Assembly: GCF_021191635.1 (NCBI RefSeq)
Contig: NZ_JAIWPR010000004.1
Location: 62,001 to 126,000 of the forward strand
Direction: 5' to 3'
DNA: 64,000 bases
Origin: Alterluteimonas quercicellularis
Lineage (GTDB): Bacteria; Pseudomonadota; Gammaproteobacteria; Xanthomonadales; Xanthomonadaceae
Shown here: positions 1-64,000 of the stretch, piece after piece
Position numbering within the stretch: position 1 is the stretch's first letter
Layout of the letters: each line of letters starts with the position of its first letter
Notes under the pieces: model-generated
What the model was told of the DNA's origin: nothing
The model's database searches: none
Seen by the model: only the letters and a program-made list of their open reading frames with translations
Translations under genes and position numbers: made by a program

Positions 1-498
1 GGCGGCACGTCCCCGGGCGGGGAGCACTTCCTGGAGCACATGCCGGTCAGCTACCGCCGCTTCCGCTACCGCACCTACGTGCCGGACCTCGTGCCCGAGA
101 CCGACCGCGCCTACCACGCCGCGGTGGAGAAGATGATCGAGGCGATGGCGCTGCTGCACGAGCAGGGCATCCGGCTGCTGCCCGGCACCGACGACGGCAC
201 CGGCTTCACCGTCCACCGCGAGATCGAGCTGTACGCGCGCGCGCTGGGCAATGCCGCCGCGCTGCGCGCCGGCACCGTCGGCGCGGCCGAGTACCTGGGC
301 CGCGCCGACGAATACGGCACGCTGGCGCCGGGGCAGGCGGCGGATTTCTTCCTGGTGCCCGGCGACCCGCTGCAGGACATCAACGCCATCCGCCAGGTGC
401 GCCTGGTCGCGCGCGCCGGCCGCGTCTACCAGCCGGCGGCCATCTACGAGGCGCTGGGCGTGCGGCCGTTCGTCGCGGCGGCGGAGCGGGTGCGCTGA
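1..498 (+). CDS. Amidohydrolase-family protein, C-terminal part (5' truncated by window)
   Basis: The reading frame is open from base 1 (G-G-T-S-P-G-G-E-H...), so the gene starts outside the window. What remains is the end of an amidohydrolase TIM barrel: a PGTDDGTGF segment with the likely last metal-ligand Asp, then a helical stretch and the closing beta-sandwich signature (YGTLAPGQAADFFLVPGDPLQ) that follows the barrel in imidazolonepropionase-like and peptidase-like amidohydrolases. Its stop overlaps the next ATG (TGATG), so it is probably cotranscribed and translationally coupled with the next amidohydrolase. Related family members hydrolyse N-acyl or dipeptide-like amides; the substrate cannot be read from this fragment. 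An internal ATG at 40 exists but is not the real start. Confidence 0.8.
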   Translation, partial: GGTSPGGEHFLEHMPVSYRRFRYRTYVPDLVPETDRAYHAAVEKMIEAMALLHEQGIRLLPGTDDGTGFTVHREIELYARALGNAAALRAGTVGAAEYLGRADEYGTLAPGQAADFFLVPGDPLQDINAIRQVRLVARAGRVYQPAAIYEALGVRPFVAAAERVR

Positions 499-1709
499 TG
501 CGCCTGCCTGCCGCGGCTGCGCTGCTGCTCGCCCTCGCCGCCCTGCCCGCGGCCGCGCAGGACCTGGTGCTGCGCGGCGCGACGGTGATGACCGCCGGCG
601 ACGCCGGCACGCTGGACGGCGCCGACGTGTGGGTGCGCGACGGGCGCATCGCCGGCGTCGGCACGGCGCTGGCGGTGCCGGCAGGCACCGCCGAACTCGA
701 TGCGCGCGGCCGCTGGCTCACGCCGGGCATCGTGGACCCGCATTCGCACCTGGCCACCGGCGGCCACAACAACGAGACGACCTCGCCGTTCACGCCGGAG
801 GTGCGCATCGTCGACACGATCGACCCGCGCGACCGCGAGTTCGCGCTGGCCATCGCCGGCGGCACCACCACGCAGCTGATCCTGCCCGGTTCGGCCAACC
901 TGATCGGCGGGCAGGGCGTGGTGGTCAAGAACCGCGTCGGCGAGCCGCTCGAGCGCATGGTCGTGGCCGACGCGCCGATGGCGGTGAAGTTCGCCATCGG
1001 CGAGAACCCGATCCGCACCCACGGCGGCAAGGGCCGCACGCCGGCCTCGCGCATGGGCTCGGCCGCGGCGCTGCGCGAGCGCTTCGCCGCGCTGCGCGGG
1101 CCCGATGCGCGCGACGGCGGGGACGAGCGGCGCGGCAGCGAGGCCGACCGCATCCTGCGCGAGCTGCAGGCCGGCCGCGCCTATGCCCACATCCACGCCT
1201 ACCGCGCCGGCGAGATGGAATCGCTGATCGCGATCGCGCGCGAGGCGGGCTTCACCATCCGCGCGTTCCACCACGCCACCGAGGCCTACAAGATCGGGCC
1301 GCAGCTGGCGCAGGCCGGGATCGCGGCGGTGGTGTGGAGCGACTGGTTCGGGGTGAAGGCCGAGGCCTGGGACGCGATCCCGTGGAACGCGCCGATGCTG
1401 CTGGAGCAGGGCGTGCGCGTCGCCCTGCACAGCGATTCGGTCGACATCACCCGCCGCATGCACCAGGAGGCGGCCAAGGCGGTGCGCTACGGCGCCACGC
1501 GCGAGCAGGCGCTGCGCATGATCACCCGCGATGCGGCCTGGGTGCTCGGCCTGGAGGACCGCCTCGGGTCGATCGAGACCGGCAAGGACGCGGACCTGGT
1601 GCTGTGGGACGCCGATCCGTTCAGCGCGGCCGCGCGCGTGGAGCAGGTCTACATCGACGGACGGCGCTACTTCGACCGCGCCGCCGCCGATGCGGAGGGG
1701 GCGCCGTGA
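498..1709 (+). CDS. Exported metal-dependent amidohydrolase
   Basis: 403 aa. An N-terminal signal peptide (Leu/Ala-rich core, ending about AAAQ at 18-21) suggests export. The amidohydrolase landmarks are present: a beta-sandwich start (VLRGATVM), PGIVDPHSHL with metal-binding His82 and His84, later HIHAYR and FHHATEAYK histidines, a HSDS segment with the probable catalytic Asp, and a closing GSIETGKDADLVLWDADPF segment. This is a complete, probably active enzyme of the imidazolonepropionase/peptidase-like group; substrate unknown. It sits between two other amidohydrolase genes with TGATG and GTGA overlaps and upstream of carboxypeptidase genes, which fits hydrolysis of peptides or acylated amino acids in the periplasm. 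Confidence 0.85.
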   Translation: MRLPAAAALLLALAALPAAAQDLVLRGATVMTAGDAGTLDGADVWVRDGRIAGVGTALAVPAGTAELDARGRWLTPGIVDPHSHLATGGHNNETTSPFTPEVRIVDTIDPRDREFALAIAGGTTTQLILPGSANLIGGQGVVVKNRVGEPLERMVVADAPMAVKFAIGENPIRTHGGKGRTPASRMGSAAALRERFAALRGPDARDGGDERRGSEADRILRELQAGRAYAHIHAYRAGEMESLIAIAREAGFTIRAFHHATEAYKIGPQLAQAGIAAVVWSDWFGVKAEAWDAIPWNAPMLLEQGVRVALHSDSVDITRRMHQEAAKAVRYGATREQALRMITRDAAWVLGLEDRLGSIETGKDADLVLWDADPFSAAARVEQVYIDGRRYFDRAAADAEGAP

Positions 1710-3001
1710 GCCGGCGGCGCCTGCGACTGGCCGCGGCCGCGCTCGGCATCGCGGTGGCCGGCGCGACCGCGGGCATGGCCACGGCCGCGGCGGCCACCGC
1801 GATCGTCGGCGCGCGGATCCTGCCGGTGTCCGCACCGCCGATCGAGCCGGGGACGCTGGTGGTCGGCGACGACGGCCGGATCGCGGCGCTGGGGCCGGCC
1901 GACGCGGTCGCGGTGCCCGCCGGCGCGCGCCGGATCGACGGCGCCGGGCTCACGGTCTATCCCGGCCTGATCGATTCCGAGACCAGCCTCGGCCTGGCCG
2001 AGCGCGACATGGAGTTCGCCGCCCACGACGTGCTGGAGGCCTCGGCGCCGATGTTCCCGCAGGGGCGCGTGGCCGATGCGTTCAACCCCGATTCCGCGCA
2101 CCTGGAGGTCGTGCGCGCCAACGGCATCACCCACGCGGTGGTCGCCCCGGGCGACAGCCTGCCGGCGACGGGGCAGAGCGCGCTGGTCCGGCTGGCGGCC
2201 GGCCCGGGCGGCCACATCGTGCGCTCGCCGCTGGCGCTGCACCTCAACGTGAGCGAGCGCGTCGGCGGCGACGGCGCGCCGGGCACGCGCATGGGCGTGG
2301 CCGCGCAGCTGCGGCAGCTGCTCGCCGACGGCCGCGCCCGCCTGGACGACGCGTCGGCGCGGGCGAAGGCCGATCCGCGCCTCGATGCGCTGGCGCCCGC
2401 GCTGCGCGGCGAGCAGCCGGTGGTGATGTCGGCCACCTCCTCGCAGGACGTGCGCCTGGCGCTGTCGCTGGCGCGCGAGTTCGGGCTCGACCTGATCCTG
2501 TCCGACGTCATCGACGCCGAGGACCAGTTCGACGCCATCGCCGCGGCGGGGGTGCCGGTGATCCTCGGGCCGATCCAGCTGCTGCCGCGCGAGACCCAGC
2601 GCTACGACGCGCACTTCCGCGTCCCCGCGCAACTGGCCGCGCGCGGCATCCCGTTCGCGTTCTCCTCGGGCGGCGTGGCGCAGATCAGGCGCTTCGGCTA
2701 CCCGCGCATGGCGCAGATGCGCAACCTGCCGTACCTGGCCGGCCTGGCCACCGGCTACGGCCTCGCCCCCGGCGCCGCGCTCGAAGCGCTGACGCTCGCG
2801 CCGGCGCGGATCTGGGGCGTGGACGACGAGATGGGCAGCCTGGCGCCGGGCAAGCGCGCGCACCTGGTCGTGGCGATGGGCAGCCCGCTGGAGCCGACCA
2901 GCGACGTGCGGCACGTGTTCGTCGACGGGCGCGAGGTGCCGCTGGACAGCTACCAGACCCGCCTGCGCGACCGCTACCGCGATGCCGGGGGGCGTCCATG
3001 A
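1706..3001 (+). CDS. Amidohydrolase-like protein lacking the usual metal ligands
   Basis: 431 aa from a GTG start that overlaps the preceding stop (GTGA). A signal peptide-like Ala-rich start is followed by an amidohydrolase fold: IVGARILP, the PGLID strand end, and a C-terminal GSLAPGKRAHLVVAMGSPL sandwich. The usual HxH after PGLID is replaced by SET (residues 91-93), and the region where the last metal-ligand Asp should sit reads FAFSSGG rather than HSD. The protein therefore probably lacks a metal centre and may act as a non-catalytic partner of the preceding enzyme, although other chemistry cannot be excluded. The downstream S10 gene overlaps its stop by ATGA, so it belongs to the same transcript. 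Confidence 0.8.
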   Translation: MSRRRLRLAAAALGIAVAGATAGMATAAAATAIVGARILPVSAPPIEPGTLVVGDDGRIAALGPADAVAVPAGARRIDGAGLTVYPGLIDSETSLGLAERDMEFAAHDVLEASAPMFPQGRVADAFNPDSAHLEVVRANGITHAVVAPGDSLPATGQSALVRLAAGPGGHIVRSPLALHLNVSERVGGDGAPGTRMGVAAQLRQLLADGRARLDDASARAKADPRLDALAPALRGEQPVVMSATSSQDVRLALSLAREFGLDLILSDVIDAEDQFDAIAAAGVPVILGPIQLLPRETQRYDAHFRVPAQLAARGIPFAFSSGGVAQIRRFGYPRMAQMRNLPYLAGLATGYGLAPGAALEALTLAPARIWGVDDEMGSLAPGKRAHLVVAMGSPLEPTSDVRHVFVDGREVPLDSYQTRLRDRYRDAGGRP

Positions 3002-4572
3002 GCCGTGCCCTGCGCAGCGCGGCCGCGCACGTGCCGACGCCGCCGCCCGCGCGTGCCGCGCGCGGGGCCGCCGCCCTGAGCGCGTTCGCCGCCGCTGCGG
3101 CGCTGGCGCTGGCCGGCCTGTCGGCCGGCGCGACCGTGGCCCGCGCCGGCGACGCCGTGCCCGATGCCGCGCGCGTCGCCTGGACGTGGCCCGGTGCCGC
3201 GGACGGCGCCGCGCAAGCGGTGACCGCGATCGCCGAGGCGTTGCCGATGGCCGCCGCGGACGGCGGCATCGACGCGACGATGTTCTCCACCAGTTACATC
3301 GTCACGGCACCCGCCGGGGATCGCGACGCGGGCGCGGCGCGCCCGGTGGTGTTCTTCTGGAACGGCGGTCCGGGCAGCGCCGCGGTCGGCCTGCATGCGA
3401 CCTTCGCGCCGCGCACGCCCGGCGCCGCGCCGGATCGCAGCGAGCTGCGCGGCAGCGCCGACAACCCGGACAGTCCGATCGACATCGCAGACCTGGTGTT
3501 CGTGGACCCGGTGGGCACCGGCTACAGCCGGGTCCTGGGCGAGGGCGCGGGCGCCGCCTACTGGGGCGTGGCGCAGGACGCCGAGGCCGCGGCGCGCTTC
3601 GTCGCCGCCTGGCTGCGCCGGCACGGCCGCGAGGCCGATCCGGTGGTGCTGGTCGGCCAGAGCTACGCCGGCATCCGCGTGCCGCTGGCGGCGCAGCGGC
3701 TGCTGGATGCGATGCCCGGCCTCGACCTGCGCGGCCTGCTGCTGGTCGCGCCGTCCACCGGCGGCCCGCGCGCGGACGCCGCCGACGCGCGCGCTCAGGC
3801 GCGCCGCGATGGCGCACGCTGCGAGGCGCGGCTGGCGGTCTACGCGCAGACCGCGGCCTTCCACGGCATCGGCGCGCAGGCCGGGCGCGAGCCGGAGGCG
3901 ATCGCGGCGGACGTCGAGGCCTTCCTCGCCGCGCGCGAACGCTTCGACGCCGGCGACCATGCCCGCATCGCCGCCGACATCGGCCTGCCGGTCGAGCAGG
4001 TGGCCGGGGCCGACGGCTGCGTCGAGCCGCTCGCGTTCCAGACCGGCCTGCTGGCCGCGCGCGGCGACCGCGTCGGCACCGCCGATACGCGGCTGCACGC
4101 ACCGCTGGCGCTGACCCGCACCCGGCAGCCGCCCTACGACGACCCCGCCACGTCGCCCTACACCCTCGACTACGACCTGGACGCGGCCTGGCGGCACTAC
4201 CTGCGGCACGAGATCGGCTACCGGCCCGCCGGCGCGAGCGGCGATGCGGGCGAAGACGCCTACGTGCGCCTGTCGCTCGCCGCGCACGGCGCCTGGGACT
4301 GGACCTGGCCGCGATGGGCCGGCGCGTCCACCGCACCGGTCCTGGCCGGGCTGCTGGAGCGCGCGCCGCGGCTGCGGGTGCTGGTGGCGGTGGGCTACTA
4401 CGACCTGTCGGTCCCGTACCTGGAACCGGTGCGCACCTTCGAGGCGGCGGGACTGCCGGGGCCGCGCTTCGCCATCGAGCGCTATCCCGCCGGGCACGCC
4501 GTGCATGCCGACGGGGACGCGCGTGCGCGCTCCTCGGCCGATCTGCGCGCGTTGATCGGAGGCGCGCGATGA
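2998..4572 (+). CDS. S10-family serine carboxypeptidase-like protein (first of three)
   Basis: 524 aa. The N-terminus has a long Ala/Leu-rich export segment (about residues 24-50). Peptidase S10 (alpha/beta hydrolase) landmarks: the oxyanion motif WNGGPGSA at 121-128, nucleophile region VGQSYAG with Ser222 (family consensus GESYAG), an Asp in VGYYDLSVPY and a His in PAGHAVHAD. All three catalytic residues are therefore present. The family releases C-terminal residues from peptides; bacterial members are mostly uncharacterised. The gene overlaps the upstream amidohydrolase (ATGA) and is convergent with the lrp gene 53 bases downstream. Periplasmic location is inferred from the leader. Confidence 0.85.
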   Translation: MSRALRSAAAHVPTPPPARAARGAAALSAFAAAAALALAGLSAGATVARAGDAVPDAARVAWTWPGAADGAAQAVTAIAEALPMAAADGGIDATMFSTSYIVTAPAGDRDAGAARPVVFFWNGGPGSAAVGLHATFAPRTPGAAPDRSELRGSADNPDSPIDIADLVFVDPVGTGYSRVLGEGAGAAYWGVAQDAEAAARFVAAWLRRHGREADPVVLVGQSYAGIRVPLAAQRLLDAMPGLDLRGLLLVAPSTGGPRADAADARAQARRDGARCEARLAVYAQTAAFHGIGAQAGREPEAIAADVEAFLAARERFDAGDHARIAADIGLPVEQVAGADGCVEPLAFQTGLLAARGDRVGTADTRLHAPLALTRTRQPPYDDPATSPYTLDYDLDAAWRHYLRHEIGYRPAGASGDAGEDAYVRLSLAAHGAWDWTWPRWAGASTAPVLAGLLERAPRLRVLVAVGYYDLSVPYLEPVRTFEAAGLPGPRFAIERYPAGHAVHADGDARARSSADLRALIGGAR

Positions 4573-4625
4573 GCGCCCCCGCCCGTCGCGCGATGGCCGG
4601 TGGCGGCGCCGCCCGGCAGCGCCCC

Positions 4626-5114
4626 TCAGCCCGCGCGGTAGGCCGACAGCGGCAGCGCCGTGCTGGCCTTGAGTTCCTCGACCACGATCGAGCTGCGCAT
4701 GTCCGAGATCTCGCTGCAGCCGGCCACGCGGCCGAGGATCTCGCGGAAGTGGTCGAGGTCGCGGGTGACCGTCTTGATCAGGAAGTCGCCGTCGCCGGTG
4801 ACCATCGCGCACTCGAGGATCTCGGGGCATCCCTCCACCAGCTCGCGGAAGGCCGAGGCCGGATCCGCGTTGTGACGCAGGCGCACATGCACGTAGCACT
4901 TCAACCCCAGGCCCAGCCGCACCGGCTCCAGCAGCGCGGCGTAGCCGCGGATCAGGCCGGCAGCGCGCAGCTGCTTGATGCGGCGCGAGCACTGCGAGTG
5001 GGACAGGTGCACCACCTCGGCCAGCTCCATCATGGTGATGTCGCCCTGGCGCTGCAGCGTGTCCAGGATGCGCAGGTCGTGCTGGTCGAGACGGACGTCG
5101 GCGGACGGGGACAT
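4626..5114 (-). CDS. Lrp/AsnC-family transcriptional regulator
   Basis: 162 aa. An N-terminal winged HTH (LDQHDLRILDTLQRQGDI, then SHSQCSRRIKQL) is followed by a RAM/AsnC ligand-binding domain from about residue 68 (LKCYVHVRL, VTGDGDFLIKTV, SSIVVEELK). Length and layout match the Lrp family, which binds amino acids and controls amino-acid or peptide metabolism. It is divergent from the aminotransferase gene with only 62 bases between the starts, the usual arrangement for a local regulator. It therefore probably controls the aminotransferase-transporter-peptidase run and possibly itself. This is context, not proof; no clear operator was identified. Confidence 0.9.
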   Translation of the reverse strand: MSPSADVRLDQHDLRILDTLQRQGDITMMELAEVVHLSHSQCSRRIKQLRAAGLIRGYAALLEPVRLGLGLKCYVHVRLRHNADPASAFRELVEGCPEILECAMVTGDGDFLIKTVTRDLDHFREILGRVAGCSEISDMRSSIVVEELKASTALPLSAYRAG

Positions 5115-5176
5115 CGCGGGGCGGCTCCTGGCTGCGTCGACGGGACGCCCCGATCATACGAGACGGAGGCGCGCGC

Positions 5177-6313
5177 ATGACCGTGCCGCCGGTCGCGTCG
5201 TACGCCCAGTGGGTCCGGGATATGGTTGCGGCCTGCCACGCCCGCCCCGGAAGCAACCCGTTGTTCGACAGTTCCATCGAAGAACCCACCGCGCTGCTGC
5301 AGGGCCTGGTCGCCTCGCTCGACCTCGAGGCGTCGGGGCCGTACCGCAGCACCTTCCCGCGCGGCAATCCGCTGATGCTGGACGCGCTCGCGCGCCGCTA
5401 CCGGATCGACGCCGGCCGCCTGTTCGCCACCGCCGGCGCGTCGGCCGGGGTGCAGATCGTCTGCGCGGCGCTGCTGGCGCCCGGCGCGCGCGTGCTGGTG
5501 GAGCGGCCGTACTTCGAGCTGCTGGCCGACGTGGCGCGCAGCACCGGCGCCGAGGTGGACTGGCTCGACCGCGATCCGGCGACGGGCGCCATCCCGGCCG
5601 AGGCGCTCGACGCCGCGATCGGCCCCGACACGCGGCTGGTGCTGCTGACCAACCCGAACAACCCGACCGGCTTCGTGCTCGACCGCGCCGCGCGCCTCGC
5701 GCTGGCGGCGGTGGCCGAGGCGCGCCGGGTGCCGGTGCTGTTCGACGAGGTCTACGCCGGCTTCGCCGGCGACAGCGCACCGGACACGCTCGCCGCCCAC
5801 GATTCGCCGTGGTTCGCGAGCGTCGGCAGCCTGAGCAAGCTGTACGGGCTGTACGCGCTCAAGTGCGGCTGGATCGCGACCGGCGACGCGGTGCACGAAC
5901 GGATCGCGCAGGCCTACGGCCGGCTGGAGAACGGGGCGTCGCGGCTGACCCATGCCATCGCGGCGCGCGTGCTGGCCGACGCGGCGCCGTTCGAGGCGCA
6001 CTGGCGCGCGGTGCTCGCCGAAACGCGCCCGCTGGTCGAGGCGCGGCTGGCGGAGCTCGAGCGTGCGGGCCTGATCCACGCGCATCTGCCGGCCACCGGC
6101 TGCATCTGCTTCCCGCGCCTGCCCGATGGCGGGTGCGACGAGGCCTTCAGCGCCTTCGCCTGGCGGACCCGGGCGCTGGCGGTGGCGCCGGGCCGCCTGT
6201 TCGGCCGTGCGGGCCATCTGCGGATCGGCTTCGGCCGCAGCGGCGCCGACGTGGGCGAGGGCCTGGACCGGCTCGAGGCGGCCCTGCGCGCGTACCGGGA
6301 GCGGGCGCGATGA
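5177..6313 (+). CDS. PLP-dependent class I/II aminotransferase
   Basis: 378 aa. Fold-type I aminotransferase features: the cofactor-phosphate region ATAGASAGVQIV, the TNPNNPTG motif, the FDEVYAGF Asp strand, and GSLSKLYGLYALKCGW with the Schiff-base lysine in SLSK. A C-terminal RIGFGR supplies the substrate-carboxylate Arg. A GGAGG ribosome site precedes the ATG. The start faces the lrp gene, and the stop overlaps the transporter start (ATGA). Together with the RidA-like gene downstream (RidA proteins clear enamine/imine products of PLP enzymes), this suggests amino-acid catabolism fed by the peptidases. The exact substrate is not predictable. Confidence 0.88.
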   Translation: MTVPPVASYAQWVRDMVAACHARPGSNPLFDSSIEEPTALLQGLVASLDLEASGPYRSTFPRGNPLMLDALARRYRIDAGRLFATAGASAGVQIVCAALLAPGARVLVERPYFELLADVARSTGAEVDWLDRDPATGAIPAEALDAAIGPDTRLVLLTNPNNPTGFVLDRAARLALAAVAEARRVPVLFDEVYAGFAGDSAPDTLAAHDSPWFASVGSLSKLYGLYALKCGWIATGDAVHERIAQAYGRLENGASRLTHAIAARVLADAAPFEAHWRAVLAETRPLVEARLAELERAGLIHAHLPATGCICFPRLPDGGCDEAFSAFAWRTRALAVAPGRLFGRAGHLRIGFGRSGADVGEGLDRLEAALRAYRERAR

Positions 6314-7722
6314 AGCCGGGCTCGTCCACCCTGGGCGCGGTGCCGAAGTTCGGCTGGTCGTTCGGCCAGTTCGCGCTGGCCTCGCACATGGCCATCATCA
6401 GCATCTACCTGATGTACTACCTCACCGAGGGCCACGGCGTGTCCGCCGGCCTGGCCGGCCTGGTGCTGCTGCTGCCGCGGGTCTGGAACGTGGTCACCGA
6501 TCCGCTGATGGGCGCGATCTCCGACCGCACGCGTTCGCGCTGGGGGCGGCGGCGGCCCTACCTGCTGATCGGCGCGCTGGTGTGGGGCGCGGCGTTCGCG
6601 GCGATGTTCGCGCTGCCGGCCAACGACGATCCCGCGGTCACCGCGATGTGGTTCGTGGCGATCTACCTGGTGGTCAACACCGGGGTCACCCTGTACCACG
6701 TGCCGTACTCGGCGATGGCGCCGGAGATGACCCGCGACTACGACGAGCGGCTGAAGCTGATCGGCTACAAGGAGATGGCCGCGCGCATCGCCGTGCTGCT
6801 GGCCATCGCCGGGGCGCCGTTGCTGCTGGAGGCGGCGCGGACGCCGGCGCAGGGCTACCGCTGGATCGGGCTGGTCTTCGGCGGGCTGATCGTGGTGTCG
6901 GGCGTGGTCGCGTTCCTCGCCACGGCCCGCGCGCCTGCGGTGGATTTCCAGCCGCAGACGATGAGCCTGCGCGAGCAGTGGGAGACGCTGCGGCGGAACC
7001 GGCCGCTGGGCGTGCTGTCGCTGGCCTACCTGTTCGGCAACATGGCCAGCGTCGCCTTCAGCGCGCTGCTGATCTACTTCATCACCGTGGTGCACGGGCA
7101 GTCGCCGGCGCTGATGGGCGTGCTGTATCCGGTGGGCGCGCTGACCAGCGTGGTGCTGACCCCGGTATGGGCGCGCATCGGCGCGCGCATCGGCAAGCGC
7201 GAGGCCTGCCGCATCGCCTACCTCGGCCTGATCCTGTGCTGGCTGTCGCCGGGGCTGGTGCCGCCGGGCGCGGTGTGGGCGCTGTACCTGCTGATGTTCG
7301 CGCACGGCGCGTTCAACGCCGCCGCCGAACTGCTGCCCAACGCGATGGTGCCCGACACCGTGGAGTACGACGAGCTCAACAGCGGCGCGCGCCGCGAGGG
7401 CACGATCTACGGCGCCTGGATCTTCGTGCAGCAGACCGGCATGGCGCTGGGCGGCTTCGTCGCCAGCCTGGCGCTGGTGCTGCTGGGCTACCAGGCCGGC
7501 GTGGACCGGCATCCCGATTCGGTGGTCGCCGGCCTGCGCTGGGGCTTCGCCGCGGTGCCGGCCGCGGCGCTGCTGGTGGCCTGGTGGCTGGTGGGCCGCT
7601 ACGACCTCAGCGCCCGGCGCTTCGCCGAGATCCAGCAGGCGCTCGCTGCGCGCCGCGCGGATCCGGCGGGCCCCGCCGCCACCGCCGCGACGCATCCCGC
7701 CAGCGAGGACCCCGCACGATGA
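6310..7722 (+). CDS. GPH-family (MelB-like) MFS symporter
   Basis: 470 aa with about 12 hydrophobic segments. The signature after TM2 (PRVWNVVTDPLMGAISDRT then RWGRRRPYLLIGA) is that of glycoside-pentoside-hexuronide:cation symporters. Further typical pieces are YHVPYSAMAPEMT and the C-terminal NAMVPDTVEYDE segment. Members are best known for sugar plus sodium or proton uptake. In this context, between an aminotransferase and exported peptidases with ATGA overlaps on both sides, the substrate could instead be a peptide-derived compound; that is inference only. Confidence 0.87.
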   Translation: MKPGSSTLGAVPKFGWSFGQFALASHMAIISIYLMYYLTEGHGVSAGLAGLVLLLPRVWNVVTDPLMGAISDRTRSRWGRRRPYLLIGALVWGAAFAAMFALPANDDPAVTAMWFVAIYLVVNTGVTLYHVPYSAMAPEMTRDYDERLKLIGYKEMAARIAVLLAIAGAPLLLEAARTPAQGYRWIGLVFGGLIVVSGVVAFLATARAPAVDFQPQTMSLREQWETLRRNRPLGVLSLAYLFGNMASVAFSALLIYFITVVHGQSPALMGVLYPVGALTSVVLTPVWARIGARIGKREACRIAYLGLILCWLSPGLVPPGAVWALYLLMFAHGAFNAAAELLPNAMVPDTVEYDELNSGARREGTIYGAWIFVQQTGMALGGFVASLALVLLGYQAGVDRHPDSVVAGLRWGFAAVPAAALLVAWWLVGRYDLSARRFAEIQQALAARRADPAGPAATAATHPASEDPAR

Positions 7723-9176
7723 AGACGCTCGCCTCGACCTGCCTGCTGCTCCTGGCGGCCTGGCTGCCGGCCGCCGCCCTGAAGGCGGCCCCGGTGGCCG
7801 ACGCGCGGCTCGAGCACACCGGCACCTTCGGCGGCACCCCGGTGCGCTACGTGTCGCAGATCGAGACGATCCGCGTGCGCGACGGTGAGGCGGCGGCCGA
7901 CCTGGTGGTGATGAGCCACGTGGCCGCCGGCGCCGACGCCGCGCGCCCGGTGCTGTTCGCGTTCAACGGCGGCCCGATCTCGGCCTCGCTCTACCTGCAC
8001 GCCGGCGCGCTCGGGCCGCGGCGCGTCGCCTTCCCGGACGCGCTGGACGCGGACCCGGCTGCTTTCGAGGTCGCGCCCAATCCCCACGCCATCCTCGACG
8101 TCGCCGACATCGTGCTGTTCGACCCGGCCGGCACCGGCTTCAGCCGGGTCGCCGAGGGCACCGGGGCCGGGCACTTCCACTCGGTGGACGCCGACGCGCG
8201 CCAGCTCGTGCTGACGATCGAGGCCTGGGCGCAGCGGCACGGGCGCGAGGCCTCGCCGAAGTACCTGCTGGGCGAGAGCTACGGCACCCTGCGCGCGGCC
8301 GCGGCCGCGCACCAGATGCAGTTCCGCGACCCGCCGATGCGCATCGACGGCGTGTTCCTGCTGGGACAGGCGCTGAACATCATCGAGTACGCCCAGCGCG
8401 ACGCCAACATCGTCAGCTACGTGGTCTCGCTGCCGACGGTGGCGGCGATCGCCTGGCACCACGGCCGCGCCGAGACCGGCGGCCTCGCCTTCGAGCCCTG
8501 GCTCGACGAGGTGCGCGAATGGGCGCGCACCGAGTACCTGCCCGCGCTGTTCCAGGGCCAGTTCCTGCCCGAGGAGGAGAAGCGGCGGATCGCACGCCGG
8601 CTGCAGGCCTATACCGGCGTGGACGCCGCCGTGCTGCTGCGCGAGGACCTCAAGCTGACCAAGGACGAGCACCGGGTGGAACTGCTGCGCGACGAGGGCC
8701 GGGTGCTGGGCGTGTACGACGCGCGCTACGCCGGCCCGCCGGACCCGGCGCGGCCGTCGCCGGCCGCGACCGATCCTTCCGGCGTCACCGGCCCGGCCTT
8801 CCGCCGCGGGCTGGAGGACCTGCTGCGCACGCAGTTCGGCGTCGAGGACGCGAGCGCCTACCGCAACTCCGCCGGCATCGGCGGCCTCGACGCCTGGGAC
8901 TGGGGCGGCGGCGCTTCGCCGTTCGGCGACTGGCCGTACATGGAACGGATCCGCGAGGTGATGGCGGCCAACCCGGGGTTCCGGGTGGTGATGGGGCACG
9001 GCCACCACGACACTGCCACCACCACCGGCGCCTCCGATTACGCGGTGGCGCACTCGGGCTGGCCGCTGGACCGGGTGCGCTCGGTGTACTACCTCGGCGG
9101 GCACATGCCCTACACGATCGAGGCGAGTCTCGCGCAGTTCGCCGACGACCTGCGCGCGCTGGTGAGCGGGCCGTGA
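7719..9176 (+). CDS. S10-family serine carboxypeptidase-like protein (second of three)
   Basis: 485 aa with a clear signal peptide (MKTLASTCLLLLAAWLPAAA). Catalytic elements: GESYGT with Ser187, an Asp in GHGHHDTATTTGA and a His in GGHMPY. The oxyanion motif is unusual: NGGPISAS at 83-90 instead of NGGPGSxS, an Ile where a Gly is normally invariant, which could alter or weaken activity. It shares GESYGT and GHMPY motifs with the next gene and looks like a tandem duplicate of it. ATGA and GTGA junctions on either side mark one operon. Confidence 0.85.
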   Translation: MKTLASTCLLLLAAWLPAAALKAAPVADARLEHTGTFGGTPVRYVSQIETIRVRDGEAAADLVVMSHVAAGADAARPVLFAFNGGPISASLYLHAGALGPRRVAFPDALDADPAAFEVAPNPHAILDVADIVLFDPAGTGFSRVAEGTGAGHFHSVDADARQLVLTIEAWAQRHGREASPKYLLGESYGTLRAAAAAHQMQFRDPPMRIDGVFLLGQALNIIEYAQRDANIVSYVVSLPTVAAIAWHHGRAETGGLAFEPWLDEVREWARTEYLPALFQGQFLPEEEKRRIARRLQAYTGVDAAVLLREDLKLTKDEHRVELLRDEGRVLGVYDARYAGPPDPARPSPAATDPSGVTGPAFRRGLEDLLRTQFGVEDASAYRNSAGIGGLDAWDWGGGASPFGDWPYMERIREVMAANPGFRVVMGHGHHDTATTTGASDYAVAHSGWPLDRVRSVYYLGGHMPYTIEASLAQFADDLRALVSGP

Positions 9177-10762
9177 GCCGCGCGCGCGCCTGCGGCGCAG
9201 CGGCCCGTCGCCTGGCGATGATGGCGATCGCGCTCGCCGCGACCTGCGCCCTCGCGGCGCCGGCGGCCGCCGGCACCCCCGAGGCGGCGGCCCCGCCGCC
9301 GATCGCGGTGGCCGCCGAGGCGGTCGTGATCCCGCCCGGCGCGGCCCTGCAGCCGACCGTCGAGCGCCGCCACCGCGGGCGCTTCAACGGCCGCGCGCTG
9401 CGCTACCGCAGCGTGGTGGAGGAGTGGCCGCTGGTCGATCCCGACGGCGCCACGGTCGCCACGGTCGGCGCCATCGCCTACCTGGCCGAGGCCGCGGCCC
9501 CGGAGCGTCCGGTGATCTTCGCCTTCAACGGCGGCCCCGGCTCGGCCTCGATCTGGCTGCACATGGGCTTCCTGGGCCCGAAGCGGCCCGACTACGGCGC
9601 GCAGGCCGGCGACGAGGAGATCCGGCCGCCGACGGCGCCGACGTTCGCCCTGGTCGACAACCCGGAATCGCCGCTGGACGTGGCCGACGTGGTGCTGATC
9701 GATCCGCCGGGCACCGGCTTCGCGCGCGTGGTCGGCGAGGCCGGCGCGGCGCGCGTGTTCGGCGTGCGCGAGGACGCCGAGGCGATCGCCCGCTTCGTCG
9801 GCGACTGGCTGCGGCGCCACGGGCGCGAGCGCAGCCCGCGCTACCTGATGGGCGAGAGCTACGGCACCGTGCGCGCGGCCGAGGTCGCGCGCCTGCTGGC
9901 CGGCGGGCCGACTGCCACCGGCCGCATGGACGGCATCGCCCTCAACGGGGTGATGCTGCTCGGGCAGGCGATGGACGGCAGCCGGCGCGGCCCCGAGCTG
10001 GCCTCGGCGACCGGCCTGCCGAGCTACGCCGCCACCGCCTGGTACCACGGCGCGGTGCCGCGCACGGTGGCGCTGGAGGCGCACATCGCCCGGGCGCGGG
10101 CCTTCGCCGAGGGGCCCTACCTGCAGGCCCTGTTCCAGGGCTCGCGGCTGGACGCCGCCGCGCGCGCGTCCGTCGCCGCGGAACTGGCGGCGCTCACCGG
10201 CATCCCGGCCGCGCGCTGGCTGGCGCTCGACCTGCGCATGGACGCGGCCGCGTTCGGCCGCGAGGTGCTGCGCGACGCCGGCCTGCAGGTCGGCGCATAC
10301 GACGCCCGCTTCACCCTGCCGCTGGCGGCCTCGGGCGGCGATCCGGTCGCCGACGACCCGGCGATGGGCCAGTACGCGCCGCTGTACGTCGCCACCCTGC
10401 ACACGCACCTGCGCGAGCAGCTCGGTGTGGAGACCGCGCGCGCCTACAACGCGATCGAGTTCCGCCACGTCAACGCGCGGTTCTGGAAAGGGCAGCCGCC
10501 GCTGCAGGACAACCATGCGCTGGCCCTGGCCACCGCGATGCGCCGCAACCCCGCGCTGCGCGTGCTGGTGGCCACCGGCCACTACGATCTGGTCACCACC
10601 ACGGGTGCGGCCGAGCAGGCCGTGGCGCTGTCGGGCATGCCGCCCGGGCGGGTGACGATGCGCACGTACGCTTCGGGCCACATGCCCTACGTGGGCGCGG
10701 CCAGTCGCGCGCAGCTCGCCGCCGACGTGCGCGCGTTCGTCGCCGGAGGCGCCTCGCCATGA
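9173..10762 (+). CDS. S10-family serine carboxypeptidase-like protein (third of three)
   Basis: 529 aa using a GTG start that overlaps the previous stop (GTGA). An ATG about 14 codons in (MMAIALAAT) is an alternative that would still leave a signal peptide. Landmarks: FNGGPGSAS at about 118-126, GESYGT with Ser229, ATGHYDLVTTTGA for the Asp and SGHMPYVG for the His. All catalytic residues are present, so this is likely an active secreted or periplasmic S10 enzyme. It is the closest paralogue of the preceding gene by shared motifs. Confidence 0.85.
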   Translation: MSRARACGAAARRLAMMAIALAATCALAAPAAAGTPEAAAPPPIAVAAEAVVIPPGAALQPTVERRHRGRFNGRALRYRSVVEEWPLVDPDGATVATVGAIAYLAEAAAPERPVIFAFNGGPGSASIWLHMGFLGPKRPDYGAQAGDEEIRPPTAPTFALVDNPESPLDVADVVLIDPPGTGFARVVGEAGAARVFGVREDAEAIARFVGDWLRRHGRERSPRYLMGESYGTVRAAEVARLLAGGPTATGRMDGIALNGVMLLGQAMDGSRRGPELASATGLPSYAATAWYHGAVPRTVALEAHIARARAFAEGPYLQALFQGSRLDAAARASVAAELAALTGIPAARWLALDLRMDAAAFGREVLRDAGLQVGAYDARFTLPLAASGGDPVADDPAMGQYAPLYVATLHTHLREQLGVETARAYNAIEFRHVNARFWKGQPPLQDNHALALATAMRRNPALRVLVATGHYDLVTTTGAAEQAVALSGMPPGRVTMRTYASGHMPYVGAASRAQLAADVRAFVAGGASP

Positions 10763-10857
10763 CGCCGTCCCGCCGCCGTGCACGCCTGGCGAACGCCGCC
10801 CGCCTCGAACGGGCGCGCCCGCGCGCGTCCGCATGCAGGGAGGGCGCCGGACGATGA
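10759..10857 (+). CDS. Possible 32-aa coupling ORF between S10 and RidA genes
   Basis: A 33-codon frame whose ATG overlaps the S10 stop (ATGA) and whose stop overlaps the RidA start (ATGA). The predicted peptide is Arg-rich and of low complexity (begins MTPSRRRARLANAARL) with no recognisable family. It may exist only to carry ribosomes through to the RidA gene, or it may be chance in G+C-rich sequence. The two precise 4-base overlaps are the only support. Confidence 0.25.
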   Translation: MTPSRRRARLANAARLERARPRASACREGAGR

Positions 10858-11345
10858 GCCGCATCGAAGCGCGCCTGGCCGAGCTGGGCCTGCAGCTGCC
10901 GCCGCCGCTGGTCGCGCCGCCGGGCGTGGTGCTGCCGTTCGCGTTCGCGCAGCGCGCCGGCCGCCGGGTGCTGATCGCCGGGCACGGCCCACAGGGGCCC
11001 GACGGGCGCCTCGCCGGGCCGTTCGGCAAGGTCGGTGCCGAGGTCGACGTGGCGGCCGCGCGCCACGCGGCGATGCTCACCGGCCTGTCGATGCTGGCCA
11101 GCGTGCGGGCCGAGATCGGCGACCTGGACCGCATCACCGGCTGGCGCCGGGTGTTCGGCATGGTCGCCTCGGCGCCCGGCTTCCAGGACCAGCCGGGCGT
11201 GATCAACGGGTTCTCGGAGCTGATCCACGCGGTGTTCGGGCCCGCGGTCGGCCGCCACGTGCGCAGCGCGGTCGGCATGGCCGAGCTGCCCTGGAACATC
11301 CCGGTGGAGATCGAGGGCGAGCTGGCGATCGACGGCGGCGATTGA
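10854..11345 (+). CDS. RidA/YjgF-family protein
   Basis: 163 aa, trimer-type RidA fold: AGRRVLIAGHGPQGPDGRLAG strand, a central helix with LASVRAEIGDLDRI, and a C-terminal RSAVGMAELPWNIPVEIEGEL segment. This matches the longer RidA subgroup that begins with 'RLAELGLxLPPPxxP', rather than canonical short RidA, where an Arg deaminates enamine/imine intermediates. Its place after an aminotransferase and peptidases fits removal of reactive PLP-enzyme products. The catalytic Arg assignment is uncertain in this subgroup. Confidence 0.85.
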   Translation: MSRIEARLAELGLQLPPPLVAPPGVVLPFAFAQRAGRRVLIAGHGPQGPDGRLAGPFGKVGAEVDVAAARHAAMLTGLSMLASVRAEIGDLDRITGWRRVFGMVASAPGFQDQPGVINGFSELIHAVFGPAVGRHVRSAVGMAELPWNIPVEIEGELAIDGGD

Positions 11346-11407
11346 GCGGCGCGCGCACCCGCGCGGCGCGCGAGGCGATAAGGTTCGGAAACGCAGGAGA
11401 GGAATCG

Positions 11408-13141
11408 ATGTCCAGGTGCCAGCAGGCCGTCGTCGCGATCGCACTGTCGCTGCTGGCGTGGACGGCGCCCGCGCAGCCGCCCGCGCTGGCCTACGTGCTG
11501 CGGCCGCTGCCGTCGGCCGACGGCGCGCGCGTGGAGGCGGTCGAGGTCGCGCTGACCATGAGCGGCGCCGTGCCGGCCGAGGGCGAGCCCCTGCTGCAGA
11601 TGCCGCTGGTGGCGAGCAACGTGCCGACCGTCGCGTCGGAACTGGACGGGCTGGAGGCGCACGATGCGCGCGGCCGCCTGCCGCTGCGGGTCGAGCAGAC
11701 CGGCGAGGACCCCGCCATCCAGCGCCGCTGGTTCGCCGGGCGCGTTCCGGAGGGCGAGGTGCGGCTGCGGTATCGCGCGCCGGCCGCGACCGCGCTGGCC
11801 GCCCGCGGCGCCGCGCCGCCGATCGAGCTGCGCGGCGACAGCGGCGCGGTCTCCGCGGGCGGCGCCACCTTCCTGCTGCGTCCCGCCGCCGGCGACTACC
11901 GCATCCGCGCGGACTGGGACCTGAGCGCGCTGCCGGACGGCGCGGTGGGCCTGAGCAGCCTCGACACGCTGGCCCGCGACGAGGCCGTGCCGGCCAGCCT
12001 GGTCGACAGCGCGTTCTTCATGGCCGGCATGATCCAGCGCTATCCCGAGACCGGCGCCGCCGACCGCTTCTTCTCCGCCTGGCAGGGCGAAACGCCCTTC
12101 GACGCCCGCGAGATGATGGTCTGGGGCGAGGCGCTGTACGCGCGCTTCCTCGAGGTCTTCGACGCCGCGCCCACGCCCTACGGGGTGTTCATGCGCCGCA
12201 ACCAGGTCAACCCGGGCGGCGGCATCGGCATGCATCGCTCGTTCGTGCTGACCTACGGCGACACCCGCGGCAACGATCCCGAGGCGCTGCGCTTCACCCT
12301 TGCGCACGAGATGTTCCACACCTTCCAGCCGCTGATGGCGCGCGGGCGCGGCATGGACGAGAGCCTGGGCGCGGCCTGGTTCAACGAAGGCCTGGCGGTG
12401 TTCTACCAGGGCGAGCTGCCGTTCCGCTTCGGCATGGTGACGCCCGAGGCCTATCTGCGCGACCTGAACTTCACGATGGCGCGCCTGTACACCAGCCTGT
12501 TCGCCGGAACCCCCAACCGCGAGGTCGCCGGCCGCTTCTGGGAGGACACCCGGATCCGCACGCTGCCCTACGATCGCGGCTACGTGTACTTCGTCAACGT
12601 CGATGCGGCCGTCCGCAGGGCGTCCGGCGGCGCGCGCTCGCTCGACGACCTGATGCTGGCGCTGCGGGCGCGCCGCGAGCGGGGCCTGCCGGTGGAGCAG
12701 GCCGACTGGGAGGCGCTGGTCGGAGAGGAACTGGGCGCCGAAGGCGTCGCCGCGTTCCACGCGATGCTGGACGGACGGGTGGACGTGCCGGCCTCGGACG
12801 CGTTCGGGCCGTGCTTTCGCCGGGTGCAGCGGCCGCTGCGGCGCTACGAACTCGGCTTCGAGCCCAAGGTGCTGGTCGAGCCGGTGCGCATCGTGCGTGG
12901 GCTGGTGCCCGGTTCGGCGGCCGAGGCAGCGGGGCTGCGCGACGGCGACGAGATCCTGCAGCCGGTCGGGCAGGACGCGATCCAGGGCGACCAGGACGGC
13001 GTGCTGACGCTGCAGGTCCGGCGCGACGGCCGGGACACCACGATCGAGTACCGCCCGCGCGGCGAGGCGGTGGACACCTGGCAGTGGGAGCGCGTGCCCG
13101 AGGTGGCCGACACCGACTGCGGGCGCGCCGCCGCGCGCTGA
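11408..13141 (+). CDS. Exported M61-like metallopeptidase with C-terminal PDZ domain
   Basis: 577 aa. The signal peptide ends near residue 22 (TAPAQ). The zinc motif H300-E-M-F-H304 plus a downstream WFNEGLA Glu327 forms a gluzincin active site. An N-terminal beta-rich domain precedes it, and a PDZ-like domain follows at about 490-550 ([22 protein letters not shown]). This layout is that of M61 glycyl-aminopeptidase-like proteins. AGGAGAGG lies just before the ATG, and a 62-base gap after the RidA gene could hold its own promoter. It extends the peptidase theme of the island. Confidence 0.85.
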
Positions 13142-13325
13142 CGGCCCGCGGCCTTCGCCGGCCCCGCTACCGCGTCCCGGCGCGGCAGGGCGGGCCGCAC
13201 GACGGCGGCCGTCCCGTCCACGGGCGTCGGCATCGGCGGAGCGGCGCCTGCCGTCGTCGGCCCGGGCGCCGCCGGCGGCCATCGAACGCGCTAGTCTGGT
13301 GGGCCCGTCTTTCCCGGATGTCCCG

Positions 13326-14513
13326 ATGCCGGTGATCCAGTCCCTGCTCGACACCGACCTGTACAAGTTCACGATGATGCAGGCGGTGCTGCACCAGCAC
13401 CCCGGCGCGCACGTCGAGTACCGGTTCAAGTGCCGCACGCCGGGCATCGACCTGGCGCGCTACATCGACCAGATCGACGCCGAGATCGATCGCCTCTGCG
13501 GCCTGCGCTTCACCGCCGCCGAGCTCGACTACGTTCGCGGCCTTCGCTTCGTCAAGTCCGACTTCGCGGATTTCCTCGGCCTGTTCCATCTCGACCGCAA
13601 GTACATCGACCTGCGACCGTCGGCGACGGTGCCGGGCGAGATCGAGCTGGACATCCGCGGCCCGTGGCTGCACACGATCCCGTTCGAGGTGCCGCTGCTG
13701 GCGATCGTCAACGAGGTCTGGTTCCGCAACACGACGTCGCCGGACTTCGACGAGGGCGAGCGCCGGCTGCGCGCCAAGGCCGCGATGCTGCGCGACGCCC
13801 CGGGGTTCGAGCAGTGCCGGATCGCCGACTACGGCACCCGGCGGCGCTACTCGCGGCAATGGCACGGCCACATGCTGCCGCTGCTGCGCGATGCGCTCGG
13901 CCCGCAGTTCGTCGGCACCAGCAACGTGCACTTCGCACGGCTCTACGGCATGACCCCGCACGGGACCATGGCGCACGAATGGCTGCAGGCGTTCCAGGCG
14001 CTGGGGCCGCGGCTGCGCGACTCGCAAGCCGCCGCGCTCGAATCCTGGGCGCGCGAGTACCGCGGCGACCTGGGCATCGCGCTGTCGGACGTGGTCGGGC
14101 TGGACGCCTTCCTGCGCGACTTCGACATGTACTTCTGCAAGCTGTTCGACGGCGTGCGCCACGATTCGGGCGACCCCTTCGCCTGGGGCGAGCGCATGCT
14201 CGCGCACTTCCGCGGCAACCGGGTCGATCCGGCGGGCAAGATCCTGGTGTTCAGCGACGGGCTCGACATCGACAAGGTCATGCGCCTGTACGACCATTTC
14301 CGCGGTCGCTGCCAGGTCGCCTTCGGCGTCGGCACCCACCTGACCAACGACCTGGGCCCGACGCCGCTGAACATCGTCATCAAGATGGTCCGCTGCAACG
14401 GCCAGCCGGTCGCCAAGCTGAGCGATTCGCCCGGCAAGAGCATGTGCGACGACCCGGGCTACCTGACCTACCTGCGGCAGGTGTTCGGCGTGCCCGCGGA
14501 GGCGGCGCCGTGA
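13326..14513 (+). CDS. pncB: Nicotinate phosphoribosyltransferase
   Basis: 395 aa, the usual length. Catalyses nicotinate + PRPP (+ATP) to nicotinate mononucleotide in NAD salvage. Recognisable are the N-terminal [12 protein letters not shown] motif, RYSRQWHGH around the autophosphorylated His, [14 protein letters not shown], and [10 protein letters not shown] near the C-terminus. The start at MPVIQS matches the family and lies 184 bases after the peptidase gene. TAGTCT at 13292-13297 is a weak possible -10. The last bases overlap the def start (GTGA). Confidence 0.95.
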
Positions 14514-15031
14514 TCCGCCCGATCGTGCGCATGGGCGATCCGGTGCTCAACCGGCCCGCGGCCGCGGTCGAGGCCTTCGACGACGCGCTGCGCGCGCTGG
14601 TCGCCGACATGTGGGAGACCATGGCCGCGGCCGGCGGGGTGGGGCTGGCCGCGCCGCAGGTGGGCGTGGGCCTGCAGGTCATGGTGTACGGCTTCGACCG
14701 CGCCGAGCGCTATCCCGACGCGCCGCCGGTGCCGCGCACGGTGCTGGTCAACCCGTCGGTGGAACCGCTGGGCGAGGCCCGCGAGGGCGGCTGGGAAGGC
14801 TGCCTGTCGATTCCCGGGCTGCGCGGCTGGGTGCCGCGCTGGCGGCGCGTCCGCTACCGCGGGCTGGACGCCGAGGGCGCGCTGCTGGAGGGCGAGGCGG
14901 AGGGCTTCCACGCCCGCGTGATCCAGCACGAGTTCGACCACCTGCAGGGCGTGCTCTATCCGGCGCGGATCGAGGACTTCGCCCGCTTCGGCTTCGCCGA
15001 CGTGCTGTTCCCCGAGCGCCCGCTTCCGTAG
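14510..15031 (+). CDS. def: Peptide deformylase
   Basis: 173 aa from GTG overlapping the pncB stop. Removes the N-formyl group from new proteins. Motif 1 [10 protein letters not shown], motif 2 EGCLSIPG (the Cys is a metal ligand) and motif 3 QHEFDHL (two His ligands and the catalytic Glu) are all present. The C-terminus ends LP at a TAG that is also the TAG of a GTAGGAGCG repeat, so the gene end appears to have been set by that repeat. This may be a second or housekeeping copy; no fmt partner is visible nearby. Confidence 0.94.
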
Positions 15032-15157
15032 GAGCGGGGGGGGGGGCGGGGGGGGGGGGGGGGGGGCGCCGGAAAGAGAGTGTCGCGCGCGCGCGCGCGC
15101 GCGACGCTTTTTCGCCGGCTCCGAAAGAAAGAGCTTCGCGCGCGAGCGCGCTCCTAC
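15028..15157. repeat. Degenerate REP pair with G11-C-G19 and (CG)n tracts
   Basis: GTAGGAGCG begins at 15028 and an inverse copy (TCGCGCGCGAGCGCGCTCCTAC-like) ends at 15157. The left arm has run into G11 (15036-15046), a C and G19 (15048-15066); a CGCG tract of about 20 bases follows near 15084-15103. The poly-G could form a quadruplex and is prone to slippage or assembly error. Confidence 0.85.
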
Positions 15158-15167
15158 GGAAGACGTT

Positions 15168-15716
15168 TTACGGCAGCGGCGGGACGACGACGGTCTCGGC
15201 CTGCGACAGCGACGCGCCCTCGGGCCGCAGCGACAGCCGGCCGCCGTCGATGGCGTCGATGCGGCGCGCGCCGACCAGCTTGGTGCCCAGGCTCACGCCG
15301 GTGAGCACCGGCACCCAGTCGTCGCCCTGCGCGCGCAGCACCGCGAGCTGGCGCGCATAGTCGTTGCCCGGACTGCCGCCGCAGCCGGATTCGGTCCACG
15401 CCGCCACGCCCTCGGCGCGGCCGTCGCCGTCGAGATCCACCTCGAACAGCCGCTCGCCGTCCACCTGGCAGTCCGCCTCGCCGGCGGAGGCCTCGATCGC
15501 GCGGCGGGCGGCCGCCTGCAGCGCCGGCGCCGCCGGGCGCGCGTGTGCGCGCACGTGGGCGAGCGCGGCGCCGCTGAAGTCGAGATCGGCGTCGTCCGCC
15601 GCGGGCTGCGCCGGCGTCGCGGCAGGCGGTGCGGCCGCGGCCTCCTGCGCATGCAGCGCAGCGGCGCATCCGCATGCGGCCAGGCAGAGCAGCAGTGGAT
15701 AGGCGGTCCGGATCAT
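15168..15716 (-). CDS. Hypothetical exported protein, possible lipoprotein
   Basis: 182 aa, function not recognised. The N-terminus is hydrophobic with a LAAC lipobox (Cys15), so it may be a lipoprotein; an Ala/Pro-rich linker follows (about 25-42). The mature part contains DLDGDGRAEGV, a calcium-loop-like segment typical of FG-GAP/VCBS-type repeats, and paired cysteines (ESGCGG and ADCQV). It stands alone on the minus strand between REP-rich spacers, so neighbours give no clue. Confidence 0.65.
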   Translation of the reverse strand: MIRTAYPLLLCLAACGCAAALHAQEAAAAPPAATPAQPAADDADLDFSGAALAHVRAHARPAAPALQAAARRAIEASAGEADCQVDGERLFEVDLDGDGRAEGVAAWTESGCGGSPGNDYARQLAVLRAQGDDWVPVLTGVSLGTKLVGARRIDAIDGGRLSLRPEGASLSQAETVVVPPLP

Positions 15717-15802
15717 CGCAACGCTCCCGCTGTCGACGCGTCATCGCGCGGGCGGAGAGTAGCCAATCCCGCCGCCCGTTGCCTGAGCGGGCGGCTCCAC
15801 GC

Positions 15803-15983
15803 GTAGGAGCGCGCTCGCGCGCGACCATGGTCGTTGGGGAAGACCGGGCGGGCGCGCGCGCGCTCCAAAGCGGGGACCGGCGGTCGGGCGCGCTTCGGCG
15901 CCGGCGGGGGCTGTGCGCGTTTCGCCCGCTCCGAGCGTTCCCTGAAACCCATCTTGTAGGAGCGCGCTGGCGCCAGCGGCGCT
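15803..15983. repeat. Two GTAGGAGCG REP copies in the spacer before the pyrF stop
   Basis: GTAGGAGCGCGCTCGCGCGC at 15803-15824 and a diverged copy in the same orientation at 15956-15983. The spacer 15717-15982 otherwise shows no gene. Confidence 0.75.
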
Positions 15984-16816
15984 CAGCGCGCGGCGTTCAG
16001 CGTGTCGCGCAGGCCGCGCGCGGCCGCGGCGGCGGCTTCGGCATAGTCGTCCCCGGCGGAGGCGTACAGGATCGCGCGCGAGGAACTGACCATCAGGCCG
16101 GTGCCGTCGGCGCTGCGGGCGTTGCGCACCACCGCCTCGGCGTCGCCCCCCTGCGCGCCCACGCCCGGCACCAGCAGCGGCAGCTCGCCGACGATCGCGC
16201 GCACTTCGCGCAGTTGCTCCGGCCAGGTGGCACCGACCACCAGCGCGCAATTGCCGTGGCCGTTCCAGTCGCCGGCGACCCGTTCGGCCACGCGCTGGTA
16301 CAGCGGGCGGCCGCCGCGGCCGTCGTCGGACACGATCAGGTCCTGCAGGTCGCCGGCGCCCGGGTTCGACGTGCGGCACAGGATCACCACGCCGCGGTCG
16401 GCGCGCTCCAGGAAGGGCTCGAGCGAATCGCGGCCGAGGTAGGGGTTGGCGGTGACCGCATCCGCGCCGTAGCGGTCGAAGGCCTCGGCGGCGTAGTGCC
16501 GGGCGGTGCTGCCGATGTCGCCGCGCTTGGCGTCCAGGATCACCGGGATGCCGGGATGCGCGGCGTGCAGGTGCGCGATCAACCGCTCCAGCGCGTCCTC
16601 GGCGCCGAGCGCGGCGAAATGCGCGATCTGCGGCTTGAACGCGCAGGCGTAGGCCGCGGTGGCGTCGGCGATGTCGCGGCAGAACGCGAACACCGCGTCC
16701 GGGTCGCCGGCGAAGCGCGCCGGGAACTTCGCCGGCTCCGGATCGAGGCCGACGCAGACCAGGGTGTCGGCGTCGCGCCAGCGCGCCCGCAGGGCCGGTA
16801 CGAAGGAGGTCGTCAT
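15983..16816 (-). CDS. pyrF: Orotidine 5'-phosphate decarboxylase
   Basis: 277 aa, type 2 OMP decarboxylase, which converts OMP to UMP at the end of pyrimidine synthesis. Visible: [14 protein letters not shown] at the start, FKPQIAHF, the catalytic [13 protein letters not shown] motif (Lys and Asp residues), NPYLGRDS and the phosphate-binding [12 protein letters not shown]. Length fits the long bacterial type. The start lies 18 bases from a 27-bp inverted repeat that separates it from the upstream ettA. Confidence 0.95.
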
Positions 16817-16834
16817 GCGTCCGCGTCCTCAGGT

Positions 16835-16915
16835 AACCGGGGTCAGAGTCGACTTTTCGCCTTCGATCCCTCCAGGAGAGGCTTCCGGGGCGAAAAGTCG
16901 ACTCTGACCCCGGTT
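16835..16915. repeat. 27-bp perfect inverted repeat between ettA and pyrF
   Basis: Arms 16835-16861 and 16889-16915 are perfectly complementary (core GGGGTCAGAGTCGACTTTT) around a 27-base loop. The right arm ends five bases before the ettA stop codon. It can form a very stable hairpin in RNA of either strand and may end ettA transcription. It resembles dispersed palindromes seen in related genomes, possibly mobilised by REP-associated transposases (inference). Confidence 0.9.
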
Positions 16916-16919
16916 TTGT

Positions 16920-18581
<1,662 letters not shown>

Positions 18582-18656
18582 GGGGGCTCCGGATGGGCGT
18601 CGCCTGGGCGCCCGCCGGCCTGGACAGGGGCGGGGAGCGGCAGGCGGGGATGCGCC

Positions 18657-18662
18657 ATTGTA
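18657..18662 (-). promoter_or_regulatory. Candidate -10 box for ettA
   Basis: Reads TACAAT on the minus strand, about 75 bases before the ettA ATG, in the gap after the accessory locus. It resembles the -10-like boxes before secA and rnpB. No good -35 is visible. Confidence 0.45.
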
Positions 18663-18688
18663 GCGTAGCCGCCGCGGCCGGCCGGCCC

Positions 18689-19147
18689 TCAACCGGCCCG
18701 GCCGGCGACGACCGCGAGCGCCCCGCCGGCGTTGAGCGCCAGGCCGTAGGGCGCGGCGACGAGCGGGATTTCCCGCACGGCCGCGGGGAGACGGGCGCGC
18801 AGCGCCGCGTAGGTCGCCGCCGCGCCCCGGCGCCAGGCGTCCACCGGTCCCAGCACCAGGACCGGCCCCGGCGCGCCGGCGTCGTAGCCGGCCGCTTGCA
18901 GCAGGCCGATGGCCGCGTCGACGCCCGCCGGCGACACCGGCGCGAGGGTCGGGGAAGTACGCGAGAGGCAGAGCGCGAAGGCGCGCCCGCCGGGCAGCGG
19001 CGCGGCCAGGCCCAGGCAGGGGCCGAGCCGGGAGAAGCGCAGGCCGACGACGGCGCGGCGCCCGCACGGCGGCGAGACCGCGGCCACGGCCCACTGTCGT
19101 TCCCCGATCGCCAGCGGGTCGGCGGCCGGGACGAAAGCGTAGGGCAT
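18689..19147 (-). CDS. Unrecognised protein at the end of the reb locus
   Basis: 152 aa, no family recognised. Start chosen at MPYAFVPAADP; an in-frame ATG 41 codons earlier would run through a hairpin-containing spacer and is less likely. The sequence is Ala/Gly/Pro-rich with predicted alternating strands and helices, no signal peptide, no membrane segment and no catalytic motif. It is the last minus-strand gene of the locus, 129 bases past the final RebB gene, before the ettA promoter. Partnership with the Reb proteins is inferred only from position. Confidence 0.55.
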   Translation of the reverse strand: MPYAFVPAADPLAIGERQWAVAAVSPPCGRRAVVGLRFSRLGPCLGLAAPLPGGRAFALCLSRTSPTLAPVSPAGVDAAIGLLQAAGYDAGAPGPVLVLGPVDAWRRGAAATYAALRARLPAAVREIPLVAAPYGLALNAGGALAVVAGRAG

Positions 19148-19240
19148 GGGATGCCTGCGAAGCGTCGGGGACCCGCGATCGTGCCATGGCTCGGCGGCCG
19201 GGTCGCGCCTGGAAAGCATGGGGTCCCTCTCGACCGGGCG

Positions 19241-19270
19241 ATGCCCCCCTCCCCGCGGGAAGGGGGGCAT
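19241..19270. terminator. Stem-loop after the distal rebB gene
   Basis: ATGCCCCCCT (19241-19250) pairs perfectly with AGGGGGGCAT (19261-19270) around CCCCGCGGGA. It lies seven bases past the rebB stop; no T-run follows, so it may be an mRNA end stabiliser rather than a strict terminator. Confidence 0.5.
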
Positions 19271-19276
19271 TCGCGG

Positions 19277-19609
19277 TCAGCGGCCGCTGCTGGTGAAGGC
19301 CTGCAGCACGGTCAGCAGGCTGGTCAGGTTGTCGGACACGCCCGACTGGCCGACCTTCTCGGTGGCGCCGGCATCGGACATCGTGTCGAGGCTGTAGATC
19401 TGCATCACGCCCTGGTTGGCCGCGGCCTGGGCCAGGGTGTTCTGCTGCTGCTGGGCGGCGACGGCGTTCTCGAACAGGATGCCGGTCGAATGCGCCAGCG
19501 ACTGGTAGATGGTGCCGACGGCGATGGCGGGCGCTTCGCCGACCACCTTGACGTTGGACTGGGTGACGGCATCGGTGACCATCGGGTTGACGGTTTCGGG
19601 GCTGGGCAT
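19277..19609 (-). CDS. rebB: RebB-family R-body ('killing trait') protein, 110 aa
   Basis: 110 aa. Residues about 5-60 match the RebB pattern: VTDAVTQSNVKVVGEAPAIA, then IYQSLAHSTGILFENAVAAQQQQNT. RebB-family proteins are small structural subunits of R-bodies, coiled protein ribbons that extend and puncture membranes, first known from Caedibacter endosymbionts of Paramecium. The C-terminal half (about 60-110) is a variable helical tail. A good AAGGAG site lies seven bases before the ATG. It is the most promoter-distal of the recognisable Reb genes in this minus-strand run. Confidence 0.88.
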   Translation of the reverse strand: MPSPETVNPMVTDAVTQSNVKVVGEAPAIAVGTIYQSLAHSTGILFENAVAAQQQQNTLAQAAANQGVMQIYSLDTMSDAGATEKVGQSGVSDNLTSLLTVLQAFTSSGR

Positions 19610-19735
19610 GGTGTCGCTCCTTCGGATGGGCCTCGTGGTTCGCCGGAGGCGGTCGGCGTCCTATCGACGCGCGCGGGGGGCGCGCGTGAAGGGGAGGGAG
19701 GGCGCATGGGCCCGAAGGCCTGTCGTCGGCAGACC

Positions 19736-20155
19736 CTAGGCGCGCGTCCGCGAGGACGACCGCGCCTTCAGGGACTGCAGGGCCTGCAGGAGCCCGTCGA
19801 CGCGCGCGCGGGCGGCCGGGTCGGCGGATCCGGAGGCCGTCGCGTCCAGGGTCTCGATCAGGTCGACCAGGGTCGCGTCCTCGGCGCGCGCGACGCGACT
19901 GGTCTCGTCCGCGTTGCGGCGCGCGAGTTCGACCAGCGCCAGCGTTCCGTTGCGTACCTTTGCGTAGGCCTCCGCAGCCTCGCGCTTGCGCTCGGCCAGC
20001 GTCGCCAGCGCCGCGATCGCTTCCGGCAGCACGCGTTGCAGGGTCTGCTGCATGCTGCGCGCGGCGTTTGCGGCGTTTGCGGCGTTTGCGGCGGTGCGGG
20101 CATTCGCGGCATTGCCGGGGGGAGGGGGCGGTGGCGGCGGCTGGGCAACGCTCAT
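19736..20155 (-). CDS. Poly-proline/NAA-repeat helical protein of the reb locus
   Basis: 139 aa. The N-terminus has eight consecutive prolines (residues 6-13), then NAANARTAANAANAANAAR repeats (encoded by tandem GCGTTTGCG units near 20066-20091), then a predicted long helix or coiled coil to the end (MQQTLQRVLPEAIAALATLAERKREA; LVELARRNADETSR; VDGLLQALQSLKAR). No family recognised; not a clear RebB. It begins 17 bases after the preceding Reb-like gene with its own AAGGA site, so it is very likely cotranscribed. It could be an assembly scaffold or a diverged R-body subunit. Confidence 0.65.
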   Translation of the reverse strand: MSVAQPPPPPPPPGNAANARTAANAANAANAARSMQQTLQRVLPEAIAALATLAERKREAAEAYAKVRNGTLALVELARRNADETSRVARAEDATLVDLIETLDATASGSADPAARARVDGLLQALQSLKARSSSRTRA

Positions 20156-20172
20156 GGCAGGGATCCTTGGGG

Positions 20173-21054
20173 TCAGGGCAGCGAGGCGGTGTCGTCGCCG
20201 ATGGTCTTGACGGAGGTGCCCGCGGTCTGGCTGACCTTGCCGTAGGCTTCCACCGCGGCGGTGACCATGCCCTGGACCGCGTCCAGGGTCGGCTTCTCGA
20301 GGCCGGCTTCGGCGGGATTGGCGACGGCCTTCTGCGCGATCACGGCCTGCGCCGCCAGCGCGATCTGCATGACCGCCTCCATGTACTGCGCCGCACCTTG
20401 TACGGCATGCCCGGCGCTCTGCGTCGCCAGCACCTGCGGCGGCGTCTGCACCAGCAGCGGCAGGTACTGCTGGTTCTGCGCGTTGGCGTAGGCGACTGCC
20501 TGGACGATGCGGGGGTTGAGCGCCGAGGTGTCCGGCGGCGCCGGCGGCGAGGCGCCCGCTGCGGGCGTCGCGGCCGCTGCGGCGGAAGCGGGGGGATCGT
20601 CTGCGCCGGCGTTGTTGTCGCTGCCGGTGTCGCTGTCGGTGTCGGTGCCGGTGCCGGTGGACGTCGCCGCGTCCGGCTCCGCGGGTTCGGGCGCATGCGC
20701 GGCGGCCGCACCGGTTTCCGGGGTCGGCGTGGGCGGCGGGGCCTGCAGCGATGGCGGCGCCGGCTCCGGCGTGTCGGACGCGTCCGTGTCCGCGCCGGGG
20801 TCCGCCTCCGCATCCGCGTCCGCGGCGGTGGCGGTGGCGGTGGCGTCCTGCTGCGACGTGCCCGGCGGGGCCTGCAGCGATGCCGGTGCCGCGTCCTCCT
20901 GCGCCGACGCCGATGCGGGCGCTGCCGCTTCCGGTGCGGGCGCGGCAGCGGCGTCGGCCGCCGCGGCGGGCGCGGCGGCGCGATCCTCGCCGGCGGTGCC
21001 GCCCGGCTGCGCCCCGCGCCCGCCGCGTCCCCACAACCTGGGCTTCCAGCTCAT
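20173..21054 (-). CDS. Reb-like protein with long low-complexity acidic/Ala/Pro/Thr N-terminus
   Basis: 293 aa. Residues about 1-175 are low-complexity (A, P, T, D, E; two direct SLQAPP segments; short TATATA and GTGTDTDSDTGSD runs). Residues about 178-293 form a helical domain resembling RebB-type subunits: NPRIVQAVAYANAQNQQYLP, then ALAAQAVIAQKAVANP, and AAVEAYGKVSQTAGTSVKTI. A strong GAGGAGG site precedes the ATG. Family assignment of the C-terminal domain is by pattern and context, not search. The N-terminal extension is far longer than in simple RebB proteins and could be a disordered brush on the polymer. Confidence 0.7.
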   Translation of the reverse strand: MSWKPRLWGRGGRGAQPGGTAGEDRAAAPAAAADAAAAPAPEAAAPASASAQEDAAPASLQAPPGTSQQDATATATAADADAEADPGADTDASDTPEPAPPSLQAPPPTPTPETGAAAAHAPEPAEPDAATSTGTGTDTDSDTGSDNNAGADDPPASAAAAATPAAGASPPAPPDTSALNPRIVQAVAYANAQNQQYLPLLVQTPPQVLATQSAGHAVQGAAQYMEAVMQIALAAQAVIAQKAVANPAEAGLEKPTLDAVQGMVTAAVEAYGKVSQTAGTSVKTIGDDTASLP

Positions 21055-21074
21055 GTCCGGGCCTCCTCAGGCGC

Positions 21075-21311
21075 TCACGCTCCGCTCTCGGCGATGTTCA
21101 TGATCAGCTGGCAGGCCTTGGAGACCACCGCGGTGCTGATCTGGTTCATCGCGTGCTGGCTGTGCACGGCGTTCTGCACCGCCAGCCCCGTGGCATGGCT
21201 GACCACCTGGTAGAGCGAGGCGATGGCCTGCGCGGGGGCTTCGGCGACCACCTTGACGTTGGTCTGGGTGACGGCGTCGGTGATCTGCGCGTTGACGGTG
21301 GTGTCGGCCAT
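21075..21311 (-). CDS. rebB: RebB-family R-body protein, 78 aa
   Basis: 78 aa, nearly all RebB domain: ITDAVTQTNVKVVAEAPAQA, then SLYQVVSHATGLAVQNAVHS and a short tail. It is clearly paralogous to the 110-aa protein encoded downstream (same VTQxNVKVV...EAPA...LYQ...HATG pattern). Two such paralogues plus a larger partner recall the small-subunit composition of known R-body loci. It follows the sigma-factor gene by 70 bases, making it the first structural gene of the run. Confidence 0.88.
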   Translation of the reverse strand: MADTTVNAQITDAVTQTNVKVVAEAPAQAIASLYQVVSHATGLAVQNAVHSQHAMNQISTAVVSKACQLIMNIAESGA

Positions 21312-21381
21312 GGTCGGGGTCTCGGGATCGTGCGGGCTGTGGCCCTAGGACGCGGCAGGCAGCGCCGCGTGAATCGCGAAG

Positions 21382-21942
21382 CTAATCGCTTACGCCGGGC
21401 GCCCGGCGCAGGCGCTCGCGCAGCAGCTGCACGCGCTTGCGCGCCAGCGGCTGGGAAATGCCGAAGGCCTGGGCGATGTCGGCGTAGGAACGTTCCTCGC
21501 GGAAGCGCATGCGGAACAGCCGGCGCTGGTCGGACGGCAGCCGCGCGACCTCGGCCATCACCGCGGCCAGCGTCTCCTGCACCTGCAGCGCCTGTTCGTG
21601 GCCCGGCGCGGCGGTCGCGCCCGCCTGCTCCTCCACGTCGGCGCTGCGGTCGAGCTGCGCGTTCTCCTGCGCGCGCCGCCGGCAGCGGCTGACGAACTCG
21701 TTGTTGAGCGCGAACAGCAGGAACGCCCGCGGCCGCCGGATCTGCGCGCGATGCTGGCGCAGGTAGTCGAGCGTCTTGAGGACGGTGGAGGAGAGGATGT
21801 CCTCCGCCTCGTCCACGTTGCCCCGGGTCAGCCGGATCGCCCTGCAGCGCAGCACGATGCGGTCCTGCTCCCAGTTGCCCCAGATATCCTCCTGCGTCGC
21901 GGCTTCGCCTGCTTGGCCCGCCATTCCCTCGTGACCGGACAT
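21382..21942 (-). CDS. ECF-like RNA polymerase sigma factor of the reb locus
   Basis: 186 aa from MSGHEGMAGQAG, whose ATG is preceded by AGGGAAGGG. The frame extends further upstream, but that extension is Arg/Pro-rich and lacks a ribosome site. Region 2 is at about residues 24-95 (DEAEDILSSTVLKTLDYLR; RPRAFLLFALNNEF). Region 4 is at about 125-180 with the helix-turn-helix RSYADIAQAFGISQPLARKRVQLLRERL. It matches sigma-70 family ECF-type factors. No anti-sigma gene is adjacent. It lies directly upstream of, and in line with, the Reb genes, so it probably drives them. Confidence 0.88.
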   Translation of the reverse strand: MSGHEGMAGQAGEAATQEDIWGNWEQDRIVLRCRAIRLTRGNVDEAEDILSSTVLKTLDYLRQHRAQIRRPRAFLLFALNNEFVSRCRRRAQENAQLDRSADVEEQAGATAAPGHEQALQVQETLAAVMAEVARLPSDQRRLFRMRFREERSYADIAQAFGISQPLARKRVQLLRERLRRAPGVSD

Positions 21943-22063
21943 TCCCTTCCCTCTGAAGTCGTCCCCGGGGCCTCTTGCCCCGGGCAGCGCCGGACACGAC
22001 GCCGCAGGCGGCCGCTCGTGAAGCCCGGCCGCAGTGGAACCGGGGCGCCTCGAAAGAGGAATG

Positions 22064-22106
22064 CGGAAAACGAGAACGCCGCCCCGCATGAATCGGAGCG
22101 GCGTTC
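22064..22106 (-). terminator. Terminator-like hairpin after the 482-aa gene
   Basis: On the minus strand GAACGCCGC pairs with GCGGCGTTC (22074-22082 with 22098-22106), followed by TCGTTTTCC. It separates the 482-aa gene from the sigma-factor gene and implies a separate promoter for the latter within 21943-22063. Confidence 0.55.
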
Positions 22107-22135
22107 CCGAACCGGGCGCGCATCCGCGCGAAGGG

Positions 22136-23584
22136 TTATGGGTTGAGCAGGCGCTGCAGTGCGACAAGGCGCTCGGGCGTGAGCCAGGACGGGGGCGGTC
22201 GGCTCGGCTCGGGCGATGGCGCGCCGAGCTGCGGGGAATCGGTCGGCGCGTCCGCGACGCCGCCGCCTTGCGGCAGCGGCCCGTCCGCAGCCGCGGTCGC
22301 GGTCGCGGTCGCGGTCGTCGCTGCCTCCAGGCTGTCGAAGAAGTTGGCGCCAGCGAGGTCCCTGTTGAACTCGCGCAACTCGAGCGAGTTGCGCTTGACC
22401 AGCTCGGAGAGGGCGATGGGCCCGGTGTTCTGGCCGACGGCCGGCAGGCCCAGGTCGTTCTCGTAGACCAGGGCCGCCGCCAGCAGGCTCGGATCGCCCT
22501 TCTGGTAGAACCTGCCTTCGATCAGGCTCTGCTGCCGGCGGGTGTCGCTGAAGCGCGGATACTGCGTTCCCAGTTGGAACAGGGCCTGCGGCGGGTCGGG
22601 CGGGCGCGGGGCGGGCACCAGCAGCGCGATCTCGCAGTCGGCGTAGGGGTTGTCCTGGATGTCGATGAAGTCGCGGACGATCGCCAGCCGGCGGCCGCCG
22701 AACTCCGCGTCCAGCGTCTGGTTGCCGCCCAGCAGGATCTTGCCGATCGGATCCTCGTCGCGTTGCGTGGCGACGCGATTGATCAGCGCCGTGTAGTCGT
22801 AGAGATCGGCGCGCCCCAGCGGAGAGTCGCCGACGCCGCCATGGCCGTACACGGCGGGGGAGGCGAACGAGAGCGCGAGCATGCATTCCAGCAGCGAGTG
22901 GTGGTACTGCAGCACCATCGAGGCGACGGGAAAGAGCGCCAGTCCATCGCCGATGGCGGCGTCGGCGTCTCCCGGCATGTGGTCGGGATCGGGCGCGGGT
23001 TCGCGGCCGTCGAACCGGCTGAGCAGGAAGGCGAGCGCCGCCAGGCTGTCGGTCGTGGTGCCGGAGATGTCGGCTCCGAGGTAGGGGCCGTAGAAGCGTT
23101 CCATGTACTTCACGACGCTGCGGTCGAGCAGGCGATTCTTGAAGATGCCGAGCTGCGGCAGTTCCTCGGAATCGAAGTCCGCGATCTCGCGCCGGGCGCG
23201 GTTCGCCGACCGGTCGAACGCCTGCTCGTTGCGCAGGCCGGCGGCGAACGCCTGCCAGGCCTCGCCCGCCCCGCCCTTGTTGAGATAGTCGCCGAGCTCG
23301 CGCAGGGCGTCGCCGATCGCGAAGAGGTCGCGGTAGCCGTTCGGGTTCGAGAACCGCTGTAGCGCGCTCTTGGCGGCGCGCAGATGCTCTGCGCCGTTGC
23401 CTTGCGTGTCGGGGATCGCCCCGAACGTCGCCACGATCCGGTCGATCAAGCGCCTGCCGGCGCTGCCTTCCGCGCCTGCGCCGAAGGGGGCGTCCAGCAC
23501 CTCCAGCATGGTCGAGATATGGGCCGAGCGCATGCGGTTGCGCGCGTCCTGGACGGCTTTTCCGTAGATCACGATGGCGGTCAT
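22136..23584 (-). CDS. Unrecognised 482-aa protein upstream of the reb sigma factor
   Basis: 482 aa, no family recognised. Begins MTAIVIYGKAVQDARNRM with an AGGAGA site. It is soluble-looking, mixed alpha/beta, with no signal peptide or clear membrane span. The middle has a hydrophobic helical patch (ALFPVASMVLQYHHSLLECML). Residues about 415-482 form a Thr-Ala (TATATATA) and Pro-rich tail ending LTPERLVALQRLLNP. It shares low-complexity TATA/Pro runs with the Reb-like 293-aa protein. It is the first minus-strand gene of the locus and is divergent from glyA. A role as regulator, assembly factor or toxin-like partner would be a guess. Confidence 0.7.
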   Translation of the reverse strand: MTAIVIYGKAVQDARNRMRSAHISTMLEVLDAPFGAGAEGSAGRRLIDRIVATFGAIPDTQGNGAEHLRAAKSALQRFSNPNGYRDLFAIGDALRELGDYLNKGGAGEAWQAFAAGLRNEQAFDRSANRARREIADFDSEELPQLGIFKNRLLDRSVVKYMERFYGPYLGADISGTTTDSLAALAFLLSRFDGREPAPDPDHMPGDADAAIGDGLALFPVASMVLQYHHSLLECMLALSFASPAVYGHGGVGDSPLGRADLYDYTALINRVATQRDEDPIGKILLGGNQTLDAEFGGRRLAIVRDFIDIQDNPYADCEIALLVPAPRPPDPPQALFQLGTQYPRFSDTRRQQSLIEGRFYQKGDPSLLAAALVYENDLGLPAVGQNTGPIALSELVKRNSLELREFNRDLAGANFFDSLEAATTATATATAAADGPLPQGGGVADAPTDSPQLGAPSPEPSRPPPSWLTPERLVALQRLLNP

Positions 23585-23756
23585 GGCGGGTCTCCTGCGG
23601 GCCTGGGTGGCCGGGCCCGGCGGTACGCCGCGGCGAGGCGACGGGGCCCGGCCAGCGCCGGCGCTCCGGGCGCGGTGCCTTGCAGGGACGCGCGGGGGGC
23701 GGGGCCGTGAAGGCCGCGGGGGGCGGTGCCGGAGCGCGGCGTCCGCGGCGGCGCGC

Positions 23757-23762
23757 TAGAAT
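23757..23762 (+). promoter_or_regulatory. Candidate -10 box for glyA
   Basis: GCTAGAATCGCG contains TAGAAT about 40 bases before the glyA ATG; the same GCTAGAAT arrangement precedes the FMN riboswitch at 27670. No clear -35 is visible. Confidence 0.5.
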
Positions 23763-23800
23763 CGCGGTCTTTCCGGCCCTGCCGTCTTCTGGAGCGAGCG

Positions 23801-25069
23801 ATGTTCCCGCGCGATGCCCGTATCGAAGGTTATGACCCTGAACTGGCCGCGGCCATCGCCTCGGAGGCCCGCCGCCAGGAGGACCACGTCGAGCTGATCG
23901 CCTCGGAGAACTACGCCAGCCCGCGGGTCATGGAAGCGCAGGGCAGCCAGCTGACCAACAAGTACGCGGAAGGCTACCCGGGCAAGCGCTACTACGGCGG
24001 CTGCGAGTACGTCGATGTCGCCGAGCAGCTGGCCATCGACCGCGCGAAGCAGCTGTTCGGCGCCGACTACGCCAACGTGCAGCCGCACTCCGGCTCGCAG
24101 GCCAACCAGGCGGTGTACTTCGCCCTGTTGCAGCCGGGCGACAGGATCCTCGGCATGTCGCTGGCCCACGGCGGCCACCTGACCCACGGCGCCAAGGTCA
24201 ACGCCTCGGGCAAGCTGTTCGATGCGGTCCAGTACGGCGTGAACGACGAGGGCCTGATCGACTACGACGCCGTCGAGCGGCTTGCGCTGGAGCACCGGCC
24301 GAAGATGGTGGTGGCGGGCTTCTCGGCCTATTCGCGCCACATCGACTGGGCGCGCTTCCGCGCCATCGCCGACCAGGTCGGCGCCTGGCTGTTCGTGGAC
24401 ATGGCGCACGTGGCCGGCCTGGTCGCCGCCGGCGCCTACCCGGACCCGGTGCCGCACGCGCACGTGGTCACCTCGACCACCCACAAGACCCTGCGCGGCC
24501 CGCGCGGCGGCATCGTCGTCGCCTCTCGCCAGGGCGCGGGCGAGCACTTCGACGAGATCGTCAAGAAGCTGCAGTCGATCGTGTTCCCGGGCATCCAGGG
24601 CGGCCCGCTGATGCACGTCATCGCAGCCAAGGCGGTGGCCTTCAAGGAAGCGCTGGAGCCCGAGTTCAAGACCTACCAGGCGCAGGTGGTGGAGAACGCG
24701 CGGGCGATGGCGAAGACCATCGTCGAGCGCGGCTACCGGATCGTCTCCGGCGGCACCGACAACCACCTGATGCTGGTGGACATGATCGGCAAGGGCGTCA
24801 CCGGCAAGGCCGCCGAGGAAGCGCTGGGCCGCGCCCACATCACCGTCAACAAGAACGCCGTGCCCAACGACCCGCAGAAGCCGTTCGTGACCTCCGGCCT
24901 GCGCATCGGCACCCCGGCGGTGACCACCCGCGGCTACACCGAGGCCGACTGCACCGAACTGGCCGGCTGGATCTGCGACGTGCTCGACGCCCCCGACGAC
25001 GAAGCGGTGATCGCCCGCGTCCGCGACGCGGTGACCGCGCAGTGCCGCAAGTACCCGGTCTATGGCTGA
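23801..25069 (+). CDS. glyA: Serine hydroxymethyltransferase
   Basis: 422 aa, full length. Converts serine and tetrahydrofolate to glycine and 5,10-methylene-THF using PLP. Visible: [50 protein letters not shown], the Schiff-base lysine in [15 protein letters not shown], and [14 protein letters not shown] near the end. The start at [12 protein letters not shown] follows a GGAG site; a longer in-frame start is not family-like. The gene runs toward nrdR, separated by a GGGAATC-type repeat. Confidence 0.97.
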
Positions 25070-25073
25070 GGCG

Positions 25074-25170
25074 GGAATGGGGAATCGGGAATCGGGAATT
25101 GCTCAAAGCGTTTAAGCTCCGCTCTCGGCTTTCCGATTCCCCACTCCCGACTCCCGATTCCCGGCTCCCC
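25074..25170. repeat. GGGAATCGGGAAT-type repeat, copy 1 (glyA-nrdR)
   Basis: A plus-strand run of GGGAATSGGGAAT units (25075-25099) and the inverse run (TTCCGATTCCCCACTCCC...) at about 25131-25165 form a long imperfect stem. The right arm ends directly at the nrdR start codon. Confidence 0.9.
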
Positions 25171-25704
25171 ATGCACTGCCCCTTCTGCCAGCACACCGAC
25201 ACCCGCGTGATCGATTCGCGCGTGTCCGAGGACGGCGCCACGATCCGGCGCCGGCGCGAGTGCGAGGCCTGCGGGGAGCGCTTCTCCACGCTCGAGACCA
25301 TCGAGCTGAAGCTGCCGGTGATCATCAAGTCCGACGGCCGCCGCGAGCAGTTCGATGCCAAGAAGCTGCGGGTGGGCTTCGACCGCGCGCTGCAGAAGCG
25401 GCCGGTGTCGGAGGAGCAGATCGAGGCCGCGGTGCGCGCGGTGGTCCACGCGGTGCGCATGAGCGGCGAGCGCGAACTGCCCTCGATCCGGGTCGGCGAG
25501 TTCGTGATGGCCGAGCTGCGCAAGCTCGACCACGTCGCCTACGTGCGCTTCGCCTCGGTGTACCGGGCGTTCGAGGACGTGGCCGACTTCCGCGAGGAGC
25601 TCGACCGGCTCGAGCGCGACCTGCCGGGCGAGGCGCAGCTGCCGCTGCTCGGCGGCGAACTGGTGCCCTTCGCCAAGCCGCCGGACCGGCGCGGGCGCCG
25701 GTGA
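25171..25704 (+). CDS. nrdR: Transcriptional repressor NrdR
   Basis: 177 aa. N-terminal zinc ribbon (Cys3, Cys6, Cys31, Cys34) followed by an ATP-cone domain ([17 protein letters not shown] to about residue 140). NrdR senses nucleotide state and represses ribonucleotide reductase genes. Start at MHCPFCQH; longer in-frame starts would be encoded by the preceding repeat and are rejected. The glyA-nrdR-rib order is familiar in proteobacteria. Confidence 0.96.
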
Positions 25705-25750
25705 GGCCGGCCGCGGCGGGCGCACCGGCGCGCGCCGGGAGGGCCGTGCG

Positions 25751-26860
25751 ATGAGCGCGCCCGGTTTCTCCGTTGCCGATCATGCCCACATGGCCCGCGC
25801 CCTGCGCCTGGCCGAGCGCGGCGCCTGGACCACGCGGCCGAATCCCATGGTGGGCTGCGTGCTGGTCCGCGACGGCGAGGTCGTCGGCGAGGGCTGGCAC
25901 CAGCGCAAGGGCGGGCCCCACGCCGAGGTGTTCGCGTTGCGCGCCGCCGGCGACCGCGCCCGCGGCGCCACCGCCTACGTGACCCTGGAACCCTGCGCGC
26001 ACACCGGCAGCACCGGCCCGTGCGCGGACGCGCTGCTGGAGGCGGGCGTCGCGCGGGTGGTCGCGGCGATGCGCGATCCGTTCCCGCAGGTCGACGGCGC
26101 CGGCTTCGAGCGCCTGCGCGCGGCCGGCGTCGAGGTCGGGTGGGGGCTGATGGAGGTGCAGGCGCGCGCGCTCAACCGCGGCTACCTGTCGCGGCTGGAG
26201 CGCGGCCGGCCGTGGCTCCGGGTCAAGCTGGCGTGCAGCCTCGACGGCCGCACCGCGATGGCCGACGGCGATTCCAAGTGGATCAGCGGCCCCGCCTCGC
26301 GCGCCGACGTGATGCGCTGGCGCGCGCGCAGCGGCGCGATCCTGACCGGCCGCGGCACCGTGCTCGCCGACGATCCCGCGCTGACCGTGCGGCTGGCGCC
26401 GGAGGCGCCGTGCGTGCCGCCGCTGCGCGTGGTCCTGGACGCCGGGCTGGCGTCGCTGGCGCGCGAGCGCGTGCGCGATGCGTCCGCGCCCACGCTGTAC
26501 CTGCACGCCGAGGGCGCCGTGCTGCCGGACGGCGTCGTCGTCGACCATGCCGCGCTGCCGTGCCGCGACGGCGGGCTGGACCTGCACGCCGCGCTCGCGC
26601 TGCTGGCCGCGCGCGGGATCGGCGAGGTGCAGGTGGAGGCCGGCCCGGTGCTGTCGGGCGCCTGGCTGCGCGCGGGCCTCGTCGACGAGTTGCTGCTGTA
26701 CATGGCGCCGGTGCTGCTGGGCGAGCGCGCCCGGCCGCTGTTCGACGGCCTGGGCATCGACGCGATGACGGACCGCTTCGGCCTGCGGGTCGTCGAGACC
26801 CGCCGCATCGGCGACGACCTGCGCTGGCGGCTGCGGCCGGCGGCCGAGGCGTCCGCATGA
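25751..26860 (+). CDS. ribD: Bifunctional riboflavin biosynthesis deaminase/reductase RibD
   Basis: 369 aa. The N-terminal zinc deaminase domain has H57-A-E59 and PCAHTGSTGPC (Cys82, Cys91). The C-terminal reductase domain begins about residue 150 (LRVKLACSLDGRTAMADGDSKWISG) and has VEAGPVLSGAWL near the end. It carries out the second and third steps of riboflavin synthesis from GTP. The stop overlaps the methyltransferase start (ATGA). It lies upstream of the FMN riboswitch and so is not under that element. Confidence 0.96.
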   Translation: MSAPGFSVADHAHMARALRLAERGAWTTRPNPMVGCVLVRDGEVVGEGWHQRKGGPHAEVFALRAAGDRARGATAYVTLEPCAHTGSTGPCADALLEAGVARVVAAMRDPFPQVDGAGFERLRAAGVEVGWGLMEVQARALNRGYLSRLERGRPWLRVKLACSLDGRTAMADGDSKWISGPASRADVMRWRARSGAILTGRGTVLADDPALTVRLAPEAPCVPPLRVVLDAGLASLARERVRDASAPTLYLHAEGAVLPDGVVVDHAALPCRDGGLDLHAALALLAARGIGEVQVEAGPVLSGAWLRAGLVDELLLYMAPVLLGERARPLFDGLGIDAMTDRFGLRVVETRRIGDDLRWRLRPAAEASA

Positions 26861-27618
26861 ACGACGGCGCCGGGCGCTTCGCCGACCACTTTTCAGGCGT
26901 CGCGGAAGGCTATGCCGAGGCGCGTCCGGAGTACCCCGACGCGCTGTTCGACTGGATCGCCGCCGTCGCGCCGGCGACCGCGCAGGCCTGGGAGCCGGGC
27001 TGCGGCAGCGGCCAGGCCAGCCGCAGCCTGGCCGCGCGCTTCGACGCGGTGCTGGCGACCGATCCCAGCGCCGCGCAGATCGCCCGCGCGCGGGGGCCGG
27101 CGAACGTCCGCTTCGCGGTCGAGCCGGGCGAGCGCTGCAGCCTGGGCGACGGCGCCGCCGATGTGGTCTGCGTCGCGCAGGCGCTGCACTGGTTCGACCG
27201 GCCGGCGTTCTTCCGCGAGTGTGCCCGCGTGCTGCGCCCGCGCGGCGTGCTGGTCGCCTGGGGCTACCAGGACATGCTGATGCCCGGCGACGTGGCCGAG
27301 GCGGCGCGTCCGCTGCTGGAGGCGATCCGCGGCGACTGGCCGGCCGGGCGCGCGCTCGTCGATTCCGGCTACGCCGGCTTCGACTGGCCGTTCGAGGCGC
27401 TGGCGGCGCCGCCCTTCGACTTGGCCGCCGAGTGGCCGCTGGCGCGGCTGCTGGCCTACCTGGGCACCTTCTCCGCGGTGCAGCGCCATCGCGCGCGCAC
27501 CGGCGCCGACCCGGTCGCCGCGCACGCGCCGGCCATCGCCGCGGCCTGGGGCGACGCCGCCACGCGCCCGGTCCGCTGGCCGCTGTTCGTGCACGCCCGC
27601 CGCCGCCGCCCGGAGTGA
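26857..27618 (+). CDS. Class I SAM-dependent methyltransferase
   Basis: 253 aa. Motif I is WEPGCGSGQASRSLAARF, then the ATDPSAAQI acidic strand, and the VVCVAQALHWFDRPAFFRECARVLRPRGVLVAWGY region, typical of Methyltransf_11 proteins related to yeast Crg1/trans-aconitate methyltransferase-like enzymes. Its substrate is unknown. The overlap with ribD (ATGA) makes it part of the ribD transcript; no known step in riboflavin synthesis needs it. Confidence 0.85.
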   Translation: MNDGAGRFADHFSGVAEGYAEARPEYPDALFDWIAAVAPATAQAWEPGCGSGQASRSLAARFDAVLATDPSAAQIARARGPANVRFAVEPGERCSLGDGAADVVCVAQALHWFDRPAFFRECARVLRPRGVLVAWGYQDMLMPGDVAEAARPLLEAIRGDWPAGRALVDSGYAGFDWPFEALAAPPFDLAAEWPLARLLAYLGTFSAVQRHRARTGADPVAAHAPAIAAAWGDAATRPVRWPLFVHARRRRPE

Positions 27619-27671
27619 ACCGCCGCAACGCATCGTCCCGCCCCGCGTCTGCCGCGGGCGCCGGGCGTTGC

Positions 27672-27677
27672 TAGAAT
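27672..27677 (+). promoter_or_regulatory. Candidate -10 box upstream of FMN riboswitch
   Basis: TAGAAT inside GCTAGAATGCG, 30 bases before the riboswitch 5' end, so the leader RNA would start just ahead of the aptamer. No clear -35. Confidence 0.5.
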
Positions 27678-27706
27678 GCGCGCGCCGGTTCGCCGGCCAC
27701 GAATGT

Positions 27707-27843
27707 CTTCAGGGCGGGGTGGAAGTCCCCACCGGCGGTAGGCGCGGCGACGCGCGAGCCCGCGAGCGCTGCCGGCCACCGCCGGCAGGTCAGCAGACCC
27801 GGTCCGAGTCCGGGGCCGACGGTCACAGTCCGGATGCGAGAAG
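27707..27843 (+). ncRNA. FMN riboswitch (RFN element)
   Basis: The conserved RFN core is visible in order: CTTCAGGGCGGGGTGGAAG, TCCCCACCGGCGGTA, AGCCCGCGAGCG, CCGGCAGGTCAGCAGACCCGG, GACGGTCACAGTCCGGATG, AGAAG. The closing GAGAAG pairs with CTTC at the 5' end. It binds FMN and should lower expression of the following ribE-ribBA operon. The 101 bases between the aptamer and ribE hold C/G-rich pairing segments that could mask the ribosome site; no clear U-run terminator is seen, so translational control is more likely. Confidence 0.95.
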
Positions 27844-27944
27844 ACGACCTGCGCGCGGCGCCGCCGCGCGTGCCGTCGCGTCCGGACGCATTCCCCATCG
27901 ATCGCTGACCGCGCGGGCGCTCCCCGCCGGAGGGAGAAGGACGG

Positions 27945-28562
27945 ATGTTCACCGGATTGATCGAAGGCGTCGGCGCGCTGCAGGCCATCGAGCCGCGCGG
28001 CGGCGACGCGCGGCTGCGCATCGCGGTCGGTACGCTGCCGTTCGCCGACGCGGCGCTCGGCGAGAGCATCGCCGTCAACGGCGTCTGCCTGACCGCGGTC
28101 GCCTTCGGCGCCGATGCGTTCGAGGCCGACGCCTCCAGCGAGACCCTGGCGCTGACCTCGCTCGGCGCGCTGGCGCCGGGCCGCCCGCTGAACCTGGAGC
28201 GCGCGATGCGGCCCACCGACCGCCTCGGCGGCCACCTGGTCAGCGGCCACGTCGACGGCGTCGGCCGGGTCGTCTCGGTGCACGACGATGCGCGCGCGCA
28301 GCGCTGGCGCTTCTCGGCGCCGCCGGAGCTGATGCGCTACGTCGCGAAGAAGGGCTCGATCTGCGTCGACGGCGTCAGCCTGACCGTCAACGCGGTCGAC
28401 GCCGGCGGCTTCGAGGTCGCGCTGGTGCCGCACACCCTCGCGCATACCGCCTTCGGCGCGACCGCGGTCGGCGACCCGGTCAACCTGGAAGTCGACCTGG
28501 TCGCGCGCTACGTCGAGCGGCTGCTGGCGGCCGGGCAGGGCGCGCCGGAGGGCGCGGCATGA
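27945..28562 (+). CDS. ribE: Riboflavin synthase, alpha chain
   Basis: 205 aa with two tandem lumazine-binding domains. The first starts MFTGLIEGVGAL with GESIAVNGVCLT; the second, after about residue 98, has SGHVDGVGRV and KGSICVDGVSLTVN. It dismutates two 6,7-dimethyl-8-ribityllumazine molecules to riboflavin. A GGAGGGAGAAGG site precedes the ATG. First gene after the FMN riboswitch; its stop overlaps the ribBA start. Confidence 0.97.
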   Translation: MFTGLIEGVGALQAIEPRGGDARLRIAVGTLPFADAALGESIAVNGVCLTAVAFGADAFEADASSETLALTSLGALAPGRPLNLERAMRPTDRLGGHLVSGHVDGVGRVVSVHDDARAQRWRFSAPPELMRYVAKKGSICVDGVSLTVNAVDAGGFEVALVPHTLAHTAFGATAVGDPVNLEVDLVARYVERLLAAGQGAPEGAA

Positions 28563-29671
28563 GCTTCGCGACGATCCCGGAACTGCTGGAGGAGATCCGC
28601 GCCGGCCGCATGGTGGTCATCGTCGACGACGAGGACCGCGAGAACGAGGGCGACCTGATCATGGCCGCCGAACTGGTGCGGCCCTCCGACATCAACTTCA
28701 TGGTCACCCACGCGCGCGGCCTGGTCTGCCTGTCGCTCACCCGCGAGCGCTGCGCCCAGCTCGGCCTGCCGCCGATGGTGCGCGACAACACCTCGCCCCA
28801 CCACACCAACTTCACCGTCAGCATCGAGGCGGCCGAGGGCGTGACCACCGGCATCTCCGCCTACGACCGCGCCCACACCGTGCGCACCGCGGTGCGGCCC
28901 AACGCCGGCCCCGCCGACCTCGCCCAGCCCGGCCACATCTTCCCGCTGGCGGCGCAGCCGGGCGGGGTGCTGGCGCGCGCCGGCCACACCGAGGCGGCCA
29001 GCGACCTGGCCCTGCTCGCCGGGCTGGAACCGGCCGGCGTGCTGGTCGAGGTGCTCAATCCCGACGGCAGCATGGCCCGGCGCCCGGAACTGGAAGCCTT
29101 CGCGCGCGAGCACGGCCTGAAGATCGGCTCCATCGAGGACCTGATCCGCCACCGGCTGGAGACCGAGCACACCGTGGAGCGGGTGGACGCGCGCCCGATC
29201 GAGACCGACCACGGCCCGTTCGAGCTGGTGACCTATCGCGACCGGCTGAGCCATGGCCTGCACTTCGCGCTGGTGCGCGGCGCGCCGTCGCCCGCGCACG
29301 AGGCGCTGGTGCGGGTGCAGCCGCTCAACCCGCTGGCCGACGCGCTGCACTGGCGCCGGCCCGACCTCGGCCCGCTCAGCGGCGACGTGCTGGCGCGGCT
29401 GGCCCGCGAGCAGGCCGGTGCCCTGGTGCTGCTGGGCGAGGCGCCCGACGCCGACGCGCTGCTGGCCCGCCTGCGCGCCGCGCCGGAGCCGGCCCGCGGC
29501 GGCCGCGCCGGCGCGCTCGCCGAGTGGCGCCGCAACGGCGCCGGCAGCCAGATCCTGGCCGACCTGGGCTTCGGCCGCATCCGCGTGCTGGGCACCCCGC
29601 GCCGCCAGGTCGCGGTGGCGGGCTTCGGCCTGGAGGTGGTGGGCTACGCGGAACCGCCCGCGGCTGGCTAA
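28559..29671 (+). CDS. ribBA: DHBP synthase RibB fused to a degenerate RibA-like domain
   Basis: 370 aa. Residues 1 to about 205 are 3,4-dihydroxy-2-butanone-4-phosphate synthase: DDEDRENEGDLIMAAE (25-40), TSPHHTNFTVSIEA, and RAGHTEAASDLALLAG. Residues about 210-370 look like GTP cyclohydrolase II in layout but lack its zinc-binding Cys cluster (no CxxGD...RCDCG), so the C-terminal half is probably inactive for GTP hydrolysis. Such RibB-X hybrids are known in proteobacteria. A functional ribA must then lie elsewhere. Overlaps ribE (ATGA). Confidence 0.93.
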   Translation: MSFATIPELLEEIRAGRMVVIVDDEDRENEGDLIMAAELVRPSDINFMVTHARGLVCLSLTRERCAQLGLPPMVRDNTSPHHTNFTVSIEAAEGVTTGISAYDRAHTVRTAVRPNAGPADLAQPGHIFPLAAQPGGVLARAGHTEAASDLALLAGLEPAGVLVEVLNPDGSMARRPELEAFAREHGLKIGSIEDLIRHRLETEHTVERVDARPIETDHGPFELVTYRDRLSHGLHFALVRGAPSPAHEALVRVQPLNPLADALHWRRPDLGPLSGDVLARLAREQAGALVLLGEAPDADALLARLRAAPEPARGGRAGALAEWRRNGAGSQILADLGFGRIRVLGTPRRQVAVAGFGLEVVGYAEPPAAG

Positions 29672-29703
29672 ACTAGCCGGTCAGGCGTAGGGAAATCCAG
29701 GTC

Positions 29704-30636
29704 GTGAAATCGAGTTTCGAGTGGTTTAAACGCAGGTTGTCGGGCACGCATCGGGCGTCGTCGTCCGGCCAGGAGGACGCGCTGGCGCCCATCGCGGCGC
29801 AGTGGTCGTCCGAGGGTTACGCCGTGCTGCCGGGCTTCTATTCCGACGAAGAGATCGAGCAGGCCAAGGCCGCCGTGGGGCAGGCCTGGGCAGAGCGCTT
29901 GCCGCGCCTCGTGGTTGACGACATGGTGGCCCTGAAGCGGCTGCGCCTGGTCGACGTGGACGAGCATGCGCGTGCGCACCACCGTTTCAAGACCAACGAT
30001 CTCTACATGGAGTACGAGGCGGTCAGGCGGCTGGGGCTCAATGCCAGGCTCACCCCCATCCTCACGCGTCTCCTCGGACACGTGCCGGTGCTGTGCAACT
30101 CGCTCAGTTTCGAGCAGGGCAGCGCGCAGGACGACCACATCGATGCGCTGTTCATGACGCCGCGCAGCCCCCACCAGCTGGTCGCGACCTGGGTCGCGCT
30201 CGAGGATTGCCACCTGGACGCCGGTCCCCTGCGCTACTACCCCGGCAGCCATCGCATCCCGCCCTACGTCTTCAGTACCGGTAGCCACCATGTCGTGGAG
30301 ACGGAAATGCCGCATTGGCACGCCTACGTCAACCACGAGGTCGCCGCGCGCGGCCTGAAGCCGGAAGTCTTCGCGGCGCGCAAGGGCGACGTCTTCATCT
30401 GGAGCGCCTACCTGCTCCACGGCGGCAGCCCGATCAACGATCCGGCGCGCACGCGCAACAGCGTGGTCTTCCACTACTACTCCGAGGGCGACTGCGTGGC
30501 GCAGGGCTGTACCCTCGTGCCCTACGAGGGCGGCTACTGGATGCACCGTCCGCACCAGCCGGTGCCGGGCTTCGGCGAGCCCGAGGCGCCGCCGCTGCCG
30601 GCCAATGCAAGGGTGACCGGGATGGCCTCCGCATGA
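29704..30636 (+). CDS. PhyH-family Fe(II)/2-oxoglutarate dioxygenase inserted in the rib operon
   Basis: 310 aa from GTG. Phytanoyl-CoA dioxygenase-type pattern: H145-x-D147 (DDHIDALF), [12 protein letters not shown], then [17 protein letters not shown] with His239 and Arg251 for 2-oxoglutarate. All metal and cosubstrate residues are present. The substrate is unknown. It sits between ribBA and ribH, replacing the usual direct junction, and its ATGA overlap with ribH couples the two. The first 60 bases (TTTAAAC and similar) are less G+C-rich than neighbours, hinting at acquisition. No step of riboflavin synthesis uses such an enzyme. Confidence 0.88.
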
Positions 30637-31100
30637 CCCACTACGAAGGCGACCTGCGCCCCGCCGAAGGCGCGCGCTTCGCGATCATCGCCAGCCGCTG
30701 GAACCCGCGCATCACCGACGCGCTGGTGGCCGGCGCGCGCAAGGCCTTCGCCGAGCACGGCGTGGCCGAGGACGCGGTGGACGTGATCCGCGTGCCCGGC
30801 GCCTGGGAGATCCCGGCGGTCGCCGCGCGCGTGGCCGCGGCCGGCGGCCATGCCGCGCTGGTCGCGCTGGGCTGCGTGATCCGCGGCGACACCCGCCACT
30901 TCGAGCAGGTGGCCGACAACTGCGCCGAGGGGCTGATGCAGGTGTCGCTGGAGTTCGGCCTGCCGGTGGCCAACGGCGTGCTGGCGGTGGACGACGTGGT
31001 CGACGCCGAGCGCCGCGCCGGCGGCAGCCACGGCAACAAGGGCGAGGAATGCGCGCTGGTCGCGATCGAGATGAGCGACCTGGTGGAGAAGCTGCCGTGA
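30633..31100 (+). CDS. ribH: 6,7-dimethyl-8-ribityllumazine synthase
   Basis: 155 aa. Joins the RibB product to the pyrimidine to make lumazine. Motifs: [41 protein letters not shown] (with the catalytic His) and NGVLAVDD; C-terminal [14 protein letters not shown]. Length is typical. Start overlaps the dioxygenase stop, and its own stop overlaps the nusB GTG. Confidence 0.97.
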
Positions 31101-31558
31101 GCCGGCCGCATCGCGGGGGCGTGGACCCGGTGCTGCGCACGCGCGCGCGCCGGCGGGCGCTGCAGGCGGTGTACGCCTGGCAGGTCAGCGGCGGGGACGC
31201 GCGCGGCATCGTCGCCCAGTTCGCGCACGAGCAGGCCAACGAAGTCGCCGACCTCGAGTATTTCGAGGACCTGGTGCGCGGCGTGCTCGGCCAGCACGCC
31301 GCGCTCGACGCTTCGCTGCAGCCCTTCCTCGACCGCCCGATCGGCGAGGTCGACCAGATCGAGCGCGCGATGCTGCGCATCGCCGCCTACGAGCTGCAGC
31401 ACCGCATCGACGTGCCGTACCGCGTGGTCATCGACGAGGCGCTGAAGACCGTCAAGCGCTTCGGTTCCGAGCACGGCCACACCTACGTCAACGGCGTGCT
31501 CGACCGCGCGAGCGCGGACTGGCGCGCCGTCGAGGTGGGGGCCGCGCGGCGCGGATGA
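31097..31558 (+). CDS. nusB: Transcription antitermination factor NusB
   Basis: 153 aa. All-helical NusB fold: [14 protein letters not shown] at the start, [23 protein letters not shown] in the middle and [27 protein letters not shown] at the end, which is the family signature. Works with NusA, NusE and NusG on boxA of rRNA transcripts. GTG start overlapping ribH (GTGA). ribH-nusB-thiL is the classic proteobacterial order. Confidence 0.96.
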
Positions 31559-31652
31559 GCGCAGGCGCGGCGCGAGCGGCCGGTATCGGCGCAGCGCCCG
31601 CGCAAGCAGGACGCCGCCGGCATCCCGCGGGCGGATCGCACGGAGCCGCATG

Positions 31653-32609
31653 ATGGCCGAGTTCGACCTCATCGACCGCATCCGCCGCCGCGCCGTCGTG
31701 CGCGACGACGTCGCGCTCGGCATCGGCGACGACGCCGCCCTGCTGCGCCCGCCGCCGGGCCGCGAGCTCGCCGTCGCCACCGACGCCCTCAACGCCGGCG
31801 TGCACTTCCCCGCCGACACCGCGCCCGAGGCCATCGGCTGGAAGGCACTGGCGGTGAACCTGTCCGACCTCGCCGCGATGGGCGCGACCCCCGCCTGGTG
31901 CACGCTGTCGCTCTCGCTGCCCGAGCCGGACCCCGCCTGGGTCGAGGCGCTCGCCGAGGGCCTGCTCGCGCTCGCCGCGCGGCACGGCGTGAGCCTGGTC
32001 GGCGGCGACACCACGCGCGGGCCGCTGTCGCTGTGCGTGACCGCGATCGGCCACGTGGCGCCGGGCCGGGCCCTGCGCCGCGACGGCGCCCGCGACGGCG
32101 ACGACATCTGGGTCAGCGGCACCCTGGGCGACGCCGCGGCCGCGCTGCAGGCCTGGGAGCGCAGCGCGCCGGTGCCCGAGGCGCTGCGCGAGCGGCTGGA
32201 GCGGCCGTCCCCGCGGATCGCGCTGGGCGCGGCCCTGGCCGGGCGCGCGCATGCCGCGATCGACGTGTCCGACGGGCTGCTCGCCGACCTCGGCCACGTG
32301 CTGCGCGCCAGCGGCGTGGGCGCCGAGCTCGCCGTCGACGCCCTGCCCGCCTCGGACGCGCTGCGCGCCGCCGTGCCCGTACCGCAGGCGCGCCGCGCGC
32401 TGCAGGCCGGCGGCGGCGACGACTACGAACTGTGCTTCACCGCACCGGCCGGCGTGCGCGCCGGCATCGAGGCCGCCGCGCGCGAAGCCGGCGTGGCCGC
32501 GACCCGCATCGGCCGCATCGTCGCCGGCGAGGGCATCGCCTGCCGCGACGCCGACGGCGCGCCCTGGCAGCCCCCCGGCGCCGGCTACGAGCACTTCGGC
32601 CGGGGTTAG
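31653..32609 (+). CDS. thiL: Thiamine-monophosphate kinase
   Basis: 318 aa from MAEFDLI. An ATG one codon earlier exists, but the GGAG at 31642-31645 is better spaced for this one. Phosphorylates TMP to TPP. Motifs: LGIGDDAALL, VATDALNAGVHFP, AVNLSDLAAMGATP, VGGDTTRGPLSL, AIDVSDGLLADLGH and GGDDYELCF. The stop codon lies in the loop of a near-perfect hairpin (97-105 paired with 110-118 in 32597-32618). Confidence 0.96.
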   Translation: MAEFDLIDRIRRRAVVRDDVALGIGDDAALLRPPPGRELAVATDALNAGVHFPADTAPEAIGWKALAVNLSDLAAMGATPAWCTLSLSLPEPDPAWVEALAEGLLALAARHGVSLVGGDTTRGPLSLCVTAIGHVAPGRALRRDGARDGDDIWVSGTLGDAAAALQAWERSAPVPEALRERLERPSPRIALGAALAGRAHAAIDVSDGLLADLGHVLRASGVGAELAVDALPASDALRAAVPVPQARRALQAGGGDDYELCFTAPAGVRAGIEAAAREAGVAATRIGRIVAGEGIACRDADGAPWQPPGAGYEHFGRG

Positions 32610-32658
32610 CCGCGGCCGGTCCCGATTGCAGCAGGCAGACCGGTCCCGACAAGCCCTT

Positions 32659-32726
32659 GTAGGAGCGCGCTTGCGCGCGATCGGGCGTTCGTCGCGCATT
32701 TCGGTCGCGCGCGAGCGCGCTCCTAC
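32659..32726. repeat. REP pair after thiL
   Basis: GTAGGAGCGCGCTTGCGCGC (from 32659) and its inverse ending GCGCTCCTAC at 32726 flank a 24-base spacer. Between convergent thiL and the patB-like gene it may act as a bidirectional mRNA end. The right unit provides the TAG stop of the patB-like gene. Confidence 0.9.
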
Positions 32727-33898
32727 GGGGGATCGGCGCGTGCGGGCTCGACCGCCCGCGCCATGCGCGCCAGCGCTTCGTCGAGCAGCGGGCGCGGCAT
32801 CGCGAAGTTCATCCGCACGAAGCCCGCGCCGCCGTCGCCGCACTCGGCGCCGTCGGTCAGCGCGAGGCCGGCCTCGCGGAAGCGGCGCGCCGGCTGCGCG
32901 TCGCCGAGCGCGCGGCAGTCGAACCAGGCCAGGTAGGTGCCTTCCGGCGCGCGGTAGCCCAGCCGCGGCAGTTCGTTGCGCACGCGCGCGTCGATCAGCG
33001 CGCGGTTGCCGGCCAGGTAGTCGAGCACGCGGTCGAGCCAGCCGCCGCCCTCGCGGTAGGCGACGGTGTTGGCGACCACGCCCAGCGTCGCGGTGGCGTG
33101 GCCGGCCAGCGGCGCCATGCGCCGCCAGCGCGCCTGGTCCTCGTCGCAGGTGAGGATCAGCTGCGCGCACTTGAGCCCGGGCAGGTTCCAGCCCTTCGAC
33201 GCGGAGGTGGCGGTGATCGCCTGCGCCGCGGCGACGGGGCCGAGCGAGGCGTAGGGCACGTGCCGGTGCGGCGCGAACACCAGCGGGGCATGGATCTCGT
33301 CGCAGAACACCCGCGCGCCGTGGCGGGCGGCGATCTCCGAGAAGCGCGCCAGTTCCTCCGCGGTGTACACGCGGCCCAGCGGGTTGTGCGGGTTGCACAG
33401 GATCGCCAGCTTCGCGCCCTGGGCGAAGGCCGCGTCGAGCGCCTCCTCGTCGAAGCGCCAGTCGCCGCCGTCCTCGCGCATCGGCACCTGCAGCACCGGG
33501 TGGCCCAGCAGCCGCAGCAGCGGCACGAAGGGCATGTAGTTCGGCGTGGGCAGCACCACCGGCGTGCGCTCGGGCAGCAGGTGGCGCAGCGCCAGCTCCA
33601 GGCCCGTCAGCACGTCGGGCAGCGGGTGGATGCGGGCGGGTTCCGGCGACCAGCCGTAGCGCTCGGCGTGCCAGTCCGCGCAGGCGGCGGCCAGCGCGTC
33701 GGTCAGCGGCGTCGAGAGATAGCCGGTGCGGCCGCCGGCGATCGACGCGTGCAGCGCGGCCTCGATCTCCGGCGCGATGCCGAAGTCCATCTCGGCCACG
33801 AACGCGCCGATGCAGTCGGGGAACGCGGTCCACTTCAGGCCGCCGCCGGCGCGCAGGTCGTCGAGGGTCAGCGCGTCGAGGCGGGCGGCGAAATCCAC
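32723..33898 (-). CDS. MalY/PatB-type PLP aminotransferase / cystathionine beta-lyase
   Basis: 391 aa. N-terminal KWTAFPDCIGAFVAEMDFGIAP and RTGYLS are MalY/PatB signatures; NPHNPLGRVYTAEEL, FCDEIHAPLVF, and TSASKGWNLPGLKCAQLI with the PLP lysine follow. The group splits C-S bonds in cystathionine or S-conjugates. Its last codons (ADPP, then TAG) run into the GTAGGAGCG repeat, so the repeat supplies the stop codon. Confidence 0.92.
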   Translation of the reverse strand: MDFAARLDALTLDDLRAGGGLKWTAFPDCIGAFVAEMDFGIAPEIEAALHASIAGGRTGYLSTPLTDALAAACADWHAERYGWSPEPARIHPLPDVLTGLELALRHLLPERTPVVLPTPNYMPFVPLLRLLGHPVLQVPMREDGGDWRFDEEALDAAFAQGAKLAILCNPHNPLGRVYTAEELARFSEIAARHGARVFCDEIHAPLVFAPHRHVPYASLGPVAAAQAITATSASKGWNLPGLKCAQLILTCDEDQARWRRMAPLAGHATATLGVVANTVAYREGGGWLDRVLDYLAGNRALIDARVRNELPRLGYRAPEGTYLAWFDCRALGDAQPARRFREAGLALTDGAECGDGGAGFVRMNFAMPRPLLDEALARMARAVEPARADPP

Positions 33899-33929
33899 GG
33901 GCGTGCGTTCGTCGGAGCGATGCGCCAGT

Positions 33930-35243
33930 CTACGCGCCCGGCCTCGGGGCGCGGCGCCGGAAACGGTAGATCAGCGCGCCCACCGCGATCGCCGCCGCCA
34001 CCGCCAGCAGGTTGGCGGTGCTGGCCGCCAGCAGCAGCGACAGCGACAGCAGCAGCGCCGTGACCGGGATCAGCGGCCCGCCGGGCAGGCGCATGCTCGT
34101 CGGCGGGTCGCCGTAGCGGCGACGCAGCACCAGCACGCTGCCGGCCGTGGTGATGTAGCCGATCAGGCGGGTGACCATCGACAGCACCGCGAGCTGCACG
34201 AACGAGCCCGTCAGCGCCAGCGCCAGGGCGATCGCGGCCTGCACGCCGATGGCGATCGCCGGCGTGCGGAAGCGCGGATGCACCCGCGCCAGCACGCCGG
34301 GCCCGTAGCCGTCGGCGGCCAGCGCGTGCAGGAAGCGCGGGCCCAGCATCATGGTGTTGTTGTTGGTGCCCAGGATCGACAGCGCCGCGCCCACGGTGAG
34401 CACCAGCGCCAGGCCCTCGCCGCCGAAGGTGGCCGCGGCGTCGGCCAGCGGCGTCTTCGAGTCCGCGAGCCCCGGCAGGGTGCCCTGCGCGACCAGCTGC
34501 GTGGCCGCGTAGACCAGGGTCACCAGCGCGATCATGGTCAGCATCGCGAACGGCACGTTGCGGCGCGGGTCCTTGTACTCGCCCGCGGCGACCGGCAGGT
34601 TCTCGAAGCCGGCGTAGGCGAACAGCAGCAGCAGCGCGGCCTCGGCGGCCCCGCCGGTGGACAGCGGCGGCGCCGGCGCGCCGAAGGCCAGGCCCCAGTC
34701 CATGTGGAACAGGCCGATGAAGACGAACAGCAGCAGCGGCACCAGCTTGCCGAACACCAGCGCCCCGGCCGCGTGCGCGGCCCAGCGCACGCCGACCACG
34801 TTGATCGCGGTGAGCAGCAGCAGCGAGCCGGCCACCACGAACGCGCGCCCGCCGCCGGCGGACGCCGCGGGCCAGAACCGCGCCACCGCGTCGGCCAGCC
34901 CGTTCGACAGCGACGCCGCCACGCTCACCCGGGTCAGCCAGATGGTCCAGCCGACCTGGAAGCCGACGAAGGGCCCGAAGGCCTCGCGCGCGTAGAGGTA
35001 GCTGCCGCCTTGCTGCTCGAAGTAGCTCGCGGCCTTGGCGTAGCACAGCACCAGCAGGCCCACGGTGGCGCCGGCCAGCAGCGTCGCCCACACGCTGAAG
35101 GGCCCGAGCAGGCCGAACGCGGCCGCCGGCAGCAGGTAGATGCCGCTGCCGACGACGTCGTTCACCGACAGGCCGACCAGTTGCCAGCGGCCCACCGCGC
35201 GCAGCAGGCCGCCCTGGGCGGTCGTCGGTTCCGGCTGGCTCAA
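33930..35243 (-). CDS. APC-superfamily amino acid permease
   Basis: 437 aa with about 12 membrane segments. TM1 contains the unwound GSGIYLLPAA glycine motif; the LLLFAYAGFENLPVAAGE motif of TM6 and the NNNTMMLGPRFLHALAADGY loop are typical of APC transporters. Substrate unknown, probably an amino acid. Stands 31 bases upstream of the patB-like gene on the same strand, so they may be cotranscribed, linking uptake to C-S lyase or aminotransferase chemistry (inference). Confidence 0.9.
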   Translation of the reverse strand: MSQPEPTTAQGGLLRAVGRWQLVGLSVNDVVGSGIYLLPAAAFGLLGPFSVWATLLAGATVGLLVLCYAKAASYFEQQGGSYLYAREAFGPFVGFQVGWTIWLTRVSVAASLSNGLADAVARFWPAASAGGGRAFVVAGSLLLLTAINVVGVRWAAHAAGALVFGKLVPLLLFVFIGLFHMDWGLAFGAPAPPLSTGGAAEAALLLLFAYAGFENLPVAAGEYKDPRRNVPFAMLTMIALVTLVYAATQLVAQGTLPGLADSKTPLADAAATFGGEGLALVLTVGAALSILGTNNNTMMLGPRFLHALAADGYGPGVLARVHPRFRTPAIAIGVQAAIALALALTGSFVQLAVLSMVTRLIGYITTAGSVLVLRRRYGDPPTSMRLPGGPLIPVTALLLSLSLLLAASTANLLAVAAAIAVGALIYRFRRRAPRPGA

Positions 35244-35300
35244 GGCGCACTCCCCGTGGCGGACTGGCCGATGGTAGCGAAAGGCCGGCGCGGGCGGGGC

Positions 35301-36698
35301 TCAGGCGTCCGCGAGGGGCGGCAGGACCTTGCCCGGGTTGAGGATGCCGTCCGGGTCGAAGGCCCGCTTCACCGCGTGCATCAGCGCGAGCGTCGGCGCG
35401 TCGAACGCCGCGCGCATGTAGTCGCGCTTGGCCAGGCCGATGCCGTGCTCGCCGGAGAGCGTGCCGCCCAGCGCCAGCACCGTCGCGAACAGCTCGGGCA
35501 GCGCGGCGTGGGCGCGCGCGTGCTGCCCGGGATCGGCCGGATCGTAGAGGATGTTGGCGTGCAGGTTGCCGTTGCCGGCGTGGCCGAAGGCGATGATCGG
35601 GATCGCGTGGCGGCGCGACAGCGCCTGGATCGCCTCGACCAGGTCGGGGATGCGCGCCACCGGCACCACCACGTCCTCGTTGAGCTTGGCCGGGGCGATC
35701 GCCCGCTGCGCGTGCGACAGCGCCTTGCGCGCCGCCCACAGGCGCCCGGCCCGCGCCTGGTCGGCGGCGCGTTCCAGGCCGAGGAGCCCTGCGCCGCGGG
35801 CGGCCGCTTCGAGCGCGTCCAGCGCCCGGGGCAGGGTGGCCGGGTCGCCGTCGGCCTCGATCAGCAGCAGGGCGCCCGCCTCGGGCAGCTCGGCGCCGCC
35901 CACCTCGCGCGCCAGGCGCAGGCTGGTGGCGTCCATGAACTCCAGCATCGACGGTGCGACCGGCTGCGCCATCAGCCGCGCGACCGCGGCCGCGGCGCTC
36001 GCGGCGTCGGCGTAGAACGCGCGCAGGCCGGCGCGAGCGGCCGGCAGCGGCGCCAGCTTCAGCGTGGCCTCGACGATCAGCGCCAGCGTGCCCTCGCTGC
36101 CCACGACCACCCGGGTGAGGTCGTAGCCGGTCGCGTCCTTGGTGGTGGCGCTGCCCAGGCGCACCAGCTCGCCGGTGCCGGTGACCGCGGCCAGCCCGAG
36201 CACGTTGTCGCGGGTGGCGCCGTACTTGACCGTGCGCGGGCCGCCCGCGTTGCAGGCGAGGTTGCCGCCCACCGTGCAGGTCTCCGCGCTGGCGGGATCG
36301 GGCGGCCAGAACAGCCCGTGCGGGGCCAGCGCCGCCTGGACCTCGGCGTTGGTCGCGCCCGGCTCGACCACGGCGATGCGGTTGGCCGGCTCGATCGCCA
36401 GGATGCGCCGCATGCGCTCGAACGAGACCAGCACGCCGCCGCCGACCGGGCGCGCCGAACCGGTGCTGCTGGTGCCGGCGCCGCGCGCGACCACCGCCGC
36501 GCCGTGCTGGCGGCAGATGCGCACCAGCGCGGCGACCTCGTCGGCCGAGGCGGGCAGGGCGATGCCGGCGGGACGGTCGTCCCCGCCCGCGCCCGGCGCG
36601 AAGGCGTCCAGCGCGGCGGCGTCGGTGCGCCAGCGCGGGCCGAGCAGGGCGGACAGGGCTGGGCCGAAGCCGGAAGGCGGCGCGCGCATGGCGCGCAT
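35301..36698 (-). CDS. FAD-linked oxidase, GlcD / D-lactate dehydrogenase type
   Basis: 465 aa from MRAMRAPPSGFG (a second ATG at 36689 is equally possible). PCMH-type FAD-binding domain (residues about 40-215: VARGAGTSSTGSARPVGGGV, CTVGGNLACNAGGPRTVKYG, ATGYDLTRVVVGSEGTL) and a FAD-oxidase C-terminal domain (FGHAGNGNLHANILYDP, SGEHGIGLAK, FDPDGILNPGKVLP). Oxidises a 2-hydroxyacid, likely D-lactate or glycolate, passing electrons to quinone or another acceptor. No GlcE/GlcF partners adjoin. Confidence 0.9.
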   Translation of the reverse strand: MRAMRAPPSGFGPALSALLGPRWRTDAAALDAFAPGAGGDDRPAGIALPASADEVAALVRICRQHGAAVVARGAGTSSTGSARPVGGGVLVSFERMRRILAIEPANRIAVVEPGATNAEVQAALAPHGLFWPPDPASAETCTVGGNLACNAGGPRTVKYGATRDNVLGLAAVTGTGELVRLGSATTKDATGYDLTRVVVGSEGTLALIVEATLKLAPLPAARAGLRAFYADAASAAAAVARLMAQPVAPSMLEFMDATSLRLAREVGGAELPEAGALLLIEADGDPATLPRALDALEAAARGAGLLGLERAADQARAGRLWAARKALSHAQRAIAPAKLNEDVVVPVARIPDLVEAIQALSRRHAIPIIAFGHAGNGNLHANILYDPADPGQHARAHAALPELFATVLALGGTLSGEHGIGLAKRDYMRAAFDAPTLALMHAVKRAFDPDGILNPGKVLPPLADA

Positions 36699-36767
36699 TC
36701 TAGGGCCGGACCCGCGATTCGCGAGCCGATCTGCCCAAGCGATCGGACGGGCGTGCCCCCGGTTCCC

Positions 36768-36834
36768 GTAGGAGCGCGCTCGCGCGCGACGGGGGCGCTC
36801 CCTGTACATCTGTCGCGCGCGAGCGCGCTCCTGC
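36768..36834. repeat. REP pair between yraN and the FAD oxidase gene
   Basis: GTAGGAGCGCGCTCGCGCGC from 36768 and the inverse ending GCGCTCCTGC at 36834, separated by a 23-base spacer. The second unit carries one mismatch (CTGC for CTAC). Confidence 0.88.
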
Positions 36835-36853
36835 GGACAGGGGACGCGAGCGC

Positions 36854-37255
36854 TCAGTCGTCGGCGCGGAAGGCGTCGCGGATCCAGCGCAGCCGCGGCG
36901 GCTCGCCCCCGGCCTCCACCACGTCGAAGCGGCACGGCGCCTGCGCCCAGCGCGGGTGCGCGGCGAGGAAGGCCCGCGCCGCGCGTACCAGCCGCGCGCG
37001 CTTGCCGGCGTCGACGGAGGCCGCGCCGCCGCCGAAGGCCGCGCTGCGCCGGTAGCGCACTTCCACGAACACCAGCGCGCCGCCGGCCTCGTGCATCACC
37101 AGGTCCAGCTCGCCGAAGCGGTCGCCGGCATTGGCGGCGACCACGCGCAGGCCCTGGGCCTGCAGGTGCTCGCGCGCCAGCCGCTCGACCGCCTGGCCGC
37201 GTTCGCGGCTCGTGGCGGCGTCCCGGCGGCGTCCCCGGGGCGGGGCGGGCGGCAT
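36854..37255 (-). CDS. yraN: YraN/UPF0102 family protein
   Basis: 133 aa. Predicted nuclease-like fold: [36 protein letters not shown] and [37 protein letters not shown] are the family hallmarks; the GELDL and FVEVR acidic and charged residues match a restriction-endonuclease-like core. Role unproven. Typical neighbour of lpoA and rsmI. Confidence 0.93.
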
Positions 37256-37281
37256 CCGTGCCGGGCCTCGTGCGTGCGGCG

Positions 37282-38676
37282 TCAGCCGCCGTCGGCCAGC
37301 GGCACCACGTGGCCGCCGCTGAAGGTCGCCCAGGACGGCGTGCGCACGATGTTGCCCAGCCCGTCGATGCGCAGCAGGCCGGTCGCGCCGCGCAGCTCGG
37401 CCTCGCTGCCGGTGACCAGCCGCTCCATGAAGGCGGTCAGCATCCACGCGTCGTAGCCGAACGCGAACAGGCGCGCGGCCGGGCCGCGCGCGGTCGGCAG
37501 CCCGGAGGCCACGCTGGAGGCCATCGGCAGGCCGGCGACGCCCGAGGCGGCCCAGCGCTCGGTCGGGAACACGATGCCGTCGAGCGCGGCGTCCTGCTCG
37601 CTGCGCCCGCTGGCGTACAGCTGCGAGGTGCCCACCCGCGGGCGCGTGGCGTAGCCGGCCGCCACCAGCTGCGGGGCGATCGCGCGCGCCTGCGCACCGC
37701 GCAGGGCGATGAACACCGCCTGCGCGCCGTTCTCCTTCAGCATCGCGTCGCGCAAGGCGGCGGTCATGTCCGGCGGGGTGTCGCCGGTCACCACCAGCAT
37801 GTCGCTGACCGCGCCGCCGCCGGCCTCCAGCCGCTTGCGGAAGGCCTCGACGCTGCGCCGCGCGTTGTCGTCGCCGCCGTTGAGCACCAGCACCTGGCGC
37901 GCGTTGCGCGCGAGCAGGTAGTCGGCGGCGGCGGAGCCGTCGTCCTCGGGCGCCAGCGCGAAGCTGAAGGAGCCGGTGGGCGCGCCGTCGCCGGCGCGGT
38001 TGAGGGCCAGCACCGGCACCCGCAGCTCGTCCGGCCGCGACAGCAGGGCGGCCACCTCGTCGCGGCCCAGCGGGCCGAGCACGTAGTCCGCGCCCTCGCT
38101 CACCGCGCGCTGGTAGGCGGCCGAGGCGCCGCCGGCGGCGGTGTCGTAGAAGACCACCTCGGGGCGCTGGCGCTGCTCGCCGTAGTACCCGGCCAGCAGC
38201 CCGTCGCGCACCGGCGCCGCCGCGGTGGCGAGGCTGCCCGACAGCGGCAGCAGCACCCCCAGCTTCAGCGGCGGCCGGTAGCCGTCGCGGTCGGCCGGGC
38301 CGCGGGCGCCGGCGTGCGCCGCCCACAGCGCCCGCAGGTCGAAGGGGCGCGGCAGCGGCAGCCCGCGCGCCAGCAGGGCGCGGCCGGCGTAGCCGTACAT
38401 CGGGTCGCCTTCCGGCAAAGCGGCGGCGTACTCGGTCAGGGCCTGGTCGTCCACCGTCGACAGCAGGCGCTCGATCTCCTGCGCCGCCTGGGCGCGCTCG
38501 GTGCCGGAGAGGGTGTCGTGGTAGCGGACCATCTCCACTGCCGCGGCCAGCCCGGGGTCGCTGGGGCGGGCGGGGGCGACGGTCGGGGTGACCCCGACGG
38601 TGGCGCAACCGGCCAGGATCAGCGCGGCCAGCAGCAGCGCGAGCGTGCACGAGGGGCGTCTTGCCAGGTTGCGCAT
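37282..38676 (-). CDS. lpoA: Penicillin-binding protein activator LpoA, lipoprotein
   Basis: 464 aa. Signal peptide with lipobox LAGC (Cys at about 24), so an outer-membrane lipoprotein. A short helical N-terminal region (about 45-115) precedes a type I periplasmic-binding-protein-like domain ([22 protein letters not shown] to the end). Shorter than E. coli LpoA, lacking much of the TPR domain, as in other xanthomonads. Activates PBP1a-type transglycosylase/transpeptidases. Divergent from rsmI with a 46-base spacer. Confidence 0.92.
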
Positions 38677-38701
38677 GGGGCGGTCCGGTGGAAGAAACGG
38701 C

Positions 38702-38711
38702 TAGGATTCTA
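38702..38711. promoter_or_regulatory. Overlapping divergent -10 boxes for lpoA and rsmI
   Basis: TAGGATTCTA: TAGGAT on the plus strand (38702-38707) for rsmI, TAGAAT on the minus strand (38706-38711) for lpoA. They share two bases, so the two promoters would exclude one another. Confidence 0.4.
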
Positions 38712-38722
38712 CCGAGCCCCGC

Positions 38723-39583
38723 GTGGAGACACGATTGTCCAGTTCCGCACCCGCCGCCGGCGTCCTGTACGTGGTGGCGACCCCGATCGGCAACCTGGGC
38801 GATCTGTCGGCCCGCGCCGGCCAGACCCTGCGCGAGGTCGCGGCGATCTGCGCCGAGGACACCCGCCGCACCCGTACCCTGCTGACCCACCTGGGCATCG
38901 ACACGCCCACGCTGCCGCTGCACGAGCACAACGAGGAGGCGATGGCGGCGCGGCTGGTGGCGCGGCTGGCGGCCGGCGAGTCGCTGGCCTTGGTCAGCGA
39001 CGCCGGCACCCCGCTGGTCAGCGACCCCGGGTTCCGGCTGGTCCGCGCCGCCCGCCAGGCCGGCATCCGGGTCAGCCCGGTGCCGGGGCCGAGCGCGCTG
39101 GTGGCCGCGCTGAGCGCGGCCGGCCTGCCCAGCGACCGCTTCGTCTTCGAAGGCTTCCTGCCCGCCAAGGCCGCGGCGCGGCGCGAGCGCCTGGCCGCGC
39201 TGGCCGGCGAGCCGCGCACGCTGATCTTCTACGAGTCCGCGCACCGCATCGCCGAATCGCTGGCCGACCTGCGCGCGGCCTTCGGCGACGAACGCCGGGC
39301 GGTGCTGGCGCGCGAGCTGACCAAGCTGTTCGAGACCGTGCTCGACGGCAGCCTGGCCGGGCTGCAGGCCGCGGTGCAGGCCGATGCCGACCAGCGCAAG
39401 GGCGAATTCGTGCTGCTGGTGGAGGGCGCGGGCGAGGACGGCGGGGCGATGCTCGCCGAAGGGCGCCGGGTCTACGCGCTGCTGAGCGGCCACCTGCCGC
39501 CGTCCAGCGCGGCGCGGCTGGCGGCGGAGATCACCGGGGCGCCGCGCAAGGCGCTGTACGGCGGCGGGGGCGACGCGGCATGA
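38723..39583 (+). CDS. rsmI: 16S rRNA (cytidine1402-2'-O)-methyltransferase RsmI
   Basis: 286 aa from GTG at 38723. A TTG at 38735 has a better-placed GGAG (38725-38728) and fits a promoter at 38702, so the true start may be four codons later. Tetrapyrrole-methylase fold: [48 protein letters not shown], and [27 protein letters not shown]. Methylates C1402 of 16S rRNA together with RsmH, encoded in this window at 42772. Confidence 0.95.
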
Positions 39584-40353
39584 GGCGCCGGATCTCGATG
39601 GCCGGCCTGCTGTGGGCGGCCGCAGCGCTGCCGGCGGCGGCCGGGGAGGGGCTGGAGGGGGCCTTCCCCGGGTACGAGGTCTTCGGGCCGGTGCCGGCCT
39701 CGCTCGAAGAGCTGGACGCGGACCCGCAGTACCCGCTCTACCTGCACGCGGTGTCGACCCTGCGGATGAAGCGCGATTGCGCCAGCGCGCCGCAGGAGCG
39801 CGAGCAGACCGAGCAGGCGTTCGCCCGCATGGTGGCGTCCAACCAGCGCCACGTCTCGCCCGCCCAATGGCGCGCGCTGGAACGGGTGCTGGCTGCAACC
39901 ATGCCGGCGGACGGCGTCGATCGCTCTCCGGGGGCCTTCCAATGCGAGATCGCCCGGGCGGGCTGGCCGCGGTTCGACGCGCAAGTGGACGAGCTCCGGC
40001 TCGCGCGGGACGAGGCGCGGGCCCTGGAGGCCTGGCAGCGCGCCGGGACGCCAGCCGCGGGCGGCGCCATCGGCGTGCAGATGGCGCCCGGCCTGGCGGC
40101 GGTGGTGACGGGCGTGGTCCCGGGATCGCCCGCGCAGCGGGCGGGCCTGTTGCCCGAGGACCGGATCCTCGCCATCGACGGCGAAGCCGTGGCGACCTCC
40201 GACGGTGTCGCGTACCGGATCGGCCAGATCCGGCCGGGCGGGACCGTGCGCCTGCGCCTGCGCAGGGACCCACGGCCCGAGCGGCCCGACGCGCGGGTGT
40301 GGGAGGCGGAGGTCGAGGTGGTGGCGGCCGGGACGCTGCGCGCCGAGCCCTGA
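39580..40353 (+). CDS. Exported PDZ-domain protein of unknown function
   Basis: 257 aa. Signal peptide to about residue 21 (LPAAAGEG). The middle (about 35-140) is helical with several Cys (DCASAP, FQCEIA). A PDZ domain at about 163-235 ([39 protein letters not shown]) resembles those of S1C or site-2 proteases, but there is no protease domain. Overlaps the rsmI stop (ATGA). It may bind C-termini of envelope proteins; family not recognised. Confidence 0.75.
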
Positions 40354-40489
40354 CCGGCGCCGCCGCGGCCGGCGTGCGAAGCGTCGGGCCCGCGCGGATG
40401 CGGGGAGCGTGCCCGACGGTGCCGGACGCGGGCCGGGAACCAACCGACTGGTGCCGGGTCAGACCGGCGTCGTTCAGCGAGGGGGCGCC

Positions 40490-41404
40490 ATGAGCCGTGT
40501 CGATGCAACCCGCGGAAGCCGATGTCTGCCGCCGCTGCTTGCGGTGTCGCTGTGCGCGGGCCTGCTGTCGGCCTGCACCTATCCCATCCGCGAACACAAC
40601 ATCGTGATCCCGCGGGCGGCGGCGCCGGTGGACCTGGTCGAGCTCCGGGAGCGCTTTCCGGACCACCGGATCGAGGCGATGACCGTCGACGCGGCCGGCG
40701 GGGCGTCGCTGCACGGGCTGCGGTTCACGCGCGAGGACGCGGTCGCGACGGTGATCTACTTCGGCGGAAACGGCTACACCATCGCGCGCTTCGCCGGGCG
40801 GAGCGCGCGCGCCTACGCCGACGTGCCGGTCAACATCGTGCTCGTCGATCATCGCGGCTACGGGGCGAGTACCGGGACGTCGGGCCTCGATGCGCTGCTG
40901 GACGACGCGCTGACGGTCCACGACCGCGTGCGCGGCGATGCCCGGCTGGGCGGGCTGCCGCTGATCGTGCACGGCCATTCGCTGGGCAGCTTCATGGCCG
41001 GCCACGTCGCGGCCGGGCGCCGGCTCGACGGCCTGGTGCTGGAAGGCTCGGTGACCACCGCCGAGGAATGGGCGGCCCATCTGCGTTCCCGGCAACCCCT
41101 GTGGGCGCGGATGCTGGTGCGCCGGGTGGTGCCGGAAGGCGCGCTGGCCGGCAAGGGCAATCTCGGCGTCGTCGCCGTGCTGGACGAGCCGGTGCTGATC
41201 GTCGCCGGCGCCGACGATGCGGTCGCTCCGCCGCGTTTCGCGCAGGCGCTGTTCGATGCTGCCTCGCCGCCCGCCGGGCGCAAGCGGCTGCTGATCGTCC
41301 CCGGCCGCGACCACATGAGCGCCGCCGATTCGCCGGATTTCCGCCGCGCGATGGCCGCGTTCGTCGCCTCGGACGTCGTCGCCGCCGGCCGCGCCGCGAA
41401 CTGA
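40490..41404 (+). CDS. Alpha/beta-hydrolase lipoprotein
   Basis: 304 aa. Signal peptide with lipobox LLSAC (Cys at about 29), so membrane-anchored on the periplasmic side. Alpha/beta hydrolase core: [29 protein letters not shown], nucleophile GHSLG, acid in [12 protein letters not shown] and His in [10 protein letters not shown]. Catalytic triad complete. Resembles BEM46/YfhR-like hydrolases; substrate unknown. Free-standing, 136 bases after the PDZ gene. Confidence 0.82.
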
Positions 41405-41426
41405 TTCCCGGGCCGCTCCGGCGTGC

Positions 41427-41432
41427 GACAAT
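41427..41432 (+). promoter_or_regulatory. Candidate -10 box for rnpB
   Basis: GACAAT seven bases before the deduced 5' end of RNase P RNA (GCGACAATGCGCGCGG). No strong -35 is visible. Confidence 0.45.
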
Positions 41433-41438
41433 GCGCGC

Positions 41439-41810
41439 GGCGGAGTCGGCCGGACAGCCGCGTCATCGCTTGCGATGCCGAGGAAAGTCCGGGCTCCACA
41501 GGGCACGGTGCCAGGTAATCCCTGGGCGGCGCGAGCCGACGGAAAGTGCAACAGAGAGCAGACCGCCGATGGCCGTCCCGACCGCTCCGGCGGGTGCGGC
41601 GGCACAGGCAAGGGTGAAACGGTGCGGTAAGAGCGCACCGCGAGTCCGGCAACGGACCGGCACGGCAAACCCCACCGGGAGCAAGACCAAATAGGGACCT
41701 CATGGCGCGGCCCGCGCCGGGTCCGGGTAGGTTGCTCGAGCGTATCGGCGACGACGCGCCTAGAGGAATGGCTGTCCACGACAGAACCCGGCTTACAGGC
41801 CGGCTCCGCC
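41439..41810 (+). ncRNA. rnpB: RNase P RNA, bacterial class A
   Basis: Conserved regions in order: GAGGAAAGTCCGGGCTCC (CR-I) near 41480, GGTGCCAGGTAATCCCTGGG, GTGCAACAGAGAGCAGACCGCC, GGGTGAAACGGTGCGGTAAGAGCGCACC, GGAGCAAGACCAAATAGGG, GCTCGAGCG, TAGAGGAATG and CCACGACAGAACCCGGCTTA (CR-V). The ends GGCGGAGTCGGCC (41439) and GGCCGGCTCCGCC (to 41810) pair as helix P1. It processes tRNA 5' ends. Its position just before mraZ is usual in this family. Confidence 0.97.
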
Positions 41811-41847
41811 CCCAACAACCGAAGGCGAAGACCCCATCGCCCGCACC

Positions 41848-41874
41848 GGGCGACGCCCCACCGAAGCGTCGCCC
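41848..41874. terminator. Stem-loop downstream of rnpB
   Basis: GGGCGACGC (41848-41856) pairs perfectly with GCGTCGCCC (41866-41874). No T-run follows, but it is the first strong hairpin past the RNase P RNA and may mark its 3' boundary. Confidence 0.45.
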
Positions 41875-41927
41875 GCCCGGCGCGACCGCCCCTCACCCGC
41901 TTGCCGGAGAGGGGGTGGGGCGAGGGC
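41874..41927. repeat. CGCCCGGCGCGA...GGGGCGAGGGC intergenic repeat, copy A
   Basis: Starts CGCCCGGCGCGACCG, contains CCGCTTGCCGGAGAGG and ends GTGGGGCGAGGGC. The same order of motifs recurs at 60159-60212 before secA. The rest of the gap (to about 42095) is C/G-rich with no gene seen. Confidence 0.75.
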
Positions 41928-42098
41928 CTGCCCGGTGGCGGCAGGAGCGCCCTCGTCCGCCCCTCCGGGGCACCTGTTCCTGCGGGGCGGAAGCAGGACA
42001 GGGGCGAGGGCGTATCCGATCCGCGCATCGCGCCGGGCAGCCCAGGTCCTCCGCGACGGCCGGACCGCCCTCTTCACATGCCCTGCAACACCCTGAAC

Positions 42099-42128
42099 TT
42101 CGTCTCGATTCTCAAAATTTGAGACGAA
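42099..42128. promoter_or_regulatory. AT-rich inverted repeats upstream of the dcw promoter
   Basis: TTCGTCTC (42099-42106) pairs with GAGACGAA (42121-42128), and the alternative TCTCAAA/TTTGAGA pair (42110-42124) overlaps it. They cannot form together. They mark the edge of an AT-rich segment (42095-42230) unlike its surroundings; a protein operator or a folding element is possible. Confidence 0.5.
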
Positions 42129-42137
42129 ACAGTCGCT

Positions 42138-42146
42138 TGTGGATAA
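42138..42146 (-). promoter_or_regulatory. Perfect DnaA box upstream of mraZ
   Basis: TGTGGATAA, the complement of the consensus DnaA box TTATCCACA, 71 bases before the TTGACA of the mraZ promoter. A single perfect 9-mer in an AT-rich patch of a G+C-rich genome is suggestive but unproven. Confidence 0.55.
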
Positions 42147-42216
42147 AGCTTGAACAAGTCTGTGAACTTCTCTGCAAGTCATTGACCCGCTTAGCGAAAA
42201 TTTGTCGCGAGAGTTG

Positions 42217-42245
42217 TTGACAACCCCCAGGGTGGGTCATAAGGT
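42217..42245 (+). promoter_or_regulatory. dcw (mraZ) promoter
   Basis: A perfect -35 TTGACA (42217-42222), 17-base spacer and TAAGGT as -10 (42240-42245). This is the best sigma-70-like promoter in the window and would give a leader of about 77 bases before the mraZ GTG. Confidence 0.75.
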
Positions 42246-42279
42246 GGCGACGCGTGGGATAACCTGGAATTTCGTGGTT
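42233..42279 (+). promoter_or_regulatory. MraZ operator boxes overlapping the mraZ promoter
   Basis: TGG triplets occur at 42233 (TGGGT), 42245, 42255 (TGGGA), 42265 and 42275; the last four are exactly 10 bases apart, matching the known MraZ operator of TGGGN boxes with five-base spacers. They overlap the -10 and the start region, so MraZ would block its own operon. Confidence 0.7.
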
Positions 42280-42328
42280 TTCCGCGGCATTGAAGCCCGC
42301 CGAAGACGGGCATACCGGGCAGACAGCA

Positions 42329-42775
42329 GTGTTCCAGGGCGAGACCGCCATCACCATCGACGACAAGGGCCGGTTGGCGATCCCGACCGCGTTCCGTGAG
42401 CTCGTCGGCAAGGTCTGCGGCGGCCGCCTGGTGATCACCTACAACCCCTTCGAGTCCGGCTGCCTGTTCATCTACCCCCAGGCGGAGTGGGAGCGCGTGC
42501 GCGATGCGGTCAACCAGCTGCCCGGCTCGTTGTCCGCGCACCGCCGCATGCAGCGCAACCTGGTCGGCTCCGCGGCGCCCGTGGAGATGGACGGCAGCGG
42601 CCGCATCGGCGTGCCCGCCAGCCACCGCGCGGCGGTCGGCATCGAGCGCAAGGCGGTGCTGCTCGGCATGGGCGACAAGTTCGAACTCTGGAGCGAGCAG
42701 GCGCATCACGCGCAGATCCGTCAGGTGATCACCGACGAGGATCTGAGCGAGCAAATGCTCGACTTGAAGCTGTGA
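42329..42775 (+). CDS. mraZ: Transcriptional regulator MraZ
   Basis: 148 aa from GTG ([11 protein letters not shown]), the family-typical start; the frame reaches further upstream only through non-conserved sequence. Two AbrB-like swapped-hairpin repeats: [16 protein letters not shown] and [16 protein letters not shown]. Forms a ring and binds TGGG repeats at its own promoter, which are visible at 42233-42279. First gene of the dcw operon; its stop overlaps rsmH (GTGA). Confidence 0.95.
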
Positions 42776-43854
42776 GCGCGGGTGGCGCGGACGCCCCGTC
42801 CGGCCACCTCCCGGTCATGGTCGCGCAGGTCATGGAGGGGCTGCGGGTGGTCGAGGACGGAACGTATCTGGACGGCACGTTCGGGCGCGGCGGTCACGCG
42901 CGCTGCGTGCTGGAACGCTTGGGCGAGAGAGGCCGGCTGCTGTTGATGGACAAGGATCCCGAAGCGATCGCCGCGGCCGAACGCGAGTTCGGCGCGGATC
43001 CGCGCGTGGGCATCCGCCGCGGCAGCTTCGCCGAGCTGGGCGGCTGGCCGGATGCGGCCGGCGGGCTGGACGGGGTGCTGTTCGACCTCGGCGTGTCGTC
43101 GCCGCAGCTCGACGTGGCCGGGCGCGGCTTCTCCTTCGGCAAGGACGGCCCGCTCGACATGCGCATGGACCCGGAATCCGGCCGCAGCGCCGCCGACTGG
43201 CTGGCGACCGCCGAGGAGCGCGAGATCGCCGACGTGCTGTGGACCTACGGCGAGGAGCGGCACAGCCGCCGCATCGCCCGCGCGATCGTGGCGCAGCGCG
43301 CCGCCGCGCCGATCGCGCGCACCGCCCAGCTGGCCGAGCTGGTCGCCTCGGCGACGCCGCGCGGCGCCGACCGCATCCATCCGGCCACGCGGACCTTCCA
43401 GGCCATCCGCATCCACGTCAACCGCGAACTGGCCGATCTCGAGGCCGGGCTCGACGCGGCGCTGGAGGCCCTGCGGCCCGGCGGGCGGCTGGCGGTGATC
43501 AGCTTCCACTCGCTCGAGGACCGGATCGTCAAGCGCTTCGTCGCCCGCCACGCCAAGGCCCCGCCGACCAACCGCCGGCTGCCCGAGGCGGCGCCGTTCG
43601 TGCCGCGCCTGCGCGCGATCGGCGACGCCCGCAAGGCCGAGTCCGGCGAGGTCGCCGCCAACCCCCGCGCGCGCAGCGCGGTGCTGCGGGTGGCCGAGAA
43701 GCTGGGAATCGGGAATGGGGAATCGGGAATCGGGAAAGCCGATCCGGCGCAGCTGACCGCCCGCATGCGGCGCGGAGAGTCGCGAACAGCCGCTTCGTCG
43801 CGATTCCCGATTCCCCATTCCCGATTCCCCGCCTCCGCAGGAGGCCGCCCATGA
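42772..43854 (+). CDS. rsmH: 16S rRNA (cytosine1402-N4)-methyltransferase RsmH with repeat-encoded tail
   Basis: 360 aa from GTG. Family core: [73 protein letters not shown], and [14 protein letters not shown]. Methylates C1402 of 16S rRNA with RsmI. Residues about 313-360 are not family sequence; they are translated from a GGGAATC-type intergenic repeat (43704-43833), giving [11 protein letters not shown] and [11 protein letters not shown]. The repeat right arm ends just before the GGAGG site of ftsL. Confidence 0.95.
43704..43833. repeat. GGGAATCGGGAAT-type repeat, copy 2 (inside rsmH 3' end)
   Basis: Left run GGGAATCGGGAATGGGGAA from 43704, right inverse run GATTCCCGATTCCCCATTCC from about 43801. 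Both arms are in frame and translated as the RsmH C-terminal tail. Confidence 0.9.
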
Positions 43855-44114
43855 CCCGCATCCTGCTCGGCGTGGTGATCGTGGCGTGCGTGGTCACCGC
43901 GATCGGGGTGGTGCATGCGCGCCACCAGCACCGGCTGCTCTTCATCGAGCTGACCCGGCTGGAGAACGCGCGCGACGAGCTCAACATCGAGTTCGGCCGG
44001 CTGCAGCTGGAGCAGGCGACCTGGGCGGAGAGCAACCGCATCGACCAGGTCGCGCGCGAGCGGCTGGGGATGCAGTTCCCCGAGACCGCCGACATCGTGG
44101 TGATCCGGCCATGA
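43851..44114 (+). CDS. ftsL: Cell division protein FtsL
   Basis: 87 aa bitopic membrane protein. TM segment about residues 4-21 ([18 protein letters not shown]), then a periplasmic leucine-zipper-like coil ([27 protein letters not shown]). Complexes with FtsB and FtsQ to control FtsWI. Short and poorly conserved as usual; position between rsmH and ftsI identifies it. GGAGG ribosome site; ATGA overlap with rsmH. Confidence 0.93.
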
Positions 44115-44178
44115 CGCGTGCGGCGCGACATGGCCGGATCGCCGCGCGGCAGCGCGCCTGTGCGGCGGGGCGCGCGGC

Positions 44179-46005
44179 ATGAGGTTCGGGCGCATCCCCG
44201 GGGGACACGCCAAGCGCCCGCGCACGCGCGCGCAGTTCAACCTGCGCGGCCGCCTGGCGCTGGTCGGCGGCGCGCTGGGGCTGTGCGCGCTGACCCTGGT
44301 CGGCCGCGCCGTCGACCTGCAGCTGATCGACAACGCCTACTACCAGCAGAAGGCCGATTCGCGCTTCCTGCGCGAGCTGCCGATCGCCACCTCGCGCGGC
44401 ATGATCACCGACCGCAACGGCGAGCCGCTGGCGATCTCCACGCCGGTGGCCTCGCTGTGGGCCAACCCGCAGGAGCTGTCCAAGCACCCCGACCGCATCG
44501 CCGAGCTGGCCGAGGCCATCGGCCAGGACCCGGACCGCCTCGCGCGGGCGGTGGCCCAGCGCGCGGACAAGGAGTTCATGTACCTGCCGGGGCAGCGCCG
44601 CATCCACCCGGCCAACGCGCAGAAGGTGCTCGCGCTCAACGTGCCCGGCGTCTTCAGCCAGCGCGAGTACCGCCGCTTCTACCCGCAGGGCGAGGCGCTG
44701 GCCCACGTGCTGGGCTTCACCAACATCGACGACCGCGGCCAGGAAGGCATCGAGCTGGCCTTCGACGAATGGCTGCGCGGCCAGCCGGGCGCGCAGCGGG
44801 TGATCCGCGACCGCCGCGGCCGCATCGTCGAGAACGTGGACCTGGTGCGGCCGGCGCAGCCGGGCAAGGACCTGACGCTGTCCATCGACCGCCGGATCCA
44901 GTACCTGGCGCACCGCGAGCTGCGCAACGCCATCGTCGCCTCCGGCGCCAGCGCCGGCTCCTCGGTGATCCTGGACGTGGCCACCGGCGAGGTGCTGGCG
45001 ATGGCCAACCTGCCGGCCTACAACCCGCACGTGCTGGGCGGCGCCGACCGCGAGGCGCGCCGCAACCGCGCGGTCACCGACCTGATCGAGCCGGGCTCGA
45101 CGATGAAGCCGCTGACGGTGGCGGCCGCGCTCGAGGCCGGCACCATCCGCCCGGAGACCCGCATTGACACCAGCCCGGGCTGGATGCCCAACGGCCGCTA
45201 CCGCACCACCGACTTCCGCAACTACGGCGTGCTCGACGTCACCGGCGTCATCACCAAGAGCTCGAACGTGGGCGTGTCGAAGATCGTGCAGGGGCTGCCG
45301 AACGAGCGCTTCTACGAGTTCCTGCGCCGCTTCGGCTACGGCCAGAGCACCGGCAGCGGTTTCCCGGGCGAGGCCGCCGGCCTGTTCCCGGAGCCGGCGC
45401 GCTGGAGCGGCACCACCAAGCAGACCATGTCCTACGGCTACGGCCTGTCGGTCACGCCGCTGCAGATCGCCACCGCCTACGCCGCGCTCGGCAACGGCGG
45501 CCGGATGATCGCGCCGACCTTCATCAAGGGCCAGCACAACGAGCCGCGGCAGGTGCTGGACCCGGGCATCGCCCACGAGATCGTGCGGATGATGCAGACC
45601 GTGACCGAGCCGGGCGGCACCGCCACCCGCGCCGCGGTGCTGGGCTACCACGTGGCCGGCAAGACCGGCACCGCGCGCAAGGCCAGCGGCGGCGGCTACG
45701 CGCGCCGCTACGTGGCCTTCTTCGCCGGGCTGGTGCCGGTGGAGAACCCGCGCTTCTCGATGGTGATCGTGATCGACGACCCGGACCCGTCGCGCGGCGG
45801 CTCCACCTACGGCGGCGGCTACGTGTCCGCGCCGGTGTTCCGCGCCACCATGGAAGGCGCGCTGCGGCTGATGGACGTGCCGCCGGACGACATCGAGACC
45901 TGGCTGGCGGCGCAGGCCGAGGCCGAGCGCAGGCGTCGCGCCGCGGCCCCGCGCCCTGCCGCGCCCGCCGCGGTGGCGACGACCGCCCCGGGGACGCCGC
46001 GATGA
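44179..46005 (+). CDS. ftsI: Peptidoglycan D,D-transpeptidase FtsI (PBP3)
   Basis: 608 aa. A single TM near residues 25-47 and a PBP dimer domain follow ([16 protein letters not shown]). The transpeptidase domain has S307-T-M-K310, S361-S-N and K495-T-G-T. Cross-links septal peptidoglycan with FtsW. The C-terminus carries an Ala/Pro/Arg-rich tail (about 580-608). 64 bases separate it from ftsL; its stop overlaps murE (ATGA). Confidence 0.97.
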
Positions 46006-47471
46006 GCCGCATGGCGCTGGCCGAGCTGCTGCCCGACGTCGCCGGCATCCCCGCCGGCCTGGCCGTCTCCGGGCTGGCGCAGGACAGCCGCGAGGCCGGT
46101 CCGGGCGACGCCTTCCTGGCGATCCCGGGCTTCGGCACCCACGGCCTGCGCTTCGCCGCGCGCGCCCTGGCCGCCGGTGCGGCGGCGGTGGTGTACGAGC
46201 CGCCGGCGCCGGCCGACGCCGAGCCGCCGGCCGGCGCGATCGCGGTGCCCGGCCTGCGCCGGCGCATCGGCGCGATGGCCGACCGCCTGTACGGCGCGCC
46301 CTCGCGGGCGATGACGATGGTCGGCGTGACCGGCACCAGCGGCAAGACCTCCTGCGTGCAACTGGTCGCGCAGGCGCTGGAGGCGCTGGGCGTGCGCGCC
46401 GGCACGATCGGCACCCTCGGCGCCGGGTTGCTCGGCGCGGTCGCGCCGACCGGCTTCACCACTCCGCAGGTCGCCCAGGTGCACGCGCTGCTGGCGCGCC
46501 TGCGCGACGCCGGCGCGCAGGCGGTGGCGATGGAGGTCAGCTCGCACGCGCTCGACCAGGGCCGGGTGGACGCGGTGCACTACGACGTGGCGGTGTTCAC
46601 CAACCTCAGCCGCGACCACCTCGACTACCACGGCGACATGGCCGCCTACGGCGAGGCCAAGGCGCGGCTGTTCGCGCGCGAGGGCCTGCGCGCGGCGGTG
46701 GTGAACGTCGACGACGGCTTCGGCGCCACGCTGCCGGGCCGGCTGGCCGCGGTCGTGCGCGCGATCGCGGTCAGCGCGCAGGGCCGCGCCGGCGCCGACC
46801 TCTCCGCGCACGACATCGTGCTCGACGACCGCGGCCTGGCGTTCACCCTGCGCGGCGACGGCTTCGAGGGCCGCGTGCGCTCGCCGCTGCTGGGCCGCTT
46901 CAACGTGGACAACCTGCTGGCGGTGGCCGGGGTGCTGCTGGCGCTGGGCCGCGCGCCGGCCGAGATCGTGCCGGCGCTGGCCGCGCTGCAGCCGATCCCG
47001 GGGCGCATGAACCGCTACGGCGGCGGCGACGCGCTGCCGCTGGTGGTGGTGGACTACTCGCACAAGCCCGACGCGCTGCAGCAGGCGCTGCAATCGCTGC
47101 GCGGGCACCTGCGCGGCGAGCTGGTCTGCGTGTTCGGCTGCGGCGGCGAGCGCGACCGCGGCAAGCGCCCGCAGATGGCGGCGATCGCCGAGGCCAACGC
47201 CGAGCGGGTCGTCGTCACCGACGACAATCCCCGCGGCGAGGACGGCGACGCGATCGTGGCCGAGATCGTGGCCGGCTTCGCCGAGCCGTCGCGGGTACGG
47301 GTGGAGCGCGACCGCGGCCGCGCGATCGCGCGCGCGGTGGGCGAGGCCGGCCCGGGCGACATCGTGCTGATCGCCGGCAAGGGCCACGAGCCCTACCAGG
47401 AGATCGCCGGCGTGCGCCATCCCTTCGACGACGGCGAAGCGGCGCGGCGCGCCCTGGAGGCGCGCGCATGA
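46002..47471 (+). CDS. murE: UDP-MurNAc-L-Ala-D-Glu:meso-diaminopimelate ligase
   Basis: 489 aa. Mur ligase with ATP motif [55 protein letters not shown] and the DAP-specific DNPRGED region near the C-terminus. Adds the third residue of the stem peptide. Coupled to ftsI and murF by ATGA overlaps. Confidence 0.97.
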
Positions 47472-48892
47472 GCCTGCCGATCGCCCCGGTGGCGCTGTCG
47501 GAGATCGCCCGCCTGGCGCAGGGCCGGCTGGAAGGCGCCGGCGGCCAGGACCCGCGGATCGACGCGGTGGAGACCGACACCCGCGCCCTCGATGCGGCGC
47601 CCGGCGGTTCGACATTGTTCGTGGCCCTGCGCGGCGAGCGCTTCGACGGCCACGACCACGTCGCCGCCGCCGCGGCGCAGGGCGCGCGCGCGGCGCTGGT
47701 GGCGCGCCGGATCGAGGCGGACGTCGCCCAGATCGTGGTCGACGACACCCAGGCCGCGCTGGCGCGCTGGGCCGGCGCCGTGCAGCGCGAGCGGCCGGCC
47801 ACGGTGGTGGGCATCACCGGCAGCAACGGCAAGACCAGCGTGAAGTCGATGGCGCTGGCGGTGCTGTCGCGGCTGGGAAGCGCCTGCGCCAACCCCGGCA
47901 ACCGCAACAACGAGATCGGCCTGCCGCTGTCGGTGCTGTCGGCGCCGGCGGACGCGCGCTTCGCGATCTACGAGATGGGCGCCGGCAAGCCCGGCGACAT
48001 CGCCTGGCTCACCGCGGTGGCGCGCCCGCAGGTGGCCCTGGTCAACAACATCGCCCCCGCGCACCTGGAGCGCATGGGCAGCCTGTACGGCGTGGCCGAG
48101 ACCAAGGGCGCGATCTACGACGCGCTGCCGGCCGACGGCACCGCGGTGATCAACGCCGACGACGCCTTCGCGCCGTACTTCGCCGAGCGCGCGCACGGCC
48201 GGCGCCTGCTGCGCTTCGGCATCGAGGCCAGCGCCGACGTCGTCGCCCACTCCATCCGCGCCAGCGACGCCGGCTCCACCTTCGTGCTGGCGCTGCCGGG
48301 GGCCGAGGTCGCGGTGGAACTGCCGCTGCCGGGCCGCCACAACGTGCGCAACGCCCTGGCCGCGGCCGCGATCGGCTGGGCGCTGGGCGCGCAGGCCGAC
48401 GCCATCGCCGCGGCGCTGGCGACGGTGCAGCCGGTGGCCGGCCGGCTGGTCCGCCACCGCCTGCCGGGCGGCGGCCTGCTGATCGACGACACCTACAACG
48501 CCAACCCCGGCTCGATGGGCGCGGCGATCGACACCCTGGTCGTCGCGCCGGGACGGCGCTGGCTGGTGCTGGGCGACATGGGCGAGTTGGGCGCCGACGC
48601 GCAGGCGCTGCACGCCGAGATCGGGCGCCGCGCGCGCCAGGCCGGCGTCGAGCGGCTGTTCGCGCTGGGCCGCCTCAGCGCGGCGGCGGCGGAGGCCTTC
48701 GGCGAAGGCGCCAGCCACCACGCCGGGCACGCCGCGCTGATCGAGGCGCTGGGCGCCGAGGTCGCGGCGGCGGACGCGGCGGGCGAGGGCGCGCGGCTGC
48801 GCCTGCTGGTCAAGGGGTCGCGCAGCAGCGCGATGGAGCGGGTGGCGTCCGCATTGCTCGAACTGACGGGAGACGCGGCCGATGCTGCTTGA
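47468..48892 (+). CDS. murF: UDP-MurNAc-tripeptide:D-Ala-D-Ala ligase
   Basis: 474 aa. N-terminal uridine-binding domain ([29 protein letters not shown]), ATP motif [14 protein letters not shown], then [29 protein letters not shown], and [11 protein letters not shown] in the C-terminal domain. Completes the pentapeptide precursor. Overlaps mraY by 11 bases. Confidence 0.97.
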
Positions 48893-49967
48893 GCTGGCCC
48901 GCTGGCTGCAGGGCCTGGAGGATTTCTTCGGGCTGTTCAACTACCTCACCTTCCGCGGCATCCTCGCCGCGCTCACGGCGCTGTTCCTGTCGCTGTGGTG
49001 GGGGCCTGCGCTGATCCGCAAGCTGGCGCAGTACAAGGGCGGCCAGCCGATCCGCCAGGACGGCCCGCAGACCCACTTCTCCAAGGCCGGCACGCCGACC
49101 ATGGGCGGCGCGCTGATCCTGTTCACGGTGCTCGCCTCGGTGCTGCTGTGGGGCGACCTGCGCAACAAGTACGTGTGGGTGGTGCTGGCGGTGATGATCG
49201 CCTTCGGCGCGATCGGCTGGTACGACGACTGGATCAAGATCGTCAGGCGCGACCCCAACGGCCTGAAGTCGCGCTGGAAGTACCTGCTGCAGTCGATCTT
49301 CGGCCTGATCGTCGGCCTGTACCTGTTCCACACCGCCGACGTGCCGGCCGCGACCACCTTCTACATCCCGCTGTTCAAGGCGGTGGCGCTGCCGCTGGTG
49401 TCGATCACCTTCGTGGCCATCGCCTACTTCTGGATCGTCGGCTTCTCCAACGCGGTCAACCTCACCGACGGCCTCGACGGCCTGGCGATCATGCCGACCG
49501 TGCTGGTGGCCTGCGCGCTGGGCGTGTTCGCCTACGCCTCCGGCAACGCGGTGTTCTCCAGCTACCTGCAGATCCCGCAGATCCCGGGCGCGGGCGAGCT
49601 GATCATCATCTGCGCGGCGATCGCCGGCGCGGGGCTGGGCTTCCTGTGGTTCAACACCTATCCGGCGATGGTGTTCATGGGCGACATCGGCGCGCTGGCG
49701 CTGGGCGCGGTGCTGGGCACGATCGCGGTCATCGTGCGCCAGGAACTGGTGCTGGTGATCATGGGCGGCATCTTCGTCATCGAGACGCTCTCGGTGATGA
49801 TCCAGGTGGCCTCGTTCAAGCTGACCGGCAAGCGCGTGTTCCGGATGGCGCCGATCCACCACCACTTCGAGCTGAAGGGCTGGCCGGAGCCGCGGGTGAT
49901 CGTGCGCTTCTGGATCATCTCGGTGATCCTGGTCCTGATCGGCCTCGCGACGCTGAAGGTGCGCTGA
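48882..49967 (+). CDS. mraY: Phospho-MurNAc-pentapeptide transferase MraY
   Basis: 361 aa, about ten TM segments. Motifs: [21 protein letters not shown] with the DD Mg-binding pair, [41 protein letters not shown], and [14 protein letters not shown] (HHH). Makes lipid I at the inner membrane. Its TGA shares an A with the ftsW ATG. Confidence 0.98.
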
Positions 49968-51283
49968 TGAATCCGCACTTCGATCCCGCCGCCCGCCAGG
50001 CCACCCCGCTGGACTCGATCCAGGGCCGCTTCGACCCGTGGCTGCTCGGCGCGGCGATCGCGCTGGCGGTGCTGGGTGTGGTGATGGTCGCCTCCAGCTC
50101 GATCGCCATCGGCGAGGAACTGCACGTCGGGCCCTTCTACTTCCTCGTCAGGCACCTGATGTTCCTCGGCCTGGGCGGCGCGCTGTGCGTAGTGCTCATG
50201 CGCACCGAGCTGCGCAGCATCGAGAAGTACGACCGCCTGCTGCTGCTCGGCTGCTTCGTGCTGCTGCTGCTGGTCTTCGTGCCGGGGCTGGGGGTCAACG
50301 TCAACGGCGCGCAGCGCTGGATCAACCTCGGCGTCTCCAACTTCCAGACGGTGGAAGCGGTGAAGCTGATGTACATCGTCTGGCTGTCGAGCTACCTGGT
50401 GCGCTTCCGCGACGAGGTCAACGCCACCTGGGGCGCGATGCTCAAGCCGATCGGCGTGGCGGTGGGCCTGATGGCGCTGCTGGTGCTGCAGCCGGACTTC
50501 GGCTCGCTGGCGCTGATCCTGGCGATCACCGCCGGCATGCTGGTGCTGGGCGGCGTGCACCTGCCGCGGATGGCCGCGCCGGTGATCGTCGGCCTGCCGG
50601 TGCTGGCGATCGTGGCGATCGCCGAGCCCTACCGCATGCGCCGCCTGACCTCGTTCATGGACCCGTTCGCGGACCCCTTCAACAGCGGCTACCAGCTGGC
50701 CAACGCGCTGATGGCGGTCGGCCGCGGCGAGTTCGCCGGGGTGGGCCTGGGCGCCTCGATCCAGAAGCTCAACTACCTGCCCGAGGCGCACACCGACTTC
50801 ATCCTCGCGGTGATCGCCGAGGAACTGGGCTTCCTCGGCGTGTGCCTGGTGGTGGGGCTGTACGCGCTGCTGGTCGGCCGCGCGCTGTGGATCGGCCTGA
50901 AGTGCGTCGAGATGCGCCGCCACTTCGCCGGCTACTGCGCCTTCGGCGTGGCGCTGTCGATCGCGCTGCAGAGCCTGGTCTCGATCGGGGTCAACCTCGG
51001 CCTGCTCCCGACCAAGGGCCTGACCCTGCCGCTGATCTCCTCGGGCGGCTCCAGCGTGCTGATGACCTGCGTGGCGGTGGGCCTGCTGCTGCGCGTGTCC
51101 TACGAGCTCGACCGCGCGCAGCGCCAGGTCGCGCGCCTGCGCGGCGAGGGCCAGGCCGCGGCGCCCGCGCCCGCCACGCCCGCATCCGCGCCCGCCGCGG
51201 CGCCGGCCGCCGCTGCCGCCGCGGCGCGCGGCGTCAGCCGCCTGCGCCAGCGCGTCGATCCGACCTTCGGGAGAACCGCATGA
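49967..51283 (+). CDS. ftsW: Septal peptidoglycan glycosyltransferase FtsW
   Basis: 438 aa, SEDS family with about ten TM segments. [62 protein letters not shown], and [19 protein letters not shown] are family motifs, including the catalytic Asp region. Residues about 388-425 form an Ala/Pro-rich cytoplasmic tail. The next gene is murC by ATGA overlap; the expected murG is missing. Confidence 0.96.
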
Positions 51284-52728
51284 TCCGCCGCCTGCTCGAC
51301 GCCCGCTCGCTGTCCGGCGCCGACCTCGCGCGCGCCTTCGACCGCGTGCACTTCGTCGGCGTCGGCGGCGCCGGCATGAGCGGCATCGCCGAGGTGCTCA
51401 ACACCCTGGGCTACCAGGTCTCGGGCTCCGACCTGGCCGACAACGCGGTCACCCGCCGCCTGCAGGCGCTGGGCATCCGCGTGCAGCGCGGCCACGCCGC
51501 CGCCAACGTGCTGGGCACCGACTGCGTCGTGGTGTCGAGCGCGATCCGCCCGGACAACCCGGAGCTGATGGAGGCGCGCGCCCAGCGCATCCCGGTGGTG
51601 CCGCGCGCGGAGATGCTGGCCGAGCTGATGCGCTTCCGCCGCGGCATCGCGGTGGCCGGCACCCACGGCAAGACCACCACCACCTCGCTCACCGCCAGCG
51701 TGCTGGCCGAGGGCGACCTCGACCCCACCTTCGTCATCGGCGGCCAGCTGCTGGCCGCCGGCGCCAACGCGCGCCTGGGCGGCAGCGACTGGCTGGTGGC
51801 CGAGGCCGACGAGAGCGACGGCAGCTTCCTGCGCCTGAACCCGTTGATGGCGGTGGTGACCAACATCGACGCCGACCACCTGGAGAACTACGGCGGCGAC
51901 TTCGCCCGCGTGCAGGCGGCGTTCTCCGAGTTCCTGCACCGTCTGCCGTTCTACGGGCTGGCGGTGCTGTGCATCGACGATCCCGAGGTCGCGCGCCTGG
52001 CCGCCGACACGCCCCGCCACGTCACCACCTACGGCTTCGCCGCCGAGGCCGACGTGCGTGCCGAGGACGTGGCCCAGGACGGCGCGCGCATGCGCTTCGT
52101 GCTGTGCCTGCCCGACGGCAGCCGCACGCCGGTGTCGCTGGCGCTGCCCGGGCGGCACAACGTGCAGAACGCGCTGGCCGCGGCCTCGATCGGCTGGCAG
52201 CTCGGGGTGTCGCCGGCGCAGATCGCGGCGGCGCTGGACAAGTTCCAGGGCATCGGCCGTCGCTTCAACCTGCTGGCCGAGCTGACCACGCCGCAGGGCG
52301 CGCGCGTGCAGCTGGTCGACGACTACGGCCACCACCCCAAGGAACTGAAGGCGGTGTTCGAGGCCGCGCGCGGCGGCTGGCCCGACCGCCGGCTGGCGGT
52401 GGCCTTCCAGCCGCATCGCTACAGCCGCACCCGCGACCTGCTCGACGACTTCGCCGGCGTGCTGTCCGACGTCGACGTGCTGGTGCTGACCGAGGTCTAC
52501 GCCGCCGGCGAGGCGCCGATCGCCAATGCCGACGCCAAGGCGCTGGCGCGCGCGATCCGCGCCCGCGGTCGCCTGGACCCGGTGGTGGTGGCCGACGTCG
52601 ACGAACTGCGCGCGGTGCTGCCCGACGTGCTGGAGGACGGCGACCTGCTGCTGGTCATGGGCGCCGGCGACATCGGCCACGCCGCCCAGCAGCTGGCGCA
52701 GGAAGGTTTCCCGGAGGTGGCGCGATGA
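51280..52728 (+). CDS. murC: UDP-N-acetylmuramate:L-alanine ligase
   Basis: 482 aa. [20 protein letters not shown] loop [49 protein letters not shown], and DDYGHHPKE with FQPHRYSRT in the C-terminal domain. Adds the first stem residue. Sits directly after ftsW where murG usually lies. ATGA overlaps on both sides. Confidence 0.97.
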
Positions 52729-53699
52729 GCGCGGCCGCGACCTTCCCCCCGCCGCGGCTGCGCGACCCCGCCGGGTTCGGCCGGGTGGCGGTGCTGATGG
52801 GCGGCAGCGGCTCCGAGCGCGAGGTGTCGCTGGATTCCGGCCGCAACGTGCTCGACGCGCTGCGCGCCGGCGGCGTCGACGCGCAGCCGGTCGACGGCAT
52901 TCCCGCGCTGCTGGAGGGACTGGCCGCGCGGCGCTTCGACCGCGTGTTCAACATCCTGCACGGCGGCGACGGCGAGAACGGCGTGCTGCAGGGCCTGCTC
53001 GAGGCGCTGCGGGTGCCCTACACGGGGTCCGGCGTGCTGGGCTCGGCGCTGACGCTCGACAAGATCCGCACCAAGCAGGTGTGGGCGAGCCTGGGCCTGC
53101 CGACGCCGGCCTTCGCGCGGCTGGCGCCGGGCGAGGACGTGCACGCGGCCGCGCAGGCGCTGGGCCTGCCGGTGATCGTGAAGCCGTCTCAGGAAGGCTC
53201 CAGCGTCGGCGTCAGCCGCGTCTTCGACGACGCCGGTCTCGACGAGGCGGTGCGCCTGGCCGCGCGCTACCCCGGCGAGCTGCTGGTCGAGCGGATGGTG
53301 GTCGGCGACGAGCTGACCGTCGGCATCCTCGATGCCGGCGACGGCCCGCGCGCGCTGCCGTCGATCCGCATCGTGCCCAAGGGCGCGTGGTACGACTACG
53401 AGGCCAAGTACGTCTCCGACGAGACGCAGTACCTGTGCCCGGGCCTGGAGGGCGAGGACGAGCGCCGCATCGGCGAACTGGCGCTGCAGGCCTTCGTCGC
53501 CGCCGACTGCCGCGGCTGGGGACGCGTGGACGTGATGCGCGAGGGCGACAGCGGCGCGCTCCAGCTGCTCGAGGTCAACACCGCGCCGGGCATGACCAGC
53601 CATTCGCTGGTGCCCAAGGCCGCGGGCGTGGCCGGCATCGGCTTCGAGGCGCTGTGCTGGCGCATCCTCGAGCGGACCCTGGAGGACGGCGCCGCATGA
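52725..53699 (+). CDS. ddl: D-alanine:D-alanine ligase
   Basis: 324 aa, ATP-grasp. [73 protein letters not shown] and [18 protein letters not shown] motifs are all present; DdlB type by position. Supplies D-Ala-D-Ala to MurF. ATGA overlaps with murC and ftsQ. Confidence 0.97.
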
Positions 53700-54580
53700 A
53701 CGCCCTGCTGCGCATCCTGGCCTGGTCGATCGCGGTGGCGCTGGTGGCGCTGCCGGTGGTCGCCGTCGTGCAGGGCTGGATCGGCGCCGACCGCTGGCCG
53801 CTGCGCACCCTGCGGGTGACCGGCGCGCTGGAGCGGGTCGGCGACGACGCGCTGCGCACGGCGGTGATGCCCTACGCGCGCCAGGGTTTCTTCGCGGTCG
53901 ACCTCGCCGGCGCGCAGGACGCCGTCTCGCGGCTGGCCTGGGTCGAGCGCGCCGAGGTGCGCAAGCGCTGGCCGGACGTGCTGGAAGTGCGCATCAGCGA
54001 GCACCGGCCGTTCGCACGCTGGGGCGAGGACCGCCTGCTGTCCGAGCAGGGCCGCCTGTTCCCGGCCGCCAGCGTCGGGCCGCAGCCGCAGCTGCCGCGC
54101 TTCGACGGCCCGGAGGCGCGCATCGCCGACGTGGTCGCGCTCTACAACGAATCACGCGCGCTGTTCGGGCCTACCGGCCACGACGTCGGGCGGTTGGCGA
54201 TCGACACCCGCGGCAGCTGGGCGATGACGCTGTCCAACGGCACCGAGGTGGTGATCGGCAGCCAGCAGGCGCGCCCGCGGCTGGAGCGCTTCGCCCGCCT
54301 GCTGCCGCGGCTGGTGCACGAGCGCACCGGGCAGCGGCTGGCGCGCGCGGACCTGCGCTACACCAACGGCTTCGCGCTGACCTGGGAAGAAGCGCCGGGA
54401 GCCGGGACCGGGGATCCGGGGCTCGGCAGAGACGCCAACCCGGGGCGCGGAGGAAGCGCCCGGCGTCCTGCCGCACTCGAAGCTCGCCCCACCGCGCTCT
54501 CGCTCCTCCCGATCCCGGATCCCGAATCCCGAATCCCGTCGATTCCCCATTCCCCACTCCCCATTCCCGGCCTCTCATGA
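53696..54580 (+). CDS. ftsQ: Cell division protein FtsQ with repeat-encoded tail
   Basis: 294 aa. TM at about residues 7-28, POTRA domain ([20 protein letters not shown] ... [36 protein letters not shown]), then the beta domain ending near [11 protein letters not shown] (about residue 230). The last 60 or so residues ([10 protein letters not shown] to PLPIPGLS) are Pro/Gly-rich translation of a GGGAATC-type repeat rather than FtsQ sequence. Stop overlaps ftsA. Confidence 0.94.
54386..54573. repeat. GGGAATCGGGAAT-type repeat, copy 3 (inside ftsQ 3' end)
   Basis: A degenerate left arm (CGGGAGCCGGGACCGGGGATC) from about 54396 and a right arm of GATCCCGAATCCCGAATCCC and CCCCATTCCCCACTCC units at 54508-54572. 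It is read in frame as the FtsQ tail and ends against the ftsA start. Confidence 0.85.
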
Positions 54581-55812
54581 ACCGAAAAGGCGACAAGGCC
54601 CTCATCGTCGGCCTCGACATCGGCACCTCCAAGGTGGTGGCGCTCGTCGGCGAGTACTCCCCGGGCAACCCGATCGAGGTGATCGGCATCGGCAGCCACG
54701 AGTCGCGCGGGCTCAAGCGCGGCGTGGTGGTGGACATCGAGTCCACCGTGCAGTCGATCCAGCGCGCGATCGAGGAGGCCGAGCTGATGGCCGGCTGCGA
54801 GATCCGCTCGGTCTACGCGTCGATCTCCGGCAACCACGTGCAGTGCAAGAACTCGCCCGGCATCGTGCCGATCCGCGACGGCGAGGTGACCTGGGCCGAC
54901 CTGGACCGGGTGCTCGACGCGGCCAAGGCGGTGGCGATCCCGGCCGACCAGAAGATCCTGCACGCGATCCCGCGCGAGTACGTGCTGGACGACTCGCAGG
55001 AGGGCATCCGCAACCCGGTCGGCATGACCGGGGTGCGCCTGGAGGTGCACGCGCACCTGGTGGTGTGCGCGCAGTCGGCCGCGGCCAACATCAGCAAGTG
55101 CGTGCAGCGCTGCGGCCTGCAGATCGACGACCTGGTGCTGTCCTCGCTGGCCTCCAGCACCGCGGTGCTGACCGCCGACGAGCGCGAGCTGGGCGTGGTG
55201 CTGGTGGACATCGGCGCCGGCACCACGGACCTCGCGGTGTTCGTGCAGGGCGCGATCTGCCACACCGCGTCGCTGCCGATCGCCGGCGACAAGGTCACCG
55301 AGGACATCGCGCACATGCTGCGCACGCCCACGCCGGAGGCCGAGCAGATCAAGGTGCGCTATGCCTGCGCGCTGGCGCAGCTGGCCACCAGCGAGGAATC
55401 GATCCAGGTCCCCAGCGTCGGCGACCGGCCGCCGCGGCGGCTGCCGCGGCAGTCGCTCGCGCAGGCGGTGCAGGCCCGCTACGAGGAGATCTTCGAGATG
55501 GTGCAGGCCGAACTGCGCCGCTCGGGCTTCGAGCAGCACGTGCGCGCCGGCATGGTGCTCACCGGCGGCGCTTCGAAGATGGAAGGCGTGGTCGAGCTGG
55601 CCGAGGAAATGCTGCAGATGCCGGTGCGCGTGGGCATCCCGCAGCACGTCACCGGCCTGGGCGAGGTGGTCGGCAACCCGGTGCACGCCACCGGCATCGG
55701 CCTGCTGCTGATGGGCAGCCAGATCGAGCACCCGCGGCGCCCGGTCATCCCGACCGGCCGCGCGGGCAGTTTCTTCAAGAAGTTGAAGGAGTGGTACCGC
55801 GGCGAATTCTGA
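54577..55812 (+). CDS. ftsA: Cell division protein FtsA
   Basis: 411 aa actin-like protein. IVGLDIGTSKVVALVGE (phosphate 1), GVVVDIESTVQSIQ, VLVDIGAGTTDLAVF (phosphate 2), MVLTGGASKMEGV (adenosine motif), and a C-terminal amphipathic helix (AGSFFKKLKEWYRGEF) for membrane binding. Anchors FtsZ. The stop codon is in the loop of a perfect 10-bp inverted repeat (55800-55809 / 55814-55823). Confidence 0.97.
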   Translation: MNRKGDKALIVGLDIGTSKVVALVGEYSPGNPIEVIGIGSHESRGLKRGVVVDIESTVQSIQRAIEEAELMAGCEIRSVYASISGNHVQCKNSPGIVPIRDGEVTWADLDRVLDAAKAVAIPADQKILHAIPREYVLDDSQEGIRNPVGMTGVRLEVHAHLVVCAQSAAANISKCVQRCGLQIDDLVLSSLASSTAVLTADERELGVVLVDIGAGTTDLAVFVQGAICHTASLPIAGDKVTEDIAHMLRTPTPEAEQIKVRYACALAQLATSEESIQVPSVGDRPPRRLPRQSLAQAVQARYEEIFEMVQAELRRSGFEQHVRAGMVLTGGASKMEGVVELAEEMLQMPVRVGIPQHVTGLGEVVGNPVHATGIGLLLMGSQIEHPRRPVIPTGRAGSFFKKLKEWYRGEF

Positions 55813-55823
55813 CGAATTCGCCG
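55800..55823. repeat. Perfect stop-codon-centred hairpin of ftsA
   Basis: CGGCGAATTC (55800-55809) pairs with GAATTCGCCG (55814-55823) around loop TGAC, which contains the TGA stop codon (55810-55812). Confidence 0.9.
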
Positions 55824-55984
55824 GGATTGGGGATTGGGGATTCGGGATTGGCGAAAAGGAAGCAGCGGCAGGGCGGAACGAAGATTGGTTTGACGCAACG
55901 ACATAAAACATAAACGCCGGGCGGCGGCGAGATCGGGCGGAACGGGTTTTTCCGAATCCCCAATCCCGAAATCCCCAATCCCGG
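55821..55984. repeat. GGGATTGGGGATT-type repeat, copy 4 (ftsA-ftsZ gap)
   Basis: GGGATTGGGGATTGGGGATT from 55823 and the inverse CCGAATCCCCAATCCCGAAA at 55951-55984. The spacer between (AAAAGGAAGC... AAACATAAACG) is unusually A-rich. It fills the whole ftsA-ftsZ gap. Confidence 0.88.
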
Positions 55985-56005
55985 CCTTCAAACGAGGACA
56001 CGGAC

Positions 56006-57250
56006 ATGGCGCATTTCGAACTGGTGGAAAAGATGGCTCCCAACGCCGTCATCAAGGTGATCGGCGTGGGCGGCGGCGGCGGCAACGCCGTCTCGCACAT
56101 GGTCAGCAGCAGCGTCGACGGGGTGGAGTTCATCACCGCCAACACCGACGCGCAGGCGATCAAGAACTGCGGTTCCAAGCTGCAGCTGCAGCTGGGCGGC
56201 AACGTGACCAAGGGCCTGGGCGCGGGCGCGAACCCCGAGGTCGGCCGCCAGGCCGCGCTCGAGGACCGCGAGATCATCATGGACGCGCTGCAGGGCGCGG
56301 ACATGGTGTTCATCACCGCCGGCATGGGCGGCGGCACCGGCACCGGCGCGGCGCCGGTGGTGGCGCAGCTGGCCAAGGAGATGGGCATCCTGACGGTGGC
56401 GGTGGTCACCAAGCCGTTCCCGTTCGAGGGCCGCCGCCGCATGCAGGTGGCGCTGAAGGGCATCGAGGACCTGTCGCAGCACTGCGACTCCCTGATCACG
56501 ATCCCCAACGAGAAGCTGATCACCGTGCTCGGCCGCAACGCCACGATGATCCAGGCCTTCCGCGCCGCCAACGACGTGCTGCTGGGCGCGGTGCAGGGCA
56601 TTGCCGACCTGATCGTGCGCCCGGGCCTGATCAACGTCGACTTCGCCGACGTGCGCACGGTCATGTCCGAGATGGGCCTGGCGATGATGGGCACCGGCCA
56701 CGCCCGCGGCGACGACCGCGCGCAGGCCGCGGCCGAGTCCGCGATCCAGAACCCGCTGCTCGACGACGTCAACCTGGCCGGCGCCAACGGCATCCTGGTC
56801 AACATCACCGCGGGCCCCGACTTCACGATGGCGGAGTTCGACGAGGTCGGCCGCACGATCGAGAACTTCTCCAGCGAGGACGCGACGGTCGTCATCGGCA
56901 CCGTGCTCGATCCCGACATGCAGGACGAGGTGCGCGTCACCGTGGTGGCCACCGGGCTCAACCGCGCCGCGGCCCGCCCGGGCGTGCGCGGCGGCGAGTA
57001 CGGCAGCGAGAGCGCGCGCCGTCCGCAGGTGCAGCTGATCCACACCCAGGCCCGCCGCGACGGCACCACCGGGCTGCCGATCGACGACGCGGTGTCCGGG
57101 GGCGGCCACCAGGCGCCCAGCATCGCCTCGGCCCTGCGCGGCCGCAGCGGCGCCGAGGAGGCCCCGGCCTCCAAGCCGGCGGTGGCCGATTTCGGCAACG
57201 ACAGCAGCTACCTGGACATTCCCGCGTTTCTGCGTCGCCAGGCGGACTGA
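56006..57250 (+). CDS. ftsZ: Cell division GTPase FtsZ
   Basis: 414 aa. N-terminal GTPase with [14 protein letters not shown] and the tubulin signature G108-G-G-T-G-T-G; T7 loop [17 protein letters not shown] variable linker (about 325-395) is followed by the C-terminal conserved peptide [15 protein letters not shown] that binds FtsA and ZipA. Forms the division ring. The stop lies in the loop of a perfect 9-bp inverted repeat. The long gap from ftsA may hold a separate promoter. Confidence 0.98.
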
Positions 57251-57259
57251 GTCCGCCTG
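57239..57259. repeat. Perfect stop-codon-centred hairpin of ftsZ
   Basis: CAGGCGGAC (57239-57247) pairs with GTCCGCCTG (57251-57259); the three-base loop is exactly the TGA stop codon. Confidence 0.9.
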
Positions 57260-57348
57260 CGGCGCCACCTTGCGCCGGGCCTGTCCGCCCGGCCGCGAGG
57301 AGCGCCGTGTCCGTCCCACGGTGCCGGCCTGCCGGCGCCGGTCCTTTG

Positions 57349-57380
57349 CCACCGGGCCCGCGCCGGGCCCGGTGGGTTTT
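57349..57380 (+). terminator. Rho-independent terminator after ftsZ
   Basis: CCACCGGGCCCG (57349-57360), loop CGC, CGGGCCCGGTGG (57364-57375), then GTTTT. A 12-bp perfect stem with a T-run 100 bases past the ftsZ stop: the end of the dcw transcript, before the lpxC promoter. Confidence 0.85.
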
Positions 57381-57505
57381 CCCCGCGCAACGCAGCGATC
57401 CCGCGCGGCCGCTTGCCGCGGCGTCGCCGAGCCCCCAGCCTGGGTCGTGGCCGCCGGTGCCGGATCGGGGCGTCCTGCCGCGGCCGCATGCGGCCGGCAC
57501 TTTCG

Positions 57506-57534
57506 TTCAGGTTCAGCAGGGCGCGTGCTAATCT
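57506..57534 (+). promoter_or_regulatory. Candidate lpxC promoter
   Basis: TTCAGG (57506-57511), 17-base spacer, TAATCT (57529-57534); 55 bases before the lpxC ATG and after the ftsZ terminator, so lpxC is probably a separate unit. The rest of 57251-57588 shows no gene. Confidence 0.5.
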
Positions 57535-57588
57535 TCCGCCGTTCTGCGTCGGCTTCGCGCGCTCTTCACGTCTACCCAGATCCCCACG

Positions 57589-58497
57589 ATGCCCAAGCAA
57601 CGCACCCTCAAGAACACCATCCGCGCCACCGGCGTGGGCCTGCACAGCGGCGAGAAGGTGTACCTGACCCTGCGCCCGGCGCCGGTCGACGCCGGCATCG
57701 TGTTCCGCCGCGTGGACCTGGACCCGGTGGTGGAGATCCCGGCTGCCGGCGACCTGGTGACCGAGACCATGCTGTGCACCGGCCTGACGCGCGGGGAGGG
57801 CAAGGTGATGACGGTCGAACACCTGATGTCCGCGCTGGCGGGCCTGGGCGTGGACAACGTCTACGTCGAGCTGTCCGCCGCCGAGGTGCCGATCATGGAC
57901 GGGTCCTCCGGGCCGTTCGTGTTCCTGCTGCAGTCGGCCGGCATCGTGGCGCAGGACGCGCCCAAGCGCTTCATCCGCATCCTGCGGCCGATCGAGGTCC
58001 GCGACGGCGACAAGCTCGCCCGCTTCAGCCCCTACGACGGCTTCCGCCTGGACTTCACCATCGAGTTCGACCACCCCGCGATCCCGACCCAGCTCTCGCG
58101 CGCCACCGTGGAGTTCTCCACCGAGAACTACATCCGCGAGGTCAGCCGCGCCCGCACGTTCGGCTTCATGCGCGACCTGGAGTTCATGCGCGAGCGCAAC
58201 CTGGGCCTGGGCGGCTCGATGGACAACGCCATCGTGCTCGACGAGTTCCGCGTGCTCAACGACGACGGCCTGCGCTACGCCAACGAGTTCGTTCGGCACA
58301 AGATCCTCGACGCCATCGGCGACCTCTACCTCGCCGGCCATCCCGTGCTGGGCGCCTTCGAGGGCCACAAGTCCGGCCACGCGCTCAACAACAAGCTGGT
58401 GCGCGCGCTGCTGGCCGAGCGTTCGGCGTGGGAGGAAGTGACCTTCGCGGTGGACGCCCCGTCGCCGCTCGCCTACGGCGTGCCGGTCGCCGCCTAG
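57589..58497 (+). CDS. lpxC: UDP-3-O-acyl-N-acetylglucosamine deacetylase LpxC
   Basis: 302 aa. Committed step of lipid A synthesis. Zinc enzyme with catalytic Glu77 and ligand His78 ([13 protein letters not shown]), the [13 protein letters not shown] segment, [22 protein letters not shown] and the [17 protein letters not shown] ligands, then [10 protein letters not shown]. Follows ftsZ as in most gammaproteobacteria but behind its own terminator and promoter. Confidence 0.98.
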
Positions 58498-58730
58498 GGC
58501 CCGTCGGCAGGCCCCTCCGGCCGTCGCCGCGGCCGTTCCGTTCTTCCCGGACCCCGGATGCCGTTCGTCGGACGGCCGATGCGCTGTGCGCGTCAAAGTG
58601 AGCACCCGGTGAAGCGATAACGGAAATTTAACTTTCGATTAGCGAATTCTTATCGATGCGTTAACCCCCTGCGGAGGGCATGCCGATAGGATGCCCGCTC
58701 CCCTGTGTGGAGGCCGTGTGAAGCCGAGGC
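58498..58730. other. AT-rich convergent spacer between lpxC and dciA
   Basis: No gene seen. Holds an AT-rich stretch (58618-58663, with AAATTTAACTTTCGATTAGC and a GTTAACC end) and a weak GGGCAT/ATGCCC stem (58676-58696). It may serve as the end of both convergent transcripts. No recognised motif. Confidence 0.5.
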
Positions 58731-59180
58731 TCAGGGGGCGCTGCCGTCGTCGGTCCGATTGGTCGACAGGAGCGCGGCGGCTTCGCGCAGGGCCTGCTCG
58801 GCGCGCGCCGTCAACGGACGTGGGGCCGGTGTCGCAGGGGGAGGCGGCGTCGCCGGTCGCGTGGCGGTCCTGACCGTCAGTTCAGTGACATCCAGCCCGA
58901 TGGATCGGGCCGACTCGAGGATCTCCGGCCCGGCCAGCCTGACCCGGGCGTGCCAGACCGGGGCCTCCACGAGCAAGACGAGCCTGCGGCCGTCGACGTT
59001 GCCCAGCCGCGCATGCGCGGCCAACGCCGGAGGCAGCAGGGGGCGCAATCGCCGATCCAGTCCGTCGAGCCACAGCGCCCGGCGGATCGGGTCCCCGGCG
59101 GTCCCGTCGAGCAGCGCATCGAGCGCTGGCTGGGCGGGGCGCGGGCCGGAACCCGGCGGCTTGGAACGAGAACCAGACAT
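58731..59180 (-). CDS. dciA: DciA/DUF721-family protein
   Basis: 149 aa from MSGSRSKPPG (an ATG three codons earlier at 59189 is possible). The DUF721 core is at about residues 20-85: ALWLDGLDRRLRPLLPPALAAHARLGNVDGRRLVLLVEAPVWHARVRLAGPEIL. DciA proteins load the replicative helicase DnaB in bacteria without DnaC. The C-terminal third is a Pro-rich linker and a short Ala-rich helix. Divergent from the M23 gene, whose start codon lies eight bases away. Confidence 0.88.
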   Translation of the reverse strand: MSGSRSKPPGSGPRPAQPALDALLDGTAGDPIRRALWLDGLDRRLRPLLPPALAAHARLGNVDGRRLVLLVEAPVWHARVRLAGPEILESARSIGLDVTELTVRTATRPATPPPPATPAPRPLTARAEQALREAAALLSTNRTDDGSAP

Positions 59181-59187
59181 CGAACGC

Positions 59188-60099
59188 ATGACCTTACACG
59201 ACATCACCCGGCAGGCGCAGAACCGCATCATGCACTGGCTCAAGGGGGGGCGTGCGCTGATCGCCCGCCGGCCCGGTGCCGCCGCCGCGGTGCTCGCCTG
59301 CGGCGGCCTCGTCCTCGGGGGCGGCCTCGGCGCCGCGGAGATCGCCCGCCTGCACACCGAGAACGCGCGCCAGCACGCGCTGATCGACGCCACCCGCCAG
59401 GAGGCGCAGCGCGAGGTCAACGCGCTCGCCGCGCGCCTGGGCGAGCTGCAGGCGCAGGCCAACCGCCTCAACGCCCTCGGCGAGCGCCTGACCCGGATCG
59501 GCAAGCTCGGCGACGGCGAGTTCGACTTCAACGCCGCGGTCGGCGTCGGCGGCCCGGGCCCGGTGCACGACATGCCCGCGCGCGGCCTGCAGGAGGGGCT
59601 GGAGCAGGTGGACGCGCAGTTCCGCACCTCGGGCTCGCAGCTCTCGGTGCTGGAGGCGCTGCTGCTCGACCAGCAGATGGACCGCGCCGCGCTGCCCTCG
59701 CGCTCGCCGGTGGCCAGCAGCTACGTGACCTCCGGCTACGGCCACCGCGCCGATCCCTTCAGCGGCGGCCGGGCCTTCCACAAGGGCATCGACTTCAACG
59801 CCCGCCACGGCGATCCGGTGATGGCGGTGGCCGACGGCGTGGTCAGCTACGCCGGCCGGCGCGCCGGCTACGGCAACGTGGTCGAGGTGGATCACGGCAA
59901 CGGCTACGTGACCCGCTATGCGCACAACTCGCGCAACACGGTGAAGGTGGGCGACCTGGTCCGCACCGGGCATGAGGTCGCCAAGGCCGGCTCGACCGGA
60001 CGCTCCACCGGCGTGCACGTGCACTTCGAGGTCTGGGAGAACGGCCGGGTGCTCAACCCGCGCGAGTTCCTGGACGACATGGGCGTGCGGCGCCAGTAG
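59188..60099 (+). CDS. M23-family peptidase/LytM-domain protein with N-terminal coiled coil
   Basis: 303 aa. An N-terminal membrane anchor at about residues 28-50 (PGAAAAVLACGGLVLGGGLGAAEI), a coiled coil at about 50-110 (RQEAQREVNALAARLGELQAQANRLNALGERL), and a LytM domain at about 175-295. The LytM zinc motif is present: GYGHRADPFSGGRAFHKGIDF (HxxxD) and HVHFEV (HxH), so it may be an active endopeptidase. The gene between lpxC and secA in related genomes has this make-up; it probably trims peptidoglycan in division or growth. Confidence 0.9.
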   Translation: MTLHDITRQAQNRIMHWLKGGRALIARRPGAAAAVLACGGLVLGGGLGAAEIARLHTENARQHALIDATRQEAQREVNALAARLGELQAQANRLNALGERLTRIGKLGDGEFDFNAAVGVGGPGPVHDMPARGLQEGLEQVDAQFRTSGSQLSVLEALLLDQQMDRAALPSRSPVASSYVTSGYGHRADPFSGGRAFHKGIDFNARHGDPVMAVADGVVSYAGRRAGYGNVVEVDHGNGYVTRYAHNSRNTVKVGDLVRTGHEVAKAGSTGRSTGVHVHFEVWENGRVLNPREFLDDMGVRRQ

Positions 60100-60158
60100 A
60101 ACCGTCCGTTCCGAAGCCGGATCGGGCGGCCTGCGGCTCCCCATCACGAAGCGGCTCC

Positions 60159-60212
60159 CGCCCGGCGCGATCGTCCCTTTCCCGCCCGCGGGAGAGGGGA
60201 TGGGGCGAGGGC
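60159..60212. repeat. CGCCCGGCGCGA...GGGGCGAGGGC intergenic repeat, copy B
   Basis: Same start (CGCCCGGCGCGATCG), inner GGGAGAGGGG and end TGGGGCGAGGGC as the copy at 41874-41927, in the same orientation. Confidence 0.75.
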
Positions 60213-60247
60213 CGCCAGCTTGAAAGGCAGGGTCCTCATCCCCACGG

Positions 60248-60253
60248 TACAAT
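60248..60253 (+). promoter_or_regulatory. Candidate -10 box for secA
   Basis: TACAAT in GGTACAATCCGC, about 95 bases before the secA ATG. TTGAAA (60220-60225) lies 22 bases upstream, too far for a standard -35. Confidence 0.45.
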
Positions 60254-60268
60254 CCGCTCCGCCATGAG

Positions 60269-60291
60269 AAAGGGCGCCCCGCGCCCTTTTT
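60269..60291 (+). terminator. Intrinsic terminator-like hairpin between the secA -10 box and secA
   Basis: AAAGGGCGC (60269-60277), loop CCC, GCGCCCTTT (60281-60289), then TT. It is either the terminator of the M23 gene or, because it follows the candidate promoter, an attenuator in the secA leader. Confidence 0.65.
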
Positions 60292-60348
60292 CGTTGCGGG
60301 CCCCGGGGGACCGGCGGCCCGCGCCACGATTCCCGAACCGGTACCTCC

Positions 60349-63068
<2,720 letters not shown>

Positions 63069-63087
<19 letters not shown>

Positions 63088-63155
63088 GGCTGAGTTGCCC
63101 GTGGGGCAGCCCGTATGCGGGCTGCCCATCCAGGTCCGCGTTGCGGACCTGGATG
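63069..63155. repeat. Three adjoining perfect hairpins across the secA stop codon
   Basis: Hairpin 1: 63069-63084 with 63089-63104, 16 bp, loop TGAG containing the stop codon. Hairpin 2: 63104-63113 with 63118-63127, 10 bp, loop TATG. Hairpin 3: 63128-63139 with 63143-63154, 12 bp, loop GTT. They share or touch boundaries with no mismatch and no T-run afterwards. Confidence 0.92.
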
Positions 63156-63415
63156 CACGGTTCTTCTCTCCAATCCCCACGCCTTCGGCGCGCCCCTCAC
63201 GTCCGTGCTGCGCACGAACGTCCCAAGATGCGCTGCGCACATCTCGGGCCCCACGCCGTGCGCCCGATCCCCCGCGCCTTCGGCGCGCCCCCCTTACCAA
63301 GGGGGGCTCTTCTCCGGATGCGACTTCGTTTCGCGCACATGCGTCGGCGGGTTGATGAGGGGCCGGAAATCGGGCGGTGATTGCCCGGGGCGCGGTTGTT
63401 GCCGATGATGGCGCC
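63156..63415. other. Hairpin-rich non-coding gap between secA and mutT
   Basis: No gene seen. Further short palindromes with three-base loops occur: CGCC-TTC-GGCG (63180-63190), CGTGC-TGC-GCACG (63204-63216), CGCGCC-TTC-GGCGCG (around 63278-63291) and GCCCCCCTT-ACC-AAGGGGGGC (63287-63307). The last may end transcription, though without a T-run. Confidence 0.6.
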
Positions 63416-64000
63416 ATGAGCGAGCAGGACGGCGCCGCGCCCGTGGAGGTGGTGGCGGGAGTGATCACCGATGCGCGCGGCCGCGTGCTGCTGACCCGCA
63501 GGACCGAGGGCCGGGACCTGGCCGGGCTGTGGGAGTTCCCGGGCGGCAAGCGGGAGCCCGGCGAGACGCCGGAGGCGGCGCTGGTGCGCGAGCTGCGCGA
63601 AGAACTCGGCATCGCGGCCCGGGTGGGCGCGCCGCTGATCGCGGTGCCCCAGGCCTACCCGCACAAGCGCCTGCGCCTGGACGTGCGCCGCATCGACGGC
63701 TGGCAGGGCGTGCCCAAGGGGCACGAGGGCCAGGCGATGGCCTGGGTGCCGCAGGACAAGCTCGCCCGCTACGCCATGCCGCCCGCCGACCGGCCGGTGG
63801 TCGCCGCGCTGCGCCAGCCGGACCGCTACGCGGTGACGCCCGCGCCGGCCGCCGGCGAGCCGGACGAGGCGTGGCTGGCCGGCGTCGAGCGGCTGCTGGC
63901 CGCGGGCGTGCGCCGCCTGCAGGTGCGCCTGCCGGGCGTGGACGACGACCGGCGGGGGCGCCTGGCCGCCGCCGCCGCATTGCTGGCGCGCGCCGTGGGC
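63416..64000 (+). CDS. mutT: MutT-type Nudix hydrolase with start of a C-terminal domain (truncated by window)
   Basis: 195 codons visible; the frame runs off the window. Nudix domain residues about 9-135: VVAGVITDARGRVLLTRR, then the Nudix box GGKREPGETPEAALVREL and REELGI, and WVPQDKLARYAMPPADRPVV. MutT removes 8-oxo-dGTP. After residue about 140 a second domain begins (DEAWLAGVERLLAAGVRRLQVRLPG), matching the thiamine-phosphate-synthase-like extension found in long MutT proteins of Pseudomonas and xanthomonads. Confidence 0.92.
   Translation, partial: MSEQDGAAPVEVVAGVITDARGRVLLTRRTEGRDLAGLWEFPGGKREPGETPEAALVRELREELGIAARVGAPLIAVPQAYPHKRLRLDVRRIDGWQGVPKGHEGQAMAWVPQDKLARYAMPPADRPVVAALRQPDRYAVTPAPAAGEPDEAWLAGVERLLAAGVRRLQVRLPGVDDDRRGRLAAAAALLARAVG

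What the first reader, a model, noticed from the sequence alone, without database searches (positions are those of the whole stretch)
18689..23584. R-body (reb) locus with its own sigma factor and several unassigned partners
Two proteins (19277-19609, 21075-21311) carry the RebB pattern VTQxNVKVV...EAPA...LYQ...HATG. They sit in one minus-strand run with a larger Reb-like protein, a poly-Pro helical protein, an ECF-like sigma factor immediately upstream, and unrecognised 482-aa and 152-aa proteins at the two ends. R-bodies are protein ribbons that unroll to break membranes. Known reb loci are small-subunit clusters, but the make-up here (long disordered subunit, private sigma factor, no visible anti-sigma) may be a distinct or incompletely described version. 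Suggested model: the sigma factor switches on a polymer that lyses or punctures a predator, host or sibling cell.
Basis: partly seen in the sequence, partly recalled or inferred. Interest (0 to 1): 0.85.

Follow-up and report, generated by a model that had tools for sequence, protein, structure and literature searches.

The report
Sigma-controlled R-body cluster with new partner
These genes look able to make coiled protein ribbons called R-bodies under their own gene switch, and the same switch site also stands before a large undescribed protein that has so far been seen only in genomes with ribbon genes, often far away from them.

Summary
In detail: two RebB proteins (PF11747, 98.1 and 91.1 bits, cut-off 24) share a minus-strand run with an ECF sigma gene, a Reb-like protein, a helical protein and a 482-aa protein, in a Luteimonas genome. 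A private sigma factor beside reb is already known (Raymann's HP2.3, FecI2 in PA14, Labrenzia). New here: (1) a promoter-like site, KTCACR-N15-CGTC, stands before all four transcription units and nowhere else in the window; it, or its CGTT form, stands before reb genes in other families and classes. (2) The 482-aa protein is a conserved family. All 13 genomes with a clear copy carry RebB. In one alphaproteobacterial family all ten copies lie away from reb, yet nine have a perfect upstream site and one has one mismatch. (3) Following the site alone found a second unlinked family shared by Pannonibacter and Pseudovibrio. (4) The 482-aa protein's C-terminal tail resembles that of small reb-cluster proteins. 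I read it as a co-regulated R-body-associated protein, possibly cargo. Against: most reb genomes lack it, and genome-wide the site has a real chance background. No structure could be predicted; nothing is shown experimentally.

The parts
22136..23584 (-). HP482: 482-aa co-regulated, reb-co-occurring protein; conserved body, disordered linker, short C-terminal tail
   Evidence: Alignments of 13 and 12 sequences, 34-50% identical to the window copy, the Ruegeria one 24%; all 13 genomes with a clear copy carry RebB
23687..23711 (-). Promoter-like site before HP482 (102 nt to ATG)
21382..21942 (-). ECF-type sigma factor (186 aa, ATG start inferred)
   Evidence: TIGR02937 and Sigma70_r4_2 over cut-off; start; tree clade 99/99 with sigma factors of five other HP482 genomes
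21998..22022 (-). Promoter-like site before the sigma gene (55 nt to ATG), consistent with autoregulation
21075..21311 (-). RebB protein, 78 aa (short rebB)
   Evidence: PF11747 E 4.7e-26
21349..21373 (-). Promoter-like site before the short rebB (37 nt to ATG)
20173..21054 (-). 293-aa Reb-like protein, long low-complexity N-terminal part; HP2.1 / secondary group S4 type (the group that holds RapA)
   Evidence: Same family as a 139-295-aa gene in 14 other family loci, after the short rebB in 10 of them; distant Reb relation; HP2.1/S4/RapA link inferred from paper text, not from sequence
19736..20155 (-). 139-aa helical protein with poly-Pro start, in the place of HP2.2/F3 of other clusters
   Evidence: hhalign to the ~190-220-aa alphaproteobacterial counterpart E 3e-6, from that to F3 E 3e-4 (probability 41); direct to F3 not significant
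19277..19609 (-). RebB protein, 110 aa (long rebB)
   Evidence: PF11747 E 3e-28
19666..19690 (-). Promoter-like site before the long rebB (56 nt to ATG)
18689..19147 (-). 152-aa protein of a small family that co-occurs with reb; no site of its own
   Evidence: 25 of 395 family genomes have a match, own included; Burkholderia reb-linked 148-aa relative at profile E 1.9e-12

Best explanation
This is an R-body (reb) locus of the sigma-factor type. The ECF sigma factor most likely reads a promoter with -35-like KTCACR and -10-like CGTC, 15 bases apart, and so switches on four units: itself, the short rebB with the 293-aa and 139-aa genes, the long rebB, and HP482. Autoregulation could make expression all-or-none, so that few cells make ribbons. 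RebB proteins would polymerise into a coiled ribbon, the 293-aa protein would bind it (as RapA does in PA14), and HP482 would join the ribbon through its C-terminal tail, as cargo or as an end or anchoring piece. Shown by computation: the genes, the site and its conservation, the site before unlinked HP482 genes, co-occurrence of HP482 with RebB, the tail likeness. Inferred: that this sigma factor reads the site, ribbon formation in this species, the docking role, any killing function.
For: RebB matches. TTCAC-N15-GCGTC: 4 hits in 64 kb, 0.18 expected, none of 100 shuffles reaches 4, one before each of the four units. KTCACR-Nx-CGTC: 4 window hits at x = 15, 2 in all at the ten other spacers 10-20. 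Upstream regions of HP482, sigma and rebB in seven genomes: 21 of 25 match 9 of 10 letters or better at spacer 15, one more meets the looser form, three do not within 200 nt. In 14 usual family clusters the CGTT form (score 16, the highest seen, of 18 possible) stands before 12 of 26 long rebB genes, second copies included, that is in 12 of 14 loci, and 6 of 10 short ones, against 1 of 159 other genes. Of 166 alphaproteobacterial upstream regions 14 reach the full score, all HP482, reb or sigma. HP482 in 10 of 87 genomes of one family, RebB in 40 of 87, all 10 RebB-positive (Fisher p 2e-4); sites of these 10: 9 perfect, 1 with one mismatch; of the six first seen after the pattern was fixed, 5 and 1. 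A second unlinked family behind the site in two genera. Sigma clade 99/99. Tail rank test p 1.5e-6. PA14 FecI2 is required for rebP1 expression, seen in 0.26% of cells; Labrenzia alexandrii, with an ECF-sigma/reb cluster, shows R-bodies by electron microscopy.
Against: HP482 is dispensable: 30 of 40 RebB-positive genomes of that family lack it and their clusters look alike. P-values treat related genomes as independent. The strict site has a chance background: own genome 6 hits, reversed control 2, three of the 6 outside the locus. With a looser pattern seven genomes have 3-8 hits and 2-9 control hits; in three of them (G515, G516, G517) the control has more. The sigma gene itself carries the site in only 11 of 22 alphaproteobacterial clusters called and 0 of 10 usual family clusters, so autoregulation is not general. 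No site within 200 nt before the sigma gene or second long rebB of Pseudovibrio; the Xanthomonas HP482 site lies 183 nt out. Some HP482 tails score near zero and the Ruegeria homologue lacks the tail. No structure was obtained.
Confidence: 0.78

Rival explanations
1. HP482 is a regulator of the sigma factor (anti-sigma or activator), not part of the R-body. It stands where a sigma partner gene often stands, directly upstream.
For: Directly upstream of the sigma gene in the window, L. aquatica and Xanthomonas sp. GPE 39; no other anti-sigma visible; sigma regulators are often under their own sigma's promoter (general knowledge).
Against: Away from the sigma-reb cluster in all 10 HP482 genomes of one alphaproteobacterial family, and absent from 30 of the 40 RebB-positive genomes there. 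In Ruegeria pomeroyi it sits inside the run of reb-cluster genes. No Pfam match and no clear membrane segment.
Confidence: 0.2
2. An ordinary Raymann Group 2 reb cluster; HP482 and the 152-aa gene are chance neighbours.
For: Sigma, Reb-like protein and RebB are the standard set; HP482 is in only 2 of 30 RebB-positive family genomes.
Against: Same order in three genomes of two genera; unlinked copies elsewhere with the same site; all 13 HP482 genomes have RebB.
Confidence: 0.05
3. A decaying reb locus that no longer makes ribbons: one long rebB where others have two, no Crp-type activator in the locus, a diverged HP2.2-like gene, a diverged 152-aa protein.
For: Usual clusters of the family carry two long rebB genes and a Crp-type gene. 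The window's 152-aa copy differs at one of the near-invariant columns.
Against: All frames are intact and four exact sites remain; L. aquatica and Xanthomonas sp. GPE 39 keep the same reduced set. Alphaproteobacterial clusters show no match to the Crp-type profile among the genes next to them either, and Labrenzia, with an ECF-sigma/reb cluster, makes R-bodies.
Confidence: 0.12

Closest known systems
Raymann 2013 Group 2 reb synteny (PMC3583457; section 11 and passages read; figures not seen)
   Same: RebB proteins, a Reb-associated protein of HP2.1 type, a sigma factor (HP2.3)
   Different: No Crp-type HP2.4 in the locus; the HP2.2 place holds a shorter diverged protein; HP482 fits none of the partners named in that section by size
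P. aeruginosa PA14 reb cluster: RebP1/P2, RapA, FecI2, RcgA (PMC8322103, passages read)
   Same: Sigma factor beside reb genes; RapA is put in secondary group S4 by Dorr 2026 (passages), whose description of S4 fits the 293-aa protein
   Different: RcgA is also needed in PA14 and no Crp-type gene lies in this locus; PA14 sequences could not be compared here
Labrenzia alexandrii DFL-11 reb cluster (PMC3764935, passages read)
   Same: ECF sigma, Reb proteins of 76-122 aa parted by four hypothetical genes, R-bodies seen by microscopy
   Different: The passages read name neither a promoter site nor an HP482-like gene
FecI2 regulon of PA14 (PMC4362757, passages read)
   Same: A de novo motif for each sigma factor studied and a 28-gene primary FecI2 regulon were reported
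   Different: The motif is a figure not held here, so whether it equals KTCACR-N15-CGTC/T could not be checked

Membership tests
RebB family (PF11747) | Match over Pfam's curated cut-off | tested here: met
   98.1 and 91.1 bits, cut-off 24
R-body forming locus | Coiled ribbons in cells | not testable with these tools
   Needs electron microscopy
Raymann Group 2 synteny | HP2.3 sigma factor beside reb | tested here: met
   Sigma gene directly upstream of the short rebB here and in 11 other of 31 stretches with reb; sigma family matches
Raymann Group 2 synteny | HP2.1-type protein | tested here: inconclusive
   293-aa protein is one family with the Reb-like gene of 14 other family loci; the Burkholderia member is 209 aa, the HP2.1/2.2 size; no HP2.1 record was compared
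Raymann Group 2 synteny | HP2.2-type protein | tested here: inconclusive
   139-aa protein links to F3 only through the alphaproteobacterial counterpart
Raymann Group 2 synteny | HP2.4 Crp-type regulator in the locus | tested here: not met
   No member of the Crp-type family F5 in the window's 12000-30000 stretch or the L. aquatica stretch. The rest of the genome was not searched
Raymann Group 1 synteny | HP1.1 (~360 aa) homologous to HP482 | tested here: not met
   Azospirillum 359-aa reb neighbour, taken as HP1.1 by size and place: no hit to the seven-sequence HP482 profile up to E 1, E 0.54 to the two-sequence one
ECF sigma factor | Sigma region 2 and region 4 | tested here: met
   TIGR02937 and Sigma70_r4_2 over cut-off; region 2 alone below its cut-off

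The most novel reading that the evidence does not exclude
R-bodies carry exchangeable payloads. HP482 and the unrelated 732-809-aa reb protein (F23) are alternative large proteins that dock on the ribbon through one shared C-terminal tail, and the reb sigma factor co-expresses payloads with the ribbon even when their genes lie elsewhere in the genome; the 337-352-aa family behind the same site would be a further one. This would supply candidates for the missing R-body toxin or anchoring part.
Probability: 0.25. Interest if true: 0.85.

Novelty: new variant of a known kind. Interest (0 to 1): 0.6.

Why it matters
RebA, B and C suffice for ribbons in E. coli but not for killing (Raymann 2013), so the partner that does the damage is an open question. 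A simple promoter-like rule, KTCACR-N15-CGTC/T, lets one look genome-wide for unlinked members of the R-body regulon, as here for HP482 and a second family. That adds a search by co-regulation to the search by gene neighbourhood and names concrete proteins to look for in purified ribbons.

Tried and rejected
HP482 replaces the Crp-type activator: rejected, since alphaproteobacterial clusters show no Crp-type gene beside them with or without HP482 and Ruegeria has both. HP482 as HP1.1: rejected. HP482 homologous to F23: no (hhalign E 0.19 and 0.38). HP482 on plasmids by direct search at E 1e-5: none. RebB (78-aa one) in phage records at E 1e-3: none. PHROGs and PADLOC: nothing for HP482 or the 152-aa protein; both RebB match phrog_32040, function unknown. 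PDB sequence search with HP482 and with the 152-aa family: only hits of E 0.16 or worse. Sites outside reb and HP482: I looked at 22 (18 of the loci and four more in the own genome). Six are intergenic within 200 nt before a called gene; two of these genes are related (see report), the other four stay unexplained; gene calls in the own genome's stretches are partly unreliable. 152-aa relatives: with corrected starts, 18 family relatives and the Burkholderia one show no full-score site, one scores 17 (the first count had several wrong starts). Structure prediction: wanted for HP482, never accepted. Literature: searches (20 of 34 listed in 11, 20 of 420 in 105) and the readings showed no paper naming HP482, unlinked reb-regulon members or the site; figures and supplements were not seen.

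Errors of mine on the way: the sigma start was first taken as 21939, it is 21942; the Xanthomonas sigma gene was first translated in a wrong frame (tree), corrected, and its start is one base off. Gene calls miss or lengthen some genes.
Full report
What is there. The minus-strand run 23584-18689 holds, in reading order, HP482 (482 aa), an ECF-type sigma factor (186 aa from ATG 21942, start inferred), a short RebB (78 aa), a 293-aa protein with a long low-complexity N-terminal part, a 139-aa helical protein, a long RebB (110 aa) and a 152-aa protein. It lies between a divergent glyA-like gene and an ABC-F (ettA-like) gene; these two names are from recall of the sequences. RebB is certain. The genome (4.5 Mb, G000) has only these two RebB genes.

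How common. RebB occurs in 30 of 149 genomes of the family (29 over the cut-off), 4 of 52 of the genus and 3 of 321 of the class, own genome included. HP482 occurs clearly in 2 of 149 of the family (a third, weak match of 64 residues in G116 is left aside) and 1 of 321 of the class. Gene models of 33 stretches (32 fetched, one from the window; some genomes give two; 31 show reb; at least three are cut short by contig ends) give the usual family cluster: sigma, short RebB, a Reb-like protein mostly of ~150 aa, sometimes a 732-809-aa protein (F23) and a 67-91-aa protein, an F3 protein of 148-257 aa, two long RebB, and a Crp-type regulator (Pfam checked on one Crp-type member). Twelve of the 31 have the sigma gene just before the short RebB. 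The other same-genus genomes with reb, G097 and G190, have this usual cluster with the Crp-type gene. The window and L. aquatica do not: they lack the Crp-type gene and a second long RebB and begin with HP482.

HP482 in other genomes. A scan of 84,980 species genomes with two short peptide patterns of the Luteimonas HP482 pair, hence incomplete, gave six loci: L. aquatica, a Roseibium MAG, two Pannonibacter, Xanthomonas sp. GPE 39 and Pseudovibrio hongkongensis. In Xanthomonas sp. GPE 39 the gene order is that of the window, HP482 to long RebB (its sigma gene was read from the sequence and translated). In the four alphaproteobacteria no reb gene was found among the genes called within 10 kb on either side. 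Yet all six genomes have RebB. In the family of the Pseudovibrio genome HP482 is in 10 of 87 genomes and RebB in 40 of 87; all ten HP482 genomes are RebB-positive (Fisher p 2e-4, relatedness ignored). In all ten the two lie on different contigs of drafts or 190 kb or more apart. With the window, L. aquatica and Xanthomonas that makes 13 of 13. A more distant homologue (E 5.7e-29 in a small database) lies inside the reb run of the Ruegeria pomeroyi megaplasmid.

A shared promoter-like site. By eye I saw TTCAC and GCGTC fifteen bases apart before the reb genes of the window and of Xanthomonas. A search then gave four window hits (0.18 expected; none of 100 shuffles reached 4), one before each of HP482, sigma, short RebB and long RebB. 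Only spacer 15 behaves so: 4 hits of KTCACR-N15-CGTC, 2 in all at the ten other spacers between 10 and 20. In 25 upstream regions from seven genomes, 21 match 9 of 10 letters or better at spacer 15 and one more fits the looser form; the misses are the Pseudovibrio sigma gene, its second long RebB, and the Xanthomonas HP482 gene, whose site lies 183 nt out. These include the solitary HP482 genes of Roseibium, Pannonibacter (two close species) and Pseudovibrio. Six further HP482 genomes of that family were first seen after the pattern was fixed: five have a full-score site and one has one mismatch; for all ten it is nine and one. Among 166 upstream regions of alphaproteobacterial genes around HP482 and reb, 14 reach 18 and all are HP482, reb or sigma genes. 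The usual family clusters have TTCACR-N15-CGTT before the first long RebB in 12 of 14 loci and before 6 of 10 short ones, against 1 of 159 other genes, and before none of 10 sigma genes. Ruegeria and Burkholderia clusters carry the site too (with the annotations). In 26 further stretches of that alphaproteobacterial family (20 from genomes without HP482, 6 with it) I count a full-score site before 21 of 23 called short RebB, 20 of 23 first long RebB and 11 of 22 sigma genes; three stretches (L224, L231, L232) have no or only one unplaced RebB called and are left out of the RebB counts. Limits: in whole genomes the pattern has a background. Own genome, strict form: 6 hits, reversed control 2. 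Looser form in seven genomes: 3-8 hits, controls 2-9, with more control than true hits in three. So the claim rests on place, not on rarity. That this sigma factor reads the site is inferred from their joint occurrence and from PA14, where FecI2 is required for rebP1 expression.

A second unlinked family. Of 22 sites outside reb and HP482 that I looked at, six are intergenic and within 200 nt before a called gene. Two of these genes, a 337-aa one in Pannonibacter carbonis (61 nt) and a 352-aa one in Pseudovibrio (41 nt), are related: 20% identity over 244 residues, BLASTP E 2e-8 for the pair, phmmer 2.7e-6 among 1309 proteins. The other Pannonibacter has the same gene behind its own site. Neither has a Pfam match. 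The site alone thus led twice to one unlinked family. Whether it goes with reb elsewhere could not be tested. In the own genome one such site stands 39 nt before a 353-aa gene followed by a 367-aa gene; the latter resembles a PI-PLC X domain only below cut-off (11 bits, cut-off 23.1). This may be chance.

Descent. A tree of 19 reb sigma factors puts the window, L. aquatica, Xanthomonas sp. GPE 39, Roseibium, Pannonibacter and Pseudovibrio on one side of a branch (99/99) against 13 others, among them the two same-genus ones and Ruegeria (long branches are flagged). So the window type of cluster is closer to alphaproteobacterial ones than to those of its own genus, which points to transfer between classes. 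HP482 is somewhat low in G+C (0.699; window 0.737, standard deviation of 4.3-kb windows 0.019), weak support.

What HP482 may do. It has no Pfam, NCBIfam, PHROGs or PADLOC match and no PDB match worth the name, and no clear membrane stretch. Its most constant parts read KYMERFYGPY-GADISGTTTD and MVLQYHHSL-E. After a Pro/Ala-rich linker it ends in a short stretch of the form L-x-P-x-x-L-x-A-L-x-x-L-L. A like ending closes the small 67-91-aa proteins of usual clusters and, in one genome (G134), F23 itself, which there lies upstream of the sigma gene as HP482 does in the window. A profile of seven such endings, none from HP482, ranks 11 HP482 tails above 782 other C-termini (p 1.5e-6; best E 0.0037; three score below 1 bit and one is not found; the tails are related to one another; left out: seven training tails, nine duplicates or copies, the Ruegeria row and one near-copy row). 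Hence the payload or docking model. It is a model: F23 and HP482 share no detectable homology, the alphaproteobacterial clusters show no F23 and mostly come from genomes without HP482, and the Ruegeria protein lacks the tail.

The other proteins. The 293-aa protein belongs with the Reb-like gene of these clusters; Dorr 2026 describes secondary group S4 with a long Pro- and charge-rich N-terminus and counts RapA in it, and RapA was found with R-bodies in PA14. I infer the equivalence; no PA14 sequence was at hand. The 139-aa protein matches its alphaproteobacterial counterpart and through it, weakly, F3. The 152-aa protein has matches in 25 of 395 family genomes, own included. Five of these besides the own genome were also in the RebB-tested 149 and all are RebB-positive; two of the five matches are weak (52 residues in G116; one with a stop in G061), the p of 2e-4 assumes that all 149 were among the 395, which I could not check, and relatedness is ignored. 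A profile of 18 relatives without the window copy finds a 148-aa Burkholderia pyrrocinia protein two genes from a RebB (E 1.9e-12 in a small database); B. arboris has it about 1 kb from a RebB as well. So it too is probably linked to R-bodies, though without a site of its own.

Against the literature. Sigma factors beside reb are known, Crp-type regulators too, and a FecI2 motif exists in print as a figure that I could not see. In the passages read and in five paper searches I saw no mention of HP482, of unlinked reb-regulon members, or of the site. Dorr 2026 states that it left aside the partners without Reb homology. I therefore rate this a new variant of a known kind, with an undescribed and testable partner family.

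Noticed in passing
18689-19147; L194-L212, L152:8096-8542: The 152-aa family has a near-invariant Cys and His (F-x-S-C-I-G ... I-H-L); recalled resemblance to Cys/His enzyme folds such as CheD, not tested. The window copy is diverged at one of the two.
   Followed up: partly
L133:1587-2597, L141:405-1460, L239: A 337-352-aa family of unknown function behind the reb-type site, unlinked to reb, in Pannonibacter (two) and Pseudovibrio.
   Followed up: partly
L149:325-2554 (own genome, C79): A reb-type site 39 nt before a 353-aa and a 367-aa gene, the latter faintly PI-PLC-like; may be chance.
   Followed up: partly
L039, L045, L050, L054, L058, L060, L104: A large reb-cluster protein (F23, 728-809 aa) with no Pfam match in the two members scanned; in L058 it carries the small-protein tail and lies upstream of the sigma gene.
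   Followed up: partly
L038, L040, L044, L049, L053, L059, L066: Lone RebB genes without this sigma factor in one conserved, different neighbourhood of the family.
   Followed up: no
L057, L061: Clusters with many RebB genes and no sigma factor of this type.
   Followed up: no
L037, L043, L048: Reb clusters that look partly decayed: fragments upstream of sigma in L037, no sigma or short RebB called in L043 and L048.
   Followed up: no
PMC13430693 against PMC5527310: Dorr 2026 calls Azorhizobium RebR a tetR-type regulator, while the original paper assigns it to the Crp-Fnr superfamily.
   Followed up: no
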